From contig JADCRZ010000001.1 of assembly GCA_015069695.1 (NCBI GenBank), forward strand, positions 186,001 through 250,000: DNA of 64,000 bases. The letters are read 5' to 3'. Positions 1-64,000 of the stretch are shown here, in pieces. The notes under the pieces are model-generated. The model did not search any database and was not told where the DNA came from. It worked only from the letters and a program-made list of their open reading frames with translations. The DNA comes from Williamsia sp. (GTDB lineage: Bacteria; Bacteroidota; Bacteroidia; Chitinophagales; Chitinophagaceae). The position numbers and the translations under genes are program-made. The first letter of the stretch is position 1. Each line of letters begins with the position of its first letter.

Positions 1-170
1 CCGGTCATGTAATACTCCTTCGTTGCCTGATCAGCGAGGATAAAAGGATCACTCATAACAAGAGAATCCAGGGGAACATGGGTTCTGACTGTACGAAACC
101 CTCTGTCCTGCGCGGGGGATACCAACGAAAGAAGTACACATGCCAGTAAGATGGACCAAGCCCTTTTCAT
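1..170 (-). CDS. Secreted GH43-like glycosidase, N-terminal part only
   Basis: The gene runs off the left edge, so only about 56 N-terminal residues are visible. The minus-strand ATG is at 170-168. The first 19 or so residues (MKRAWSILLACVLLSLVSP) form a signal peptide. Further on comes SDPFILADQATKEYYMTG, which resembles the first strand of five-bladed beta-propeller glycosidases of the GH43 group, where the Asp of a DPFI-type motif is catalytic. The downstream sulfatase lies on the opposite side of a 250-bp spacer. The family call rests on this one motif; GH117 or another propeller family is possible. Confidence 0.5.
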   Translation of the reverse strand, partial: MKRAWSILLACVLLSLVSPAQDRGFRTVRTHVPLDSLVMSDPFILADQATKEYYMT

Positions 171-336
171 ATAGCCTGTTTTTATAAGTACGTCAAAGAT
201 AACCGCTCTTCGTATATACGTGCCATTTTTACGGCAGGGGTTTTTAAAGGAGGCTTACAGATCATGCTGTTTCGGATTTTCATTGAATGATGGAATGTAT
301 ATGGAAACGGATGCATCAAACATGTGCGGTCCTGAA

Positions 337-372
337 CCCACTCCTGCTCCTCCCGGGAGGGGCAGGGGTGGG
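337..372. repeat. Intergenic 36-bp near-perfect palindrome
   Basis: The left arm CCCACTCCTGCTCCTCCC (337-354) is followed directly by the right arm GGGAGGGGCAGGGGTGGG (355-372). The arms match at 16 of 18 positions, and the two mismatches are G-T wobbles in RNA. The core CTCCCGGGAGG and the tail CAGGGGTGGGT recur at 25891-25914. It sits in the 253-bp gap between two minus-strand genes (171-423), where I see no other coding signal. It looks like a dispersed REP-type element. A terminator role is less likely, as no T-run follows. Confidence 0.6.
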
Positions 373-423
373 TCTGCGATGCATAACATACGAATGAATG
401 CAATATTAACCGTCAATTTTACA

Positions 424-1938
424 CTAATACATATCCGGATGACGGTAATCTCCGACCGGGTGTTGAATGGTTCTTTTGAGCGGGATCTGCATGCCGCCGG
501 TTTGCTTGAGCCAGTCGTATAATTCTGCGGCCATCCTTTTGGCTGTCTCTGCATACCGCGGGTCATTGATCAGGTTGTTTATTTCGTGCGGATCTTTTTC
601 CAGGTCGTATAATTCGTTTGTGTCCCAGATGCCGTAATAGCGGATGTACTTGAACTTGTCTTCTCGTACACCAAAAACAGTGGGTGTAAAGGGAAAATCA
701 TATTCCCAGAAGTATTCATAAAAGATCTTTTGCCGCCAGTTGACTGTATCGCCTTTTAACAAGGGGATGAACGACCTGCCCGGCATGGAAGCGGGTGGTT
801 GCAGGCCGGCCACCGACAAAACAGTAGGCGCCACATCTATGTTCTGCACCATCTTCGCAATGGTTTGTCCGCCGGGGAACAAATCCGGGCAATATGCCAG
901 AAATGGCACTTTGACCGATTCTTCATAAAAATGACGCTTGTCGATCAGTCCGTGCTCACCCATGCTAAAACCGTTGTCGCCCATGTAAATGACCAGGGTG
1001 CTTTTGTCCAGGCCCTCGCTCTTTAAGTAATCCAGTACGGCCCCGATGCTTTCATCCACGCCCATCAGGGTTTCGCAATAGGTGCGCACGAGGTCCTCTA
1101 TTTTCTGGTGACTGTTATACGGATAGTCTACCCCATGCCAGCTAAAGCGTTGTTGCTTGACCCATTCCGGCCAGTTTAATTTTTTGTAATCATCGTTGAG
1201 GGTTTGATAATACGTGGGCGGCAGATCATAGGGCTGGTTTTTGTACATGCCTGCGTGCCGTTTAGCAGGGGTAACAGGCGCATGCACCGCTTTGTGGGAA
1301 AGGTAGAGAAAGAAAGGTTTTGATTTGTCTCTCTGCTTCATCCAGCTGATGGCATGCTGGGTCAACAGGTCGCTGATGTAGGCCGAGTCGCCAAAGCTGA
1401 CTTGTTTGCCATTGATGTTCAGGGTTGGATTGTAATAAACACCTTGTCCCTTAAAACTTTCCCAGTGGTTAAAGCCGGGCCGGGGATTGTCTGACGCTTC
1501 TTCCTCGCCGATATGCCACTTGCCAAAAAAGCCTGTCTGGTAGCCTGCTTTCTGCAAGTACTGGGGAAAATAGGTATTGTTGGGCGGCTCGGGTGCCACA
1601 TTGTCTACAATGGTGTGCACATGAGAATACGCCCCTGTTAAAATAGAGGCCCTGCTGGGTGAGCAAAGAGAAGTGGTGACAAATGCGTTTTTAAAATACG
1701 CGCCTTCCCTGTACAGCCGCTCCATATTGGGTGTTTTCAGCCAGGGCAGCCTGCCGGTAAATCCCATAAAATCATACCGGTGATCGTCTGTCAGGATAAA
1801 AACAACATTGCGCGGTTTTACACCGGGCAGCTTGCCGAGGGTAAGGTCTTTGTTGCTTTTCGCCGGATCCTGTGCCGCCAGTTTGTACCCTGTAAATGAG
1901 AGAAGCAGGAGCAATATAGGAACGATCTGTTTTTGCAT
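424..1938 (-). CDS. Secreted formylglycine-dependent sulfatase
   Basis: A 504-residue arylsulfatase-family protein (alkaline-phosphatase superfamily). I start it at the ATG at 1938 because a clear signal peptide (MQKQIVPILLLLLSFTG) follows; an upstream ATG at 2058 would add 40 non-signal residues. The metal-binding DD is at residues 51-52. The signature CSPSR starts at Cys92, the residue that a formylglycine-generating enzyme would oxidise; no such enzyme is in this window. The C-terminal third keeps the usual GDNG and HGL motifs. It would act in the periplasm or at the surface on sulfated glycans or other sulfate esters. It is divergent to the DeoR gene, and the shared intergenic region holds a repeat operator. 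Confidence 0.9.
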   Translation of the reverse strand: MQKQIVPILLLLLSFTGYKLAAQDPAKSNKDLTLGKLPGVKPRNVVFILTDDHRYDFMGFTGRLPWLKTPNMERLYREGAYFKNAFVTTSLCSPSRASILTGAYSHVHTIVDNVAPEPPNNTYFPQYLQKAGYQTGFFGKWHIGEEEASDNPRPGFNHWESFKGQGVYYNPTLNINGKQVSFGDSAYISDLLTQHAISWMKQRDKSKPFFLYLSHKAVHAPVTPAKRHAGMYKNQPYDLPPTYYQTLNDDYKKLNWPEWVKQQRFSWHGVDYPYNSHQKIEDLVRTYCETLMGVDESIGAVLDYLKSEGLDKSTLVIYMGDNGFSMGEHGLIDKRHFYEESVKVPFLAYCPDLFPGGQTIAKMVQNIDVAPTVLSVAGLQPPASMPGRSFIPLLKGDTVNWRQKIFYEYFWEYDFPFTPTVFGVREDKFKYIRYYGIWDTNELYDLEKDPHEINNLINDPRYAETAKRMAAELYDWLKQTGGMQIPLKRTIQHPVGDYRHPDMY

Positions 1939-2092
1939 ATGCGGATGGGTTTGTGCTGTTCTTTTGATAAATTTCTGAACAATATCGATCCAAACCTTTT
2001 CTGCGCGGCACTTCGGGACAATTTGCCCGAAAAAAGTACCGGACAAGCTGCCGGGCATTAAAGCAGCAGGGCTGAAAAATTTATTATTTTTC

Positions 2093-2117
2093 TTTTGATT
2101 ATTTTTGTTTAGTTTCG
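2093..2117. promoter_or_regulatory. Candidate DeoR-family operator: three TTTYG units, 10-bp spaced
   Basis: TTTTG at 2093, TTTTG at 2103 and TTTCG at 2113 lie at exact 10-bp steps, so all three are on one face of the helix. A CGAAA in the opposite sense is at 2142-2146. DeoR-family repressors such as AgaR bind arrays of TTTCG-like direct repeats. The array overlaps the TATTTTTG box at 2100-2107 upstream of the deoR-type gene and lies between it and the divergent sulfatase. Autoregulation is inferred. Confidence 0.5.
2100..2107 (+). promoter_or_regulatory. Candidate -7 promoter box (TAnnTTTG) of the DeoR gene
   Basis: TATTTTTG matches the Bacteroidota primary-sigma -7 consensus TAnnTTTG exactly. 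I cannot see a clear TTG at the expected -33 position, so the box could be chance in this AT-rich stretch. The start codon of the regulator is 85 bp downstream. Confidence 0.35.
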
Positions 2118-2191
2118 ATTCTCAAATCATTGGTGCCAAAACGAAAGTAAAACTGGAGCATCTGAGCAGGCTCTATGGAAAAATCTAGTCT

Positions 2192-2956
2192 ATGACAGCT
2201 ACGCAAAGGCGGGATAAGATTCTGGAATTGATCAAGGAAGACGGTTCGGCCAAGGTGGTTGACCTGTCCCGTTTGTTCAAGGTAACCGAGGTTACGATTC
2301 GCCAGGATCTGGAAAAGCTGGACAAAGACGGTTTGGTGGTCAGAGAGCACGGCGGCGCTTTTTTAAAGAACATCGAAGACCAGGTCCGGGCATTTTCTTT
2401 GGCCAATCAGGAAAATATGGACAAGAAAGAACGCATTGCGCAGAAATGCCTGGAATTTATTGAAAGCGGTGACAGCATCATCCTTGATTCAGGCTCTACC
2501 ACCACGGAGATCGCCAAAAAGCTCAAAGATTTTAAACACCTCCGGGTGATCACCAATGCCCTGAACATCGCCATGATGCTGGGTACAGAACCCGGGATTG
2601 AACTGGTGGTGACCGGGGGCGAGTTCAAGCCGCCCACGCTCTCCCTCACGGGGCAAAAAGCCGCAGACTTTTTTAACGGCATCAGCGTGCAAAAGCTTTT
2701 CCTGGCCACAGCCGGTATATCGCTCAAGGCCGGATTGACCTATCCCAGCATCAGCGACCTGGTGGTAAAAAAAGCCATGATCGATGCGGCCGATACCACC
2801 TACCTGGTGGCGGATTCTACCAAGATCGGTAAAAGCTCGTTTGCCAGCCTTGGGGCCCTCTCGCTCATCAACTGCATCATCACCGATGCAGACATTGAAG
2901 AAAAACACAAACAACTGTTTCACGACAACGAAATCGAATTGATCATAGCAAGCTAA
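2192..2956 (+). CDS. DeoR/GlpR-family transcriptional regulator
   Basis: A 254-residue repressor of normal family length. Residues 1-57 are the winged helix-turn-helix (recognition helix near TEVTIRQDLEKL). The remainder is the DeoR sensor domain, an isomerase-like fold that binds phosphorylated sugars, with the SGSTTTEIAKKL phosphate-loop motif near residue 100. It is the first gene of the plus-strand sugar block and lies 22 bp before the isomerase gene, so it is probably the local regulator. Family knowledge suggests that a sugar phosphate made by the downstream kinase is the inducer. TTTYG repeat arrays at 2093-2117 and 12196-12230 are its likely sites. Confidence 0.93.
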   Translation: MTATQRRDKILELIKEDGSAKVVDLSRLFKVTEVTIRQDLEKLDKDGLVVREHGGAFLKNIEDQVRAFSLANQENMDKKERIAQKCLEFIESGDSIILDSGSTTTEIAKKLKDFKHLRVITNALNIAMMLGTEPGIELVVTGGEFKPPTLSLTGQKAADFFNGISVQKLFLATAGISLKAGLTYPSISDLVVKKAMIDAADTTYLVADSTKIGKSSFASLGALSLINCIITDADIEEKHKQLFHDNEIELIIAS

Positions 2957-2978
2957 CTGCTTACAATCTCACTTCTCA

Positions 2979-4418
2979 ATGAGTAATACCATCAAAACGG
3001 GTGCAAGCCTCGGGATCATTATCGGTAACCGCGACTTTTTTCCGGACAAACTGGTAGGCGAATGCCGCGCAGACCTGCTCGAAGCTTTCAGCAAGGCCGG
3101 TGTTAAACCTGTTATGCTCCAGGAGCAGGAAACAAAGCTGGGCGGGGTAGAAACATTCCAGGAAGCCCGGAAATGTGCCGACCTGTTTAAAAGACATGCA
3201 GATGAAATCATCGGCGTGCTGGTGGTGCTTCCTAATTTTGGCGACGAAAAAGGCGTGGCCGAAACCCTCAAGCTGGCCGCGCTAAATGTTCCGGTGCTGG
3301 TGCAGGCCTATCCCGATGACCTGGACAAGCTGGATGTGGCCAGAAGAAGAGATGCCTGGTGCGGAAAGATCTCTGTATGCAACAACCTGTACCAGTACGG
3401 CATTAAATTCTCGCTCACGTCAAAACATGTGGTGCATCCCGCTGATGAAAGCTTTGCGGCCGACCTCCGCAACTTTATAGCCGTTTGCCGGGTAGTAAAA
3501 GGCTTGCGCAATGTGCGCATCGGTGCGGTGGGCGCCAGGCCGGGTGCTTTTAACACCGTTCGCTACAGCGAAAAGATCCTGCAACGCCACGGCATCTCGG
3601 TGGTCACCATCGACCTCTCGCATATCCTGGGCGCCGCAAACAAACTCACCAAAGACGATGGCAGCGTAAAGCAAAGACTGGAAGCCATCCGGGCTTATTC
3701 GCCCACCGGCCGCACGCCGGACGACAGGCTCGTGCAGATCGCCAAGCTCGATGTAGTACTTCATGGGTTTATGGAAGAACATGCCCTTGATGCCACCGCC
3801 ATCCAATGCTGGACCTCGCTCCAGCAAAACTATGGCTGTAATGTTTGTACCAGCATGAGCATGATGAGCGAGAATGGGCTGCCCAGTGCCTGCGAAGTAG
3901 ACGTAACCGGTACCCTTACCATGTATGCCATGCAGCTGGCATCCGGTTCGCCCAGTGCGTTGGTTGACTGGAACAACAACTATGCAAGCGATGAAGAAAA
4001 AGTGGTGCTTTTCCATTGCGGCAACTGGGCCAAATCATTCCTGCCTGACATCGAGATCAGCACGGCACCTATCCTGGGTACAACGGTCGGAGAGGAAAAT
4101 ACCTACGGCGCTTTGGCCGGCCGTACACCTGCTGCGCCGCTGACATACGGCCGCATCAGCACCGATGATACAAAAGGTATTATCAAAGCCTATGTGGGAG
4201 AAGGTGCGCTCACCGATGATGAGCTCAGGACATTCGGCACAAGGGCAGTTGCCAAAATCGGCCAGTTGCAGGGATTGATGAAGTGGGTATGCAAAAACGG
4301 ATTCGAGCATCATGTGGTCATGAACGCCTCAAAAACGGCCGGCATCCTGCAGGAAGCCTATGAAAATTATATGGGCTGGGAAGTGTACCACCATGGTGCA
4401 AATGACAAAGGGCAATAA
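2979..4418 (+). CDS. L-fucose/L-arabinose isomerase-fold sugar isomerase
   Basis: A 479-residue protein of the metal-dependent FucI/AraA fold, shorter than FucI (about 590). The likely metal ligands are visible: Glu306 in CEVDVTG, Asp330 in LVDWNNN and His346 in FHCGNW, in the family order. It would interconvert an aldose and a ketose in the cytoplasm. The next gene starts 11 bp downstream and encodes a transketolase subunit; an importer and an FGGY kinase follow. This points to the isomerisation step of a dedicated aldose pathway. Candidate substrates are D-apiose, a pentose or a deoxy sugar; sequence alone does not decide. Confidence 0.8.
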   Translation: MSNTIKTGASLGIIIGNRDFFPDKLVGECRADLLEAFSKAGVKPVMLQEQETKLGGVETFQEARKCADLFKRHADEIIGVLVVLPNFGDEKGVAETLKLAALNVPVLVQAYPDDLDKLDVARRRDAWCGKISVCNNLYQYGIKFSLTSKHVVHPADESFAADLRNFIAVCRVVKGLRNVRIGAVGARPGAFNTVRYSEKILQRHGISVVTIDLSHILGAANKLTKDDGSVKQRLEAIRAYSPTGRTPDDRLVQIAKLDVVLHGFMEEHALDATAIQCWTSLQQNYGCNVCTSMSMMSENGLPSACEVDVTGTLTMYAMQLASGSPSALVDWNNNYASDEEKVVLFHCGNWAKSFLPDIEISTAPILGTTVGEENTYGALAGRTPAAPLTYGRISTDDTKGIIKAYVGEGALTDDELRTFGTRAVAKIGQLQGLMKWVCKNGFEHHVVMNASKTAGILQEAYENYMGWEVYHHGANDKGQ

Positions 4419-4429
4419 ACAGAACTTAC

Positions 4430-5266
4430 ATGACAGAAAGGGAGCTCTACATAAAATCGATCAAGTACAGGAAAAACATCCTGAAGTATATCTTCCACGC
4501 AAGCGCCGGCCATACCGGTGGCAGCTTGTCTTGCATCGATATCCTGAATGTACTTTACAACGATGTGCTGAATGTAGGTCCGGAAAACTTTCACTCGCCC
4601 GACCGCGACCGGTATATCCAAAGCAAGGGGCATTCCGTGGAAGCTTTGTTCGTAGTGCTGGCCGACAAAGGATTTTTCCCCGAATCAGATTTGGAAACCC
4701 TTTGCAAGTACCAGTCGCACTACATTGGCCATCCAACAAGAAAAGTAAAAGGGGTGGAGCAAAACACCGGCGCATTGGGACATGGCCTCCCTATCTCTGT
4801 AGGCATGGCAATCGCGGCAAAGCTGGATAAAAAAGATTACCGGGTGTTTACCCTGCTCGGGGATGGCGAGCTGCCCGAAGGCTCTAACTGGGAAGCCGCG
4901 CTGGCCGCCTCTCATTACAAGCTGGACAACCTCTGCGCCATCATCGACTGCAATACCCTGCAGATCACCGGTCCCACCAGCGAGGTATGCAATACAGAAC
5001 CCCTGGATGCCAAATTTGAAAGCTTTGGCTGGGCCGTGCGGCATGTTGACGGGCACGATATGCACGAACTGGTACAAACGCTGGGATCGCTCCCGCTGTC
5101 AGCAGGCAAGCCAAGCGCCGTAATTGCGCATACCGTAAAAGGCAAGGGCGTCAGCTACATGGAAAATGCCCTGAAATGGCACCATGGCGTGCCCACCGAA
5201 CAACAATACGAAGTAGCCTTGCATGAGCTGGACAATGCAATGGTAACCATACCGGATGATTTTTAA
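4430..5266 (+). CDS. Split transketolase, N-terminal (TPP-binding) subunit
   Basis: A 278-residue protein covering only the thiamine-diphosphate pyrophosphate-binding domain of transketolase. The TPP/Mg motif starts with GDG at residues 144-146 and ends about 30 residues later at CNT. Family histidines are seen in AGHTGG, SKGH and GALGHGLP. The C-terminal partner is the next gene, 28 bp on. Split transketolases of this type often serve sugar-specific pathways; the apulose-4-phosphate transketolase AptA/AptB is a known case. It lies in an operon with an isomerase and, past a terminator, an importer and kinase. The acceptor and donor sugars are unknown. Confidence 0.9.
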   Translation: MTERELYIKSIKYRKNILKYIFHASAGHTGGSLSCIDILNVLYNDVLNVGPENFHSPDRDRYIQSKGHSVEALFVVLADKGFFPESDLETLCKYQSHYIGHPTRKVKGVEQNTGALGHGLPISVGMAIAAKLDKKDYRVFTLLGDGELPEGSNWEAALAASHYKLDNLCAIIDCNTLQITGPTSEVCNTEPLDAKFESFGWAVRHVDGHDMHELVQTLGSLPLSAGKPSAVIAHTVKGKGVSYMENALKWHHGVPTEQQYEVALHELDNAMVTIPDDF

Positions 5267-5294
5267 ACAGGCCTCTCAGTAAACAGACCAACAC

Positions 5295-6260
5295 ATGGCA
5301 GAGACAATGGTGGAAAGCAGAAAGACAACGGCGAAAGCAAACCTGGAAGTGTTTTCTGCTACGCTCCAGGAACTGGCAAAAGACGACCGCAACATCCTGG
5401 TCGTAACAAGCGATTCAAGGGGCTCGGGAAAATTGATCCCGTTCGGACAGAAATTCCCGGAGCAGCACATTGAAGTCGGTATTGCCGAACAAAACCTGGT
5501 GGGCGTGGCTGCCGGACTGGCCTCGACCGGTAAGAAAGTGTTTGCTGTTTCACCGGCTTGTTTTCTCTCTGCGCGGGCCCTGGAACAGATCAAAAACGAC
5601 GTAGCTTATTCCGACAACCCGGTCAACCTGATCGGCATCAGTGCCGGTGTGAGCTATGGTGCCCTGGGTTCAACGCATCACAGTCTGCACGATTTCGCCG
5701 TGTTGCGTGCCATCAACAACATTACCGTGGTAGCGCCTGCCGATCCTTTTGAAACCGAGCAGGCCATCAGAAAGGCAGCGGCCACCCCTTCGCCATTTTA
5801 CCTGCGCTTTGGTAAAAAGGCCATGCCCCTGCTGGTAGCAGAAGAAACTGATTTTGAATTTGGCAAGGGAAGGATGATCCGCAAAGGAAAAGACATCACC
5901 CTTATTGCAACCGGTGAAACCGTGTATCCTGCCAAACAGGCGGCAGAAAGGCTGGAAGCGGAAGCTGGTTTGAGTGCAACGGTTATCAGCATGCATACCA
6001 TCAAGCCGCTCGACTACAATTTGCTTGAAAGGGTGGCTACTACTGGCAAGCCCATTGTCACCATCGAAGAGCACAGCGTGTATGGCGGACTGGGAGAGGC
6101 CTGTGCTTCCTACTTGCTGCAGCACAATTTTCACAACCGGTTTAAGATTATGGGTATTCCGGATGAGTACACCGTGACCGGCTCACAGACGGAGATCTTT
6201 AACCACTATGGTTTAACAGAGAGCGGCATCCTGCAGGAAGCTTTGCGGTTGCTGGAATAG
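5295..6260 (+). CDS. Split transketolase, C-terminal subunit
   Basis: A 321-residue protein with the pyrimidine-binding domain (about residues 18-180) and the C-terminal domain (about 190-315) of transketolase. The catalytic Glu region IEVGIAEQNLVG (residues 55-66) that activates TPP is intact, and GALGSTHHSLHDF follows. It pairs with the preceding subunit to form the active enzyme. Its stop is 23 bp before a GC-rich hairpin with a T-run, so the catabolic part of the transcript probably ends or attenuates here. Substrate assignment depends on the pathway, as for the other subunit. Confidence 0.9.
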   Translation: MAETMVESRKTTAKANLEVFSATLQELAKDDRNILVVTSDSRGSGKLIPFGQKFPEQHIEVGIAEQNLVGVAAGLASTGKKVFAVSPACFLSARALEQIKNDVAYSDNPVNLIGISAGVSYGALGSTHHSLHDFAVLRAINNITVVAPADPFETEQAIRKAAATPSPFYLRFGKKAMPLLVAEETDFEFGKGRMIRKGKDITLIATGETVYPAKQAAERLEAEAGLSATVISMHTIKPLDYNLLERVATTGKPIVTIEEHSVYGGLGEACASYLLQHNFHNRFKIMGIPDEYTVTGSQTEIFNHYGLTESGILQEALRLLE

Positions 6261-6283
6261 CCATTCTTGAAAAGTCTCTGCCC

Positions 6284-6299
6284 CCCCGCGGGGTTTTTT
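6284..6299 (+). terminator. Rho-independent terminator after the transketolase genes
   Basis: A CCCCGCGGGG palindrome (6284-6293) is followed at once by six T (6294-6299). The stem is short, but the composition is typical. It lies between the transketolase and the binding-protein gene, so it could set a higher or lower level for the importer than for the enzymes. Confidence 0.6.
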
Positions 6300-6335
6300 G
6301 CTTGTACCGGTTATGCCTAAACGATTTACTGCTTT

Positions 6336-7298
6336 ATGAATATACAAAAACGCTTTTTGCCATCTTTGTTCCTGTGGGTACTGCCCGTGCTCTTCTGCCT
6401 CTCCGCATGCAGGAACAATCCAGCTGCCGGCAAACCCAAACGGATGGCCGTAGTGGTGTCTACCCTCAACAATCCCTGGTTTGTATTCTTGGCTGAAAAA
6501 GCCGCTGCCAAAGCCAAAGAGCTGGGGTACGAAACAAAAATATTTGACTCACAGAACAATACTGCCCTGGAAACAGATCATTTTGAGAATGCGCTTGCTT
6601 CAGGCTACCAGGCGATCCTGTTCAACCCGACAGACGCCGAAGGCTCGGTGGTGAATGTGCAAAAGGCCAAAGACGCCGGTGTGCCCGTTTTCTGCATGGA
6701 CAGGGAAGTGAATTCAACCGATGCGGCCACCTCACAAATTCTTTCGGACAGCTATGCAGGCTGTGTAGCCCTGGGTAAATATTTCGTGGAAAAGATGAAC
6801 AAGCAGGGAACCTACGTAGAACTGCTCGGACTGGTAGGAGACAACAATACCTGGAACCGCTCCAAGGGATTTCACAGCGTGGTAGACTATTACAGCGGCC
6901 TGAAAATGGTGGCACAGCAAAGCGCAGATTTCGACCGCAACAAAGGAATGGAAGTGCTGGAATCTATTCTGCAGGCCCACCCTGACATCAATGCTGTTTT
7001 TTGCGGCAACGACGCCATGGCCATGGGTGCCTACCAGGCCCTGGTAGCTGCAGGCAAGGCAGACAAGGTAAAGATCTTCGGCTTTGACGGGGCGCCCGAA
7101 GTGATCGAATCTATCAGGGACGGTAAGATCGTGGCAACCGCCATGCAGTTCCCCGAAGTGATGGCCAATACTGCCGCCACCAGTGCCGATGAATACCTGA
7201 AAGGCAAACGCGACTTTCCAAAGAAATTACCCGTAGCGGTTGAGCTGGTGAACAAGGAAGACATCAACGATTACAGCGCTTACGGGAAAAAAGAATAA
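6336..7298 (+). CDS. Sugar ABC transporter substrate-binding lipoprotein
   Basis: A 320-residue periplasmic binding protein of the ribose/xylose type (Peripla_BP_4). It is a lipoprotein: a hydrophobic leader ends in LSAC with lipid-modified Cys25. The N-terminal lobe starts with VVVSTLNNPWF, and the hinge and second lobe show the usual FCGNDAMAMG and IFGFDGAPE motifs. It captures a monosaccharide and delivers it to the permease. It stops 1 bp before the DUF2291 gene, in one operon with the ATPase and permease. The ligand should be the substrate of the isomerase and kinase that flank the importer. Confidence 0.93.
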   Translation: MNIQKRFLPSLFLWVLPVLFCLSACRNNPAAGKPKRMAVVVSTLNNPWFVFLAEKAAAKAKELGYETKIFDSQNNTALETDHFENALASGYQAILFNPTDAEGSVVNVQKAKDAGVPVFCMDREVNSTDAATSQILSDSYAGCVALGKYFVEKMNKQGTYVELLGLVGDNNTWNRSKGFHSVVDYYSGLKMVAQQSADFDRNKGMEVLESILQAHPDINAVFCGNDAMAMGAYQALVAAGKADKVKIFGFDGAPEVIESIRDGKIVATAMQFPEVMANTAATSADEYLKGKRDFPKKLPVAVELVNKEDINDYSAYGKKE

Positions 7299-7299
7299 G

Positions 7300-7941
7300 A
7301 TGAAAAAAGGGCTCAACTATATCATTACCCTTCTCCTGCTGGTAGTAGTGGCTTACAATTCTGTTTATTTTAAAAAGCTCAGCGAAGTAAAAGCAGCAGG
7401 AAAGTCGAAGCAGTTTAATGCAACCGCGTATGCGCAGGATTATCTGAATGGGAAGCTGCCTTCCGCGCTGGACAAGGCATTGGACGTAAACAGGCTTACT
7501 GCCCTGTTGAAAGCCGATCCGGAAACCGGCTTTCAAAAATATTCCCATGCGCTGGGTATTGGCAATATCCGCTTCTTTCTGGTAAAGGGGCAGGGAGAGA
7601 TTGCGAAAATAGAGGAAGATGCCACAACCCTGCTGGTGCAGCAAGATACGGCCCGCCAGCTGATCAGGATCGCCACCGAATATGTTTTCGGCAATGCCGT
7701 GCGCGATGCTTCCGGTTTGATCAACATCAATGAATTTGACAACACCATGGACTTTAACGGGGTTTCCGCAGAAGTCAATAAGATCATCCGGGAAAAGGTG
7801 CTGCCTCCGTTCAAAAAGGAAGCAAAAAAAGGAGATGAGGTAATTTTTACCGGAGCCATCGAGCTGAACCAGGCCCACCTGAAGCTGGACAATATAGAAG
7901 TGGTGCCGGTTACGCTGCAGCTGGTAAAAAAGAGTCAATAG
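7300..7941 (+). CDS. DUF2291 protein of the ABC importer operon
   Basis: A 213-residue protein with one N-terminal hydrophobic segment (residues 6-20) and a soluble remainder, so it is probably anchored in the inner membrane facing the periplasm. I assign it to DUF2291 from its size, its anchor and its place between a ribose-type binding protein and ATPase. The function of that family is not established. Gene order suggests an accessory role in the transporter, such as docking the binding protein. The GAIELNQAHLKLDNIEV stretch near the C-terminus looks like a beta-strand core. Confidence 0.7.
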   Translation: MKKGLNYIITLLLLVVVAYNSVYFKKLSEVKAAGKSKQFNATAYAQDYLNGKLPSALDKALDVNRLTALLKADPETGFQKYSHALGIGNIRFFLVKGQGEIAKIEEDATTLLVQQDTARQLIRIATEYVFGNAVRDASGLININEFDNTMDFNGVSAEVNKIIREKVLPPFKKEAKKGDEVIFTGAIELNQAHLKLDNIEVVPVTLQLVKKSQ

Positions 7942-7998
7942 CAGGAAGAAGTTGGACAGGCAGGATGTTGCATGCTTTCATAACGCCAAACAAATATT

Positions 7999-9504
7999 TT
8001 GCTGAAAGTAGAAAACATAACCAAAAGATTTTCCGGTATAACGGCCCTGGATGGGGTCTGCATGGAACTGCACCCCGGAAAGGTAAACGCCATCATCGGG
8101 GAGAACGGCGCCGGCAAGTCGACCCTGATGAAGATCCTGTCTGGTGTGTATCCGGACTATGAAGGCACTATTTTCTTCAAGGGCGGGCCGGTTTCTTTTT
8201 CCAATCCCCGCGAAGCGCAGGACAAGGGAATCGCCATCATCCACCAGGAGCTCAACTTGATCCCCTATCTTACCATCACCGAAAATATTTTCCTGGGCCG
8301 TGAAATCATCAACCGGTGGGGATTGCTGGATAAAAGGCAAATGCGGCAACAGGCGCAGGCCCTGCTAAACAGGTTGAAGCTGGCCGTTGATGCCAACGCG
8401 GTCGTAGCAGACCTGAAGGTGGGACAGCAGCAGGTGGTGGAGATCGCCAAAGCCTTGCTGGTAGAATCGGACGTGATCATCATGGACGAGCCTACTTCGG
8501 CCATCAGCGAAAAAGAAGTGGCGGTTTTGTTCGGGATCATCAGTGACCTGAAGGCGGAGGGCAAAACCATTGTTTATATTTCTCACAAACTGGATGAGCT
8601 GTTTAAGATCGCCGACCGCTTTATTGTGCTGCGTGATGGCCGCTCCATCGAATCGGGCGACATGAAGGGGATGGGGCACGATGCCATTATCCAGAAGATG
8701 GTGGGGCGGGAAGTAAAGGTGATCAGCAGGAGAGAAGAGCGCAAGGAAACGGCACCGCTGCTGAGCGCAAAGGACATCTCGCTGCGGCACCCCGTCAGAA
8801 AAGATGAAAACCTGCTAAAAAACATTTCTTTCCAGGTTGCCAGGGGTGAAATCCTGGGCATCTTTGGTTTGATGGGCGCAGGCAGGACCGAATTGCTGGA
8901 GACCTTGTTTGGCCTCCATCCCAAGGCGGCTTCGGGAACGGTTTACATGGAAGGAAGAAAAGTGCCTGTGCAGTCGCCGGCCGATGCCATCCGGGCAGGC
9001 ATGGCGCTGGTGCCCGAAGACAGGAAGCGGCATGGACTGGTGCTGGGCATGGACGTGGAAAAAAATATCAGCATTACTACCCTCAAAGAGCTGGAAGGGG
9101 CAGGATTGCTGAATCAAAACAAGGAAAAGGCGCTTGCAGACAAATACATCCGGGAACTGCAAATCAAAACCCCTTCCTGTAAACAGGCAGCCAGGAACCT
9201 CAGTGGCGGCAACCAGCAAAAGATCGTACTGGCCAAATGGCTGGCCACCAAACCCCGGCTGCTGATGCTGGATGAACCTACCCGGGGCATCGACATCCAT
9301 GCAAAGAATGAAATATATAAGCTGATCCTGCAGCTGGCCGAAGCCGGCCTGGGCATCATCATGGTTTCGTCTGAGCTGCCCGAGATCCTGGCTGTTTCTG
9401 ACCGGGTTCTTGTGCTGGCAGAAGGTGTGCTGACTGCAGAAATTCCTATCCGGCTGGCCACGGAAGATACCGTATTAAAAGCCGCCATTCCCAAAACAAG
9501 CTAA
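7999..9504 (+). CDS. Sugar ABC transporter double ATPase (RbsA/MglA type)
   Basis: A 501-residue protein with two ATP-binding cassettes, the standard form for CUT2 importers. Cassette 1 has Walker A GENGAGKST from residue 34 and Walker B IIMDEPTS. Cassette 2 has the degenerate Walker A GLMGAGRTELL, LSGGNQQK and LMLDEPTRG. The start is a TTG at 7999: an in-frame stop at 7981 excludes any upstream ATG, and the sequence LKVENITKRF right after it is the normal beginning of the family. A weak start may lower its level. It is followed 3 bp later by the permease. Confidence 0.94.
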   Translation: MLKVENITKRFSGITALDGVCMELHPGKVNAIIGENGAGKSTLMKILSGVYPDYEGTIFFKGGPVSFSNPREAQDKGIAIIHQELNLIPYLTITENIFLGREIINRWGLLDKRQMRQQAQALLNRLKLAVDANAVVADLKVGQQQVVEIAKALLVESDVIIMDEPTSAISEKEVAVLFGIISDLKAEGKTIVYISHKLDELFKIADRFIVLRDGRSIESGDMKGMGHDAIIQKMVGREVKVISRREERKETAPLLSAKDISLRHPVRKDENLLKNISFQVARGEILGIFGLMGAGRTELLETLFGLHPKAASGTVYMEGRKVPVQSPADAIRAGMALVPEDRKRHGLVLGMDVEKNISITTLKELEGAGLLNQNKEKALADKYIRELQIKTPSCKQAARNLSGGNQQKIVLAKWLATKPRLLMLDEPTRGIDIHAKNEIYKLILQLAEAGLGIIMVSSELPEILAVSDRVLVLAEGVLTAEIPIRLATEDTVLKAAIPKTS

Positions 9505-9507
9505 CGT

Positions 9508-10512
9508 ATGGAAGCCATCATCCCTGTAAAAAATGGGCAGTCTGTCAAAAAATACAGCCATGTGCTCGTCCGGTTTCAATCGCTGATCGCCCTGTTTATC
9601 CTGTGTGTAGCGATCAGCCTGCTGAGCGACAAGTTTCTAACGGTCACGAATACCTGGAATGTGATGCGGCAGATCTCGGTGAACATCTGCATTTCCGTCG
9701 GCATGACCCTCGTTGTGCTGACCGCCGGCATCGACCTGTCTGTGGGTTCGGTGCTGGCCCTTTGCGGTGCCATCACGGCCGGCCTGTTAAAGAACGGCAT
9801 TGAAATTCCCTCCAACAATTTATTTATCGGGTTTACCCTGCTGGGGGCCATTGTAGCCGGCCTCCTGATCGGGGCCTTGCTGGGGTTGTTCAACGGATGG
9901 GCCATCACCAGGTGGAAAGTGCCTCCTTTTGTAGCTACCCTGGCCATGCTTACCATCGCCCGCGGTTTTACGATGCTGTGGACCGGCGGCTATCCGATTT
10001 CCAGTTTGGGGTCCGGGTTTGATTATATCGGCACCGGCTGGCTGCTGGGCATTCCCGTACCGGTATGGATTTCCGGTATTGTAGTGGCAGCAGCCATTGT
10101 GCTCACAAAAAAGACCAGGCTGGGCAGGTATGTTTATGCGATCGGCGGAAATGAACAGGCGGCCAAGCTTTCAGGTATCCGTATCAACAAAATCAAAATG
10201 GCTGTTTATACCACGGCCGGGGCCCTGGCTGCGATCGGCGGCATCATGGTCACCTCCCGGCTGGATTCAGCCCAGCCCAATGCCGGCATTACCTACGAGC
10301 TGGATGCTATTGCAGCCGTTGTGATCGGCGGTACTTCGCTCTCCGGCGGAAGGGGCAGCATCCTGGGGACTGTGCTGGGCGCGGTGATCATCGGCGTGCT
10401 CAACAACGGCCTGGTGCTGCTGAACGTATCGCCCTTCTGGCAGCAGGTGGTAAAAGGCGGCGTGATCCTGCTGGCCGTCATCATTGACAAAGCCAACACA
10501 AAAACCGAATAA
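9508..10512 (+). CDS. Sugar ABC transporter permease (RbsC type)
   Basis: A 334-residue inner-membrane permease of the CUT2 class, with roughly eight to ten hydrophobic segments. Typical motifs are VLTAGIDLSVGSV in the first third, YAIGGNEQAAKLSGI in the cytoplasmic loop that contacts the ATPase, and VVIGGTSLSGGRGS near the end. It forms the channel for the sugar captured by the binding lipoprotein. It lies 3 bp after the ATPase and 11 bp before the kinase gene, so importer and kinase are probably co-transcribed. Confidence 0.94.
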   Translation: MEAIIPVKNGQSVKKYSHVLVRFQSLIALFILCVAISLLSDKFLTVTNTWNVMRQISVNICISVGMTLVVLTAGIDLSVGSVLALCGAITAGLLKNGIEIPSNNLFIGFTLLGAIVAGLLIGALLGLFNGWAITRWKVPPFVATLAMLTIARGFTMLWTGGYPISSLGSGFDYIGTGWLLGIPVPVWISGIVVAAAIVLTKKTRLGRYVYAIGGNEQAAKLSGIRINKIKMAVYTTAGALAAIGGIMVTSRLDSAQPNAGITYELDAIAAVVIGGTSLSGGRGSILGTVLGAVIIGVLNNGLVLLNVSPFWQQVVKGGVILLAVIIDKANTKTE

Positions 10513-10523
10513 GCAGCTGTTGT

Positions 10524-12044
10524 ATGAACGGACAACCATCCTATGTACTGGCCATCGACCAGGGCACCAGCAGTACAAAAACCCTTGTGTTTGATGCAGC
10601 CGGCAAACCCGTGGCAAGGGCTTCCGAGCCGCTGACAACCCTTTACAAAGACGGCGGTCTTGTAGAACAGGACCCGGAAGAAATTTACGGGAACGTACTG
10701 GCTTCTATCAGGAAGAGCTTGCAGGATTTAGAAAGCAAGGGGTTCGATAAGGCTGCCATAAAAGCCTGTGGCATCTCCAACCAAAGAGAAACATTTGTTG
10801 TATGGGATGCCCAAACCGGAAAGCCTCTGTACAATGCCCTGGTATGGCAATGCAAACGCTCGGTTCAGATATGTGAGCGGTTGAAAAGGGAAGGGCTGGA
10901 GCCCCTTGTCAGGGCCAGGACGGGCCTGCTGATCGATCCTTATTTTTCCGGCACCAAACTGATGTGGCTGTATGAAAACGAGCCCCGCATCAGGCAGGCC
11001 ATCGATAAAGGCACGGCTTGTTTTGGCACCGTCGACAGCTGGCTGCTATACAGGTTTACGAAGGGAGAGGGATATCTGACCGATTACACCAATGCTTCCC
11101 GCACGCTGTTCTTTAACCTGGAAGAGCTGGCCTGGGACAGGGAGTTATTGGAGCGGTTTGGCTTTCCGCGGCTCCGTCTTCCGCAGCCCCGACCTTCCAG
11201 CTCCCATTTTGGCTATACCGATCTGAACGGGTCGCTTCCCGGGCCCATTGCCATCACGGCCCTGATCGGTGATTCGCATGCGGCTGCTTTCGGGGAAGGA
11301 TGCTTTTCACCCGGTACGGCCAAAGCCACGCTGGGCACGGGCTGTTCGATCATTATGAATACGGGGGCTGCCGTGCCTTTGGAATCAAGGAACGGGATGG
11401 TGGCCACCATCTGCTGGAGCACGGAAGAGCGGATCGATTATGCCCTGGAAGGCGTGATTGTTACCTGTGGCGCTACCATCGAATGGTTGAAGAATGGGTT
11501 GGGCCTGATTTCCGACAGCCGGCAAACAGAAGTTATGGCCCAGTCGGTGCCGGATAACGGAGGCGTTTACCTGGTGCCCGCCTTCAGCGGTTTGGGCGCG
11601 CCTCACTGGGATATGAAAAGCAAAGCCGCTATTTCCGGACTTAATTTTGGCAGCAGCAAAAATCATATCGTCCGGGCAGCTTTGGAATCCATTCCCTACC
11701 AGATCAAAGATGTGGTGATGGCCATGAATGCAGATGCAGGCATCGAACTGCAGCGCCTGATGGTTGATGGAGGTATCACATCCAACGGGTTCGTGCTCCG
11801 GTTTCTGGCCGATCTGCTGCAACGCGAAGTGGTGAGTATAGACATGCCGGATGTGTCTGCGTTAGGAGCGGCTTATTTAGCCGGTTTAAAAGCCGGTGTG
11901 TACAAGGGCCTGGATCAGTTAGAAGGCTTCAGCGCCGGTAAAAATGGGCTCTCTCCCAAACCAGCCGAAAGTATGCATGACTGGTATGCCGGCTGGCAGC
12001 GGGCGGTGGAGCGCTGTGTGGAACCTGCTCGTTCCCTTGCATAG
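10524..12044 (+). CDS. FGGY-family carbohydrate kinase (glycerol-kinase-like)
   Basis: A 506-residue two-domain sugar kinase of normal family length. The N-terminal phosphate loop is DQGTSSTKTLVFD (residues 12-24). GLGAPHWDMKSKAAISG and the VDGGITSNGFVLRFLADLL stretch mark the second domain and the FGGY signature. It most resembles the glycerol/xylulose kinase branch, but the importer, isomerase and split transketolase around it argue for a ketose such as apulose or xylulose rather than glycerol. No glycerol facilitator or glycerol-3-phosphate dehydrogenase is nearby. It closes the plus-strand catabolic block before a 346-bp gap. Confidence 0.88.
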   Translation: MNGQPSYVLAIDQGTSSTKTLVFDAAGKPVARASEPLTTLYKDGGLVEQDPEEIYGNVLASIRKSLQDLESKGFDKAAIKACGISNQRETFVVWDAQTGKPLYNALVWQCKRSVQICERLKREGLEPLVRARTGLLIDPYFSGTKLMWLYENEPRIRQAIDKGTACFGTVDSWLLYRFTKGEGYLTDYTNASRTLFFNLEELAWDRELLERFGFPRLRLPQPRPSSSHFGYTDLNGSLPGPIAITALIGDSHAAAFGEGCFSPGTAKATLGTGCSIIMNTGAAVPLESRNGMVATICWSTEERIDYALEGVIVTCGATIEWLKNGLGLISDSRQTEVMAQSVPDNGGVYLVPAFSGLGAPHWDMKSKAAISGLNFGSSKNHIVRAALESIPYQIKDVVMAMNADAGIELQRLMVDGGITSNGFVLRFLADLLQREVVSIDMPDVSALGAAYLAGLKAGVYKGLDQLEGFSAGKNGLSPKPAESMHDWYAGWQRAVERCVEPARSLA

Positions 12045-12390
12045 GTTTCTGCGCCCATGAATTTTTTATGCTCATGATCGCGGCTGATCATAGAAAAACA
12101 GACTGAACCGGGTGTATAACCAGGCTGGACCGGTAAATTTTCTGAAATTTTAAGAAAAAATTATTTTCTAAAAGAAATACCCTAATTTGCTAAACCGAAA
12201 GCAAACGAAAGATATCAAAGATAAACGAAATGGCAGGGCCATAAATCAGAAAAAGCCGTTGCGCATTTGGTTCAACTTTCTATTTCCCTGAAGCGATTGC
12301 AGATATATGATCCTCCCACTTGACAGGCAGGCAAGACCGGCAGAACGGAAAAGACCTATTTAACCGCTCTATGTATTAAAATCACAAAAA
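12045..12390. other. 346-bp intergenic region before the first SusC gene
   Basis: No gene is visible. A small inverted repeat (TGATC at about 12075 and GATCA at about 12085) lies just after the kinase, without a T-run. From 12137 the sequence is AT-rich. A TAATTTG at 12183-12189 is one base short of the TAnnTTTG promoter box. The CGAAA array at 12196-12230 follows directly. The SusC mRNA would have a leader of nearly 200 nt. Confidence 0.5.
12196..12230. promoter_or_regulatory. Candidate DeoR-family operator: four CGAAA-type units, 10-bp spaced
   Basis: CGAAA at 12196, CGAAA at 12206, CAAAG at 12216 and CGAAA at 12226 repeat at exactly 10 bp. Read on the other strand these are TTTCG units, matching the array at 2093-2117 in sequence and period. 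It sits just downstream of a promoter-like TAATTTG (12183-12189), where a bound repressor would block transcription of the SusC gene at 12391. The link to the DeoR protein at 2192 is inferred from this match. Confidence 0.5.
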
Positions 12391-15300
12391 ATGAAAAAAC
12401 TACTCCTCTTTTTCTATGCCCTGCTTTGCATAACAGCCCTGCAGGCGCAGAACCGGCAAATCAGGGGGCGCATCAGCGCCGACAACGGAGAGGCCCTGAG
12501 CGGGGCAACCGTCAGGATAAAAGGCAGCCAACAGGCAGCCTCCACAAACGCCAACGGAGAATATTCCCTGGCTGTACCCGCGGGCAAGGTCGTCCTGGTA
12601 GTTTCTTATGTTGGCTACAAAGAGCAGGAGATCGCGGTGGAGAACCAAGCTGATATTTCGCTCCAGCTGCATTCCAGTGGCAGCGCCATGAATGAAGTGG
12701 TGGTAGTGGGTTATGGAACACAAACCAAGAAAGCTGTCACCGGCTCGGTGGCTTCCGTCAATTACGAAACATTCAAGGACCGTTCTTTCAGCAATGTAAC
12801 GCAGGCCCTGGCCGGACAGGTGGCGGGTGTGAACATCACGCAGGCCCAGGGCGCACCGGGTTCGCTGCCTATCATCCGCATCCGCGGCATCAGCTCTATT
12901 ACAGCCGGCACCAACCCGCTGATGGTGGTAGACGGCGTTCCGCTGGAAGATTTCAACCTGAATATGATCAACCCGCAGGACATTGAATCGGTGGAAGTGC
13001 TGAAAGATGCTTCTTCTGCAGCCATCTATGGTTCCCGCGGTGCGAACGGCGTTATCATCGTTACCACCAAGCTGGGAAAGATCGGCAAGAGCACCGTGAG
13101 TGCAACTTATGAATACGGTACGCAAAAAGTGGTCAGAACGATCGGCATGATGGATGCACAGCAATGGATCCAGTACTATATAGACGCGCACAACAACGCC
13201 TGGGTAGACCTGGGCGGCGGCCGCAAAGCCAGTGATCCAAACAGCGCCCGTCCGGCCAACTATAAAATACCCGAAGATTTTATTGCCAATCCAGGCCTGT
13301 TTGGCAAGGGAACCGACTGGCAGGATGTGATGTTCCGCGTAGCCCCCTCCCAGAATGCACAGGTGTCTGTATCCGGTGGAACCGATAAGACCCGCTTTCT
13401 TTTTTCTGCCGCTTACCTGAACCAGGATGCGGTGCTGGACAGAAATTATTACCACCGCCTCACGCTGCGCTCCAATATCCGCCACAAGGTAAGTGATGCG
13501 GTCACGGTGGGCATGAACCTGGGTATCACCGGCGTGTACGACAGAACCGACGGCACGCAGGGTAAAAGCGATGTGGTGAGCCTGGCCCTGCAAAGCGATC
13601 CCATCTTCCCCGTATACAATGAGAATGGCAACTTAGGTTACCGCGATCCCAATTCAACCTGGTACCGCTTTATCTCTTACGGCGATTTAAACCTCTGGCA
13701 TCCTTATTCGCTGACCCGGTTTATTGATAAGAAAAACAAGACCTTTAACACGCTCGGAACAGGCTTCCTGGAGTATTCCTTTTTGCAGAATTTCCAGTTC
13801 CGCTCCAGCGTGAGTGCCAATTTGAGCAACAACAAAAACGATTCTTACCGGTATAAGAACCAGGGCTATGGCTATTCTTCGCTCCTGAATTCGGCCGCAT
13901 TTACCAACAGTGCTTTTTCGCTGAACTGGCTTACGGAAAACACCCTTACGTACGACAAGCGTTTTGGCAGCCATGCCATCAACATACTGGCAGGCTACAC
14001 GGCGCAAAAGCAACAGGACGAAACCTCCGGCGCCAGCGCAGCCGGCTTTCCTAACGACCTGGTACAAACGCTGAATGCCGGTACAAGCTACAGTGGTGTG
14101 ACTTCTTTTTCAACCGAATGGTCCATGCTTTCTTACCTGGCAAGATTGAACTACAACTACAGCGGCAAGTATTATTTATCGGCCGCCATCCGGCGTGATG
14201 GCAGCTCGCGGTTTGGTGCAGACAGGCGCTGGGGCTATTTCCCTTCCCTCTCGGTGGGCTGGGTAGCATCGGATGAAAGATTCCTGAAAGGCGTGGGCTT
14301 TATCAACTTCCTGAAAGTGCGGGCCAGCTATGGGCAGTCGGGCAACAACCAGATCCCCAACTACGGCTCGGTGAGCTTGCTCGGTGCTTCCAACGCCAAC
14401 TACGCATCCGGTTCTACGCTGCTCAATGGACAAAGCATCACCACCATCTCCAACGATTTATTGCGCTGGGAAAAAACTGACCAGGTCAACCTGGGTTTTG
14501 ATGCAAGACTGTTCAACAACCGGGTCAATCTCTCGCTTGATATTTACAATTCCAGAACCAAAGACATGCTCCTGAATGTGCCGGTGCCCGACATCACCGG
14601 GTTCTCCACGCAGCTGACCAATATCGGCAAGATGCAGAACCGGGGCATCGACCTGACCCTTTCAACCAAAAACGTAGTGGGTCAGTTTAACTGGACTTCC
14701 GACATCAACTTCTCGCTCAACAGGAACAAAGTCCTGCAGCTGGGGCCCGGCAATGCACCCATCATGTATACCGATTACCTGGTGAACGTACGCACGGAAG
14801 TAGGACAGCCTATTTCCAATTTCTACGGGTATGTTTTTGACGGTGTGTTTAAAAACCAGGCAGCCATCGACAAAGCGCCGCACGATGCTTCCACAAGGCC
14901 CGGCGATCCGGTTGTACGGGATGTAAATGGGGATGGCAAGATCACAGAGGCTGATAGAACCATCCTTGGGAATTACCAGCCGGATTTTATGGCCGGCTTA
15001 ACCAATACGTTTTCTTATAAGGGATTGGAGTTGTCTGTTTTCCTGCAGGGATCTTTTGGTGGTGAGATCGTAAACCAGAATGTGCGGTACCTGGGCTGGT
15101 GGAACAACGGCCGCAATATGTATGCAGGGGTGGCCAACCGGTGGCGCTCGGAAACAGAGCCGGGCGATGGCACCCATTTCAGGGCAACCCTGGCCAATAC
15201 CGGTTTACAAAGCCAGTTCTCCAGCTACTGGGTGGAAGATGCTTCTTTTGTACGGGTAAAAAATATCCGCATCTCTTATTCGCTGCCTGTGCGCTGGACA

Positions 15301-15540
15301 AGCAGAACGCCGTTTAAAAATCCACGGGTATACATCAACGCCGAGAACGTGCACCTGTTCAGCAAATACCTGGGCTATGATCCGGAGAATACTACGTACA
15401 ATGCGACCAGCTACTCTGCCGGTAATACCGGACTGGCACCTTCGGGCATCCAGGCTCCCTCCGGTGCATTTGTGGGGGTCGACTATGGCTCGTATCCGGT
15501 ACCCCGCATCATTACTTTCGGGATCAAAACAGATTTGTAA
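12391..15540 (+). CDS. SusC-family TonB-dependent outer-membrane transporter
   Basis: A 1049-residue SusC/RagA protein. Residues 1-19 are a signal peptide, about 24-95 a carboxypeptidase-regulatory-like domain (RGRISADNGEALSGATV), about 105-225 the TonB plug (VVVVGYGTQTKK, ending AIYGSRGANGVIIVTT) and the rest the barrel. It imports oligosaccharides across the outer membrane with the SusD partner that follows 26 bp later. The pair opens a block with a beta-helix enzyme, an oxidoreductase, a symporter and a GH78-like glycosidase. An array of CGAAA repeats 160 bp upstream suggests shared control with the sugar-ABC block. Confidence 0.95.
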   Translation: MKKLLLFFYALLCITALQAQNRQIRGRISADNGEALSGATVRIKGSQQAASTNANGEYSLAVPAGKVVLVVSYVGYKEQEIAVENQADISLQLHSSGSAMNEVVVVGYGTQTKKAVTGSVASVNYETFKDRSFSNVTQALAGQVAGVNITQAQGAPGSLPIIRIRGISSITAGTNPLMVVDGVPLEDFNLNMINPQDIESVEVLKDASSAAIYGSRGANGVIIVTTKLGKIGKSTVSATYEYGTQKVVRTIGMMDAQQWIQYYIDAHNNAWVDLGGGRKASDPNSARPANYKIPEDFIANPGLFGKGTDWQDVMFRVAPSQNAQVSVSGGTDKTRFLFSAAYLNQDAVLDRNYYHRLTLRSNIRHKVSDAVTVGMNLGITGVYDRTDGTQGKSDVVSLALQSDPIFPVYNENGNLGYRDPNSTWYRFISYGDLNLWHPYSLTRFIDKKNKTFNTLGTGFLEYSFLQNFQFRSSVSANLSNNKNDSYRYKNQGYGYSSLLNSAAFTNSAFSLNWLTENTLTYDKRFGSHAINILAGYTAQKQQDETSGASAAGFPNDLVQTLNAGTSYSGVTSFSTEWSMLSYLARLNYNYSGKYYLSAAIRRDGSSRFGADRRWGYFPSLSVGWVASDERFLKGVGFINFLKVRASYGQSGNNQIPNYGSVSLLGASNANYASGSTLLNGQSITTISNDLLRWEKTDQVNLGFDARLFNNRVNLSLDIYNSRTKDMLLNVPVPDITGFSTQLTNIGKMQNRGIDLTLSTKNVVGQFNWTSDINFSLNRNKVLQLGPGNAPIMYTDYLVNVRTEVGQPISNFYGYVFDGVFKNQAAIDKAPHDASTRPGDPVVRDVNGDGKITEADRTILGNYQPDFMAGLTNTFSYKGLELSVFLQGSFGGEIVNQNVRYLGWWNNGRNMYAGVANRWRSETEPGDGTHFRATLANTGLQSQFSSYWVEDASFVRVKNIRISYSLPVRWTSRTPFKNPRVYINAENVHLFSKYLGYDPENTTYNATSYSAGNTGLAPSGIQAPSGAFVGVDYGSYPVPRIITFGIKTDL

Positions 15541-15566
15541 ACCTGCCTTGCACAAAAAAATTACGT

Positions 15567-16982
15567 ATGAAATCTAAACAAGTACTGATCGTTGCCGGAA
15601 TGGTGCTGATGGGTTTTGGCTGCAAAAAGTCTTTCCTGGAACTGGCTCCGCTGTCCAATGCCAATGCCAACAACTTTTATAAGACCACGGCCGATTTTGA
15701 TATAGCTGTTGCTGCCGCTTACAATTCGCTCTATACCATTTACGCGCCGGAAGGCTCTGTGTCCTATGCTTCGGAGCAAATGAGCGACAACGCCATTGTA
15801 TACAATATCTCCGGTATTGAAACAGACAAATGGGCCTTTAAAGATTACAACCTGCGGCCTGCCAATACCATGGTGTACCAGTTCTGGCAGGAGTATTACA
15901 AATCCCTTTTCAACATCAATATCGTACTGGATAAGATTGAAGGCGCTTCTTTGGGTACTGCCTACAAGGAAGGCGTGAAAGCTGAAATGAGCTTTTTGCG
16001 CAGCCTGTATTATTTCAATATGGTCCGTTTGTGGGGTGATGTGCCCCTGGTGCTCACGCCCCTCAATGCAGAAGACAGCTACAAGGTGCTCCGCTCACCC
16101 CAGGCGGATGTGTATGCGCAGATCATCAAGGATCTGCAGTATGCCGTGGATAAGCTACAGGTGAATTCACAAGTTACCCAAAAAGGAAAAGCTACTAAAG
16201 GTGCCGCACAAACGCTGTTGGGCAAAGTGCTGCTGACCCGGGGAGATAAAACAGGTGCAGCGGCTGCTCTGCAGGCAGTTTATACAAGCAGTGAATATGG
16301 CCTGCTGCCTACCTATGCAGCTTTGTGGGGGCCATCGGTAAAAAATACCAAAGAATCTATTTTTGAAATCCAGTACATCGGCGGAACCAGCTCCAATCCT
16401 TACAGCCGCTATTACCAGATCTTTTTTCCCAATACAAATATCTACAGCTTTTACGGCGGCGGCATGAACCAGGTAACGGATGACCTGTGGAATGAATACG
16501 AAGCGAACGATGGCCGGCGCGATCTGTCGGTCGCGACGGGCTACCAGAACGGAAGCACGTTTGTTTCGCAGAAATATCCCAAGAAGTGGACAGATGCTTC
16601 AGCCGTTATTCAAGGAGGCGCCGTGTATGGCAGCAACAATTTTATGGTATTGCGGTATGCAGATTTGTTGCTGATGCTGACAGAAGCAACCGGCGATGCA
16701 AGCTATCTCAACCAGGTGCGCACAAGGGCCGGTATGCCGGCCTGGGGAACAGCAGGCTATCCCACTGCAAAATATCCCACGCTTGACCTGGCGATTGAGC
16801 ATGAAAGAAGGGTAGAGCTGGCACTGGAATTCCACCGCTGGTTTGATTTAAAAAGGACCGGCCGGGCCCTGCCTGTTCTCGCCGCAAAAGGCAAGGCTGT
16901 TACCGAACCAAAACTGCTTTTGCCGATCCCGGAAATTGTACGCAGTCAGAATCCGGTTGTTACCCAAAATACAGGTTACTGA
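15567..16982 (+). CDS. SusD-family glycan-binding lipoprotein
   Basis: A 471-residue RagB/SusD protein. The leader ends in FGC, giving a lipid anchor at Cys19 or so (MKSKQVLIVAGMVLMGFGCK). The alpha-helical TPR-like scaffold is recognisable from AEMSFLRSLYYFNMVRLWGD and the C-terminal HERRVELALEFHRWFDLKR, both standard in the family. It forms the lid of the SusC transporter encoded just upstream. It is somewhat shorter than many SusD proteins (500-580). Ligand not predictable from sequence. Confidence 0.94.
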   Translation: MKSKQVLIVAGMVLMGFGCKKSFLELAPLSNANANNFYKTTADFDIAVAAAYNSLYTIYAPEGSVSYASEQMSDNAIVYNISGIETDKWAFKDYNLRPANTMVYQFWQEYYKSLFNINIVLDKIEGASLGTAYKEGVKAEMSFLRSLYYFNMVRLWGDVPLVLTPLNAEDSYKVLRSPQADVYAQIIKDLQYAVDKLQVNSQVTQKGKATKGAAQTLLGKVLLTRGDKTGAAAALQAVYTSSEYGLLPTYAALWGPSVKNTKESIFEIQYIGGTSSNPYSRYYQIFFPNTNIYSFYGGGMNQVTDDLWNEYEANDGRRDLSVATGYQNGSTFVSQKYPKKWTDASAVIQGGAVYGSNNFMVLRYADLLLMLTEATGDASYLNQVRTRAGMPAWGTAGYPTAKYPTLDLAIEHERRVELALEFHRWFDLKRTGRALPVLAAKGKAVTEPKLLLPIPEIVRSQNPVVTQNTGY

Positions 16983-17054
16983 TTCCCGCAGGTTGATGTA
17001 ATTTCATTTTAAAGCAAGCAAATCCGAACCGGACATGCTGGCACCCAACAAGTA

Positions 17055-19550
17055 ATGCTAAAAACGGTCGCCCTTCTTTTTTTTCTTTTTATATCTATCT
17101 GTACCCACGCGCAAATCTGGGTGGCAGCTACCGGCTCTGACGGAGCAGAAGGAACCCGGGACAAACCCCTGGCCAGCGTAGCCATGGCCCTGCGCAAAGC
17201 CCGCGAGCTGCGGCGGCTCAACGATCCATCCATTGCCCGGGGCATTCATATCACCGTGAACGAAGGCGTCTACGATTTTACCGAGCCCCTGTTTATCCGG
17301 CCCGAAGATGCAGGAACCGGGGCCAGTCCGACCACCATTGAAGCCGCACCAGGAGCCCATCCGGTTTTCAGCGGCGGCATACCGGTGAAGGGATGGAAAA
17401 AATTAAGCGAACCTGTTGCCTCGCTTCCCAAAAAATCACAAGGCCGGGTCTGGGTAGCAGCAGCACCTACCATCAACGGCGAGCTGCTCCCTTTCCGGCA
17501 GCTATGGGTGAATGGATTGAAGGCCATCCGCGCAAAAGACCGGCAGGGTAATACCATGTCGCGCATTCTTTCCTGGAATAAAAAGGACGAAAGCTGCTGG
17601 ATCCCCAAACCAGCTGTACCTGTTTCATCCGTGGAAGGCATGGAGCTGTTGATCCACCAGTGGTGGGCCATCGCACAGCTGCGCATCAAATCAATGGAAG
17701 TGCGGGGCGACAGTGCCCTGCTCCGTTTTCACCAGCCTGAAAGCCGCATCCAGTCTGAGCATCCCTGGCCTTCCCCCTGGATATCGCCGGAAGGCAATTC
17801 AGCTTTTAATCTTGTAAATGCATTGCAATTTCTAGATAGTCCCGGCGAATGGTACCTGGATCCAAAAACGCGCAGGCTTTATTACTGGCCCCGCGAAGGA
17901 GAAGACATGCAGACGGCAACGGTGATCGCGCCTGCAGCAGAAACCCTGGTAGAAATAAAAGGCACGGCGGAGCAGCCTGTCTCCCATATCCGTTTCAAAG
18001 GCATCAGTTTCCAACACACCAGCTGGCTGCGGCCTTCGCAAAAAGGGCATGTGCCCTTGCAGGCCGGCATGTACATGCTGGATGCCTACAAGCTGCGGCC
18101 ACCCGGCACGCCTGCTAAAAAAGCCCTGGAAAACCAGGCCTGGATCGGCCGCCCGGCAGCAGCCGTGGAAGTATCGTATGCCCGCAACACCTGCTTTGAG
18201 AACTGCCAGTTTATCCATCTTGCTTCTACCGGTCTTGATCTGGAAAAAGGCGCCAAAGAGGATACCGCCAGGGGCAATTTGTTTCAGGACATTGGCGGCT
18301 CTGCCCTGATCGCAGGCGTGTTTTCTGACGAGGCGATGGAAACCCACCTGGCTTACAACCCGGCAGATGAAAGAGAAATTACCGAAGGCCTGCTGATCAG
18401 CAACAATCTGGTCAACAATATCGGCAACGAAGACTGGGGCTGTGTAGGCATCGGTGCGGGTTATGTGCGCAACACCACCATTGCACACAACGATTTGTCT
18501 GAGCTGCCCTATACCGGCATCTCGCTGGGCTGGGGCTGGACAAAAGACAAGAACGTGATGCAGAACAACCAGGTGCTGGCAAACAAGATCTACCGCTATG
18601 CACAGCACATGTATGATGTGGCGGCTATTTATACCCTGGGTGCGCAGCCCAACACGCTGATTGCCGACAACAGGATCGACAGCATTTACAAAGCGCCCTA
18701 TGCCCACCTGCCGCATCATTGGTTTTACCTCTACACCGATGAAGGCTCTTCCTACATCACGGTAAAGAACAACTGGACACCTTCCGAAAAATATTTGCAA
18801 AATGCCAATGGCCCGGGCAACGTATGGGAAAACAATGGACCTGCCGTAGCTGGCAATATCCAGCAAGCCGCCGGACTGGAGGAGGCCTACCGTTCCCTGC
18901 TCAGCAAGAAAAGGATCGTCTATGCAACGCGGCCCATCAACCATGAACTGCCGGTGATCATAGAATTGATTGCGCCTGCAGAACAGTCGCTGGATGTACC
19001 CCGCATAAAAGGGGCGTTTGCTGAAAGCCAGGTTGCTTCTCCCCGGTTCTACCAATGGAAAAATCACCTGGTCTTTTACGGCAAAACCGGTGACGCTGCT
19101 GCGCTGGCCGGCAAGCTGGGCAAGGCCTTGCCCGGTACAGAAGTGAAATTGTACAGCGATGCTTTTTACGAATTCAACCGGACACACTGTGCTGATACAT
19201 CCACCGCAGCGCAGTGGGACAACATCCTGCTTACTGCCGACCTGGTAAGCGATCCAAAGCTGCAGCAGGAATATCTGGCTTATCACAAAACACAGTTTCA
19301 GCAATGGCCGGAAGTGTCGAACGGATTCTGCAACGCGCAGTTCCAGCAATTGCTCGTATACAGGAGTGGCCGGCAGCTGATGCTGGTGATCAGCATACCC
19401 AGGGGTGAAAGCCTCGACAGGCTGAACCCGAAAACAACCGAGAACAACCCGCGGGTGGATGAATGGAACAAGCGCATGGCCCGCTACCAGCAAGGCATTC
19501 AGGGAACAGCAAAGGAGGAAGTATGGGTGTTCCTGAAACCGGTTGAGTAA
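17055..19550 (+). CDS. Secreted right-handed beta-helix protein, GH141-like candidate
   Basis: An 831-residue protein with a signal peptide (residues 1-19, ending THA) and a pectate-lyase-like parallel beta-helix. The start IWVAATGSDGAEGTRDKPLA is typical of large secreted beta-helix enzymes of Bacteroidota, and the helix coils carry ISFQHTSW, ARNTCFENCQF and NNLVNNIGNEDWGCVGIG. Residues 640-831 look like an additional beta-sandwich. The overall plan resembles GH141 (known activities include alpha-L-fucosidase on rhamnogalacturonan II and xylanase), but I cannot confirm the family. It lies in the SusCD block, so it probably acts on the glycan that the pair binds. Confidence 0.6.
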   Translation: MLKTVALLFFLFISICTHAQIWVAATGSDGAEGTRDKPLASVAMALRKARELRRLNDPSIARGIHITVNEGVYDFTEPLFIRPEDAGTGASPTTIEAAPGAHPVFSGGIPVKGWKKLSEPVASLPKKSQGRVWVAAAPTINGELLPFRQLWVNGLKAIRAKDRQGNTMSRILSWNKKDESCWIPKPAVPVSSVEGMELLIHQWWAIAQLRIKSMEVRGDSALLRFHQPESRIQSEHPWPSPWISPEGNSAFNLVNALQFLDSPGEWYLDPKTRRLYYWPREGEDMQTATVIAPAAETLVEIKGTAEQPVSHIRFKGISFQHTSWLRPSQKGHVPLQAGMYMLDAYKLRPPGTPAKKALENQAWIGRPAAAVEVSYARNTCFENCQFIHLASTGLDLEKGAKEDTARGNLFQDIGGSALIAGVFSDEAMETHLAYNPADEREITEGLLISNNLVNNIGNEDWGCVGIGAGYVRNTTIAHNDLSELPYTGISLGWGWTKDKNVMQNNQVLANKIYRYAQHMYDVAAIYTLGAQPNTLIADNRIDSIYKAPYAHLPHHWFYLYTDEGSSYITVKNNWTPSEKYLQNANGPGNVWENNGPAVAGNIQQAAGLEEAYRSLLSKKRIVYATRPINHELPVIIELIAPAEQSLDVPRIKGAFAESQVASPRFYQWKNHLVFYGKTGDAAALAGKLGKALPGTEVKLYSDAFYEFNRTHCADTSTAAQWDNILLTADLVSDPKLQQEYLAYHKTQFQQWPEVSNGFCNAQFQQLLVYRSGRQLMLVISIPRGESLDRLNPKTTENNPRVDEWNKRMARYQQGIQGTAKEEVWVFLKPVE

Positions 19551-19566
19551 AATGGACAGGAAAATG

Positions 19567-19598
19567 GCATCCGCTGTTTCCTTGGAAACAGCGGATGC
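19567..19598 (+). terminator. Perfect 15-bp hairpin after the beta-helix gene
   Basis: GCATCCGCTGTTTCC (19567-19581) and GGAAACAGCGGATGC (19584-19598) are perfectly complementary around a 2-nt spacer. There is no T-run, so it may stabilise the upstream mRNA or act as a weak terminator. The next gene starts 48 bp later, so it could separate expression of the SusCD part from the oxidoreductase part. Confidence 0.5.
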
Positions 19599-19646
19599 TC
19601 CGGTCAGAAACCAAAACAGCTACAAGCTAAAACATTTACAACGTAC

Positions 19647-20717
19647 ATGCATATGCTCCGATTGGGAATCTTGGGTTTGGGTGAAGGAAGAAGTACCATG
19701 TCTGCCGCACTGGCCAGCAAGAAGTATACACTGAAAACCATCTGCGACAGAAACGAAGCGCTGTGCAGGCAGCGGGAAAAAGAATTTGGCTTTCAGGGCC
19801 ACACAACCGATTACCAGCACATGCTGGATGATACAACTATTGATGTGATCGCCATCTACACACCCGACCACCTGCATGCCGAACACGCAAAGCAAGCCCT
19901 GCTGCATGGCAAGCACGTCGTATGCACCAAACCCTTTGTAGACGATCTGGCGCAGGCAAAAGAACTTATTCAGCTACAACAGCAAACCGGTAAAAAAGTG
20001 TTTGTCGGACAAAGCTCCCGCTTTTTTGAACCGGCCCGCCGGCAGCGCAAGGACTTTGAAGAAGGCCTGATCGGTGAACTGATCACCGTTGAAAGCCATT
20101 ACCACGCAGACCATCGCTGGTTCCTGGAAAAACCCTGGGCCCTGGAAGGATCGTTCAAATGGCTGTATGGCGGATTGAGCCATCCGGCCGATTTTATCCG
20201 CTGGTACCTGCCCGGTATCGAAGAAGTGATGGGCTATGGCATGATCAGTTCCAATGGCCTCAAAGCCGGTCTGAAAAACCACGACACCATGCACTTTATC
20301 TTCCGGGCAGCCGACGGCCGCATCGCGCGGGTGAGCGGCGCTTACACAGGCCCTACCCAGCCCACCAGCCGCGACAGTGGCATGAGCTGCATCCTGCGGG
20401 GCACCGAAGGTGCCAGCCAGGCCGATTACCACGAACTGCGCTATGCCGTTACAGACAGAAGTGGTGAAGAGCGGGTGATCCACTGGGGTGATGCTACCTT
20501 GAAATATTATTTCCGGTTTGAAGGACAAAGCCACCATGCCGGCGAGTACCAAAACTACCTGGACTATTTCGCCGACAGCATTGAGGGGGATTTTACGGCT
20601 TACCCCGATCTGGCCGAAGGCATCGGCACCGTAGCTCTGTTACAGGCCATGGACCGTTCGCTGCAAACAGGCGGTCCGGTAAAGATCCAGGACATCTTAA
20701 ACGAGCACGGCCTATGA
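19647..20717 (+). CDS. Gfo/Idh/MocA-family oxidoreductase
   Basis: A 356-residue cytoplasmic NAD(P)-dependent oxidoreductase. The N-terminal Rossmann domain has GILGLGEGRS near residue 7, and the family Lys is Lys95 in CTKPF. The C-terminal alpha/beta domain carries GSFKWLYGGLSHPADFIRWY, with the His and Asp that usually shape the active site. It overlaps the symporter gene by 4 bp (ATGA type), so the two are translationally coupled. In the oxidative apiose route the first step is made by a Gfo/Idh-family D-apiose dehydrogenase; with the RuBisCO-like protein 3.8 kb downstream this is a reasonable but untested guess. Confidence 0.85.
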   Translation: MHMLRLGILGLGEGRSTMSAALASKKYTLKTICDRNEALCRQREKEFGFQGHTTDYQHMLDDTTIDVIAIYTPDHLHAEHAKQALLHGKHVVCTKPFVDDLAQAKELIQLQQQTGKKVFVGQSSRFFEPARRQRKDFEEGLIGELITVESHYHADHRWFLEKPWALEGSFKWLYGGLSHPADFIRWYLPGIEEVMGYGMISSNGLKAGLKNHDTMHFIFRAADGRIARVSGAYTGPTQPTSRDSGMSCILRGTEGASQADYHELRYAVTDRSGEERVIHWGDATLKYYFRFEGQSHHAGEYQNYLDYFADSIEGDFTAYPDLAEGIGTVALLQAMDRSLQTGGPVKIQDILNEHGL

Positions 20718-22297
20718 ACCCGATCTATGAAAAGCTTACCAGGCTTGATTTTGCCGTCGTGGCAGTTTACCTGGTTATCCTGCTGGTGATCGGGTATATA
20801 GCCAGCTTCCGGCAAAAGAAAAAGGACGAAACACTTTTTCTTGCCAGCCATTCCCTCAACTGGTACAACATCGGCTTTAACATGTGGGGCACCAATGTGG
20901 GCCCTTCTTCCCTGCTGGCTTTTGCCAGCATTGGTTATGCGACCGGTATTGTAGCGGGAAACTTTGAATGGTATGCCTTTGTGTTCCTGCTGCTGCTGGC
21001 CACTGTGTTTGCGCCGCGGTACATCGCCAGCAAAGTGGCTACCATGCCGGAGTACATGGGCAAACGCTATGGCGACAGCACCCGCAACATCCTGGCCTGG
21101 TATGCCCTGATAAAGATCCTGGTGAGCTGGCTTTCGCTGGGTTTGTTCAGCGGGGGGGTGCTGGTACGGCAGATCCTGGGCATACCCATGTGGCAGTCGG
21201 TGATTGTGCTGGTTTTATTTGCCGGTGTGTTTACGTTTGCCGGCGGCTTAAAAGCCATCGCCAAAGTAAATGTGTTCCAAATGCTGCTGCTGATCGCCGT
21301 ATCACTTACGCTGACCTGCCTGGGTTTGCAAAAGGTGGGTGGATTATCGGCCCTGTATCACCAGGTGCCATCCCAGTTCTGGAACCTGGTGCGCCCTTCC
21401 AATGATAAAGCCTATCCCTGGCAGGCCCTCCTGCTGGGATACCCGGTAGCAGCCGTGGCTTTTTTCTGTACAGACCAGGCCATGGTGCAAAGTGTGCTGG
21501 GCGCAAAAAATTTAGAGCAGGGACAGCTGGGCGTGAACTTTATCGGCTGGCTGAAAGTGCTCGCACTTCCCCTGTTTATCCTGCCGGGCATCCTGTGTTA
21601 TGCCCTCTTTCCCCATCTCGAAAAATCTGATCTTGCCTACATGACAATGGTCACCAGTCTTTTTCCTTCCGGCATGAACGGTTTGGTGATTTGTGTCCTG
21701 ATTGCCGTGCTGGTGGGCACCATCGGCTCTTCTCTCAATGCACTAAGCACTGTATTCACGACCGATGTATATGTAAAGAAGATCAACCCGTCCGCTACTA
21801 CGCAGCAACAGATCAAGGTGGGAAGGATCACCATTGCCGTAGGCTGTTTGTTTGCTGTGCTGATGGCCATTGCCATCGATAACATCCGCGGACAAAACCT
21901 GTTCAATATCTTCCAGGCCGTGCTGGGCTTCCTGGCACCTTCGCTTTCGGTGGTTTTTTTGCTGAGCGTATTCTGGAAGCGCACCACCCAAAAAGCAGTG
22001 AATGCTGTACTGAGCTTTGGATCAGCCTTTAGCCTGGGGGTAGGCATTTTATATCTCTGGATATTACCTGCCGACAAGTACCCGCAATGGCCGCATTTTT
22101 TGCTGCTTTCGTTTTACATATTTCTCCTTTTGCTGGCAGCTGCCGTCCTGATCTCGCTCACGGATACCCGGCCCCAGCACAGCAATGTAGAAACGGCCGC
22201 TTTGCCGGTCACCAGCAAAAAGGTAAAATGGTTGTTTGCCCTGCTGGGCGTAGTGATTGTTTTGTTGTATATCATTTTCAACGGACATAAAGCATGA
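20714..22297 (+). CDS. SSS-family sodium:solute symporter
   Basis: A 527-residue inner-membrane protein with about 13-14 hydrophobic segments, the normal plan of the SSS (SGLT-like) family. FLASHSLNWYNIGFNMWGTN and PEYMGKRYGDSTRNILAWY are family motifs, as is SSLNALSTVFTTDVY in the second half. It would import a sugar or sugar acid with Na+. It overlaps the oxidoreductase upstream and the glycosidase downstream by 4 bp each, so all three are made together: surface hydrolysis, uptake, oxidation. Confidence 0.93.
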   Translation: MNPIYEKLTRLDFAVVAVYLVILLVIGYIASFRQKKKDETLFLASHSLNWYNIGFNMWGTNVGPSSLLAFASIGYATGIVAGNFEWYAFVFLLLLATVFAPRYIASKVATMPEYMGKRYGDSTRNILAWYALIKILVSWLSLGLFSGGVLVRQILGIPMWQSVIVLVLFAGVFTFAGGLKAIAKVNVFQMLLLIAVSLTLTCLGLQKVGGLSALYHQVPSQFWNLVRPSNDKAYPWQALLLGYPVAAVAFFCTDQAMVQSVLGAKNLEQGQLGVNFIGWLKVLALPLFILPGILCYALFPHLEKSDLAYMTMVTSLFPSGMNGLVICVLIAVLVGTIGSSLNALSTVFTTDVYVKKINPSATTQQQIKVGRITIAVGCLFAVLMAIAIDNIRGQNLFNIFQAVLGFLAPSLSVVFLLSVFWKRTTQKAVNAVLSFGSAFSLGVGILYLWILPADKYPQWPHFLLLSFYIFLLLLAAAVLISLTDTRPQHSNVETAALPVTSKKVKWLFALLGVVIVLLYIIFNGHKA

Positions 22298-24480
22298 GAA
22301 AAAAAAGAGTTACGAAGCCCGTGGTACACCGGCTTATGTTGTTTGGTATCCTGCTTTGTTTGTGGTTTCAAAGCTCGGCACAACAAGCCACCTGGATATG
22401 GTATCCCGGTGATTATGAGATCTGGCTGAGCAACAACATGCAAAACCGCCGCACCGACCGGGGCGCTTTCTTTCCTGTGTTCTGGAAAGTAGACAGCCAT
22501 TACCCGCTGATGGATTTTCACAAGGAGTATATGCTGGCCCAGCCTGAAACTGTTTCGATCTGGGCCGAAGGTTTGTACAATGTAAAGATCGACGGTGCGC
22601 TTGTAGAAGGCACGCCAACTTCTGTCACCATGCCGGCCGGCAAACACAAGCTGAACATAAAAGTGTTTAACCAGGCCGCTGTTCCTGCCGTATATGTAAA
22701 GGGAAAAACGGTTGTTTCTGACGCATCCTGGCTGGTCACTTTTGAGGACAAGGAATGGATTGATGAAACCGGTAAAACTTCCGATATATCAGCCACCAAA
22801 TGGCTCTCTGCCGGTAGCTGGAATTTTGATTCGCCGTTGAAACGGCCTTCCCGGTTTACACTTCCCGTTAAGCCGCAACGGGCAGCATCGATAAAAAAAG
22901 CAGGCAACACCACCCTTGTTGATTTCGGCCGGGAAACCTTTGGCTTTGTAAAACTGCATGGCCTCCGCGGCAAAGGCGCTATCACATTGTACTACGGCGA
23001 ATCAAGGGAAGAAGCCTTGTCGAAGGAAGGTGCCATCGCATTCGACAAGGTCCAGTCTAAAAGCACGGCTAAAAGGGACACGACCATGCCGCTGTCAAAA
23101 GCATTCAGGTATGTGAACGCAGTGGCTGAACCTGCTGCCCAATTTGATTCTATTTCGATGTTGTATGAATATGCTGATGTAAAAGAAAGAGGCAGTTTCC
23201 GCTGTGCGGATGAGGAGCTCAACAAGATCTACGATGTAGCAACCTACACGCTTCATCTGAACACCCGGGAATTTTTTATCGATGGCATCAAGCGCGACCG
23301 CTGGGTCTGGAGCGGCGATGCTTACCAGAGTTACCTGATGAACTATTACCTGTTCTTTGACTCACCCACGGTAGAGCGGACCATGAAAGCCCTGCGCGGC
23401 AAAGACCCGGTAACCGGCCATATCAACACCATCATGGATTATACCTTTTACTGGTTCCTGGGCATCTATGATTATTATCTCTACACCGGCGATACCAGTT
23501 TCATCCAGCAATACTATCCGCGCATGCAAAGCATGATCGACTATGTGCTGGGCCGGCGCAATGAAGACGGTTTATTGCAGGGCCTGCCCGGCGACTGGAT
23601 CTTTATCGACTGGGCAGAAGGCCTGAGTAAAAAGGGAGAGGTAAGTTTTGAGCAGCTTCTCTTTGCCCGCAGCCTGGAAACCATGGCCCTTTGCGCCGGC
23701 ATTGCAAACGACGCACAGGGCAAAGGGACCTATGAATCACTTGCCCGCGACCTGAAGAAAAAGCTTTTTTCGCTGTACTGGAACCCGGAGAAACATGCGC
23801 TTGTGCACAGCCGCGTAGACGGCAAGCAAACCCCGAACGTAACCCGCTACAGCAATATGTTTGGCATCTTCTTCAACTACTTCAGCGAACAGCAGAAGAG
23901 GGAAGTAAAGCAATCCGTGCTGCTCAACGACAGCATTCAAAAGATAACGACGCCGTATATGCGCTTTTATGAACTGGAAGCGCTTTGTGCCATGGGTGAG
24001 CAGGAATACGTGCTCAAGCAAATGAAAGACTATTGGGGCGGCATGCTGAAGCTGGGCGCCACCACCTTCTGGGAAGAATACAATCCCCAAAAATCAGGCG
24101 CCGAGCACTACGCCATGTATGGGCGAACCTTTGGTAAAAGCCTGTGCCATGCCTGGGGCGCCAGTCCGATTTACCTGTTGGGCAAATACTACCTGGGTGT
24201 GCAGCCAACTGCGCCCGGCTATGCAGCTTACACCATAGAGCCCAGGCTGGGCGGACTGCCCTGGATGCAAGGTGCCGTACCCACGCCTTCCGGCAATATT
24301 GAGGTATACTGCAGCACAAAGGAAATCAAGGTCAAGGGAGCGGGCGGCAGGGGAACCCTGTTGTTTAAAAGCAGTTCCAAGCCCTTATGCAATGAGGGTG
24401 TGATCGAAGAAAAGGGAAACAACGCGTACAGCTTAACCATTGAAAAAGGAAAGGAGTACAAAGTAGATTATACACTTTAG
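22294..24480 (+). CDS. Secreted GH78-like six-hairpin glycosidase (alpha-L-rhamnosidase family)
   Basis: A 728-residue protein with a signal peptide (about residues 11-29). The N-terminal half holds beta-sandwich modules, the middle an (alpha/alpha)6 barrel and the end a small beta-sandwich of GH78 type. DGIKRDRWVWSGD (residues 330-342) occupies the place of the family motif DxxxRDERxxWxGD, and FWEEY (592-596) that of the second catalytic Glu. By eye the usual acid Glu after RD is replaced by Arg336 with one residue missing, so activity or specificity may differ. Alpha-L-rhamnosidases release rhamnose from pectin, rhamnogalacturonan or plant glycosides. Confidence 0.78.
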   Translation: MRKKRVTKPVVHRLMLFGILLCLWFQSSAQQATWIWYPGDYEIWLSNNMQNRRTDRGAFFPVFWKVDSHYPLMDFHKEYMLAQPETVSIWAEGLYNVKIDGALVEGTPTSVTMPAGKHKLNIKVFNQAAVPAVYVKGKTVVSDASWLVTFEDKEWIDETGKTSDISATKWLSAGSWNFDSPLKRPSRFTLPVKPQRAASIKKAGNTTLVDFGRETFGFVKLHGLRGKGAITLYYGESREEALSKEGAIAFDKVQSKSTAKRDTTMPLSKAFRYVNAVAEPAAQFDSISMLYEYADVKERGSFRCADEELNKIYDVATYTLHLNTREFFIDGIKRDRWVWSGDAYQSYLMNYYLFFDSPTVERTMKALRGKDPVTGHINTIMDYTFYWFLGIYDYYLYTGDTSFIQQYYPRMQSMIDYVLGRRNEDGLLQGLPGDWIFIDWAEGLSKKGEVSFEQLLFARSLETMALCAGIANDAQGKGTYESLARDLKKKLFSLYWNPEKHALVHSRVDGKQTPNVTRYSNMFGIFFNYFSEQQKREVKQSVLLNDSIQKITTPYMRFYELEALCAMGEQEYVLKQMKDYWGGMLKLGATTFWEEYNPQKSGAEHYAMYGRTFGKSLCHAWGASPIYLLGKYYLGVQPTAPGYAAYTIEPRLGGLPWMQGAVPTPSGNIEVYCSTKEIKVKGAGGRGTLLFKSSSKPLCNEGVIEEKGNNAYSLTIEKGKEYKVDYTL

Positions 24481-24530
24481 TTGCTGGCAGGTATGCCGTA
24501 AACAAGTGTATAGAATCAAACAAGGCAACA

Positions 24531-25850
24531 ATGGCAATCTTATACAACGATGCTGCGATGGCTGATGGGCCCGGTGGTTTACACACAGAAGGACAGGGAG
24601 AACCAGCCCCGCGGGTCACGGCAACTTACCTGATCGAAACCCCTTTGGCGCCGGAAAAGGCAGCCGAAGTACTGGCCGGCGAGCAATCATCCGGAACCTT
24701 TGTAGCCGTGCCCGGCGAAACGGCTGAATTAAAAGCACGTTTTGCAGCGAGGGTAGAAGGGGTAGAAACCCTGGACTGGTTTGAGCAGCCTTCCCTGCCC
24801 AGTGAAAAGCTGGCGCCCGGTAAGTACCAGCAGGCCCTTGTGCGGGTTTCCTGGTCGGTGGAGAATTTCGGCTTTAACCTGCCGGTGCTTGTTTCCACCC
24901 TGCAGGGCAACCTCTATGAGCTCCGGCAATTCACCGGGTTAAAGCTGATGGACATCGATTTCCCGGCTGCTTATGTAGCGCATTTTAAGGGATCAAAATT
25001 TGGCATCGAAGGTTCGCGGGCACTAACGGGTGTGTATAACCGCCCGCTCATAGGCACCATCATCAAGCCAAGCATCGGACTGACGCCGGAGCAAACAGCG
25101 GAGATGGTGCAAACCATGGGAGAAGCGGGGATTGATTTTGTAAAGGATGATGAACTGCTTTCTTCATCTGCCAACTCCCCCTTTGAAAAACGGGTGGAAG
25201 AAGTCATGAACAGGATCAACCGGCTGGCAGATAAAACGGGCAAAAAGATCATGTATGCCTTTAATGTCAGCGGCGAAACAGATGAGATGCTCTATCGCTG
25301 CGAGACCATCGTAAAAGCAGGAGGCACCTGTGCCATGATCAGTCTCAACAGCGTAGGTCTTTCTGCAACAAGGAAAGTATGCGAAACCGCGCCGCTGGCC
25401 ATTCACGGCCACCGCAACGGATGGGGCATGATGACGAGGCATCCCCTGTTAGGGATCGATTTTCCGGCTTACCAGAAATTGTGGCGGCTGGCCGGTGTGG
25501 ACCAGATCCATGTAAACGGCATTGCAAACAAATTCTGGGAAAGCGATGATTCGGTGGTTCGTTCTATTGAAGCTTGCCTGCGGCCTATGGCAAACGGGCG
25601 CACCGTGCTGCCGGTGGTATCATCAGGGCAATGGGGCGGACAAGCATTTGAAACCTGGCGGCGTACCGCTACGGTGGACCTGTTGTACATGGCCGGAGGC
25701 GGCATTATGGCCCACCCGATGGGCGCGTCCGCTGGTGTAACGGCTTTGCAGCAGGCCTGGAAGGCAGCAGTGGATGGAATGCAATTAAACGAAGCGGTCA
25801 AAGAGTATCCCGAGTTTGCAAAATCAGTAGAGAAGTTTGGGAAAGGATAA
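24531..25850 (+). CDS. RuBisCO-like protein (form IV), candidate 3-oxo-isoapionate-4-phosphate decarboxylase
   Basis: A 439-residue member of the RuBisCO large-subunit superfamily. By motif alignment it keeps the carbamylated Lys and metal ligands (Lys205, Asp207, Glu208 in VKDDE), Lys179 in IIKPS, His294-Arg295, His327 and loop-6 Lys334. It differs at the second Lys of the KPK motif (Ser181) and after Ser365-Gly366 (Gln367 for Gly). This pattern fits form IV proteins that perform enolate chemistry on other phosphosugars, not CO2 fixation; no small subunit or phosphoribulokinase is present. A DUF1537 kinase follows, as in oxidative apiose pathways where such enzymes (OiaX, OiaT) act on 3-oxo-isoapionate-4-phosphate. 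Family confident, substrate inferred. Confidence 0.88.
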   Translation: MAILYNDAAMADGPGGLHTEGQGEPAPRVTATYLIETPLAPEKAAEVLAGEQSSGTFVAVPGETAELKARFAARVEGVETLDWFEQPSLPSEKLAPGKYQQALVRVSWSVENFGFNLPVLVSTLQGNLYELRQFTGLKLMDIDFPAAYVAHFKGSKFGIEGSRALTGVYNRPLIGTIIKPSIGLTPEQTAEMVQTMGEAGIDFVKDDELLSSSANSPFEKRVEEVMNRINRLADKTGKKIMYAFNVSGETDEMLYRCETIVKAGGTCAMISLNSVGLSATRKVCETAPLAIHGHRNGWGMMTRHPLLGIDFPAYQKLWRLAGVDQIHVNGIANKFWESDDSVVRSIEACLRPMANGRTVLPVVSSGQWGGQAFETWRRTATVDLLYMAGGGIMAHPMGASAGVTALQQAWKAAVDGMQLNEAVKEYPEFAKSVEKFGKG

Positions 25851-25888
25851 GGCGTAATTCAACTTACGGATATGGTATGGATCGTATC

Positions 25889-25914
25889 CCCTCCCGGGAG
25901 GAACAGGGGTGGGT
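25889..25914. repeat. Second copy of the CTCCCGGGAGG repeat (right half)
   Basis: CTCCCGGGAGG (25891-25901) followed by AACAGGGGTGGGT (25902-25914) matches the centre and right arm of the palindrome at 337-372. The left arm is not conserved, so this copy cannot form the long stem. It lies in the 144-bp gap between the RuBisCO-like gene and the kinase gene. Confidence 0.5.
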
Positions 25915-25994
25915 TCAAGCCAGCAAACGTTGAAAGCGCATATCCATATACGATAGATCATTGCATGCACACAACCAAATTCAGCATTGTATAA

Positions 25995-27311
25995 GTGATT
26001 GAACAAAAAAACATACTGCTTGCATTTTATGGCGATGATGTAACCGGCAGCACCGACGCGCTGGAGTTTATCTGCCGGGCAGGGGCCAGGGCGCTCTTGT
26101 TTATGGAGCCGCCGACCAGCGAAACCTTGCAAGCATACCCCGACCTGCAGGCTTACGGCATTGCGGGTTATACAAGGGCTTTGCCGCCCCGGCTGATGGA
26201 GCAGGAACTGATGCCTGCCTTCCAGTCCATCAAGGCAAGCGGCGCAAAGCACATCCACTACAAAGTATGCTCCACATTCGATTCCTCCCCGCAAACCGGC
26301 AGCATCGGCCGGGCGATCGATTGCGGGGCGGCTGTGTTCAACAATCAATTTGTACCTGTACTGGGCGGCATGCCGGCGCTGGGGCGGTATTGCCTGTTTG
26401 GAAATTTGTTTGCCCGCATGGGCATTGGCAGCAAAGGAACCATTTACCGCCTGGACCGGCATCCCTCTATGAGCAAACATCCGGTTACCCCGGCAGATGA
26501 AAGCGACCTGCGCGTGCACCTGGGAAAACAAACGGCCAAAAAGATTGGCCTGATAGACATCATCACTATGCAACAGCATCCTTCCGGATGGAACAAGGAG
26601 ATCCGGGAAGGGGAGGACGTGATCCTGCTGGATGTGCTGGAAGAAAAACACCTGCTCGCCATCGGCGCCTGGCTGGAAGCGCAATGCCGGGAGGAGGCGC
26701 CCCTGTTTTCAGTAGGCTCATCCGGAATTGAAATGGCACTGGGGCTGCACTGGAATGCCCAAGGCTTACTCACACCGCGTCACAACTGGCCGGCCTTGGA
26801 GCGGGCTGCGCCCTTGTTGGTCATATCGGGCAGCTGTTCCCCTATAACGGGCGCTCAACTCGCGTATGCAAAAGAAAACGGGTTCAGGGAACTGGTACTG
26901 GATGCGGAAAAGATTTGCAACGGCGAAGAGATTGAAAAAAGACTGATCGACCTGGCGGTCAACTACTTGCAGCAGCAGGACGACCTGGTGGTGCATACCG
27001 GAACAAAGGGCGGAGACAACCTGCCTTCCGCCTTACTGGGAAAAGTGCTTGGCCTGCTGGCAAAAGAAATAGTAGAAAGAACAAGGATCAAGCGGGTGGT
27101 GGTGGCAGGCGGCGATACCAGCAGTTATGCAACAAGGGCCATGGAGATAGAAGCCCTGGAAATCAGCGCGCCGCTGGTAAGCGGAGCACCCCTTTGTAAA
27201 GCCTACTCCAAAAGGGGCAGCATCAACGGATTGGAGATAAACCTCAAAGGCGGACAGGTAGGCGCAAAAGATTATTTCCTGCTGTTAAAGCAGGGCAGGA
27301 TGAGCGAGTAA
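25995..27311 (+). CDS. Four-carbon acid sugar kinase family protein (DUF1537), OiaK-like candidate
   Basis: A 438-residue two-domain kinase. The N-terminal sugar-binding domain begins with FYGDDVTGSTDALEF, and the nucleotide-binding domain has SGS (residues 278-280, VISGSCSPITGAQL) and GGD (372-374, VAGGDTSSYA). The start is a GTG at 25995; there is no in-frame ATG before the conserved N-terminal motif. The family phosphorylates C4 acid sugars (threonate, erythronate) and 3-oxo-isoapionate. No PdxA-type dehydrogenase, the usual partner for threonate, is nearby, while a RuBisCO-like protein is adjacent, which favours the 3-oxo-isoapionate type. Its product would be the substrate of the RuBisCO-like protein. 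Confidence 0.87.
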   Translation: MIEQKNILLAFYGDDVTGSTDALEFICRAGARALLFMEPPTSETLQAYPDLQAYGIAGYTRALPPRLMEQELMPAFQSIKASGAKHIHYKVCSTFDSSPQTGSIGRAIDCGAAVFNNQFVPVLGGMPALGRYCLFGNLFARMGIGSKGTIYRLDRHPSMSKHPVTPADESDLRVHLGKQTAKKIGLIDIITMQQHPSGWNKEIREGEDVILLDVLEEKHLLAIGAWLEAQCREEAPLFSVGSSGIEMALGLHWNAQGLLTPRHNWPALERAAPLLVISGSCSPITGAQLAYAKENGFRELVLDAEKICNGEEIEKRLIDLAVNYLQQQDDLVVHTGTKGGDNLPSALLGKVLGLLAKEIVERTRIKRVVVAGGDTSSYATRAMEIEALEISAPLVSGAPLCKAYSKRGSINGLEINLKGGQVGAKDYFLLLKQGRMSE

Positions 27312-27323
27312 ACAAGAGGAGAG

Positions 27324-27344
27324 ACCTGGTTGATAACAGGTTTT
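27324..27344 (+). terminator. Weak terminator-like hairpin after the DUF1537 kinase
   Basis: ACCTG (27324-27328) and CAGGT (27337-27341) flank an 8-nt loop, and a run of four T ends the second arm. The stem is only five pairs. The 188-bp gap to the next gene (27312-27499) also has an imperfect inverted repeat (TTACTTCCCG near 27372 and CGGGAAATAA near 27438), possibly a regulator site; I see no gene in it. Confidence 0.3.
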
Positions 27345-27499
27345 CTGCATAGATGGTGCGGAGTCAATCTAATTTACTTCCCGCGCGCATCTCCGCAGCA
27401 CGATCTTGGATTAGCGACATTGGGTGCGGGACTTGCCCGGGAAATAAGATCAAATGACTGCTGTATACGCCCTGATCAACTATAAAAACACATCATACT

Positions 27500-28159
27500 A
27501 TGGCACAAAAAACATTGGGATTGATTCACACATCGGCTACGCTGGTGCCTGTATTCCAGCAGCTTTGCCAGCAGCACCTGCCGCATGTGCAAACCTTCAA
27601 CATCGTCGACGACAGCCTGATCAAGACCGTGATACGCTGTGGCGAACTAAGACCCGACACGGCCCGGCGCGTTGTGAACTATGCTGCTTCGGCTGAAGAT
27701 GCCGGCGCAGATTTTATCTTGTTTACCTGCTCTTCTATCGGTGCTGCCGTGGAAACAGCGGCCACGCTGAGCCAGGTTCCGGTACTGCGCGTTGACCAGC
27801 CCATGGCCGACAAGGCCGTGCAAACCGGCAGCCGGATCGGTGTGATCGCCACGCTGCCCACCACGCTCCGGCCCACAACGGATCTGGTAAAGCGGAGAGC
27901 CCTTGTTGCAGGCAAGGAAGTAGACATTGTTTCAAGCCTCTGCGAAGGTGCTTTTGACAAGCTCATGAGCGGCGATGCAGCCGCACACGACGCCATGGTT
28001 GCTGCCGCCCTCAAAGAACTTTCTTTACAGGTAGACGTGATCGTACTGGCGCAGGCTTCCATGGCCAGGGTGGTTGATACCCTGCCTGAAGCAAACAAGC
28101 GGGTGCCTATCCTTGCCAGTCCGGGCATTGCGATCGAATATTTAGCCACCTTATTATAA
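27500..28159 (+). CDS. Asp/Glu/hydantoin racemase-fold protein with one catalytic Cys
   Basis: A 219-residue cytoplasmic protein of the aspartate/glutamate/hydantoin racemase superfamily, normal length. The first catalytic Cys is present as Cys77 in LFTCSSIG. At the second site, where hydantoin racemases have LGCAGM, this protein has LAQASM, so Gln185 replaces the Cys. Two-base racemisation is then unlikely; a one-base isomerase, decarboxylase-like or lyase reaction (as in the maleate isomerase/arylmalonate decarboxylase relatives) is possible. It follows the RuBisCO-like protein and the DUF1537 kinase and precedes a transporter by 18 bp, so it probably belongs to the same acid-sugar route. 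Confidence 0.8.
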   Translation: MAQKTLGLIHTSATLVPVFQQLCQQHLPHVQTFNIVDDSLIKTVIRCGELRPDTARRVVNYAASAEDAGADFILFTCSSIGAAVETAATLSQVPVLRVDQPMADKAVQTGSRIGVIATLPTTLRPTTDLVKRRALVAGKEVDIVSSLCEGAFDKLMSGDAAAHDAMVAAALKELSLQVDVIVLAQASMARVVDTLPEANKRVPILASPGIAIEYLATLL

Positions 28160-28177
28160 ACCTGAACGGCAGGCCAC

Positions 28178-29449
28178 ATGAAAAAAATCGCACAAGCTTG
28201 TCTGGTGCTAAGCGCCCTGGGGGCCGCTGCTTTGGTAGCCGGACTCTTATTGCAGCAAACAAGTTTATGGCAGGTGGCGGCTGTTGCATGCGTGGTAAGC
28301 TTTGCCATTGGCATGGGCGCCATCCCCGGTTTAAAAACCTACCGGTACACCGCCTGGATCATAGCTGCCGTTGTAACGGCCATGGTCTATCCCGGTGCTT
28401 TTCAGCATTGGGGCAGCTTTGACCTGCGCAATAAATGGGTGATCCTCATTGTGATCCAGGTGGTCATGTTTGGCATGGGCATTCAAATGAGCCTGAAGGA
28501 TTTTTCCGGCATCGCCACCACCGGCAAGGGCGTAGCGGTGGGATTGGCATGCCATTTTTCGGTGATGCCCCTGATGGGCCTTTTGCTGACCCGCATCTTT
28601 CATTTCGAGCCGGAAATTGCAGCAGGCATTGTTTTGATCGGTTCCTGCTCCAGCGGACTGGCTTCAAACGTCATGGTGTATATCGCCAGGGCCAACCTGG
28701 TTTTATCGGTGGTGGTAACTGCGCTTTCCACGCTGGCTGCTCCTTTCCTAACACCGCTGCTGATGAAGCTGCTGGCCGGCACCCTCATCAGGGTTCAGTT
28801 CCTGAATATGATGATGGAGATCATCAAGATCGTGCTGGTGCCCATCGGCGCTGCGCTGTTGCACGATTATTTGAAAGGGGCTTCGGCCAGGGGATGGAAA
28901 GTGGTGAGGATTGTATTGATCCTCAGCATCCTTTGGCTGCTGGCACTGCCACTGGGGTGGTGGCATTCTCTTGAAACAGCCATCCATTCTCCGGCCCTGT
29001 TGGAATCATTGGGCATCCTGGGTTTTCTGGCCGGTGCTTTCGTCGTCGGCGTATTGTATCATGCACTTACAAAAAAGATTGGACAGCTGGACAGCTGGAT
29101 GCCTTACTTATCCATGTTCGGCATTATTTATTTCACGGCCGTAACGACAGCTGCCGGAAGGGAGAACCTGCTGAAGGTAGGCTTCCTGCTCTTTATCTGT
29201 TCTGTCGTGCACAACACAGCCGGTTATTTTTTCGGCTACTGGCTTAGCCGCCTGGCCGGTTTGGACAAACCCTCCGCAAGAACGATCGCCTTCGAAGTGG
29301 GCCTGCAAAACGGCGGCATGGCATCCGGCCTGGCCGGCACCATGGGCAAGCTCGGAACAGTAGGCCTGCCCGCAGCCGTATTCAGTCCCTGGATGAACAT
29401 CAGCGGCAGCCTGCTGGCGAATTACTGGAGAAGGAAGGCTGACTCATGA
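28178..29449 (+). CDS. BASS-family (bile acid:sodium symporter-like) transporter
   Basis: A 423-residue inner-membrane protein with about ten to eleven hydrophobic segments. FGMGIQMSLKDF in the third segment, GSCSSGLASNVMVYIARANL in the middle and AFEVGLQNGGMASGLA near the end are typical of the BASS/SBF family. Family members move organic anions such as bile acids, pyruvate or 2-keto acids with Na+. With the acid-sugar enzymes directly upstream, uptake of a sugar acid or export of a product acid is plausible. Its end overlaps the convergent monooxygenase gene by 6 bp. The N-terminal 60 residues hold two extra hydrophobic segments. Confidence 0.88.
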   Translation: MKKIAQACLVLSALGAAALVAGLLLQQTSLWQVAAVACVVSFAIGMGAIPGLKTYRYTAWIIAAVVTAMVYPGAFQHWGSFDLRNKWVILIVIQVVMFGMGIQMSLKDFSGIATTGKGVAVGLACHFSVMPLMGLLLTRIFHFEPEIAAGIVLIGSCSSGLASNVMVYIARANLVLSVVVTALSTLAAPFLTPLLMKLLAGTLIRVQFLNMMMEIIKIVLVPIGAALLHDYLKGASARGWKVVRIVLILSILWLLALPLGWWHSLETAIHSPALLESLGILGFLAGAFVVGVLYHALTKKIGQLDSWMPYLSMFGIIYFTAVTTAAGRENLLKVGFLLFICSVVHNTAGYFFGYWLSRLAGLDKPSARTIAFEVGLQNGGMASGLAGTMGKLGTVGLPAAVFSPWMNISGSLLANYWRRKADS

Positions 29450-30478
29450 TTCAGACAGCGCAGCCCTCACCTTAGGAGCAATCTGGGTGCCGAAGATTTC
29501 GATCGACTTCATGAGGGCAGAATGTGAGGGGCCGCCTACATCCATGTGGGCGGAGAAACGGTTGAGACCAAAGAGTTCCTGTAGCCGGAGGATTTTGTCA
29601 ACAGCTTCGTTTGCATCTCCGATTACCAGGTGGCCGTCTGGTGCCAGGCCTTGTGCGAACTGCTGGGGTTGATAGGGAGGCCATCCCCGCTGCCGGCCGA
29701 CCCGGTTCATCTGCGCCGCATAGATGGGGTAGTATTCTTCTGCCGTTAGCCGGCTGTTTTCACCAAAGAAAGCGTGCATATGCACACCTACCTGCAAAGC
29801 TTCGGGACTGTGTTTAAAATGCGCATACACATTGCGGTAATAATCAAACAAGGGTTTGAAATGGGCCGGGTTGCCGCCGATAATGGCAAAGATCACGGGC
29901 AGGCCCAGCCGGCCGGCTCTGAGCACCGATGCCTGCGTGCCACCGACCGCTACCCAGATGTCCAGGTGGTTGTTGACCGCACGGGGCAGGATCTCCTGGT
30001 CTTGCAGGGCCGGCCGGAACCGGCCCTTCCAGGTTACCTTTTGTTCCCGGTTTATTTTCAGCAGCAAGTCCAGCTTCTCTTCAAACAAGGCATCATAATC
30101 TCTCAGGTCGTGCCCGAACAAGGGAAATGATTCGGTGAAGCTGCCCCGGCCCACCATCAGCTCAGCCCGGCCGCCGGCAAGGGCGTCCATCGTGGCAAAG
30201 CTTTGATACAACCTGACCGGGTCTGAGGAACTTAAGACAGACACTGCACTCCCCAGCCGGATCTTTTTTGTGACCGTTGCCGCAGCAGCCAGTACGATTT
30301 CAGGGGTGGAGACGGCATAATCCGGGCGGTGGTGCTCGCCAATGCCGAAAAAGTCTAACCCGACCTCATCCATTAATTTGATCTCTTCTATCAGATCCTG
30401 CAGCCGCTGCTGTACAGGCTGTACTTCTCCCTTGCTGTTGATATGCAGATCGCCAAACATGCCGATACCTAATTCCAT
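29444..30478 (-). CDS. LLM-class flavin-dependent oxidoreductase
   Basis: A luciferase-like monooxygenase of 344 residues when started at the ATG at 30478 (MELGIGMFGDLHI, the normal family start); an ATG at 30508 would add ten residues. A TIM-barrel enzyme that uses reduced FMN. FFGIGEHHRPDYAVSTPEI, RLGSAVSVLSSSDPVRLYQ and HMDVGGPSHSALMKSIEIFG are typical motifs. It is in the opposite orientation to the sugar block and overlaps the transporter by 6 bp, so it is an independent unit; the substrate is unknown. Confidence 0.9.
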   Translation of the reverse strand: MELGIGMFGDLHINSKGEVQPVQQRLQDLIEEIKLMDEVGLDFFGIGEHHRPDYAVSTPEIVLAAAATVTKKIRLGSAVSVLSSSDPVRLYQSFATMDALAGGRAELMVGRGSFTESFPLFGHDLRDYDALFEEKLDLLLKINREQKVTWKGRFRPALQDQEILPRAVNNHLDIWVAVGGTQASVLRAGRLGLPVIFAIIGGNPAHFKPLFDYYRNVYAHFKHSPEALQVGVHMHAFFGENSRLTAEEYYPIYAAQMNRVGRQRGWPPYQPQQFAQGLAPDGHLVIGDANEAVDKILRLQELFGLNRFSAHMDVGGPSHSALMKSIEIFGTQIAPKVRAALSES

Positions 30479-30631
30479 GCTGATTGATTTTGGGTGTAAA
30501 GGTGACAATTATATAGAAACAACGATACATCTTGCTGCGTTGATAAATATTTATGTATTTTTCTGTCCAGGTTGTGCAGCATTCCTCTCGTATTTGCTGA
30601 CTTAACCCGAACCATCCAACTCTTAACGATT

Positions 30632-33600
30632 ATGACCAATTGCCGCCGTATAGAAAAGGGTACCTATCTGCGCGTTAGGCACCCCCTCTTCAAGCTGTTT
30701 TTTGTTTTTGCCTTTTCCCTCTTTTCTTCCTCCCTGCTTATGGGACAAAGCACCGTCCGGGGCAAGGTCCGCTCGGGTGATACCGCGGTGTCCAACGCAA
30801 CTGTAAAGGTAAAAGGAACAACTACCGGCACATCCACCGACGAAAATGGCAACTTTTCGATCAGTGCACCGGCGAATGCCACCCTGGAAATTTCCAGCGT
30901 AGGCTTTTCATCCACCGAAATAAAAATTGCGGGCCGCACCAGCCTCGATGTGCAGCTGCAAAGCACCAGCGCCCAACTTGAACAGGTGGTAGTGGTCGGC
31001 TACGGCACCCAACGGCGCAAAGACCTGACAGGTTCCGTAAGCTCCATCAATTCGGCCACCATCGAAAAACTTCCCGTAGCATCCGCCGCGCAGGCCCTGC
31101 AGGGCCGCGCCGCCGGTGTACAGATCATCAACAACGATGCCGCGCCCGGTGCCAATATATCGGTGCTGATCAGGGGCATCGGCAGCCTGGCAAGCAATGG
31201 CAATACCCCTTTGTACGTAGTGGATGGATACCCCACTACCGGCGGAATCAACAACATCAACCCAAATGACATTGCATCGATCGATGTTTTGAAAGACGCA
31301 TCGGCCACCGCCGTTTATGGTATCCGCGCAGCCAATGGCGTGGTCATCATCACCACAAAAAAAGGAGCTAAAAACAAGGTGCAGGTTTCGGTAGATGCTT
31401 ATGAAGCTTTTCAAAGCCGGCCGAAAATGTATGACCTCCTCAATGCACAGCAGTTTGCCACGCTCTCCAACGAAGTAGAAGCAGCAGATTCAACCCATAC
31501 CTATCACGGTTTGGGCATATGGAAGACGCCCAATGTGCTGCACAGCGTAGACTGGCAGGATGCCCTGTACCGCACCGGCCTTACCCAGAACTACAGCATC
31601 GGCCTGCGGGGCGGCAGCGACAAAGTGCAGTCGGCCGCATCCTTTGGCTACTATGATCAGAAGGGCATTGTACTGGGTTCTTACTTCAAGCGGTTTACCC
31701 TGGGGCTGAACCTGGATTACCAGCCTGCCAAATGGCTGCGTTCTTCCACCAGCGTCAAGTATTCCTACCAGGATGCCAACACGCCCTTCGGTACCGGTCA
31801 GTTGTTTCAATTGACCGTCAATCCGCCTACCCTGGACAGTGGCAACAGACGGACATACCAGATCAAAGACGGCAATGGTAATTATGGTTTTTACAATCCG
31901 CAAAATCCAAACGTATTTAAATTCAACAACCCGGTTTACTCGATTGAAACAAACCAGTATAAAAACATTACCAATTACATACTAGGTACTTCTTCGTTAG
32001 AAGTAACCTTGCTGGATGGACTTCGGGCCAAGACCAACTTAGGTGTCAATGTGACCAATTACTCCGGCTCTTATTTTCAGCCGCAGGACAACCGGGCCAA
32101 CATACAGTATCCCGGCTCTATTGTTGCCAACGCCAATTATCACCAAAGCATGAACAACAATTTTGAATGGCTTTGGGAGAATACGCTTTCTTACGACAAA
32201 ACGGTTGGACAGCATACCATCAATTTTGTCGGCGGCGTTTCCGCACAAAAAACAACGACCACCTTAATGGGCGCCGGGGGCATTCCGCCCAACAACGTGA
32301 TCCGCGACCTGGCCCAGCTTTCCAACCTGGTGTTTGATCAATACGGCAATGGTCAATCGATCTCTACCCTGGCTTCCGAGTTTGCGCGGCTGACCTACAA
32401 GTTCCAGGACAAGTACATCCTGACCGGAACCGTGCGGCGCGACGGTTCTTCCAAGTTTGATACGGGGCATCAATACGGCGTATTTCCCTCAGGCGCCATT
32501 GCCTGGAAGATCAAGGAAGAATCTTTCCTGCAGAATATAAGCTGGCTGGCCGATTTAAAGCTTCGGGGCAGCTATGGCCTGGTGGGCAACCAGGGTTCTA
32601 TCGGACTGTTTCAATACCAGGCCCTGTATGCGGGTAACTTTGCTGCCAATGTAAACGGCGGTGGGGCCGACAACCTGGGTTATCCTTTTAACAAGCTTTA
32701 CCAGAACGGTCTCGCACAAACGCAGCCCGCCAACCCGGATCTGAAATGGGAAACTGATTACCAGACCGACATTGGATTGGATGCGGCCCTTTTTAACGGA
32801 CGGTTGTTTGCGACCGTAGACTGGTTCAACCGGAAATCAAAAGATTTCTTGCTGACCCTCGCCGCGCCGGCACAAACAGGGTACAATTATATTACCCGCA
32901 ACGTGGGCAGCATGAACAACAAAGGCGTTGAGGTATCATTAAATTACAACGGCTCTAAAGGAAAAGATTTTACTTATAGTGTAGCGCTGAACCTGGCTAC
33001 CATCAAGAACACGCTTACCAGCATCACCTCCGGAACAAATGCCGTGACGAACTTTGGCTCTGCCATTAATTTGGCCGGACAAGGCTGGAATGAATTTACG
33101 CGATCAGTTGTAGGCGGGCCAGTAGGCGAATTCTACGGCTACAAATCACTGGGCATTTTCCAGACACAGGCACAGATCGATGCGCTCAATGCAAAAGCAC
33201 CCGGCGGCATTTACTACAGGGCTGCTACCAAGCCCGGCGACCGCTACTTTGCAGACATCAATGGCGATGGCATCGTAAACGCAACCGACAGAACAAACCT
33301 GGGCAGTCCGCAGCCAAAATTTTTTGGTGGCTTGAACCTGGATGGAACCTACAAGGCATGGGATTTCAATCTTTACTTCTACGGCACATACGGAAACAAA
33401 CTCCTGAACTATGTGGAAAGCAACCTGGAAAGCTTCCAAAAGCGCGGTTCCGAAGGCGTTGAAAATGTAAGCCTGGAATACTATCAAAATCACTGGACGC
33501 CCACCAATCATTCCAACAGGTATGCCCGGGCCCTGGCCAATGACGACAATACCCTGAACAGCGTGCCTTCCAGCGTATGGGTTGAAAACGGCAGTTTCCT

Positions 33601-33835
33601 GAAACTGAAAAACCTCACAGTTGGTTATACGCTACCCACCGGCTTAACCGAACGCTACAAGCTTAGCAGGCTGCGGGTGTATGTTTCCTCTCAAAACCTT
33701 TTTACCATTACAAAGTACAGCGGTCTTGATCCGGAGATCGGAATCCAGGGAGGCAATGCCACGCAAAACGGCCTCGACAACGGCACCTATCCTTCCTCCC
33801 GCTTTTTTACGTTTGGTGTAAATGTTTCTTTCTAA
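30632..33835 (+). CDS. SusC-family TonB-dependent outer-membrane transporter
   Basis: A SusC/RagA protein of 1067 residues from the ATG at 30632, which precedes the signal peptide (FKLFFVFAFSLFSSSLLMG) more closely than the ATG at 30572. It has a carboxypeptidase-regulatory-like domain (STVRGKVRSGDTAVSNATV), a plug beginning EQVVVVGYGTQRRKDLTGSV and ending VYGIRAANGVVIITT, and a long barrel. The SusD partner follows after 20 bp. This second pair lies next to an FG-GAP/ASPIC lipoprotein, an oxidoreductase, a polygalacturonase and a glucuronoyl esterase, so a pectic or glucuronoxylan-derived glycan is the likely cargo. Confidence 0.94.
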   Translation: MTNCRRIEKGTYLRVRHPLFKLFFVFAFSLFSSSLLMGQSTVRGKVRSGDTAVSNATVKVKGTTTGTSTDENGNFSISAPANATLEISSVGFSSTEIKIAGRTSLDVQLQSTSAQLEQVVVVGYGTQRRKDLTGSVSSINSATIEKLPVASAAQALQGRAAGVQIINNDAAPGANISVLIRGIGSLASNGNTPLYVVDGYPTTGGINNINPNDIASIDVLKDASATAVYGIRAANGVVIITTKKGAKNKVQVSVDAYEAFQSRPKMYDLLNAQQFATLSNEVEAADSTHTYHGLGIWKTPNVLHSVDWQDALYRTGLTQNYSIGLRGGSDKVQSAASFGYYDQKGIVLGSYFKRFTLGLNLDYQPAKWLRSSTSVKYSYQDANTPFGTGQLFQLTVNPPTLDSGNRRTYQIKDGNGNYGFYNPQNPNVFKFNNPVYSIETNQYKNITNYILGTSSLEVTLLDGLRAKTNLGVNVTNYSGSYFQPQDNRANIQYPGSIVANANYHQSMNNNFEWLWENTLSYDKTVGQHTINFVGGVSAQKTTTTLMGAGGIPPNNVIRDLAQLSNLVFDQYGNGQSISTLASEFARLTYKFQDKYILTGTVRRDGSSKFDTGHQYGVFPSGAIAWKIKEESFLQNISWLADLKLRGSYGLVGNQGSIGLFQYQALYAGNFAANVNGGGADNLGYPFNKLYQNGLAQTQPANPDLKWETDYQTDIGLDAALFNGRLFATVDWFNRKSKDFLLTLAAPAQTGYNYITRNVGSMNNKGVEVSLNYNGSKGKDFTYSVALNLATIKNTLTSITSGTNAVTNFGSAINLAGQGWNEFTRSVVGGPVGEFYGYKSLGIFQTQAQIDALNAKAPGGIYYRAATKPGDRYFADINGDGIVNATDRTNLGSPQPKFFGGLNLDGTYKAWDFNLYFYGTYGNKLLNYVESNLESFQKRGSEGVENVSLEYYQNHWTPTNHSNRYARALANDDNTLNSVPSSVWVENGSFLKLKNLTVGYTLPTGLTERYKLSRLRVYVSSQNLFTITKYSGLDPEIGIQGGNATQNGLDNGTYPSSRFFTFGVNVSF

Positions 33836-33855
33836 AACGAGTCTAAACAAACTAT

Positions 33856-35601
33856 ATGAAGAAAAGTGTTATAGCCCTCGCCGTTGCTGCTGCTGCAGGC
33901 GTGATCATTCCCTGGGCCTGTAAAAGAAGTTTTCTCCAACAGACCAATACATTCCAGGGTACCGCTTCTGCCACATTCAACAAACCGCAGGACGTAATCG
34001 CACTCGTCAACGGAATTTATGATACCTACCAGAACAGCGACCTGCTGAAAAAATGCCTTTGGTACCGCGCCAATTTCGGTACGCACGATGCATTTAACTG
34101 GGGCGGTGATGTGTTCTGGAACAACTACCAGATCCCTGCTACCTTCGGGGGTATCGCCACATTCTGGAACCAGTCTTATATCGGTATCGCAAGGGCCAAT
34201 TCGGCCTTTGGCGTCATCAGCAGCACCCTCGAAAGAGGCATTATCACCCAGGCCCTGGCCGACCGCCTGAACGGAGAAGCTTATTTCCTGCGCGGCATGA
34301 CCTATTACTACCTGGCTGCTGCCTTTGGCGGCGTGCCCCTGGAGCTCAATGCCATCACCAACGGACTTACGCCCCGCTCTTCCCGCGAAGATGTATTTAA
34401 GCAGGTGGTTGCCGACATGCAAAAGGCGGAAGGATTGCTCTTGTCAAAAACGGCTTTGCCGGCGGCTGATCTGGGCCGGGCAACAAAAGGAGCTGCCTAT
34501 GCTTATGACGGAGCGGCCCGCATGTGGCTGAAAGATTATACGGGGGCGCTTGCTGCCTTCAACAATACAGAACTGACAAGCAATTACCGCCTCCTGCCCA
34601 ATTTTGCCGATGTGCACGAATACGACCGCCAGAACAACGATGAATCACTTTTCGAAGTGCAGTTTGAAAAGAAAACCGGCGACCCGCAGGACTGGGGCGG
34701 AAGCTGGAACCCGCCCGGTGCTGAGCTGGCCTGGATCGACTCTTTTGGCTGGCCCCAGGAACTGACCGGACAAGGATACGACTATGCCAATCCCGCTCTC
34801 TGGAACTCTTATCAGCAAGGCGACCGGCGCAAGCTGCTGACCATTGTAGGTCCGGGCGATACACTGGCTAGTCCGGGCATTGTAAAAGCATACGGCGGGT
34901 TGAAGGGATACAACCAGGTAAAGCAAGGCTTTCTGTCAAACAATGCTATTTATAAAGCTGACAACGGAACCATCTTAAACACAGTTGGTACACTCACGCG
35001 GCCCTGGTATGGAGATGACAAGGCCCGCACCGGCTATTATTTTTCAAAGAAGTGGAGAGATCCAAATTTAACCGGTGGCAATGCCAACGAGAACGGACAA
35101 AGCAACCTGTTTGGCGATCAGAACCAGATCCTGATGCGCTATGCCGAAGTGGTGCTCAGCCGCGCCGAATGCAAGGTGCGCACCGGCGATGCGGCTGGCG
35201 CAATGGCTGACCTGAAATTGGTTCGTGACAGGGCCTGGGGCGGAACAGCGCCTACAGTTATGCGCGACAGCGCAAATTATGACGGCACGCCCGGCGTAGC
35301 CATCACCGATCCGCTGCAAATGGTGCTGAGCGAATACCGCCACGAACTGGTAGGCGAGTACTCCCTCTTCTTCAATCTCTGCCGCGCGGGCAACGATGTC
35401 GTGATCGCCTTTGTAAAAGCTGCCAACGGAACTGTAGACAACAGCTATGATCCGGTTCCCAACCCGGCGCCGGGGCCCACCCACGACGGACAAAAACACG
35501 GCTTGTACAATACGTCACTGAAGGTCAACAATACCCTTTTACCTATTCCGCAGGGCGCTATCGCGCTGAATCCGAACTTAACCCAAAACCCGGGTTACTA
35601 A
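33856..35601 (+). CDS. SusD-family glycan-binding lipoprotein
   Basis: A 581-residue RagB/SusD protein. The leader ends in WAC, so the lipid anchor is near Cys22. LNGEAYFLRGMTYYYLAAAF and LSEYRHELVGEYSLFFNLCR are the family's helical motifs, the latter in a divergent form. It partners the preceding SusC. Its stop is followed 6 bp later by a perfect hairpin terminator, so the pair forms a bicistronic unit. Confidence 0.93.
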   Translation: MKKSVIALAVAAAAGVIIPWACKRSFLQQTNTFQGTASATFNKPQDVIALVNGIYDTYQNSDLLKKCLWYRANFGTHDAFNWGGDVFWNNYQIPATFGGIATFWNQSYIGIARANSAFGVISSTLERGIITQALADRLNGEAYFLRGMTYYYLAAAFGGVPLELNAITNGLTPRSSREDVFKQVVADMQKAEGLLLSKTALPAADLGRATKGAAYAYDGAARMWLKDYTGALAAFNNTELTSNYRLLPNFADVHEYDRQNNDESLFEVQFEKKTGDPQDWGGSWNPPGAELAWIDSFGWPQELTGQGYDYANPALWNSYQQGDRRKLLTIVGPGDTLASPGIVKAYGGLKGYNQVKQGFLSNNAIYKADNGTILNTVGTLTRPWYGDDKARTGYYFSKKWRDPNLTGGNANENGQSNLFGDQNQILMRYAEVVLSRAECKVRTGDAAGAMADLKLVRDRAWGGTAPTVMRDSANYDGTPGVAITDPLQMVLSEYRHELVGEYSLFFNLCRAGNDVVIAFVKAANGTVDNSYDPVPNPAPGPTHDGQKHGLYNTSLKVNNTLLPIPQGAIALNPNLTQNPGY

Positions 35602-35607
35602 ACCTGG

Positions 35608-35650
35608 GCAGCTAAAAAGGCTTTCTGAAACAGAAAGCCTTTTTAGCTGC
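35608..35650 (+). terminator. Strong 20-bp-stem terminator after SusC/SusD
   Basis: GCAGCTAAAAAGGCTTTCTG (35608-35627) and CAGAAAGCCTTTTTAGCTGC (35631-35650) are perfectly complementary around an AAA loop. The TTTTT within the right arm and the AAAAA in the left arm make it work in either direction. The next gene starts 15 bp later, so either it has its own promoter inside the hairpin region or it depends on read-through. Confidence 0.8.
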
Positions 35651-35664
35651 ATGGCTGGTGAACA

Positions 35665-38600
35665 ATGAAACCTTTTTTCTTCCGCATACTGCTGGCCTTT
35701 CTGGTTGTGGCAACCTTTTTTTCCTGCAACAGAAAACCCACTCTTTTTAATGCTGTTTCTTCCTCCCATTCCGGCATCCATTTTACCAATACGATTCTTG
35801 AAAATGATTCTATCAATCCGCTTGATGTCGTAAACATCTACAACGGCGGGGGCGTAGGCATCGGTGATTTTAACGGGGATGGATTGCAGGATATTTATTT
35901 TACCGGTAACCAGGTCTCCAGCAAGCTTTATTTGAACAGAGGCGATTTCAAGTTTGAGGATGTTACGGAAGAGGCAAACGCAGGCGGCATGGGGCGTTGG
36001 GCAAGAGGCGTATCCGTCGTTGACATCAACGGGGATGGCCTGCCGGATCTCTATATATGCAACACGATTTACAAAGACTCGCTTAGCCGCCGCAACATCC
36101 TGTACATCAACCAGGGAGTTGATGGGAAAGGCACGCCGCATTTCAAAGACATGGCCGCGGAATACGGGCTGGACGCCCATGTACAATCGACCATGGGTTA
36201 TTTTTTTGACTACGACAACGATGGCGATCTGGACATGTACCTGGTTGTGAACGAAGCCTCCAACGGCGCGAATTCCTCTACTTTCCGCGAACGCAACAGC
36301 CTGGGAGGAAATGCACGCAGCACAGGCCGGTTGTACCGCAACGACAAGGACAGCAGTGTGCCGCATGCCGTCTTCCACGATGTATCGCAGCAGGCAGGCA
36401 TCATGCTGGCAGGCTTTGGACATGCAGCCACCATCTGCGACATCAACCGGGACGGCTGGAAAGATATCTATATATCCAATGATTTTTTATCGAGCAATAT
36501 CCTGTACATCAACAAGGGCGACGGAACATTTACCGACCGGTCGAAAGAATATTTCAAACACACTTCATTCAATGCGATGGGACAGGATGTGGTGGACATC
36601 AACAACGATGGACTGGCCGATGTGTATGAGCTGGATATGAGTCCGCCCGACAACTACCGGAAAAAGATGATGCTCAATGCAAGCAATTACAACATCTTTC
36701 AAAACTTCACCCTGTATGGCTACCAGTTCCAGTATGTCCGCAACACCCTGCAGTTGAACCAGGGGCCGCGGGTCGGAGAGAATGATTCTATTGGTCCGCC
36801 GATTTTTAGTGATGTCAGTTTTCTAAGCGGGGTGGCGCAAACAGACTGGAGCTGGGCGCCCCTGATCACTGATTTTGACCTGGATGGTTACCGCGACATC
36901 ATTGTTACCAACGGTTTTCCGAAAGACGTGTCTGATCATGACTTTATTGCCTACCGCCATGAAAGCGCGCTGCCGTTGAGCAAGGAAGAATTGTTGAAAA
37001 AGATCCCGCAGATCAAGCTGCACAATTACGCGTTTAAAAATGCGGATGGCACCCTTTTCAAAGACGTTTCAAAAGAGTGGGGACTGGAGCAGCCTGCGTT
37101 CTCTAACGGCGCTGCCTATGCGGATCTGGACAATGATGGCGACCTGGATATGGTTGTCAGCAACATCAATGAGGAAGCAAGTGTCTATCAAAATAATTCG
37201 CGCGATAGGGCGGACAGCTCGATGAATTTTTTGCAGGTTGATTTCCGGGGAGAAGGAGAGAACCGGAACGGACTGGGGGCTTTTGTGGCTATTTATTATG
37301 GCGGCAGCAAACAACAGGTTTTTGAAAACACGCCGTACCGGGGTTACTTGTCAACCAATGGCAGTGGCGCCCATTTTGGTTTGGGCAAAACAACTGTCGT
37401 GGATTCCGTAGTGGTTACATGGCCGGGAAACAAAAAGCAGGTACTGAAAAACATCAAAGCCAACCAGCGCTTGCTTGTCAGCATAGCAGCCGCTTCCGGT
37501 TACCAGCAAGACGCCGGTCCGCTGCTATCTACAGAAGCCCTTTTCAGGGAGGTCACAAGATCCCTGAACATCCAGTACAAGCACAAGGATTTTGATTTTA
37601 TAGACTTCAACATACAAACCACCTTGCCCCACAAGCTCTCGGAGTATTGCCCGGCACTGGCCGCGGGCGATGTGGATGGGAACGGATTGGATGATTTAGT
37701 TGTGGGTGGCAATTCAATTTACAAAGCGCAGGTATTCTTACAGCAAAAGGGGGGCAAATTTCAGCAACGCATGCTGGTAGAGGATAAAGATACGAGCGGC
37801 ATAGAAAGCAAAGACGGCGGACTGCTGCTTTTTGATGCCGATGGAGATGGCAGCCTGGATGTGTATATAACAGGCAGCGGCTACAAATACGCACCCGGCA
37901 GCCCGAATTACCAGGACCATCTTTATCTGAATGATGGAAAAGGACATTTTCATGCATCTCTCCATGCCTTACCCCTCAACAATACCAGTAAGCTATGTGT
38001 TCGCGCGACCGACTTCAATGGGGATGGAAAGCTCGACTTATTTGTTTCGGGCAGGGTAGAGCCCTGGAATTATCCCAAAGCGGTCAGCAGCTTTCTCTAC
38101 CGGAACGATACGCAAAACGGTGTTGTAAAGTTTACCGATGTTACAGCAGCAATAGCACCGGGCCTGAAAGAAATCGGACTGGTTTGCGATGCCCTGTTCA
38201 GTGATTTTGACAACGACGGACAAACAGACCTGATCTTAGCTGCTGAATGGCTGCCTATCATCTTTTTTAGAAATGAAGGCGGCCGGTTCAGGAATACAAC
38301 AGAAAGTACCGGGCTTGCCCGAGCACCGGGCTGGTGGAATTCTATTGCAGCCGGTGATTTCCGGCATACGGGCCGCATGGATTATATCGTTGGCAATACG
38401 GGCCTCAATACTTTTTACAAAGCCAGCGAACAATATCCTGTTTCTGTAACTGCCAATGACTTTGGGCAAACCGGTGGTTACGCCCCCATTTCCTCTGTGT
38501 ATCTGCCTGCACAGGATGGCAGCCTGCAGGAGTTTCCCGCCAACGGACGGGATGAGATCATCGACAAATTGCCTTTTTTAAAAAAGCGCTTTCCTGATTA

Positions 38601-39249
38601 CAACTCTTTTGCAACAGCACGCATGAGCGATGTGTTTACACCCGAACAGCGCAAGGGAGCTTTACAATTGCACGCAAACACCCTGCAGTCGTGCTACCTG
38701 AGAAATGAAGGGCAGGGAAAGTTCACGCTTACTCCCCTGCCGCTTCCGGCACAAACTTCCCTCATCAACGGCATGGTTGTCGACGATTTTGACGGAGACG
38801 GAAATCTGGATGTGCTGCTGAACGGAAACGATTATGGTACAGAAGTGACCACCGGCCGCTACGATGCCATGAATGGCCTCCTGTTAAAAGGCGATGGCAG
38901 CGGTGGCTTCTTGCCCCTTGCCATCCTGCAAAGCGGGATCTGGATTCCCGGTAATGGCAAAGCCCTGGTAAAGCTGCGGGAGGGGGAAGATGGATACCTG
39001 GTAGCAGCTTCGCAAAACGGGGATGCCATCAAATTATTTGAACGCAAGCAAAAAGCATGGACAATAAAATTGCTGCCGGACGATGTGCGGGCAATGCTTA
39101 CTTTCAACAACGGAACAAAACAGAAGGAAGAGTTTTACTACGGGGCATCATTCCTGTCGCAGTCTGCGCGGTTTTTATCAGTTGCTCCTGCGGTAAAAAG
39201 CGCGGAGATCGAAAACACCAAAGGTAAAAAGCGCATAGTGAGCTTTTAA
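35665..39249 (+). CDS. FG-GAP/VCBS-repeat lipoprotein with ASPIC/UnbV domain
   Basis: A 1194-residue surface lipoprotein (leader ending FFSCN, Cys21). Many FG-GAP blades with calcium-type DxDxDG loops are seen, for example GDFNGDGLQDIYF, VDINGDGLPDLYI and FDADGDGSLDVYI, in two groups around an ASPIC/UnbV domain at about residues 520-620 (NGSGAHFGLGKTTVVDSVVV). The blades would fold into one or two beta-propellers. Such proteins are common near SusC/SusD genes in Bacteroidota, but their role (glycan binding or enzymatic) is not established. It follows a strong terminator and precedes an oxidoreductase by 18 bp. Confidence 0.88.
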   Translation: MKPFFFRILLAFLVVATFFSCNRKPTLFNAVSSSHSGIHFTNTILENDSINPLDVVNIYNGGGVGIGDFNGDGLQDIYFTGNQVSSKLYLNRGDFKFEDVTEEANAGGMGRWARGVSVVDINGDGLPDLYICNTIYKDSLSRRNILYINQGVDGKGTPHFKDMAAEYGLDAHVQSTMGYFFDYDNDGDLDMYLVVNEASNGANSSTFRERNSLGGNARSTGRLYRNDKDSSVPHAVFHDVSQQAGIMLAGFGHAATICDINRDGWKDIYISNDFLSSNILYINKGDGTFTDRSKEYFKHTSFNAMGQDVVDINNDGLADVYELDMSPPDNYRKKMMLNASNYNIFQNFTLYGYQFQYVRNTLQLNQGPRVGENDSIGPPIFSDVSFLSGVAQTDWSWAPLITDFDLDGYRDIIVTNGFPKDVSDHDFIAYRHESALPLSKEELLKKIPQIKLHNYAFKNADGTLFKDVSKEWGLEQPAFSNGAAYADLDNDGDLDMVVSNINEEASVYQNNSRDRADSSMNFLQVDFRGEGENRNGLGAFVAIYYGGSKQQVFENTPYRGYLSTNGSGAHFGLGKTTVVDSVVVTWPGNKKQVLKNIKANQRLLVSIAAASGYQQDAGPLLSTEALFREVTRSLNIQYKHKDFDFIDFNIQTTLPHKLSEYCPALAAGDVDGNGLDDLVVGGNSIYKAQVFLQQKGGKFQQRMLVEDKDTSGIESKDGGLLLFDADGDGSLDVYITGSGYKYAPGSPNYQDHLYLNDGKGHFHASLHALPLNNTSKLCVRATDFNGDGKLDLFVSGRVEPWNYPKAVSSFLYRNDTQNGVVKFTDVTAAIAPGLKEIGLVCDALFSDFDNDGQTDLILAAEWLPIIFFRNEGGRFRNTTESTGLARAPGWWNSIAAGDFRHTGRMDYIVGNTGLNTFYKASEQYPVSVTANDFGQTGGYAPISSVYLPAQDGSLQEFPANGRDEIIDKLPFLKKRFPDYNSFATARMSDVFTPEQRKGALQLHANTLQSCYLRNEGQGKFTLTPLPLPAQTSLINGMVVDDFDGDGNLDVLLNGNDYGTEVTTGRYDAMNGLLLKGDGSGGFLPLAILQSGIWIPGNGKALVKLREGEDGYLVAASQNGDAIKLFERKQKAWTIKLLPDDVRAMLTFNNGTKQKEEFYYGASFLSQSARFLSVAPAVKSAEIENTKGKKRIVSF

Positions 39250-39267
39250 ACAAACAAGCTTTCTGAT

Positions 39268-40449
39268 ATGCAAAAACAAGAACTCAAAGCCGGCATCGTG
39301 GGTTCCGGCTTTGCAGCCCGCTTTCATTATGAGGCATTGCAGCGGGTATATAGTGCCCGGGTAGAGATCGTGGGTGCTTACTCATCTACCCGTGAGAAGC
39401 TGTTGCAGTTTGCCGGTCCCAGGGGGATCAATGCCTTTGCGAACCTGGATGAGCTGATCGGGGCTGTTGACATTGTTCATGTATGCACGCCGCCGGTTAC
39501 GCATGAACCGATCGTGGTCGCTGCTTTGCAGCAGCACAAGGGGGTAATTGTTGAAAAGCCGTTCACCGGCTATTTTGGCGATGGCAGCAGCGGGTTCAAC
39601 GGAGACCTGTTCCCAAGGGAAGAGGGGCTCGAACAGGCGCTGCAAAGTGTGGGCAGGATGCTCGAAGCTGAAAAGGGGAGCAGGGGACGGATCATGTACG
39701 CGGAGAACTGGGTGTATGCGCCGGCGATTCAGAAAGAAAGGGAGCTCTTACAGAAAACAGGTGCCCAGATCCTGTGGATGCACGGGGAAGAATCCCACTC
39801 CGGTTCCCATTCGTCTGCTTACGGGCAATGGAAATTATCAGGAGGCGGGTCGATGATGGGGAAGGGATGTCATCCCCTGACGGCAGCCATCTACCTGAAA
39901 CATGTGGAAGGCCGTGCAAGAGACGGACAGCCGATCAGGCCTCAAACGGTTTCTGCCCGGACGCATGCCATTACAAGAGGGAAAAATTTTCAGAACAGGG
40001 GTCATATAAGGACGGGCTACAAAGACATTGAAGACTTTGCCCTGCTCCATGTTGTGTTTAGCGATGGAACGATTGCCGACCTGTTTGCCAGCGAACTGGT
40101 GATGGGCGGTGTGCACAACTGGATCGAGGTGAACACCACCAACCACCGGTCCGTCTGCAACATCCATCCCAACAATGCCATGCAAGCTTATACACCTGAT
40201 GAAGACTATTTCAAAGAAGTGTATGTAGTAGAAAAAACAGAAACAAAACAAGGCTGGTCATTCATGTCGCCGGACGAAGCCTGGTTTGCCGGGTACCAGC
40301 ATGAGATGGATGCCTTTTACAGGAATGCCGTTTATGCAGACCATATAGAAAGCAATAGCAGCCTGGCTGCTGATGTGATTGCCACCATTTATGCCGGCTA
40401 TCTTTCCGCAGAAAGGAAAGGGGCTGAAGTGGAAATCGCTGTATTGTAA
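39268..40449 (+). CDS. Gfo/Idh/MocA-family oxidoreductase
   Basis: A 393-residue NAD(P)-dependent oxidoreductase without a signal peptide. The Rossmann motif is GIVGSGFAARFHYEA near residue 9, and the family Lys is in IVEKPFTGYF. The C-terminal domain has SGGGSMMGKGCHPLTAAIYL, where the His after KGC is the expected active-site residue. It is only distantly related to the Gfo/Idh protein at 19647, so a different substrate is likely. It lies 18 bp after the FG-GAP lipoprotein and converges on the polygalacturonase gene, with 24 bp between the stop codons. Confidence 0.88.
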   Translation: MQKQELKAGIVGSGFAARFHYEALQRVYSARVEIVGAYSSTREKLLQFAGPRGINAFANLDELIGAVDIVHVCTPPVTHEPIVVAALQQHKGVIVEKPFTGYFGDGSSGFNGDLFPREEGLEQALQSVGRMLEAEKGSRGRIMYAENWVYAPAIQKERELLQKTGAQILWMHGEESHSGSHSSAYGQWKLSGGGSMMGKGCHPLTAAIYLKHVEGRARDGQPIRPQTVSARTHAITRGKNFQNRGHIRTGYKDIEDFALLHVVFSDGTIADLFASELVMGGVHNWIEVNTTNHRSVCNIHPNNAMQAYTPDEDYFKEVYVVEKTETKQGWSFMSPDEAWFAGYQHEMDAFYRNAVYADHIESNSSLAADVIATIYAGYLSAERKGAEVEIAVL

Positions 40450-40473
40450 ACGCCTCAGCCGGTAAGCCTTTCA

Positions 40474-41895
40474 TCAGTTAGATGATGTTGCCGGCACCTG
40501 CGCCAGCTGTCCGTTGATCTTTACATTTTCGAGCCGGAAATTTTTGACATGGTCTACCTGGATGGGTGTCTTTACGCCGTTGATGTCGCAGTTGACCATT
40601 TGCAGGTTTGTTACCGGCGATTCTTCATATGCCCGCACATACACGGCAAAATCGCCGCCTTTTTTTACATCCAGGTTTTCTACCCGGATATTGCGGATGG
40701 CAGGCATAAAGTTACCGGGTTGTTCATAGAACATATTGCAGGTGACGGCGGCATCGCGGTAGGTGCCTACTTGAACGTCTTTCATAAACACGTTTTCTAT
40801 GATGCCGCCCCTGCTCGAGCTGGTTTTTATCCGCAGGATCCTTTCCAGGTTGGGACTGTCCATGATGCAGTTCAGGGCATAGATGTTTTTTGCGCCGCCT
40901 GAAATTTCGCTGCCGATCACCACACCACCATGTCCGTCTTTCATTTCACAATATTCGATGATGTGATTTTCTGCTGGCCTGCCAATCGTTCTGCCATCCT
41001 CATCCCTTCCTGATTTAATGGCGATGCAATCATCGCCCGTATCAAAATAACAGTTCTTGATCAGTACATTTTTGCATGATTCCGGATCTACACCATCTGT
41101 GTTGGGGCCATGGGAAATGATGGTTACGCCATCAACCGTCACGTTTTCACAGAGCACCGGATTTACATTCCACATGGGTGAGTTGATGATCTTTACGCCG
41201 GAGATCAGGATGTTTTTGCAGTTGTAAGGTTGAATAAAATTCGGGCGGAGAAAGCTGCTGTCGCTGAACGTTCTGGAACGGGCGGGTATCCTTTTGTGGT
41301 TCATGTCGTGGAGCTGGTCCCTTGCTTTTACCTGTTTGGCTGGCCGGCCCGCGTTCCAGGCCCACCAGGTTTTGTAGCTCGCCCTGCCGTCTAAAGTGCC
41401 GTGTCCGGTAACGGCAATATTTTGTTGTCCGTATGCATAAATCAACGCAGAGTAATTCATGACCTCCATGCCTTCCCAGCGGGTAAATACAATGGGATAG
41501 TCTTTGGCATCCGTACTGAATACGATGCGTGCACTATCAGCCAGGTGAAGCTCAACATTGCTTTTCAGGTGGATGGCCCCGGTCAGAAACGTACCCAGCG
41601 GAACAATGACCCGGCCGCCACCGCTCTTGTTGCAGGCTTCTATGGCCTTCCTGAAGGCTTCTGTATTGAGGGTGGTTCCATCACCGACTGCACCGTAGGC
41701 GGTAACCGGAAATTCTTTTGCCGGAAATTTCGGCGCCCTGATCTGTTTCCGGATGGCTTCTATTTCTTTCATCGGCTCCGCAGAAGTTTTCCAGGCGCGG
41801 GCTTGCTGGGCAGTGGCTGCGGAATACAAGCATGTTGCTGCCAGCAGCAGCATGGATGCCTTTCGCAGACCGGGGCGTGTTTCTGTCTGTTTCAT
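40474..41895 (-). CDS. Secreted GH28 polygalacturonase-family hydrolase
   Basis: A 473-residue protein with a signal peptide (to about residue 30) and the parallel beta-helix of family GH28. All four family motifs are intact: NTDGVDPESC (catalytic Asp), GDDCIAIKSG (two Asp), GHGGVVIGSE (His) and RILRIKTS (Arg/Lys for the uronate carboxyl). It cleaves galacturonan or rhamnogalacturonan bonds in pectin, in the periplasm or at the surface. It shares a strand with the CE15 esterase 45 bp upstream, so both are probably co-transcribed in an operon aimed at plant cell walls. Confidence 0.94.
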   Translation of the reverse strand: MKQTETRPGLRKASMLLLAATCLYSAATAQQARAWKTSAEPMKEIEAIRKQIRAPKFPAKEFPVTAYGAVGDGTTLNTEAFRKAIEACNKSGGGRVIVPLGTFLTGAIHLKSNVELHLADSARIVFSTDAKDYPIVFTRWEGMEVMNYSALIYAYGQQNIAVTGHGTLDGRASYKTWWAWNAGRPAKQVKARDQLHDMNHKRIPARSRTFSDSSFLRPNFIQPYNCKNILISGVKIINSPMWNVNPVLCENVTVDGVTIISHGPNTDGVDPESCKNVLIKNCYFDTGDDCIAIKSGRDEDGRTIGRPAENHIIEYCEMKDGHGGVVIGSEISGGAKNIYALNCIMDSPNLERILRIKTSSSRGGIIENVFMKDVQVGTYRDAAVTCNMFYEQPGNFMPAIRNIRVENLDVKKGGDFAVYVRAYEESPVTNLQMVNCDINGVKTPIQVDHVKNFRLENVKINGQLAQVPATSSN

Positions 41896-41940
41896 TTGGT
41901 GTGATGATATTTAAGATTGACAGGATAACAAAGGGCTGGT

Positions 41941-43242
41941 TTAGAGATACTTTTTCATGAACTCAATGAACAGGGGCCAGTCGGCCGGAATGGTGCCATG
42001 GCCGCCTGCATGCATGTAGTAGCCAAGCGGGTTGTACAGGAGTGACTGGTCGCCTGCGGCCGGCATTGCATCTGTTCCCGGACCCTTTTTGTTGAACAGC
42101 TTGTAAACGGGTTCGGCGGCAACTGCGGCCAGGAATTCGCCTTTTGGATCCGACCAGTAATCTGTGTCACCGGTTTGAAGCAGGAGGGGACGGGGCGCCA
42201 GGAGGGCCACCAGCATATGGGCATCTACGGGAGAGGCGTTGAAGTCGGCGGCATAGCTGTGCCATTGCGGCGCAAACTGGTAGTAGTAGCGGGAAGTATC
42301 CGACATGTGCTTGATGTTCTCGCCATAATCGCGGCGGCTGATGGCAGCCCCGCCTTCGCCGGAACAGCTGGCGATCACCATTTTAAACCTGGTGTCGTGG
42401 CCGCCTGCCCACAGCACGGTCTTTCCCAGCCGCGATGTTCCCTGCAGCGCGATCCGTTTGGCGTCGATCTGTTTGTCTGTTTCAAAATAGTCCATGGCGC
42501 GGCTCAGTCCCCATGCCCATGCAGAGATGGCGCCCCATTCATCCGGGGCAACACCTGCAGCACCCGGCTTCAGGTAAGTCTTTCTGATCCCGTATGGAAG
42601 TCCTGTTTTAAAGTCCGGCTCTATATCGCCATAGTAAACCGTTGCTACACCGAAGCCCTGTGAAACAAAGCTCTCTACATTGATCTTTCCGAAATTGGCT
42701 CCCTGTGCGGCAGGAACCTTTTTTCCTTCCCGGTTCCAGACCATGCCTGCCTTTATCCCGGGGTCGTCGACGGCGCTTGCGTTGGCGGAAAAATTGATGA
42801 TCAGCAGGAGCGGAGCGGGCTTGTTACTCTTTGCAGGAAGGTAGATGAGCAGGTCCATTTTATGGTCCGATGTGTCTTTGGTAAAGTAAACGGTCACCTG
42901 CTTGCGCAGCGCTTTTCCATCATAGGCAGGCGTGCCTTTGTCGAAGACCAAAAAGTGCATACCGGCAGGGCGGGGTGGCATCTTGCCAAACTGGTTTTCT
43001 TCAACCAATTTTACGATCTCCGGTCTTCGCTTTTCCGTCCACTCTTTTGCCCCGTTCACCTTGCTGCCATTGCGCAGGGTGAATAAATCCGGCAGGGTAT
43101 ACGTGCCTACTTTGTCTTCATCATAATTCACCGGGAAGCCGGCAGATGTTTTAGGCAGGTTTTCTTTCTGGCTGAACAAGGTGGTAGAAGCCAGCAGGAT
43201 CCAGGAGAGCAGAAAGGTTTTTTGTACGCGGTCGGTTTTCAT
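41941..43242 (-). CDS. Secreted CE15 glucuronoyl esterase
   Basis: A 433-residue alpha/beta-hydrolase with a signal peptide (residues 1-24). The signature GTSRLGK holds the nucleophile Ser270; the matching family motif is G-x-SR-x-G. MHAGGHGTIP near residue 412 gives the catalytic His. CE15 enzymes cleave esters between glucuronic acid on xylan and lignin alcohols, and some act on pectic uronate esters. It is the first gene of the minus-strand pair with the GH28 enzyme. About 350 bp of non-coding DNA precede it. Confidence 0.92.
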   Translation of the reverse strand: MKTDRVQKTFLLSWILLASTTLFSQKENLPKTSAGFPVNYDEDKVGTYTLPDLFTLRNGSKVNGAKEWTEKRRPEIVKLVEENQFGKMPPRPAGMHFLVFDKGTPAYDGKALRKQVTVYFTKDTSDHKMDLLIYLPAKSNKPAPLLLIINFSANASAVDDPGIKAGMVWNREGKKVPAAQGANFGKINVESFVSQGFGVATVYYGDIEPDFKTGLPYGIRKTYLKPGAAGVAPDEWGAISAWAWGLSRAMDYFETDKQIDAKRIALQGTSRLGKTVLWAGGHDTRFKMVIASCSGEGGAAISRRDYGENIKHMSDTSRYYYQFAPQWHSYAADFNASPVDAHMLVALLAPRPLLLQTGDTDYWSDPKGEFLAAVAAEPVYKLFNKKGPGTDAMPAAGDQSLLYNPLGYYMHAGGHGTIPADWPLFIEFMKKYL

Positions 43243-43595
43243 ATGTGCACAGGGTTTACTGATTGGTAAAAAAGGCTTACAACAAGCGGCCGGAAAAAAG
43301 CAGGACCTAGGTGTGAGAATACGACAGGCATCATGGCATGGATCAGCTGGAATAAAGATGGCGAAATATTATCATCCGGCCGTAAAAATTTATGGAATCG
43401 TTTGCGTAGCAGAAATTCTTTCCTGGAGAAACTTTGATGATGATCTGGCTGGTGTTAACTTCCTGTAAAGTTGATTGGGTGTATTGCCTGAAATTTCTAA
43501 ATTGTATCAAAATAGACCCGGCTGACTGTTCTTTGTATGCTTACTGTCTGCAGGTCCAATCATGTAATCTTCTTTAACCAATCTAAAACAATCCC
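43243..43595. other. 353-bp divergent intergenic region
   Basis: It separates the minus-strand esterase and the plus-strand caspase-hydrolase fusion, so it must hold both promoters. I see no gene. On the plus strand, GTTCTTTG at 43528-43535 resembles the -7 box only partly, with TTG 23 bp upstream. No strong terminator or repeat is apparent. Confidence 0.4.
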
Positions 43596-46500
43596 ATGGC
43601 CATTTATGCAGTACTGGTAGGCATCAACGGCTACCCCGAAAAACCTTTGGCAGGATGCCTGAACGATGTAAAAGCAATACAGGATTACCTGCACCAGTTT
43701 GCCGAACAAACCCACGATAAGCTGCACCTGCATGTGCTGACCGATGATACAACGGACAAGCCTACCCGGGAAAACCTGATCAGGAGCTTTGATTTTTTTG
43801 CCGACGCGAAGGCGCAGGATTTCTGTCTGTTCTATTACAGCGGACATGGTTCTTTTGCGACTGCACCCCAGGAGTTCTGGACAGAAACAGATGGGTACAA
43901 CGAATCCTTTGTTTGTATCGATAGCCGCAGGCCGGGCGGAAGAGACCTGGTTGATAAGGAGATGGGCTACCTGATCTGGAAAACGTTCCGGAAAAAAGCC
44001 GGTGTCACATTTATTGCGATCACCGATTGCTGTCATTCAGGAACCATTACCCGGGCGCCCGGTGATCACAGCGGTATAACCGACAGAATGGAATCGCCCG
44101 ATACCCGTCTCTTTTCTGTGTCCGACTACTACGGCTTTGGTGAAACAATCGACGGAGAGCAAGGGTATGTTGTATCGGCAGACAAGTCCAGGGTAACCGT
44201 GCGCCGGGCAAACCACCTTCACATGGCAGCCTCGCGGGATAACCAGACCTCGAAAGAGCTGCTGATAGAAGGGGTAAAAAGGGGCGCTTTTACCCACGCC
44301 CTGCTGAAAACGCTTTATGCCAGCAGCGGACTCATCAGCTACCGGGAGCTCGTTGAGAAAGCCGCCGTACTGGTAAAGAATCTTGTTCTTGATCAACAAC
44401 CTGATATCAACCTCAACGGTGACCTGCCGGCCGGCACCGGCGACCAGTTTTTTCTCTCGCACAGCGGTACAGCAGTCAACCCGCTTTATCCCGTGTACTC
44501 CGAGCCGCAGTACGGCTGGTGCATCAAAGCCGGGCAGTTGCAGGGCGTCAGCAAGGGCGATAAGGTTATTATCAAAGACGTTTGTGAAACAATCGTAACA
44601 GGCAACATAGCAGCCGATCTCTCAACCATTGCGATGAAAGTAGAGCTGGGAAAATCGACCAACACTTACCGCGCAGCTGTTGGTAGAGAATCTGTGCGCC
44701 CCCTCTCTTTTTCATTTGCGGCAGATACCGGCCATGCCGTGGCTACCCTGCTCCAGGGTGCCGCAGCAGCCAAACCTTCAGCGTATGTCGCCATTGCAAA
44801 GGAAGGATCAGGGCAGTACATTGTTCATGCGCAGGGAGGAGAGGTGTTTATCTCGCTGCCCGGCAGCACAAGACCTGTATTCAAACCGCTCCCTGTTTCT
44901 ACTGAAGAAGAAGCCTGGTTTTTCCTGGAAAGAATAGAACTGGTAAGCAAATGGAACTATTTGCGGGAGCTGCAAAACCCGGAAACAAAGCTGGGTCCGC
45001 AGCATTACAAGCTGGAGCTGTACCGCAACAAGCAAGCCTGCAATTATGATGTGGAGAACTTTGAGGTGGTCAGCAGGGAACCCGTCAATGATTTTTATTA
45101 CAAACAGGCAGGCAATGACTGGTGCCAGCCGGCCTTCCGCCTAAGCTTTACCAACAACAGCGGCCGCGATCTGTGGGTGGCTTGTTCTTACATGGGCTTT
45201 GATTACAGTATATCGAACGAAGGGTTTGATGCGATGCAGGTAGGAAAAGAAAAAACTGCCTGGATCATGTTCAATGATCATAGCAGTCTGACGGATGTTA
45301 TAAGACTGCAGATCGAAGGAAAATTTCAGGACCTGGGCTATACCGAAATTACAGAACACCTGAAGTTGTTTGTCTCTACTGATAAGATAGATAAGCTGGG
45401 CAATTTAAACCAGGATGGAATCGATATGCCTGTGTTCAGAGCCAGAGGAGCCGAAAGAGGCTTGGGGGCAGCCACTGCAAAACCTGCTTTGCCAAAAACT
45501 GACTGGACAACAGAAACCATCGGCTTGCACATCGTACGCCCGGCAGACAGCGTGCCGATCGTTCCCGGTCAAAAAACCGAGCTACAGGAAATCACCATCC
45601 TGAATCACCCGTCTTTCGATGCAAAGGTGAGCCTTACCAGTTCGGGATACACAGCCCGTTCCGCTGATTTTGTGCAGCCTCCCCACCTGGCCAAGAAAAA
45701 TACCTTCCTGCAACCCTATGATCTTTCTTCGGCTACCCGCTCCGCAAAAGTGATGGACGTGCTGGAACTCATGGATGTCAGAAATGCCGCGGCCATTACA
45801 CCACAGGCACCGCTTGTTGTAGCGCGGCATGCTGCACGCTCGGTACAGGAAGAGCGGGTTATTCCCATCGGTTACGACGCGGAAACGGGGTTGTATTACC
45901 CACTGGGTTATACTGATAAGAATGGGCATGTTGTCATCAACACCCTGCCTGAACAAACAAAAACGGATGCAGCCATTACCCAGCGCAGCCTGCTGGGCTC
46001 GATCAAGATTTATTTTCAGAAAGTGATCGGGCAAAGGCTGGGTTTCGCATATCACTATCCCCGGCTCGCCATTGCACGGGTGATTGAAGGCCGGGTAGCT
46101 TATGAATCAGACATGCAAAAGGTAAAGCAACAGGTTGCCAAAGCTTCCACGATCCTGCTTTTTGTTCATGGTATTATCGGCGACACGGAAGGCATGGTAA
46201 AATGTGTAAAGACAGAACTTACCCGCGCAAAAACGCTGGAGCAATGCTTTGACCTGGTGCTTGGCTTTGATTACGAGAACCTCAATACCGAGATCGAAGT
46301 AACGGCCGGCTTGCTGAAGCAAAAGCTGCAGGAGGCCGGTTTTGGTGAGCAGGATGGAAAGAAGCTGACCATCGTAGCACATTCCATGGGCGGGCTGGTC
46401 AGCCGCTGGATGATCGAGAAGCTGCAGGGAGATAAACTGGTAGACAGGCTGGTGATGCTGGGCACGCCCAACAACGGATCTCCCTGGGCCGATGTGCGCG

Positions 46501-46976
46501 ACCTGGCCGATACGCTGCTGACCTTTGCCATCAATGGCGCGGCCTTCCTGAAGCCATGGATGTTTGTTTTATCCGGTATCGGCAAACTGGTAACAGGCCT
46601 GCAGGTAACACTCAAGCAAATGGATGCGCAAACAGGCATTTACACCAAGCTCAACGATGGCACAACGGTCGACATTCCATATACACTGATTGCCGGCAAC
46701 ACCCGGCGCATCATTCCGGACTACAACAAAACCACCAACTTGCTTGGCAAACTCTTCGAGAAGCTCAAAAAAAGAGGCGTGTATGACGCACTCGACAAAC
46801 TCCTGTTTAAAAAGCCCAACGACATCGCCGTTGCTGATGAAAGCATTATCACCATCAGGGGATCTGACAGCTGGAAGAAAGGCAAACCCGTTGTATATGA
46901 AGTCGCATCAGATCACCTGAACTATTTCATGAGCATAGAAGCCCTGGAAGAAATTTGCAGACCGGTTATCAAGTAA
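43596..46976 (+). CDS. Caspase-like (C14) domain fused to a C-terminal alpha/beta-hydrolase
   Basis: A 1126-residue protein with no signal peptide or membrane segment, so cytoplasmic. Residues 1-290 are a caspase-like peptidase: IYAVLVGINGY at the start, the His in YSGHGSF (His84) and the Cys in TDCCHSG (Cys146) form the dyad. Residues about 300-800 are beta-rich modules. The last third is an alpha/beta-hydrolase of lipase type: oxyanion loop FVHGIIGD (His858), nucleophile Ser930 in VAHSMGGLV, LGTPNNGSPW, and likely His1107 in SDHLNY. Both active sites look intact. Protease-lipase fusions suggest a suicide or stress effector, with the caspase perhaps releasing the hydrolase, but no partner gene is evident. 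Confidence 0.87.
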   Translation: MAIYAVLVGINGYPEKPLAGCLNDVKAIQDYLHQFAEQTHDKLHLHVLTDDTTDKPTRENLIRSFDFFADAKAQDFCLFYYSGHGSFATAPQEFWTETDGYNESFVCIDSRRPGGRDLVDKEMGYLIWKTFRKKAGVTFIAITDCCHSGTITRAPGDHSGITDRMESPDTRLFSVSDYYGFGETIDGEQGYVVSADKSRVTVRRANHLHMAASRDNQTSKELLIEGVKRGAFTHALLKTLYASSGLISYRELVEKAAVLVKNLVLDQQPDINLNGDLPAGTGDQFFLSHSGTAVNPLYPVYSEPQYGWCIKAGQLQGVSKGDKVIIKDVCETIVTGNIAADLSTIAMKVELGKSTNTYRAAVGRESVRPLSFSFAADTGHAVATLLQGAAAAKPSAYVAIAKEGSGQYIVHAQGGEVFISLPGSTRPVFKPLPVSTEEEAWFFLERIELVSKWNYLRELQNPETKLGPQHYKLELYRNKQACNYDVENFEVVSREPVNDFYYKQAGNDWCQPAFRLSFTNNSGRDLWVACSYMGFDYSISNEGFDAMQVGKEKTAWIMFNDHSSLTDVIRLQIEGKFQDLGYTEITEHLKLFVSTDKIDKLGNLNQDGIDMPVFRARGAERGLGAATAKPALPKTDWTTETIGLHIVRPADSVPIVPGQKTELQEITILNHPSFDAKVSLTSSGYTARSADFVQPPHLAKKNTFLQPYDLSSATRSAKVMDVLELMDVRNAAAITPQAPLVVARHAARSVQEERVIPIGYDAETGLYYPLGYTDKNGHVVINTLPEQTKTDAAITQRSLLGSIKIYFQKVIGQRLGFAYHYPRLAIARVIEGRVAYESDMQKVKQQVAKASTILLFVHGIIGDTEGMVKCVKTELTRAKTLEQCFDLVLGFDYENLNTEIEVTAGLLKQKLQEAGFGEQDGKKLTIVAHSMGGLVSRWMIEKLQGDKLVDRLVMLGTPNNGSPWADVRDLADTLLTFAINGAAFLKPWMFVLSGIGKLVTGLQVTLKQMDAQTGIYTKLNDGTTVDIPYTLIAGNTRRIIPDYNKTTNLLGKLFEKLKKRGVYDALDKLLFKKPNDIAVADESIITIRGSDSWKKGKPVVYEVASDHLNYFMSIEALEEICRPVIK

Positions 46977-46991
46977 GAGATCGCCTCTCCC

Positions 46992-46999
46992 TACATTTG
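46992..46999 (+). promoter_or_regulatory. Candidate -7 box of the polysaccharide deacetylase gene
   Basis: TACATTTG matches TAnnTTTG exactly, 20 bp before the ATG at 47019. A TTG at the proper -33 distance is not seen, so this is only a candidate. Confidence 0.3.
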
Positions 47000-47018
47000 C
47001 CTCTACAACTCATGAATC

Positions 47019-47828
47019 ATGCAAATAGTCAGGCGCTTTGTATCTTGCGTAGTATTGGTAGCGGGCATCTTCTTCAGTGGCTTTGCACAGAACGACGGCG
47101 TGTGGAATGGCAAACAGTGCGCAGTGGTGCTGACCTACGACGATGCCATCGACATAGATTTTGATCATGTCATGCCTGCACTTGATTCGCTGAATTTAAA
47201 AGGCACTTTTTATATCATTGGTTCATCAGGCGTGGTGAACAAAAGGCTGGATGAATGGCGCCGGGCTGCCGGTCGTGGCCATGAACTGGGCAACCATGCC
47301 TTGTTTCATCCCTGCGATGGCAGCCGGCCGGGGCGCAGCTTTGTAAATCCTGATTTTGACCTCAGCAAATATACCGTGAACAGGGCGGTAACAGAGATCC
47401 GGCTAAACAATACCTTGCTCAAAGCGATCGATGGCAAGGAAAGACGCACCTTCGCTTACCCCTGCGGTGATCTGAAGATCGGTGATGTATATTTCTACGA
47501 AGGACTCAAAAATGATTTTGCTGGTGCCCGGGGCGTGAGTCCGGGACTGCTAACGGCCGGACAGGTTAACTTATCCGACATCAATGCCTATTCAATCAAT
47601 GGCCAGTCGGCCGACTACATGATTGACCTGGTAAAAAAGGCGCAGCAATCGCATACGCTGCTGGTTTTCCTGTTCCATGGCGTGGGCGGCGGCCACAACA
47701 TCAACGTTGACCTGGACGCACACAGCAAACTATTGCACTACCTGAAGCAACAGGAAAAAACTATCTGGATCGCACCCATGGTAGAGGTGGCGGAAAGGAT
47801 CAGCAGCTACCAGCACAAAGCGAAATAA
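47019..47828 (+). CDS. Secreted polysaccharide deacetylase (NodB/CE4 family)
   Basis: A 269-residue protein with a signal peptide (residues 1-23, ending GFA). The NodB fold is shown by VLTYDDAIDIDFD, with the metal and base Asp pair, by GHELGNHALFHP with the two metal His, and by RTFAYPCGD. The family removes acetyl groups from chitin, peptidoglycan or xylan using a divalent metal. A late motif, LLVFLFHGVGGGH, holds the second catalytic His. It lies 42 bp after the caspase fusion on the same strand but has a promoter-like box of its own. The natural substrate is unknown. Confidence 0.88.
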   Translation: MQIVRRFVSCVVLVAGIFFSGFAQNDGVWNGKQCAVVLTYDDAIDIDFDHVMPALDSLNLKGTFYIIGSSGVVNKRLDEWRRAAGRGHELGNHALFHPCDGSRPGRSFVNPDFDLSKYTVNRAVTEIRLNNTLLKAIDGKERRTFAYPCGDLKIGDVYFYEGLKNDFAGARGVSPGLLTAGQVNLSDINAYSINGQSADYMIDLVKKAQQSHTLLVFLFHGVGGGHNINVDLDAHSKLLHYLKQQEKTIWIAPMVEVAERISSYQHKAK

Positions 47829-47916
47829 GCGCCACGGAGTGGTGGTTATTCAGAAAGATTTTGGCCAAAAAATATTTTTAATACACCTGCCCGATGTAAT
47901 TGCGCAGAAAACCAGC

Positions 47917-48363
47917 TTATGGCTTTAGATCAAAGAGGGCCTTTCCGGTTTTGAGATCAACGGGTTCTGATATGTGTTCATGAATGATGAGCCATTTGCC
48001 AGCTGCTTTTTTATATCCGCTTGTGATCCGGTACCACATGTCTCTTTTTTCGCCGTCTTTGGTTGTGCCATAGGTCCGCATCAAGCAATAACTTATCGCC
48101 ACATCATCACCTGATATCATGTGAAGATTTTTTATTTCCTGGCGGATCTTGCCTTCATAGGATGCAAACCATTCTGTGAGTCTTTTGTCGAGCGATTCTT
48201 TGCCACGGAATTCAAGCGTTTGGGCCAACTCATAGCTAACGATGTCTTCTGCATAATGGGCAAGCAGGGCATTCTTGTCGCCATCAAGTACATGCTTTAT
48301 TTTTTCCGCTATCAGCGTTTGTATTTCCGCGTTTACATTTTTTGATATCTGTGTATCTTCCAT
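47917..48363 (-). CDS. SnoaL-like/NTF2-family protein
   Basis: A 148-residue cytoplasmic protein of the nuclear transport factor 2 fold (a cone of beta-strands with a helical lid). DKNALLAHYAEDIVSYELA is the usual N-terminal helix-strand, and MWYRITSGYKKAAGKWLIIHEHIS the C-terminal strands. Members include isomerases, hydratases and ketosteroid-type proteins, but most of the stand-alone ones have no assigned reaction. It stands alone, in convergent orientation to the deacetylase gene and with 162 bp to the acylase gene. Confidence 0.82.
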   Translation of the reverse strand: MEDTQISKNVNAEIQTLIAEKIKHVLDGDKNALLAHYAEDIVSYELAQTLEFRGKESLDKRLTEWFASYEGKIRQEIKNLHMISGDDVAISYCLMRTYGTTKDGEKRDMWYRITSGYKKAAGKWLIIHEHISEPVDLKTGKALFDLKP

Positions 48364-48525
48364 ACAGCTTGCATTTTAGATCAAACTAAGACTTTATCAA
48401 CGATTTGCCAAACTTCCGTTGCCGTTTGCCAGGAGTTCCGGCTGTTCCATCGCAGCAAATCTTCAGATGCGGATGTGGGGCTGACTGTAGCAAAATTGTG
48501 GACAGTCTTATTTTTTCAGCTGTTG

Positions 48526-50724
48526 TCATTTTATTCCTTCTTCCCCGGGATGATAGATTTTCTCTGCATTCTTCATCACGTCTTTTTTGTAAAAGAAGGC
48601 TTCCTTGTAGTGGTGGTTGATATAGCCTTCCACCTGGTCGGAAAAATGGGGTGAAAGAGGATTGGAACTGGCGCCGCCTGTTAAGATGGTCTTTGCCGTT
48701 AGTTTTTTTCCAAAGTCAACAACGGCTACAAAGGTGTTGCCCGTGATGCCATAGCGGTTTTTTGTTTTAGGTCCTTTTTTGCTCACAAACGCATTGAGCG
48801 AACCCAGGTAACCCGGGGTGGCTGGTACGGCCCAGCTTTTTTTCTGATCGCTTAACTCCTCGCCGGGCGCATTGCGCTGAAAGCGGTTGATGCTGCCCCA
48901 GCTTACTTTCCAGGTGCCGTGATCGCGTGTTAATTCGGTGATCACGCCCTGCATGGCATCCAGCAGCTGCTGTTCGGTGAGGTTATCGGTGGACACGCCT
49001 GCACCATTGGTGACCGAGTATCTTTCTTCGTTGGTGGTTGGCTTTTGAAGCCGGGCCACATTCAGGTCAATGATTTTTTCTATCCATATCACTGCCAGCG
49101 TAGTGGCAATGGAACCCGTGTCTGTCCTGAAATCCCAGGCTTTCAAAACGGCCACCGGTTCCTTCAAGCCGGCATTGTCTGCCTGCCTGTTCTCATACGC
49201 GGCGACCAGCCGGGGGATCAGCTTTTCGGCATTGGGAAGATACGTGTCGTATGTGGCAGCTACCACATCATCCGTTGTTGCTTCGCTGATCTGATCAAGC
49301 ACCCGGATGGCATGTACTGCCCGGGGTGTTTGTCCGTCCGGGAACATAAAGGAAGGCTTTTGGCTCATCACGGTATCAAAGCGGCCGGTAGCATACAGCA
49401 CCGTAGAATTGCAGTTCTGCAGCCAGCCATTGGGCGGATTGATATAGTGAGGAATCGAATCCAGGGGATAAGTGCCCTTCCATTCCGTAGCGCTTGTACT
49501 GCCATCCACCGGCCGTTTCCAATCGAGCGAAGGATCTTTTTGCGGAACGAAATTGCCGTGCCAGTAGGCAATGTTTCCCTTCCGGTCGGCGTACACGGTG
49601 TTGCTTCCGGTCATCACCTTTCTGTTAATCGCGGCTTTGAACTGCTCCAGGTTTTTGGCCTTCATTCTTTCCCAGTGCATGGCAAGCAGGTCAATATTTC
49701 CGTCAACTGTTTTGAGCGCTATCCACTTCCCGTTGATGGCTGATACAATCGGACCGTGGTGGGTCCTGTACACCGTAAATTTTCTGGTGGCGATCACCGT
49801 TCCATTTTTGTAGGGAACAGTGATTTCCATGCTGTCGACAGGACGGAGTTCACCGTTGTATTTATAATAGTAGCGGCTGTCTTTCTGTTCAACTGTTTCT
49901 GCGTACAGGTCTTTTCCATCAGAGAGGGAAACCGGGTGCATCCAGCCCAGCCTTTCATTAAAGCCCTGAAAGATATTGAATTGTCCCAGGAAAGGTGCCC
50001 CATACGAGTTCAGCCCCCGTTTGCTGGTAAGCTGGATTTCGATGCGGCCATAGAATTCCGAATGGGGATTGATCAGCAGCATGGCATGGCCCGTTTTTGT
50101 GCGAGCGGGCGCCAGGGCCCAGCCGTTTGATCCGGCCATTTCACCTGTTTCGCCGGGTTCTTCAACCGGGGCATAAGCAGAGAGGGCAGCAGCCCGGTTG
50201 TTGTAAAACGCAGCAAAATTGGCTTCCTCCACATTGCTCCCCGCAATGGCCGGTATATTGTTCATCAGGCACATCCAGGGTTCAACCCGGGTGAGCAGCT
50301 TGGATTTTTTTTCCGGGTGGGATATCATAAAAAAGTTGATGCCGTCAGCAAAGCCCCGGCAAAGCTTCTGCAGCCAGCCGGGTGATTTTTCGAGCAGGGC
50401 TTTGGCCCGTACCGAATCGATAAATATGCGCGACCACAGGTCTCTGTAAATGGCGGAGGCGCCCTGCACTTCTGCCTGCCGGCCCAGCCGGCTGATCAGC
50501 GATTCTTCTACCTGCTCAAAAAATTCTTCGCATTGCTCATACCCCATGCCAAATACGGCCTGCTCGTCTGTTTTGGTATACACATGCGGAACGCCCCAGC
50601 GGTCCCTTACAATGGTGATCTGCCTGGCCTGTTTTTTCAGGGTCTCGATTTCATGGGGAGAAAATGACTGGGCTTGTGCTGCAAGGCTCAACGCACACAA
50701 TAGCAGAAGGCACGCTTGTTTCAT
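48526..50724 (-). CDS. Penicillin-acylase-family Ntn hydrolase
   Basis: A 732-residue precursor with a signal peptide (residues 1-18). The family is autocatalytically cut just before a Ser that becomes the nucleophile; here Ser199 in AGSNGWALAPARTKTG fits exactly, leaving an alpha chain before it and a beta chain of about 530 residues after it. IVRDRWGVPHVYTKTDEQAVF is the usual alpha-chain start, and YADRKGNIAYWHGNFVPQ and NAPGEELSD lie in the beta chain. Such periplasmic enzymes hydrolyse amides such as acyl-homoserine lactones, aculeacin or beta-lactams; the substrate here is not predictable. Confidence 0.93.
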   Translation of the reverse strand: MKQACLLLLCALSLAAQAQSFSPHEIETLKKQARQITIVRDRWGVPHVYTKTDEQAVFGMGYEQCEEFFEQVEESLISRLGRQAEVQGASAIYRDLWSRIFIDSVRAKALLEKSPGWLQKLCRGFADGINFFMISHPEKKSKLLTRVEPWMCLMNNIPAIAGSNVEEANFAAFYNNRAAALSAYAPVEEPGETGEMAGSNGWALAPARTKTGHAMLLINPHSEFYGRIEIQLTSKRGLNSYGAPFLGQFNIFQGFNERLGWMHPVSLSDGKDLYAETVEQKDSRYYYKYNGELRPVDSMEITVPYKNGTVIATRKFTVYRTHHGPIVSAINGKWIALKTVDGNIDLLAMHWERMKAKNLEQFKAAINRKVMTGSNTVYADRKGNIAYWHGNFVPQKDPSLDWKRPVDGSTSATEWKGTYPLDSIPHYINPPNGWLQNCNSTVLYATGRFDTVMSQKPSFMFPDGQTPRAVHAIRVLDQISEATTDDVVAATYDTYLPNAEKLIPRLVAAYENRQADNAGLKEPVAVLKAWDFRTDTGSIATTLAVIWIEKIIDLNVARLQKPTTNEERYSVTNGAGVSTDNLTEQQLLDAMQGVITELTRDHGTWKVSWGSINRFQRNAPGEELSDQKKSWAVPATPGYLGSLNAFVSKKGPKTKNRYGITGNTFVAVVDFGKKLTAKTILTGGASSNPLSPHFSDQVEGYINHHYKEAFFYKKDVMKNAEKIYHPGEEGIK

Positions 50725-50740
50725 GTCAACAGCAATTAAT

Positions 50741-50773
50741 TTTGCGGGAATAAATCCGGTATTTTTATCTTTG
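50741..50773 (+). promoter_or_regulatory. Candidate promoter of the third SusC gene (TTTG / TATCTTTG)
   Basis: TATCTTTG (50766-50773) matches the -7 consensus TAnnTTTG, and TTTG (50741-50744) lies 21 bp upstream as a -33 element, close to the known spacing. The SusC start codon is 130 bp downstream. Confidence 0.55.
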
Positions 50774-50902
50774 AAGGCCTTTTATCCGGACTTGGCCCTG
50801 TCAAATATACAGTTTACTTATTGTCAGTTCCTGACCCATTTTACTCCCCTTTCCTGATAAGTTGGTTGCAATGAGAAAAAGCTTTAACCGAAACTATATA
50901 AC

Positions 50903-53900
50903 ATGTACCTGAATCTTTTTTTTCTTTCCTGTTCCAGGCTGTTTCCAAAGATCAGTGCAGGTGTACTGGCAACAGCGCTGTTGATCGTTCTTGGCTTCCG
51001 GGCAGCCGCTGCTCCTGTTGATATACGCGGCAGTGTTTTTAATGAAAAGGATGAGCCGCTGGCCGGCGCTACCGTAGCGGTAAAAGGTGGCCAGCAGGTA
51101 ACAACGACCAACACAAAGGGTGAATTTGTACTCCGCGGACTTGCAGACAATGCCGTCCTTGTTGTAAGCAGCGTGGGGTACGGAACACAGGAGGTGGCCG
51201 CGTCCGGATCGGGACCGCTGTCGATCCGCCTGCAGCCTGTTGCCAGCAAGCTGGAAGAAGCGCTGGTGATCGGTTACGGCACATCCAGCAAGCGCCTCAA
51301 TACCGGCAGTGTAACAAAAATAAGCGGGGAGGCCGTCAGCGAACTGCCTGTTCAAAGTGTGGAAGCGACCCTTGCCGGACGTTCCACCGGTGTAAACATG
51401 ATCGCCAATTCCGGTGTCGTAAACCAGGCGCCTGTTTTCAGGATCAGGGGCACCAACTCCCTTTCACTCAGTTCATACCCGCTTGTTGTGATAGACGGCG
51501 TACCTGTTTTCACGGACGACATCGGTGTGGGCGGGAACGCTTCCAACAATCCGCTTGCTGCCATCAACCCGGCTGATATTGAAAGCATCGACATTGCCAA
51601 AGACGCTTCTGCTACCAGTATCTACGGAAGCCGGGCCGCCAACGGGGTGGTCTTTATCACCACCAAAAAAGGCAAGCAGGGAAAGGCCAAGCTGGTGTAC
51701 GATGTGTTCTTTGGCACGAGCAAAGCCGTGCGGCTTGCCTCTATTTTAAATGCAGACCAGTACCTGGAAATCAAAAACGAAGGCTTAAAAAATGCCGGTA
51801 CCTACAATGCGACTACCAACTATTACGGAACCTCTATCGGGCCCGATGGCAATATCGTCAGAACCAACTGGTACGACTACATTTTCCGGACCGGCTCCTC
51901 GCAAAACCATACCCTAAGCTTATCCGGCGCCAATGAGGCCACGCGCTATTACCTCTCTATCGGGTACACCGATCAGAACGGCATCCTGAAAGGAAATGAT
52001 TACAACAGGAAATCGGTTACCTACAATGTTGACCACAAAGTATCCAAATGGCTGAGCGTGGGTTCCAAAACAAACTACACGTACGATGTTACCAGAGCCA
52101 TTCTTTCTACCGGAAACGGTGTAAGCAGCTCGGCCAGCAATTCAGTGGCTTACAGGTTGGCGTTGGTGGCCGCTCCGATCGTTGGGCCCTATAACAGGGA
52201 TGGCTCGTACAATGCCACCGGGTTGAATCTCGGACTGATGGACAACCAGGGGCACCTTACTTCGACTACCCGTATGGGTTATACCAACCCGGTGATCACC
52301 CTCAGTTACAATGACGACAATACGGCCAACAATACCATTCAGTCAAATGCCTATGTTCAGATCAATCCCCTATACTGGCTTACCCTCCGGTCGGTATACG
52401 GCGTAGACAATATTTACAGCAGAACAGAGCGGTATTTTGACCCGCGCACCAATGAAGGGACCAGCTCCAGCGGAAGCGCCACCGGCATCTCTGCCAAACG
52501 GGAAAGCTGGGTATGGACCAACACGGCCACAGCCGCCAAAACATTCGGCGAGCATTCGTTCAACCTCCTGCTGGGTGAAGAAGAGCAAAAAACAACCGGC
52601 AACCAGTTTGGACTGAACAGGACCAATCAATCCGATCCCTTTTACTCAAACATACAGGGCGGATTCGGAACCGTGGTGATCAGCAATACGGCCAACCAGG
52701 TCTATTATCAGTATCTCTACTCCCTGTTCTCCCGCCTTCAATACAATTACAACCGCAAGTACCTGCTCACGGCCAACCTGCGGCAGGACCAGTCTTCGGT
52801 ACTGGGAAAAAACAACAAGACCGGTGTGTTCTGGGGTTTCTCCGGCGGATGGGAAATTACCCAGGAAGGCTTCTGGCATGCCGCTTCCCTCGACAATATA
52901 TTCAGCTCTTTCAAGCTCAGGGGCAGTTACGGAAAAGTGGGCAACCTGGCGGGCATCGGTGATTTCGCCAGCCTCTCTACGTATTCCGCCAATCTCTATG
53001 GCGGCTTACCTGGTTTGTATTACTCTGCCGCAGGCAATCCTGACCTGAAATGGGAAACCAGCAAAAAGACCGACCTGGGATTCAGCTTTGGCTTGTTCAA
53101 AGACCGGATCACCGGTGAAATTGCTTATTACAAAAACAACATCGACGGATTGATCTTTGCCGTTCCTACGCCGGCTTCTGCCGGACTGCCGGGCAGCACC
53201 CAGAACTCTGTGCTGGCCAACGTTGGCTCGATGTACAACAAGGGGCTTGAGATCAACCTGGGTGCTACGCCGGTAACATCCAAGGATGCTTCCTGGAATA
53301 CCACGCTCAACCTCTCCTTCAACAAGAACAAGATCACTTCCTTGTCGCCCACGGTTGGAAGCTTGCTGATCAACGGACTGGGTGGCTCAACAGATCTGGT
53401 ATCTATCTCCCTGCCGGGTTATCCTGTAGGCATGATCTACGCCATCCCGACTGCCGGTGTGGACCCTGCTTCGGGCAGAAGGGTTTTTATCAACAAGGCA
53501 GGCAGGAAAGTGCTGTACCAGCAGGTACCGCCGCCCGGTGGTTCGCAGTGGGAGTATGAAGACGGTACAAAGGCCAATGCCGTTACCACTACGGCCGACG
53601 GCGTGGTATACAGAAAGACCAACCCGGGCGCGTATGGCGGCTTTATTAACCAGTTCCATTATAAGGGCTTTGATGTGGATGTGCTGATCACCTACCAGTT
53701 TGGCGGCTACATGTATTATGGTACACAGGGAACGCTGATGGATCAACGCTTCCCGAACAACTCCACCAAGATACTCGCGCGCTGGCAAAAGCCTGGCCAG
53801 ATCACCGATGTGCCGCGCCTGCAGGATGGAGATTTTACTTCCTGGGGTTATTCGCTGCCCATCACCGCCAATGTATATTCAAGCGATTTTGTGCGGCTGA

Positions 53901-54127
53901 AAAATGTAACGATCAGCTACAACCTTCCCGCAGCCCTTATCCAGCGGATGCAGCTCAGCGGGATCAAAGTTTACGTGGGCGGACAAAACCTGGCGCTGAA
54001 AACAAGTTATCCCGGCGCCGATCCGGAAGTGACCACCACCGGCAACGGCACAGCCACGCAGGGTTTTGACAGAAACATGATGCCCAATGCGCGTATCCTG
54101 ACAGCTGGTATCAAAGTAGGCTTTTAA
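50903..54127 (+). CDS. SusC-family TonB-dependent outer-membrane transporter
   Basis: A 1074-residue SusC/RagA protein. After a hydrophobic leader (residues 13-36) come the carboxypeptidase-regulatory-like domain (VDIRGSVFNEKDEPLAGATV), the plug (EEALVIGYGTSSKR to IYGSRAANGVVFITT) and the barrel. The leader is preceded by an overlapping 13-codon reading frame (50871-50912, MRKSFNRNYITCT) in another frame, which looks like an alternative SusC N-terminus; a frameshift or a regulatory upstream ORF is possible. The SusD partner follows after 18 bp. No degradative enzyme is next to this pair, so its glycan is unknown. Confidence 0.93.
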   Translation: MYLNLFFLSCSRLFPKISAGVLATALLIVLGFRAAAAPVDIRGSVFNEKDEPLAGATVAVKGGQQVTTTNTKGEFVLRGLADNAVLVVSSVGYGTQEVAASGSGPLSIRLQPVASKLEEALVIGYGTSSKRLNTGSVTKISGEAVSELPVQSVEATLAGRSTGVNMIANSGVVNQAPVFRIRGTNSLSLSSYPLVVIDGVPVFTDDIGVGGNASNNPLAAINPADIESIDIAKDASATSIYGSRAANGVVFITTKKGKQGKAKLVYDVFFGTSKAVRLASILNADQYLEIKNEGLKNAGTYNATTNYYGTSIGPDGNIVRTNWYDYIFRTGSSQNHTLSLSGANEATRYYLSIGYTDQNGILKGNDYNRKSVTYNVDHKVSKWLSVGSKTNYTYDVTRAILSTGNGVSSSASNSVAYRLALVAAPIVGPYNRDGSYNATGLNLGLMDNQGHLTSTTRMGYTNPVITLSYNDDNTANNTIQSNAYVQINPLYWLTLRSVYGVDNIYSRTERYFDPRTNEGTSSSGSATGISAKRESWVWTNTATAAKTFGEHSFNLLLGEEEQKTTGNQFGLNRTNQSDPFYSNIQGGFGTVVISNTANQVYYQYLYSLFSRLQYNYNRKYLLTANLRQDQSSVLGKNNKTGVFWGFSGGWEITQEGFWHAASLDNIFSSFKLRGSYGKVGNLAGIGDFASLSTYSANLYGGLPGLYYSAAGNPDLKWETSKKTDLGFSFGLFKDRITGEIAYYKNNIDGLIFAVPTPASAGLPGSTQNSVLANVGSMYNKGLEINLGATPVTSKDASWNTTLNLSFNKNKITSLSPTVGSLLINGLGGSTDLVSISLPGYPVGMIYAIPTAGVDPASGRRVFINKAGRKVLYQQVPPPGGSQWEYEDGTKANAVTTTADGVVYRKTNPGAYGGFINQFHYKGFDVDVLITYQFGGYMYYGTQGTLMDQRFPNNSTKILARWQKPGQITDVPRLQDGDFTSWGYSLPITANVYSSDFVRLKNVTISYNLPAALIQRMQLSGIKVYVGGQNLALKTSYPGADPEVTTTGNGTATQGFDRNMMPNARILTAGIKVGF

Positions 54128-54145
54128 CCCATTTAATTATTGCAG

Positions 54146-55639
54146 ATGAGAACGAACCATTCAAGAACAATCATTTTTTCCCTTGTTGCAGGTGTTTGCA
54201 GCTTTGCTGTGTCCTGCAAAAAAGACGATGCCCTCAATCCCCTTCCTACCACCCTGATTTCGGATGCTTCTGCCTTTACCACAACGGCCCGCATCAGCAA
54301 CCAGGTGAATGGCTTGTATGCGACCTTTAAAGGTGGTGGACTGTGGGGAAGCAACTACCTGCTCTACAGCGATGCAAGGGCAGGAGATTTTATCAGCACC
54401 AACCAGAACCCGCTTCAGGGCGGCTTAACTTATGCGCTGCTGGCTGACCCCAGCACAACCGATGTCAGCGTGGTATGGCAGCAAAGCTACCAGCTCATCA
54501 ACGGCTGCAATGTGTTCCTGGCAGGCATGCAAGGGGGTGGTGCCACGGTGGCCGGCGATTCCCTGAACAAGAACTGGACAGGGGAGGCAAGAACCCTGCG
54601 TGCCATTGCTTATTACAGCCTGTTGCAATTGTATGCGCAGCCTTACCGCGTCAACAACGGCGCTTCACCTGGTGTGCCCCTGCGGTTGACAGCCAATACC
54701 GGCTTAAGCGATTACAACCTCGCCAGAAGCAGCGTAGATGCTGTTTACAAGCAGATCCTGGCCGACCTGAACTATGCGGAGACCAATGTGCCCCTGAAGT
54801 ATTCAACGGCTGTTTTAAACACCACCCGGATCCACCGGAACACGGTTGTTGCCCTGAAAACAAGGGTTTACTTAAGCATGGGCGATTATGCCAATGTGAT
54901 CACCGAAGCCAACAAGATCGTACCGGCCAGCGCACCATTTACGGCCGCTGCATCCGGCGGTGTAGCGAATGCCCTGCAGGCTGATATTACCACTGTTTTT
55001 AAAACCTATACTACAGCGGAATCTATCTTCTCCATGCCGTTCACCGCCAACGATGCGCCGGGCAATTCCCTGGCGACCAACTACCTGCCCGTAGCTGCAG
55101 ATGCGACCGGGTTGGGCAGCACCGGCAGCGGACAGTTTTATCTTTTTGAAAAAGGTGTTATCAGCGATCCGGGATGGAAGGCCACAGACCGGAGAAGGGC
55201 ACTTATTTTCGCTACACCCTCCGGTACCAATACCGGCAGAAAATGGAACAGCAAGTTTGCTACCGGCTCGCCCTATACTGATTATATTCCGGTGATCCGC
55301 TACGCAGAAGTGATGCTGAGCCTGGCCGAAGCCCTTGCCAACGCAAACGGTATAGATGCCAGAGCTACAGCCCTGCTCAATGCCGTGCGCCAGAGATCAG
55401 ACGCCACCACCACCTTCGCACCCACCAGCAAAGCCGACCTCATCGATAAGATCATCAACGAACGGCGCATCGAATTTTTAGGAGAAGGCCTGCGCAACGC
55501 AGACCTGATGCGGCTGGGCTTACCCATCCCCGCCAAAACCCCTACGGGCTCAACCCCGGTACCGGCTTCCAACCCGGGTGATAACAATTATACCTGGCCG
55601 GTTCCTAATAGCGAAACTTTGTATAATAAATTGATTTGA
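54146..55639 (+). CDS. SusD-family glycan-binding lipoprotein
   Basis: A 497-residue RagB/SusD protein from the ATG at 54146; a TTG two codons earlier is the other option. The leader ends in VSC, with the lipid-modified Cys near residue 23. GEARTLRAIAYYSLLQLYAQ and INERRIEFLGEGLRNADLMR are the family's helix motifs. It pairs with the preceding SusC. The next gene is convergent. Confidence 0.92.
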   Translation: MRTNHSRTIIFSLVAGVCSFAVSCKKDDALNPLPTTLISDASAFTTTARISNQVNGLYATFKGGGLWGSNYLLYSDARAGDFISTNQNPLQGGLTYALLADPSTTDVSVVWQQSYQLINGCNVFLAGMQGGGATVAGDSLNKNWTGEARTLRAIAYYSLLQLYAQPYRVNNGASPGVPLRLTANTGLSDYNLARSSVDAVYKQILADLNYAETNVPLKYSTAVLNTTRIHRNTVVALKTRVYLSMGDYANVITEANKIVPASAPFTAAASGGVANALQADITTVFKTYTTAESIFSMPFTANDAPGNSLATNYLPVAADATGLGSTGSGQFYLFEKGVISDPGWKATDRRRALIFATPSGTNTGRKWNSKFATGSPYTDYIPVIRYAEVMLSLAEALANANGIDARATALLNAVRQRSDATTTFAPTSKADLIDKIINERRIEFLGEGLRNADLMRLGLPIPAKTPTGSTPVPASNPGDNNYTWPVPNSETLYNKLI

Positions 55640-55688
55640 GAACCGCCTAATCCTGTAAATCATGGTTCAAGACAAGGTTCAGACAACG

Positions 55689-57659
55689 CTACTGTATACA
55701 TATACTCGTCCCCTTGCGCAGGTAAGACCTTCCGTCCAGGCCGATGCCTTCTGCGACCCATACAACGGTCTCGTTTGCCAGGAGCTTTCCGCGTACGCTT
55801 CCATCCCAGCCCCTGTTGGGATCCCTTGATTCAAAAATCAGTTCTCCCCAGCGGTTGTATACCCGGAAATACCGCAGCTCTTTTATACCAAAAAGAATGG
55901 GGCGCAGGATGTCGTTCCTTCCGTCGTTGTTGGGGGTGAAGGCTGTGGGTACGAAGATGTCTGCCCGGCTGACGATCTTCACGGTTTGCGAATCGATCGT
56001 GATGCAATTGGCCGCCGTTTTGATCTCGATGCCGTACGATTGCTCGACAGGACCGGAGAAGACCGGTTTGTAGGAAGTGACGGTATTTAAATAAGACGCC
56101 GGTCTCCAGTGGATGGTATCTCCAAACTGCCGGGCCTGTAAAGTCACGGGCGTATTTGCCAGCACGTACACGACCGGATAAATAGTACCTGGCCGCGCTT
56201 TTTCGATAGAGATGGCTTGTTGCGCGGTCGTGGTGGTGCAACCTTGTTTTTGCTGGACCGCATAGTAAGAGCCGGATTGGGTCACTTTATAAAATCCTGT
56301 GTTGCCACCTACAATGGGTGTGTTGTTCCTGTACCATTGCACGCTCTCCGCCGCACCGGTAAGATGCAGCACGGCACTGTCGCTGCTGCCAAAACAAAAA
56401 GACGCACGCCCGATCAGCTGGATAGCACTATCCAGCAGTACAGGGGTTACCGTCACCGTATCCCTGTCCAGACAACCTCCTCCATAACTCCGGCTTGTTA
56501 CCACATAATTGGTGGGTGCCCTGGGATTGGCAAACGGATTGGAAATAGTGGGATCCGTGAGGCCTATCGCAGGGCTCCACTGATAAAAAACACCGGGCGT
56601 TGTCGACGTTCCGATCTGTATCGGTTCGTTGTTGCAAACACGCCCGTCGGCACCTGCATGGGCTTTGATCCGGAACGTATCGCTTAGCCGGGCATACAGC
56701 GTATCGGGACATCCGTAACCGTAATAAGGACCTACCTGCACGGCCAGCGTTGTACCTGCTGTTGGAGCCGGGCGCAGGGTGAGGGTCTGGTCGTTGCCCA
56801 GCACCTGGGTGAAGCTGGTATTGGACCAGGTATATCCCTGGTACCCGAAAGGTGCTACCAGCTGCACAGCGGTATCGCCCGGACAAAACTTGGCGCCGGT
56901 AAACTCGCCGCTGCATTCTGAGTTCAGGTCGATATAGGCATAGCCGAAATGCCGGCGGAACGTGCAATCAGCTGTCTTGAAAAACAAGCGGATCGTTTTT
57001 CCGGCATGCCCGTCGAGATTGATGGAAACCGCCGACCAGTCTTTGCACCACACAGGCGTGTCGCTGCCGGGATTGGAAGAAACAAAAAAGCCGGGCAGGG
57101 GAGAGCCATAGGGAATAAATGTAAACGATGAACAGCTGATGATGGTGTTATCAGTCACATTGGTGATCTCAATTTCCATCCTGGGTTGCTGGTACTCCAG
57201 GTGGTTCGGGTCCTGAAACACCACGGCATAATGATAGATCAGCGAGTATACATTGCGGTCGGCGGGAATGGTAAACTGGTAAGAAATGCCTTCGGCTTCT
57301 GTACCGGCGATGTTGTTGCCCAGGCGGATCGAGTGGCCGCTTCCGTTCGGACAAACGACGGGGAACCCGCCATAAGGATCTAACTCCGGCGTGGCTGTTC
57401 TGGTGTACATGGTATGCCTGTTGGGAACCGGGCCCGAAAATGACAGCGAGATCACGTTCTGGTCGTTGAGCACGCCTGCCGAACCGGTGTAGCAGGTCCA
57501 CCCGTCAAAAGTGCCGGTTTCAAAATCAATGTTGGGCGGGCAAGTTTGTGCATAGCTTACAGCGTACAAGCCTGTACACGCTACCAGGATGAGTACGAGC
57601 TGCCGTGTAAAACAGGGAGATACGCTGCTGTTTCTGCCGCAGTTTTTGATTGATAACAC
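55689..57659 (-). CDS. T9SS type B-sorted surface protein (gliding motility-associated C-terminal domain)
   Basis: A large secreted protein of about 656 residues. The last 85 residues (from FVPTAFTPNNDGRND to RKGTSICIQ) are the CHU_C/type B sorting domain that targets cargo to the type IX secretion system. The start is uncertain: a GTG at 57659 gives a compact signal peptide (RQLVLILVACTGLYAVSYA), while an ATG at 57752 would add 31 residues. The N-terminal half (about residues 42-260) looks like a jelly-roll around TCPPNIDFETGTFDGW, and the middle holds Ig-like/PKD-like repeats. It is likely an adhesin or surface-layer protein; no enzymatic motif is seen. Confidence 0.82.
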   Translation of the reverse strand: MLSIKNCGRNSSVSPCFTRQLVLILVACTGLYAVSYAQTCPPNIDFETGTFDGWTCYTGSAGVLNDQNVISLSFSGPVPNRHTMYTRTATPELDPYGGFPVVCPNGSGHSIRLGNNIAGTEAEGISYQFTIPADRNVYSLIYHYAVVFQDPNHLEYQQPRMEIEITNVTDNTIISCSSFTFIPYGSPLPGFFVSSNPGSDTPVWCKDWSAVSINLDGHAGKTIRLFFKTADCTFRRHFGYAYIDLNSECSGEFTGAKFCPGDTAVQLVAPFGYQGYTWSNTSFTQVLGNDQTLTLRPAPTAGTTLAVQVGPYYGYGCPDTLYARLSDTFRIKAHAGADGRVCNNEPIQIGTSTTPGVFYQWSPAIGLTDPTISNPFANPRAPTNYVVTSRSYGGGCLDRDTVTVTPVLLDSAIQLIGRASFCFGSSDSAVLHLTGAAESVQWYRNNTPIVGGNTGFYKVTQSGSYYAVQQKQGCTTTTAQQAISIEKARPGTIYPVVYVLANTPVTLQARQFGDTIHWRPASYLNTVTSYKPVFSGPVEQSYGIEIKTAANCITIDSQTVKIVSRADIFVPTAFTPNNDGRNDILRPILFGIKELRYFRVYNRWGELIFESRDPNRGWDGSVRGKLLANETVVWVAEGIGLDGRSYLRKGTSICIQ

Positions 57660-57890
57660 CTGAAAATAGTTGAATACTAAAGTTAGGCTGTTATTGTGTG
57701 AAAGCCGCAACTTGTAAAAAATAGTTAAAGCCTCCGGAAAGTGCATTGACATTCAGCGGGGTAGTAAAAATTCCGAGGTTGATTTTACATGCCAGGTAGT
57801 ACTTTGCTGCCATTGTTTGAACCACGATTTACAATTCTTCCCCTTCTTCCGGGCGTTAACATCTGGATCACATAATATGGGGGAGATGGT

Positions 57891-59231
57891 ATGTCCTTTG
57901 TGTTTACAAGGCTTATGTATCGCAAATTCCTGTTTGCAACCGGCATCGAGAACAGCATTCCCCGCATAGGGGGAGGACGCAAGCGAATAGACCAGCTGGA
58001 AAAATGCAGGCACTACGAGTATTGGAAAAAAGACCTGGACCTGGTAAAAGAATTGGGCATTGAATTCCTGCGCTATGGCCCGCCTCTCTACAAAACATTT
58101 ATAGGTGCGGACCGGTTCGACTGGTCTTTTGCTGATACCACCCTGGGTTACATGCAGCAACTGCGGATATGGCCGATCCTGGATCTTTGCCATTTTGGTG
58201 TGCCCGACTGGATCGGCGATTTTCAAAACCCCGACTTCCCGGAACTCTTTGCCCGGTATTGCAGCGCCTTTGCCAACCGCTATCCCTGGATCCAGTTGTA
58301 TACACCCATCAACGAGATGTATATCTGCGCCCTGTTCTCAGCCTATTACGGCTGGTGGAACGAGCAGCTCACCACCGACCGCTCTTTTGTAACAGCCCTG
58401 AAGAACATCGTAAAAGCCAATATCCTGGGCATGAACAAGATACTGGAAGTGCGCCCCGATGCGATCTTTATCCAGAGCGAGTCGTCGGAGTATTTTCATG
58501 CCGAAAACCCGAAGGCCATCAGGCCTTCCGAGCTGATGAATGCAAGAAGATTTTTATCGCTTGACCTGAATTATGGCAAGCGCGTAGAATCGGAGATGTA
58601 CGAGTACCTGATGGACAACGGAATGACCCGCGATGAATATCATTTCTTTCTCGACAACCACCTCAAAAGAAACTGCATCATGGGTAATGATTATTACATC
58701 ACCAATGAACACCGCGTAACGGCCGAAGGCAAGACCTATGCTTCCGGTGAAATATTCGGCTACCATGTGATCACCAGCCAATATTATGACCGGTACAAAC
58801 TACCCGTGATGCATACAGAAACCAACCTGGCACAAGGGCCGCGCGGCGATGAAGCCGTTTACTGGCTGTGGAAAGAATGGGCCAATGTAGCCAGGGTCAG
58901 AAATGATGGTATTCCGATCGTCGGGTTTACCTGGTATTCGCTGACTGACCAGATCGACTGGGATACGGCCTTGCGGGAAGAAAACAACCGGGTAAACCCC
59001 GTGGGCCTGTACGACCTGGACCGCAATATCCGCCCGGTGGGCGAGGCCTACAAGCAACTGATCAAAGATTGGCGGGAAGTTCTGCCCACAGAAAGTGTTT
59101 GCCTGAGCGTGCCCATCGACATAACAGACATGCCGGCTGACGCAGCATCGGCGAAGGAAGCCAACCAGGCCAGCGCCCAGGAAAAAAATGAAACAAGCAC
59201 TGCAACCCTGTTAAATGCAGATAAAAAGTAA
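57891..59231 (+). CDS. GH1-like glycoside hydrolase, no signal peptide
   Basis: A 446-residue TIM-barrel protein of the GH1/clan GH-A type. The acid/base is Glu142 in YTPINEMY, the nucleophile Glu310 in MHTETNLAQG. The N-terminus FLFATGIENSIPRIGGGRK is that of a divergent subgroup. It has no export signal, so it would act in the cytoplasm on an imported glycoside. The ATG at 57891 has a GGGGGAG box at 57879-57885; an ATG at 57915 is possible. About 45 residues at the C-terminus are low-complexity and Ala-rich. An SDR gene begins 3 bp after its stop, so the two act together. Confidence 0.8.
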   Translation: MSFVFTRLMYRKFLFATGIENSIPRIGGGRKRIDQLEKCRHYEYWKKDLDLVKELGIEFLRYGPPLYKTFIGADRFDWSFADTTLGYMQQLRIWPILDLCHFGVPDWIGDFQNPDFPELFARYCSAFANRYPWIQLYTPINEMYICALFSAYYGWWNEQLTTDRSFVTALKNIVKANILGMNKILEVRPDAIFIQSESSEYFHAENPKAIRPSELMNARRFLSLDLNYGKRVESEMYEYLMDNGMTRDEYHFFLDNHLKRNCIMGNDYYITNEHRVTAEGKTYASGEIFGYHVITSQYYDRYKLPVMHTETNLAQGPRGDEAVYWLWKEWANVARVRNDGIPIVGFTWYSLTDQIDWDTALREENNRVNPVGLYDLDRNIRPVGEAYKQLIKDWREVLPTESVCLSVPIDITDMPADAASAKEANQASAQEKNETSTATLLNADKK

Positions 59232-59234
59232 ACC

Positions 59235-59963
59235 ATGAGATTTCAAAACAAGACAGCCATCGTGACCGGTGGCGCAGGAGGCATCGGATTGGCGATCGCC
59301 AGGCGGTTTGCCAGTGAAGGGGCCAACATCGTACTGGCTGACATCAACCCGGACAACCTGCAAAAAGCAGCAGACAGTCTCCAGATCCCCAACGTATGGC
59401 CGAGCCGCTGCGATGTAAGCAACGAACAGGAAGTGGAAGCCACCGTGAAAGGGGCCATAGAACATTTCGGTTCAGTGGATATCATTGTGAACAATGCTGG
59501 ACTGATGATCTTTAAGAAATTGGAAGAGCATACGCAGGAAGACTGGAACAGGATCCTGAACGTAGACCTGATGGGCGCATTTTATTTTACAAAGCATGCC
59601 TTTCTCAATATGAAAAGAGGCGGCGCCATCATCAACATCTCCAGCATCCATGCCTGGGAAACCACGCCCATGGTAACGACCTATGCAGCCGCCAAGGCGG
59701 CCGTTCTCTCCCTTACCCGTTCGTCGGCGATTGAAGGAAAAGAAAAAGGCATCCGTGTAAATGCGATCCTGCCCGGCGCCATCGATACACCCATGCTGTG
59801 GGACAATCCCAATATAAAAGCCGGACTGGAACAGGTCAGCAAAGACAGCGTAGGCAAACCGGAAGACATTGCCGGCGTATCTGCTTTTCTTGCTTCTGAC
59901 GATGCTGCCTTTGTGCAGGGAGCCATGATTGAAGTGGATGGCGGCAGGCTGAACAGGCTTTGA
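59235..59963 (+). CDS. Short-chain dehydrogenase/reductase (SDR)
   Basis: A 242-residue classical SDR with the TGGAGGIG cofactor loop near residue 12, NNAG near residue 90 and a catalytic set of Ser137, Tyr150 and Lys154 (YAAAK). The NADH/NADPH preference is not clear; an Asp (ADINPD) after the second strand favours NAD(H). It lies 3 bp after the GH1-like gene, so the two are translated from one mRNA, and the released sugar or aglycone is the likely substrate. It converges on the copper-protein gene. Confidence 0.92.
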   Translation: MRFQNKTAIVTGGAGGIGLAIARRFASEGANIVLADINPDNLQKAADSLQIPNVWPSRCDVSNEQEVEATVKGAIEHFGSVDIIVNNAGLMIFKKLEEHTQEDWNRILNVDLMGAFYFTKHAFLNMKRGGAIINISSIHAWETTPMVTTYAAAKAAVLSLTRSSAIEGKEKGIRVNAILPGAIDTPMLWDNPNIKAGLEQVSKDSVGKPEDIAGVSAFLASDDAAFVQGAMIEVDGGRLNRL

Positions 59964-60046
59964 TAAGACCTTCGCAACGCGCCTGGTTTTGCCTGCGCGA
60001 TGTTGCTCATCAAAAAAATACAGGCCGCCCTGCCTCTTTATACTGC

Positions 60047-60376
60047 TTAAGCCATTTTACGGCATTCATCTGCACATTCCCTGCAGGCCCGCGCACATTC
60101 CTGGCAATGCTCGTTTTCGTGCTGGCCGCATTCGTTGCCGCAGGCTTCACAGATGTCTGCACAAACGCGGCAGAGGTCCTTCGCTTTTGAGCTGCCCAGG
60201 CTCATGAGCTGTGCTGCCGCATAGCAGAGGGCGGCGCATTCCATATCCAGCCGGATACAGCCGGCCATCATGTTTACATCTTTTTCCTGCGTGCAGGAAC
60301 TGGCGCAGTGATTGCAAACCGCTGCACACCGGAGGCATGCGTCGATGCATGTTTTATACGTGTGATACCCTGGCAT
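60047..60376 (-). CDS. Cys-rich four-helix-bundle copper-binding protein (DUF326)
   Basis: A 109-residue cytoplasmic protein with 19 cysteines, mostly in CxxxC and CxxC spacing on four helices (for example CIDACLRCAAVCNHC and CQECARACRECADEC). This is the layout of copper storage proteins of the Csp type, in which cysteines line the bundle and bind many Cu(I) ions. No export signal is present, as in cytosolic Csp3. The gene is alone on its strand. A 292-bp gap (60377-60668) follows upstream; I see no gene in it. A fragment of an efflux outer-membrane protein lies 1.7 kb away. Confidence 0.9.
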   Translation of the reverse strand: MPGYHTYKTCIDACLRCAAVCNHCASSCTQEKDVNMMAGCIRLDMECAALCYAAAQLMSLGSSKAKDLCRVCADICEACGNECGQHENEHCQECARACRECADECRKMA

Positions 60377-60668
60377 AGTATATGTTTTTTAGTGAGCGAT
60401 AATTTGTCTCTTTTGTCAGCCCTTTGATCCGGCATGCGTAACGCGGGCTTGGATCAGTGAAGGCGTTGCTGATAGCTTCAACAGTGCAAAACCAAAGCCG
60501 CCCTCCGGGTATCAGTTACAGGATTCGGGAAATTGATGGCATAAGTTGTTTTTTATGCTGAACCTTCTTCAAACAGTTCAGCAGGTCTTTCCTGACAAGC
60601 ATTCCTTGCCAGCACAAGCATGGAAATTACAGGAAGACTAACTTGCAGGCGGATCAAACCCTTCTGTT

Positions 60669-61904
60669 TTGCCTGCATACAATCTTATTACCATCCTCAT
60701 TGTATTAACCGCTTTGTTTGGTTATATCAATTTCAGGTTTATCAAACTGCCTTCCACGATCGGTATCATGCTGATCTCGCTGTTGATATCCCTGCTGATC
60801 TTCCTGATCGGATTTGTACACCCGGAAGTTTTTTTGGGGATAACCAGGCTGGTGAGCACAATCGATTTCAGCACGGCTTTGATGAAGGTAATGCTGGGCT
60901 TTCTCCTGTTTGCAGGGGCCATGCACATCGACATTCACCTGCTCAGAAGGGAAAGCGCCGCCATTATTTTGTTTTCCACGATCGGTGTACTGATTTCCAC
61001 CTTTGTTGTAGGCGGACTGATGTACCTGGTGACCGGCTGGTTCGGATTGCAGATCGATTTTATTTACTGGCTGCTCTTTGGCGCCCTGATCTCTCCTACA
61101 GATCCTATTGCCGTACTGGGTATCCTGAAGCAAGCCAATATCCCGCAAACGCTGGAGATGAAGATCACCGGTGAGAGCTTGTTTAATGATGGTGTGGGCG
61201 TGGTGGTATTCGTTACCATTTATGAAATTATCAGTGTCGGTACGCAGCAAGTGTCGGTGCCCCAGATCGGGTTGCTTTTTTTGAAAGAAGCCGGCGGCGG
61301 CGTTTTATTCGGGCTCCTGATCGGTTATATCGGTTTTTGGGCGCTGCGTTCAATAGACAATTACATCGTAGAGCTGCTGATCACCCTGGCCATTGTTATG
61401 GGAGGGTACCTGCTGGCTGATTACCTGCATGTGAGCGGACTGCTGGCTGTGGTGGTTGCAGGCATTGTTACCGGCAACAAAAGCATGGAAGAGGGCATGA
61501 GTGATATCACAAGGGATTACCTGAAAAAATTCTGGGAAATGGTAGATGAAGCGCTGAACGCCATCTTGTTCCTGCTCATCGGTTTTGAAATGCTGATCAT
61601 CCACTTCAATCGGGCCCTGTTCGGGCTGGGCGGCATTGCCATCCTGGTTGTGCTGCTGGCCAGGTTTGTTTCAGTCGCCATTCCTATTGCCCTGCTGAAA
61701 TGGGCCAAGCCATTTGAAAAGAATGCCATCCAGATTTTAACCTGGGGCGGGCTCCGCGGCGGCATCTCGGTCGCGCTGGCCCTTTCGCTTCCCAAGAGCG
61801 CCTTCAGTGAAACTTTTGTTTCAATTACCTATGTGGTTGTTTTATTCTCCATCATTGTGCAGGGACTCACCATCGGCACAGTTGCCAGGAAGCTGGTGGC
61901 ATGA
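60669..61904 (+). CDS. CPA1-family Na+/H+ antiporter
   Basis: A 411-residue inner-membrane protein with about 12 hydrophobic segments, normal for bacterial NhaP/NHE-type antiporters. The family motifs SPTDPIAVLGILKQA and GESLFNDGVGVVVF (with the Asn-Asp ion-binding pair) are intact, and WGGLRGGISVALALSL lies near the end. The start is a TTG at 60669, as an in-frame stop at 60639 leaves no ATG. An ATG at 60620 belongs to another frame. It exchanges Na+ (or K+) for protons; in a cell with two Na+-coupled importers nearby this helps keep the Na+ gradient. Confidence 0.91.
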   Translation: MPAYNLITILIVLTALFGYINFRFIKLPSTIGIMLISLLISLLIFLIGFVHPEVFLGITRLVSTIDFSTALMKVMLGFLLFAGAMHIDIHLLRRESAAIILFSTIGVLISTFVVGGLMYLVTGWFGLQIDFIYWLLFGALISPTDPIAVLGILKQANIPQTLEMKITGESLFNDGVGVVVFVTIYEIISVGTQQVSVPQIGLLFLKEAGGGVLFGLLIGYIGFWALRSIDNYIVELLITLAIVMGGYLLADYLHVSGLLAVVVAGIVTGNKSMEEGMSDITRDYLKKFWEMVDEALNAILFLLIGFEMLIIHFNRALFGLGGIAILVVLLARFVSVAIPIALLKWAKPFEKNAIQILTWGGLRGGISVALALSLPKSAFSETFVSITYVVVLFSIIVQGLTIGTVARKLVA

Positions 61905-62012
61905 TCCATCTGCTTACATAAAAAGAAAACTTCTCCCGGAAGAATACGTGTAGAATTGACACGCGCATGGCTTCGCAGCGCGCCGGTCCTTATTTCTAAT
62001 AGCATTCTAATG

Positions 62013-62034
62013 AGCCTGTCCGCGCGAACAGGCT
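62013..62034. terminator. Hairpin between the antiporter and the efflux fragment
   Basis: AGCCTGT (62013-62019) and ACAGGCT (62028-62034) form a 7-bp stem with an 8-nt loop. Only a short T-run follows (GGCTTTG), so it is a weak candidate. A second GC-rich inverted repeat (CGCGC / GCGCG, about 61962-61982) precedes it in this 171-bp gap. Confidence 0.35.
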
Positions 62035-62075
62035 GGCTTTGTATCCGGGTGATAGAAAAACAATAGAGATTTTAG

Positions 62076-62552
62076 ATGAAGGCCCGGTTGTATGAAATAC
62101 ACAATTCTGATTGTAGCGCCTCTATTTTGATGAGAACAATGACAAAGAGCAATATCCGTCTGCAGGATTCAGCCTTGCAGATCGTCCGGGTACTCAAGCA
62201 AACAGCCCGTGCCAATGAACTGGCCGTGCAGCAGTTTACTGCGCAGTTGCTGAACACCCGGGCACTGGAGGGCTCAACGCTGCAGCAGATAACAGAAGTA
62301 GAAAACGAGCTCAGCCTCCTGCAGGGCAAATACCCGGCGCCCGTGTCCAGGGATACGTTGTTTTTTACGATGCCGCTGCCTGCCCTGGCAGAAGCCGGTG
62401 TGCCTTTCCAGTTGCTTGGCAGGCGGCCCGACATCCGGCAGGCAGCGTTGGAGCTGGAAGCAGCAAAAGCCGATGTGGCCGCTGCCAGGGCTGCATTCTA
62501 CCCATCGCTGAGCCTTACGCCTTATATGGGCTTTCTTTCTTCCATGGCGTGA
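62076..62552 (+). pseudogene. Fragment of a NodT/OprM-type outer-membrane efflux protein
   Basis: The reading frame of 158 residues carries only the centre of an RND outer-membrane factor of about 460-480 residues. The segment VQQFTAQLLNTRALEG, the linker to LLGRRPDIRQAALELEAAKA and AFYPSLSLTPYMGF are the end of the first and beginning of the second structural repeat of the trimeric channel. The first 26 or so residues are unrelated and the frame ends just after the second repeat starts. No signal sequence, lipobox or second half exists, nor RND pump genes. It is a decayed or transposed remnant. Confidence 0.78.
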
Positions 62553-62755
62553 TAAGTTCCGGCTCAGCTGCTTGAAACCGCAATAAATGTACAACTGTTG
62601 TGCGTTCCCGCCGGAAAGGCTTTGCGTGGATGAAAACTCGTTACACTGGCATTCTCCTCCGTAGTTTGATCCCTGGTTCCGATAGTTGTAACCTGTTGGT
62701 ATTGAGGGCGCCCGGCCGGTGGCATAATAGTTGTACCTTTAAGAGCAACATACCA

Positions 62756-63298
62756 ATGAAGCACAAGTTAATCCCGGTCTTTCTGTTTTTATTGACAGCC
62801 TGTTCGCAGGACCTTACGGTGGAGGTTAAACGCAATCCGCTCATTCAGTTTAACTACGGTACTGCAAGCTGGAAGGCCAACCAGTACTACTTTACAGATG
62901 TTGCCAAAGTAGTGGCCTATCCTGCCGGCCAGGCACAGACCGGTAAGATATACAACCGCCTTACCCTGCAGGCTTTTGGTGAAACAAGCAAAAACGAAAA
63001 CCTGCAGCTGACACTTGCTTTTGATGTGGAAGATCCTGCCCAACTTGTTGGCACTTACCGCAACAGCTATACTGTCCAGCGCGGACTGGCCAGCGCGCAG
63101 ATCTTTAATCTCAACAGCAACAGCCTCGCAGCCTATGAGCTGGTGAAAACCGATACAACCGCCTTTCTGCAAATCCAGCGGCAGGGCCAGTCTGAAAGGC
63201 TGATAGCCGGGGTATTCCGGATGACCGTCCAGAATATCAAAGACACTTCCCAGAAGATCACCCTTGCCAATGGCGTATTAACAGATATCAATTACTAA
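62756..63298 (+). CDS. Small lipoprotein of unknown function
   Basis: A 180-residue lipoprotein from the ATG at 62756; the leader MKHKLIPVFLFLLTACSQ has a lipobox with Cys16. An in-frame ATG at 62600 would put 52 non-signal residues in front. The mature part looks all-beta, with LTLAFDVEDPAQLVGTY and FRMTVQNI strands. I recognise no domain. The next gene starts 20 bp after its stop, so the two may form an operon. A TACCTTTA at 62734 resembles the promoter box only loosely. Confidence 0.75.
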   Translation: MKHKLIPVFLFLLTACSQDLTVEVKRNPLIQFNYGTASWKANQYYFTDVAKVVAYPAGQAQTGKIYNRLTLQAFGETSKNENLQLTLAFDVEDPAQLVGTYRNSYTVQRGLASAQIFNLNSNSLAAYELVKTDTTAFLQIQRQGQSERLIAGVFRMTVQNIKDTSQKITLANGVLTDINY

Positions 63299-63318
63299 CT
63301 ATATACCGGCAACCTACG

Positions 63319-64000
63319 ATGAAACTGATTCTTACCTCTTTCTTTTTACTGGCAGCACTCACCACCTGTACCTACCAGCGCGCCTGCGCCCAGGTCGTGC
63401 AGCCGGTTGATACATCCATCAGCCCCATCAGGGATACGGTGGTGAAATACAAAATTGTTTACAGCGCCGATTTTGATGTGATCATCAAACGCAACGGCGA
63501 TATCATATACGGACTGGTAAAAGAAGTTGGACTGGAGCTGATCAAGTACCAGCGCACAGATATTCCCAACGGACCTATCTATACCATTCCCCGCTTTGAA
63601 GTGTATGCCATCAGCTACCGCAACCAGGTGCGTGATATTCTGGCACCGGTCGTTGACCCGGCCTTGATCAGGCCACCTGGGTATATAGATTACAATACGC
63701 CCGGAGGACGGTATTATGATCGGAGAGGATCGTTCCTGTCGCGGAACGGGAGTGCACAGCTGGGACTTGGTTTTATCCGCGGGTTCTCCAAAGTAAAAAA
63801 CGCCAATGATTATTCTTCTTCAGCTTCTTTTCCCGTTGTTACCATTGCCTACGATGCGCTGTACAAAGGGCCTGTAAGACTGGGGATGCAACTGGCTTTT
63901 GGCTCACACAAATTCTCCGGACAGGGATACAATGATTATGACAGCACACAAAGTACCGTGTCTATCAAGGAAAATGTTTTTACCATCCATGTGTACGCAA
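63319..64000 (+). CDS. Probable outer-membrane protein, truncated by the window end
   Basis: The reading frame from the ATG at 63319 is open to the last base (about 227 codons). It begins with a signal peptide (MKLILTSFFLLAALTTC to about residue 25). Residues about 45-95 (DVIIKRNGDIIYGLVKEVG, then IKYQRTDIPNGPIYTIPRF) look like a small beta-domain widespread in Bacteroidota membrane proteins. From about residue 148 (SAQLGLGFIRGFS) strands of an outer-membrane barrel seem to start. The 3' end is outside the window. Function unknown. Confidence 0.7.
   Translation, partial: MKLILTSFFLLAALTTCTYQRACAQVVQPVDTSISPIRDTVVKYKIVYSADFDVIIKRNGDIIYGLVKEVGLELIKYQRTDIPNGPIYTIPRFEVYAISYRNQVRDILAPVVDPALIRPPGYIDYNTPGGRYYDRRGSFLSRNGSAQLGLGFIRGFSKVKNANDYSSSASFPVVTIAYDALYKGPVRLGMQLAFGSHKFSGQGYNDYDSTQSTVSIKENVFTIHVYA

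Follow-up and report, generated by a model that had tools for sequence, protein, structure and literature searches.

The window, by which we mean the whole 64,000-nucleotide stretch of DNA that was analysed, carries a gene for a RuBisCO-like protein (RLP) followed by three genes that make up a cassette with it. The features that concern us here, all on the plus strand, are as follows:

2192–12044, plus strand: a separate operon (DeoR, Fuc-isomerase-like, split transketolase, RbsB/DUF2291/RbsA/RbsC, FGGY kinase), assigned by homology to E. coli SE15
12391–16982, plus strand: SusC-like and SusD-like pair (ORFs 12391–15540 and 15567–16982) at the head of the locus, read from translation and position
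17055–19550, plus strand: BT_1002-like GH141 glycosidase fused to an L-rhamnose-mutarotase domain (GH141_M and rhaM domains; 5mqp)
19647–20717, plus strand: Gfo/Idh/MocA oxidoreductase (PF01408)
20714–22297, plus strand: SSS-family sodium:solute symporter (PF00474; TIGR00813 above cut-off)
22294–24480, plus strand: GH78-like alpha-rhamnosidase (3cih; Pfam Bac_rhamnosid6H)
24531–25850, plus strand: RLP, 439 amino acids, clade A (PF00016, NF042437, 3nwr, active-site counts, AlphaFold model)
25995–27311, plus strand: four-carbon acid sugar kinase family protein (DUF1537), OiaK-like (NF042436, OtnK model, PF07005/PF17042)
27500–28159, plus strand: Asp/Glu-racemase-fold protein (PF01177; fold match)
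28178–29449, plus strand: BASS (bile acid:sodium symporter family) transporter (PF01758; TIGR00841 below cut-off)

The best PDB match of the GH141 protein, whose rhaM domain occupies the C terminus (residues 729–829), is 5mqp ('Glycoside hydrolase BT_1002', 708 bits), whilst that of the GH78-like protein is 3cih (982 bits, the next structure scoring 163). We take 3cih to be BT_1001, and BT_1002 and BT_1001 to be enzymes of Bacteroides thetaiotaomicron that act on rhamnogalacturonan-II (RG-II). The SSS symporter gene overlaps both of its neighbours by 4 bases, and the GH78-like gene is probably in the same operon as the RLP gene. Long antisense ORFs of up to 553 amino acids lie opposite likely genes at 17832–19493 (minus strand) and other spots; they show no gene signs and could mislead an ORF caller. 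Further along the window, positions 43596–46976 encode a 1126-amino-acid protein with an N-terminal caspase-like part (Peptidase_C14) and a C-terminal esterase-like alpha/beta-hydrolase part (DUF7379/DUF676).

The separate operon at 2192–12044 resembles the D-apiose cluster of E. coli SE15 in its transketolase halves, transporter and kinase (AptA 50%, AptB 40% and AplK 39% identity), although the E. coli cluster has two SDR genes and lacks the Fuc-isomerase-like gene found in the window. To judge from this homology it probably encodes a non-oxidative D-apiose pathway, and it stands outside the RLP cassette. E. coli strains carrying the D-apiose cluster grew on apiose, SE15 not being one of the strains in that test (PMC13001218).

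The RLP reading frame is open throughout its 439 codons. Its product matches the Pfam families PF00016 (218 bits against a cut-off of 30.1) and PF02788, and is the sole PF00016 match in its own genome (7.66 Mb, 99.3% complete). The nearest curated family is OiaX, the 3-oxo-isoapionate-4-phosphate decarboxylase, yet the score against its model (NF042437) is 497.8 bits, below the cut-off of 700, compared with 760 for an annotated OiaX; a Rhizobium OiaX is 49% identical to the window RLP. Scores against the RuBisCO models are also below cut-off (TIGR03326, 239.9 of 497; PRK04208, 231.1 of 438). The AlphaFold model (mean pLDDT 87.8) shows a RuBisCO fold, and Foldseek aligns it best with the Burkholderia fungorum RLP 3nwr (TM 0.86/0.93), followed by RuBisCOs, which are at most 33% identical in the Foldseek alignments listed, and other RLPs. 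This same protein is the nearest solved structure by sequence (E=7.5e-119), yet it falls outside clade A in the tree described below, and its title names no function. The first 23 residues of the RLP are modelled with low confidence and the matches of relatives start near residue 28, so translation may begin further downstream than 24531. A role in methionine salvage, which the original prediction had held up as the contrary case, can be set aside: the MtnW model TIGR03332 gives 149 of 514 bits, far below cut-off, and the RLP keeps Arg295, His327 and Lys334, all of which are changed in the MtnW compared.

We compared 109 distinct RLP loci, taken from a genome scan (the best 80 of 559 confirmed stretches), a family sample and plasmid records. 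RLPs and accompanying traits were scored across loci by tblastn, and counts of neighbour clusters come from an approximate gene caller. Clade A was defined by at least 59% identity to the window RLP, giving 72 loci and leaving 37 others, among them L077 (58.6% identity), which is without the cassette and which the tree nevertheless puts inside the clade. Among the best 80 of 559 stretches, the family sample and the plasmids, clade A is found mainly in Bacteroidota, Verrucomicrobiota and Planctomycetota, going by the titles of the records. Two related RLP matches (L078 and L089), on metagenome-derived contigs, have one in-frame stop each. A phylogeny, as proposed alongside the original prediction, was built by a quick method with SH-aLRT support only, from 77 of 119 alignment rows after thinning at 80% identity; the window RLP lies in clade A, which is a single clade (SH-aLRT 100), with OiaX nearby (SH-aLRT 87). 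The RLPs linked to ApnO spread over deeper branches.

The catalytic residues were read from a MAFFT alignment of 119 sequences, comprising 106 of the 109 loci (two fragments were left out and L033 was replaced by its OiaX protein) and 13 other sequences; form I (Cupriavidus) and form III (2cwx) RuBisCO, MtnW and other RLPs are included. In what we take to be spinach RuBisCO numbering, followed by that of the RLP, the following are kept: E60=E51, T65=T56, N123=N127, T173=T176, K175=K179, K201=K205, D203=D207, E204=E208, H294=H294, R295=R295, H327=H327, K334=K334, S379=S364, G381=G366 and G403/G404=G390/G391. Four listed positions are changed: W66 (F57), K177 (S181), L335 (F335) and G380 (S365). 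The fold and nearly all catalytic residues are common to the window RLP and true RuBisCO of forms I–III, with Trp66 to Phe, Lys177 to Ser and Gly380 to Ser as the differences.

The eight residues that had been aligned by eye with the active site, namely Lys179, Lys205, Asp207, Glu208, His294, Arg295, His327 and Lys334 of the RLP, do fall at the RuBisCO positions when aligned with forms I and III, and Ser181 does replace the second Lys of the KPK motif (Lys177). The reading of Gln367 as a substitute for a phosphate-loop glycine was mistaken, however: Gln367 aligns with residue 382, which is Ile in form I and Leu in form III, and so the phosphate-loop Gly381 is present as Gly366, the glycine replaced being Gly380, now Ser365. 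MtnW and the Chlorobium RLP bear out the remark that many RLPs have lost more, but the remark overstates how rare such conservation is. All 70 aligned clade-A members are identical at the kept and the changed sites, so the catalytic set is no peculiarity of the window RLP; by alignment, the earlier observation is real but ordinary for the family to which this protein belongs.

In the 18 aligned rows of ApnO-linked RLPs the majority residue is that of the window RLP at every listed site, with at most two rows differing at some. The OiaX-type sequences (four annotated OiaX and one unannotated relative) have instead Gly at Asn123 and Gln at His327 in five of five, together with Asp at Glu60 and Ala at Lys177 (again five of five) and Gly or Cys at Ser379. 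The window RLP, with Asn127 and His327 at the first two of these sites, departs from this pattern. As judged from the alignment, retention of the carboxylation-side residues is the rule amongst probable OiaT-type enzymes rather than an oddity of the window RLP, and it would fit a reaction with recarboxylation, hydration and cleavage, not decarboxylation alone. Twenty-two positions separate clade A from the ApnO-linked RLPs. None is a first-shell catalytic residue, and the nearest to the active site is the loop-6 neighbour Trp336, which is also Trp in 5 of 20 ApnO-linked rows; the substrate pocket therefore cannot be read from them.

OiaT was reportedly characterised by Carter et al. in 2018 as 3-oxo-isoapionate-4-phosphate transcarboxylase/hydrolase. 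It converts 3-oxo-isoapionate-4-phosphate to 3-phosphoglycerate and glycolate. Its reactions are named in PMC6302742. Like the window RLP, OiaT belongs to the RuBisCO superfamily and has an OiaK-type kinase as partner, and its catalytic residues would be the same if, by elimination, we equate it with the ApnO-linked RLPs and go by their majority residues. These RLPs are 51–58% identical to the window RLP, and we propose that their substrate differs. The enolate chemistry of carboxylase type suggested by the original prediction, with a phosphorylated 3-keto acid as substrate, is well supported by homology, with OiaX as nearest family, an OiaK-like neighbour and OiaT-type residues, and indeed to be expected from it. 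The implied substrate, 3-oxo-isoapionate-4-phosphate, finds no such support in the context, given that ApnO and ApnL have no match in the genome and that the window holds a separate operon with an apiose-type transketolase, and it is probably not that of the window RLP.

The new part is the genomic context. Where more than 4.5 kb of downstream sequence is present, clade-A loci carry the kinase in 61 of 62 cases, the racemase-fold gene in 61 of 62 and the BASS gene in 59 of 62, with neither ApnO nor ApnL in any of the 62. The corresponding figures for the other RLP loci are 26/29 for the kinase, 3/29 for the racemase-fold gene, 0/29 for BASS, 17/29 for ApnO and 5/29 for ApnL. Clade A thus has a cassette (RLP, OiaK-like kinase, racemase-fold protein, BASS transporter) without apionate genes, and none of its loci holds a member of the ApnO, ApnL or ApsD-like clusters; the Gfo/Idh/MocA oxidoreductase of the window and the ApsD-like enzymes of ApnO loci fall into separate clusters (8 and 19). 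The ApnO C-terminal domain was found in none of 16 clade-A genomes but in six of six ApnO-type genomes or records used as positive control. Searches of the window's own genome for the ApnO domain and ApnL gave no match, as did the same searches in 14 control genomes. We reject an apionate route for the window RLP on these searches, the one for ApnO having been repeated with a positive control in the clade-A genomes above. L039 and L077 have a clade-A RLP with no kinase or racemase-fold gene nearby. In three clade-A loci from Phycisphaerae (L069, L070 and L076) the RLP, kinase and racemase-fold gene are present and BASS was not found by the search; the contig of L070 ends shortly past the racemase-fold gene.

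The kinase scores 402.6 bits against the OiaK model NF042436 (cut-off 700) and 183 against the OtnK model (cut-off 350), and so reaches neither threshold. The racemase-fold protein resembles glutamate and aspartate racemases (TM about 0.7). Cys77, at one of the two catalytic Cys positions, is present in 70 of 70 cluster members, whilst the second site reads Ala184-Gln-Ala-Ser (Ala184, Gln185 and Ser187 in 70 of 70, Ala186 in 69 of 70). A classical two-Cys racemase is thus improbable, and the product of 27500–28159 is probably, from these residues, something else. The single Cys counts against an isomerase role, as does the family to which the protein belongs, whose members work on centres adjacent to a carboxylate and are not known to act at C1/C2 of aldoses. 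The gene (E<=1e-60) was found in 12 of 298 genomes of the order, all 12 of which carry the RLP. On a Neorhizobium plasmid (L163:6971–9102) a relative adjoins a kinase annotated as OtnK (3-oxo-tetronate), a pairing that would suit an isomerase supplying DUF1537 kinases; the neighbours of its relatives in two further rhizobia are unrelated genes, for oxidoreductases and ABC transporters.

A link to a particular sugar comes from GH127 glycosidases. Within about 10 kb on each side of the RLP, a GH127 gene of one cluster occurs in 35 of 72 clade-A loci and is the commonest glycosidase neighbour. Of the 64 clade-A loci for which upstream sequence exceeds 3 kb, 22 have it as the immediate 5' neighbour of the RLP gene in the same orientation, more than any other gene, with GH78 next at 8. 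Two members of the cluster, a clade-A protein and a Chloroflexota one, have 5mqo as their best PDB match at 823 and 775 bits (next GH127, 394 and 407), the other 35 having been placed by similarity to L045 alone. We take 5mqo to be BT1003. BT1003 (GH127) is described in two papers as the hydrolase that acts on aceric acid (3-C-carboxy-5-deoxy-L-xylose) in RG-II (PMC10850190, PMC5698469).

The same link is seen among whole genomes. In the sampled family, this GH127 (E<=1e-150) is present in 26 of 27 genomes with the RLP against 24 of 267 without it (Fisher 2.5e-22), or by genus in 16/16 against 8/85, both tests ignoring the relatedness of genomes; one row (G036, E=9.7e-4) was left out of the RLP genomes. 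GH28, used as a control, shows a weaker enrichment (7 of 27 against 11 of 267). The one RLP genome without GH127 is G293, an assembly of 230 contigs and 91% completeness. There is no 5mqo-like GH127 near the window RLP itself. The copy in its own genome (C1) is on another contig (L149:5978–10896), in a row with a BT_1020-like protein and an exported protein that resembles xylose isomerase; relatives of the latter are encoded upstream of the RLP gene at 8 of 109 loci, making it another isomerase candidate.

The association is not uniform. Thirty-seven of the 72 clade-A loci have no such GH127 gene in the stretch examined (nine of these stretches being under 12 kb), among them L040 and L047, where only the end of one is seen. 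Outside clade A, two Chloroflexota loci (L093 and L104) combine a 5mqo-like GH127 gene with the racemase-fold gene, kinase and RLP. As they group with the ApnO-linked L105 in the tree, they represent at least one further origin but not surely two, and the ApnO domain is absent from the genome of L093 and present elsewhere in that of L104. Two genes that read as ABC-sugar permeases lie between the cassette genes of L104, where BASS is absent, which would fit a role for BASS in uptake. Three cases count against the link between the RLP and GH127 or aceric acid. L106 and a Croceibacterium plasmid (L031/L160) have the RLP, kinase and racemase-fold gene with no 5mqo-like GH127 in the stretches seen, and the ApnO domain is absent from the L106 genome and the L031 plasmid; in an acidobacterial locus (L114, RLP at 10001) the racemase-fold gene and ApnO occur together. 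A GH127-like gene at L031 is not 5mqo-like (65 bits) and one at L106 falls, by cluster placement, outside the 5mqo-like cluster; both were rejected as further cases. On the Croceibacterium plasmid the racemase-fold gene (L160:7995–9922) is beside an MFS transporter and far from the RLP–kinase pair of L031.

Starting from the protein family, its catalytic residues, the cassette, the lack of an ApnO domain in the genomes searched and the linkage to 5mqo-like GH127, we propose that the RLP is an OiaT-type enzyme recruited for catabolism of aceric acid, the rare branched acidic sugar found in the RG-II of plant cell walls. The window's homologues of BT_1002 and 3cih, and the two Chloroflexota loci with GH127, racemase-fold gene, kinase and RLP, point the same way. 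This is a reading of sequence and gene neighbourhood, and we give it a probability of about 0.5. Aceric acid would be freed from RG-II by the GH127 hydrolase and imported, if we have the direction of transport right, by the BASS transporter. An isomerase, most likely the racemase-fold protein, would then convert the aldose to the ketose HOCH2-CO-C(OH)(COO-)-CHOH-CH3, which the OiaK-like kinase would phosphorylate at C1. Finally the RLP, with carbamylated Lys205 and Mg2+, would move the carboxylate via an enediolate, and the product would be hydrated and its C–C bond cut in RuBisCO-like fashion, giving presumably 3-phosphoglycerate and lactate.

3-Oxo-isoapionate is HOCH2-CO-C(OH)(COO-)-CH2OH. 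Its 4-phosphate and the phosphate of the aceric ketose would be close homologues, the ketose phosphate having CHOH-CH3 where the other has CH2OH. The part on which kinase and RLP react would be identical and oxidation unnecessary, which would explain why ApnO, ApnL and ApsD are absent. Isomerisation by the racemase-fold protein is the weakest step of the model. The stronger version, in which four genes suffice for complete catabolism (Na+-coupled BASS, racemase-fold aldose–ketose isomerase, DUF1537 kinase, and an RLP that would run decarboxylation, recarboxylation, hydration and cleavage to yield 3-phosphoglycerate and L-lactate), is offered more tentatively and somewhat against the odds.

Apiose might be the source after all, if 3-oxo-isoapionate were made without ApnO, for example by oxidation of apulose, which the Fuc-isomerase-like enzyme would produce, and the RLP were an ordinary OiaT acting on 3-oxo-isoapionate-4-phosphate. 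The catalytic residues, being those of the majority of ApnO-linked RLPs, would suit this, as would the apiose-type isomerase/transketolase operon of the window, which also occurs near several clade-A RLPs. A Fuc-isomerase-like gene is moreover found in 18 of 27 RLP genomes against 6 of 267 others, and apiose is likewise described as an RG-II sugar (PMC6302742). Nine of the 27 RLP genomes nevertheless lack that gene (E<=1e-120), whilst 26 have GH127, and amongst the neighbour clusters of RLP loci those of ApnO, ApnL and ApsD-like enzymes have no clade-A member. No oxidoreductase is encoded by the four cassette genes, and the route would duplicate a complete non-oxidative one. We regard apiose as an unlikely source.

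The substrate could also be that of the aceric acid scheme with an RLP that, like OiaX, only decarboxylates it, releasing CO2 and leaving a 5-deoxypentulose-1-phosphate to be taken on by an aldolase. Beta-keto acids of this type lose CO2 readily, OiaX is the best NCBIfam model (498 bits), and it lies near clade A in the tree. Its cut-off of 700 is nonetheless missed by the RLP, Asn123 and His327, lost in all five OiaX-type proteins, are kept in all 70 of clade A, and no aldolase is seen among the labelled neighbour clusters, many clusters being unlabelled; we regard decarboxylation alone as distinctly improbable. We would say much the same of another branched or 3-oxo sugar acid, from RG-II or other plant or algal glycans, with GH127 reflecting a shared pectin-degrading life style. 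Some clade-A genomes come from planctomycetes or, to judge by their names, probably from the sea, and have little to connect them with RG-II; the GH families around RLP loci vary; GH28 is enriched too, if more weakly; and Croceibacterium and L106 have the RLP, kinase and racemase-fold gene with no 5mqo-like GH127 in the stretches seen. Against this, the association with GH127 is far above that of the GH28 control, and GH127 is often the direct neighbour and turns up again at two loci from outside the clade.

RG-II is present across all plants (PMC12168206). Among the matches listed in open-licence PMC full text, no description of aceric acid catabolism past hydrolysis was found. If aceric acid is the substrate, the gap in the fate of the released sugar would be closed, and the RuBisCO superfamily would gain one more substrate, of which few are known for RuBisCO-like proteins. 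The four-gene pathway, if correct, would hold as well for the Chloroflexota loci that share its core genes, and the window RLP would be a natural enzyme that may perform nearly the whole RuBisCO reaction on a substrate from outside the Calvin cycle.
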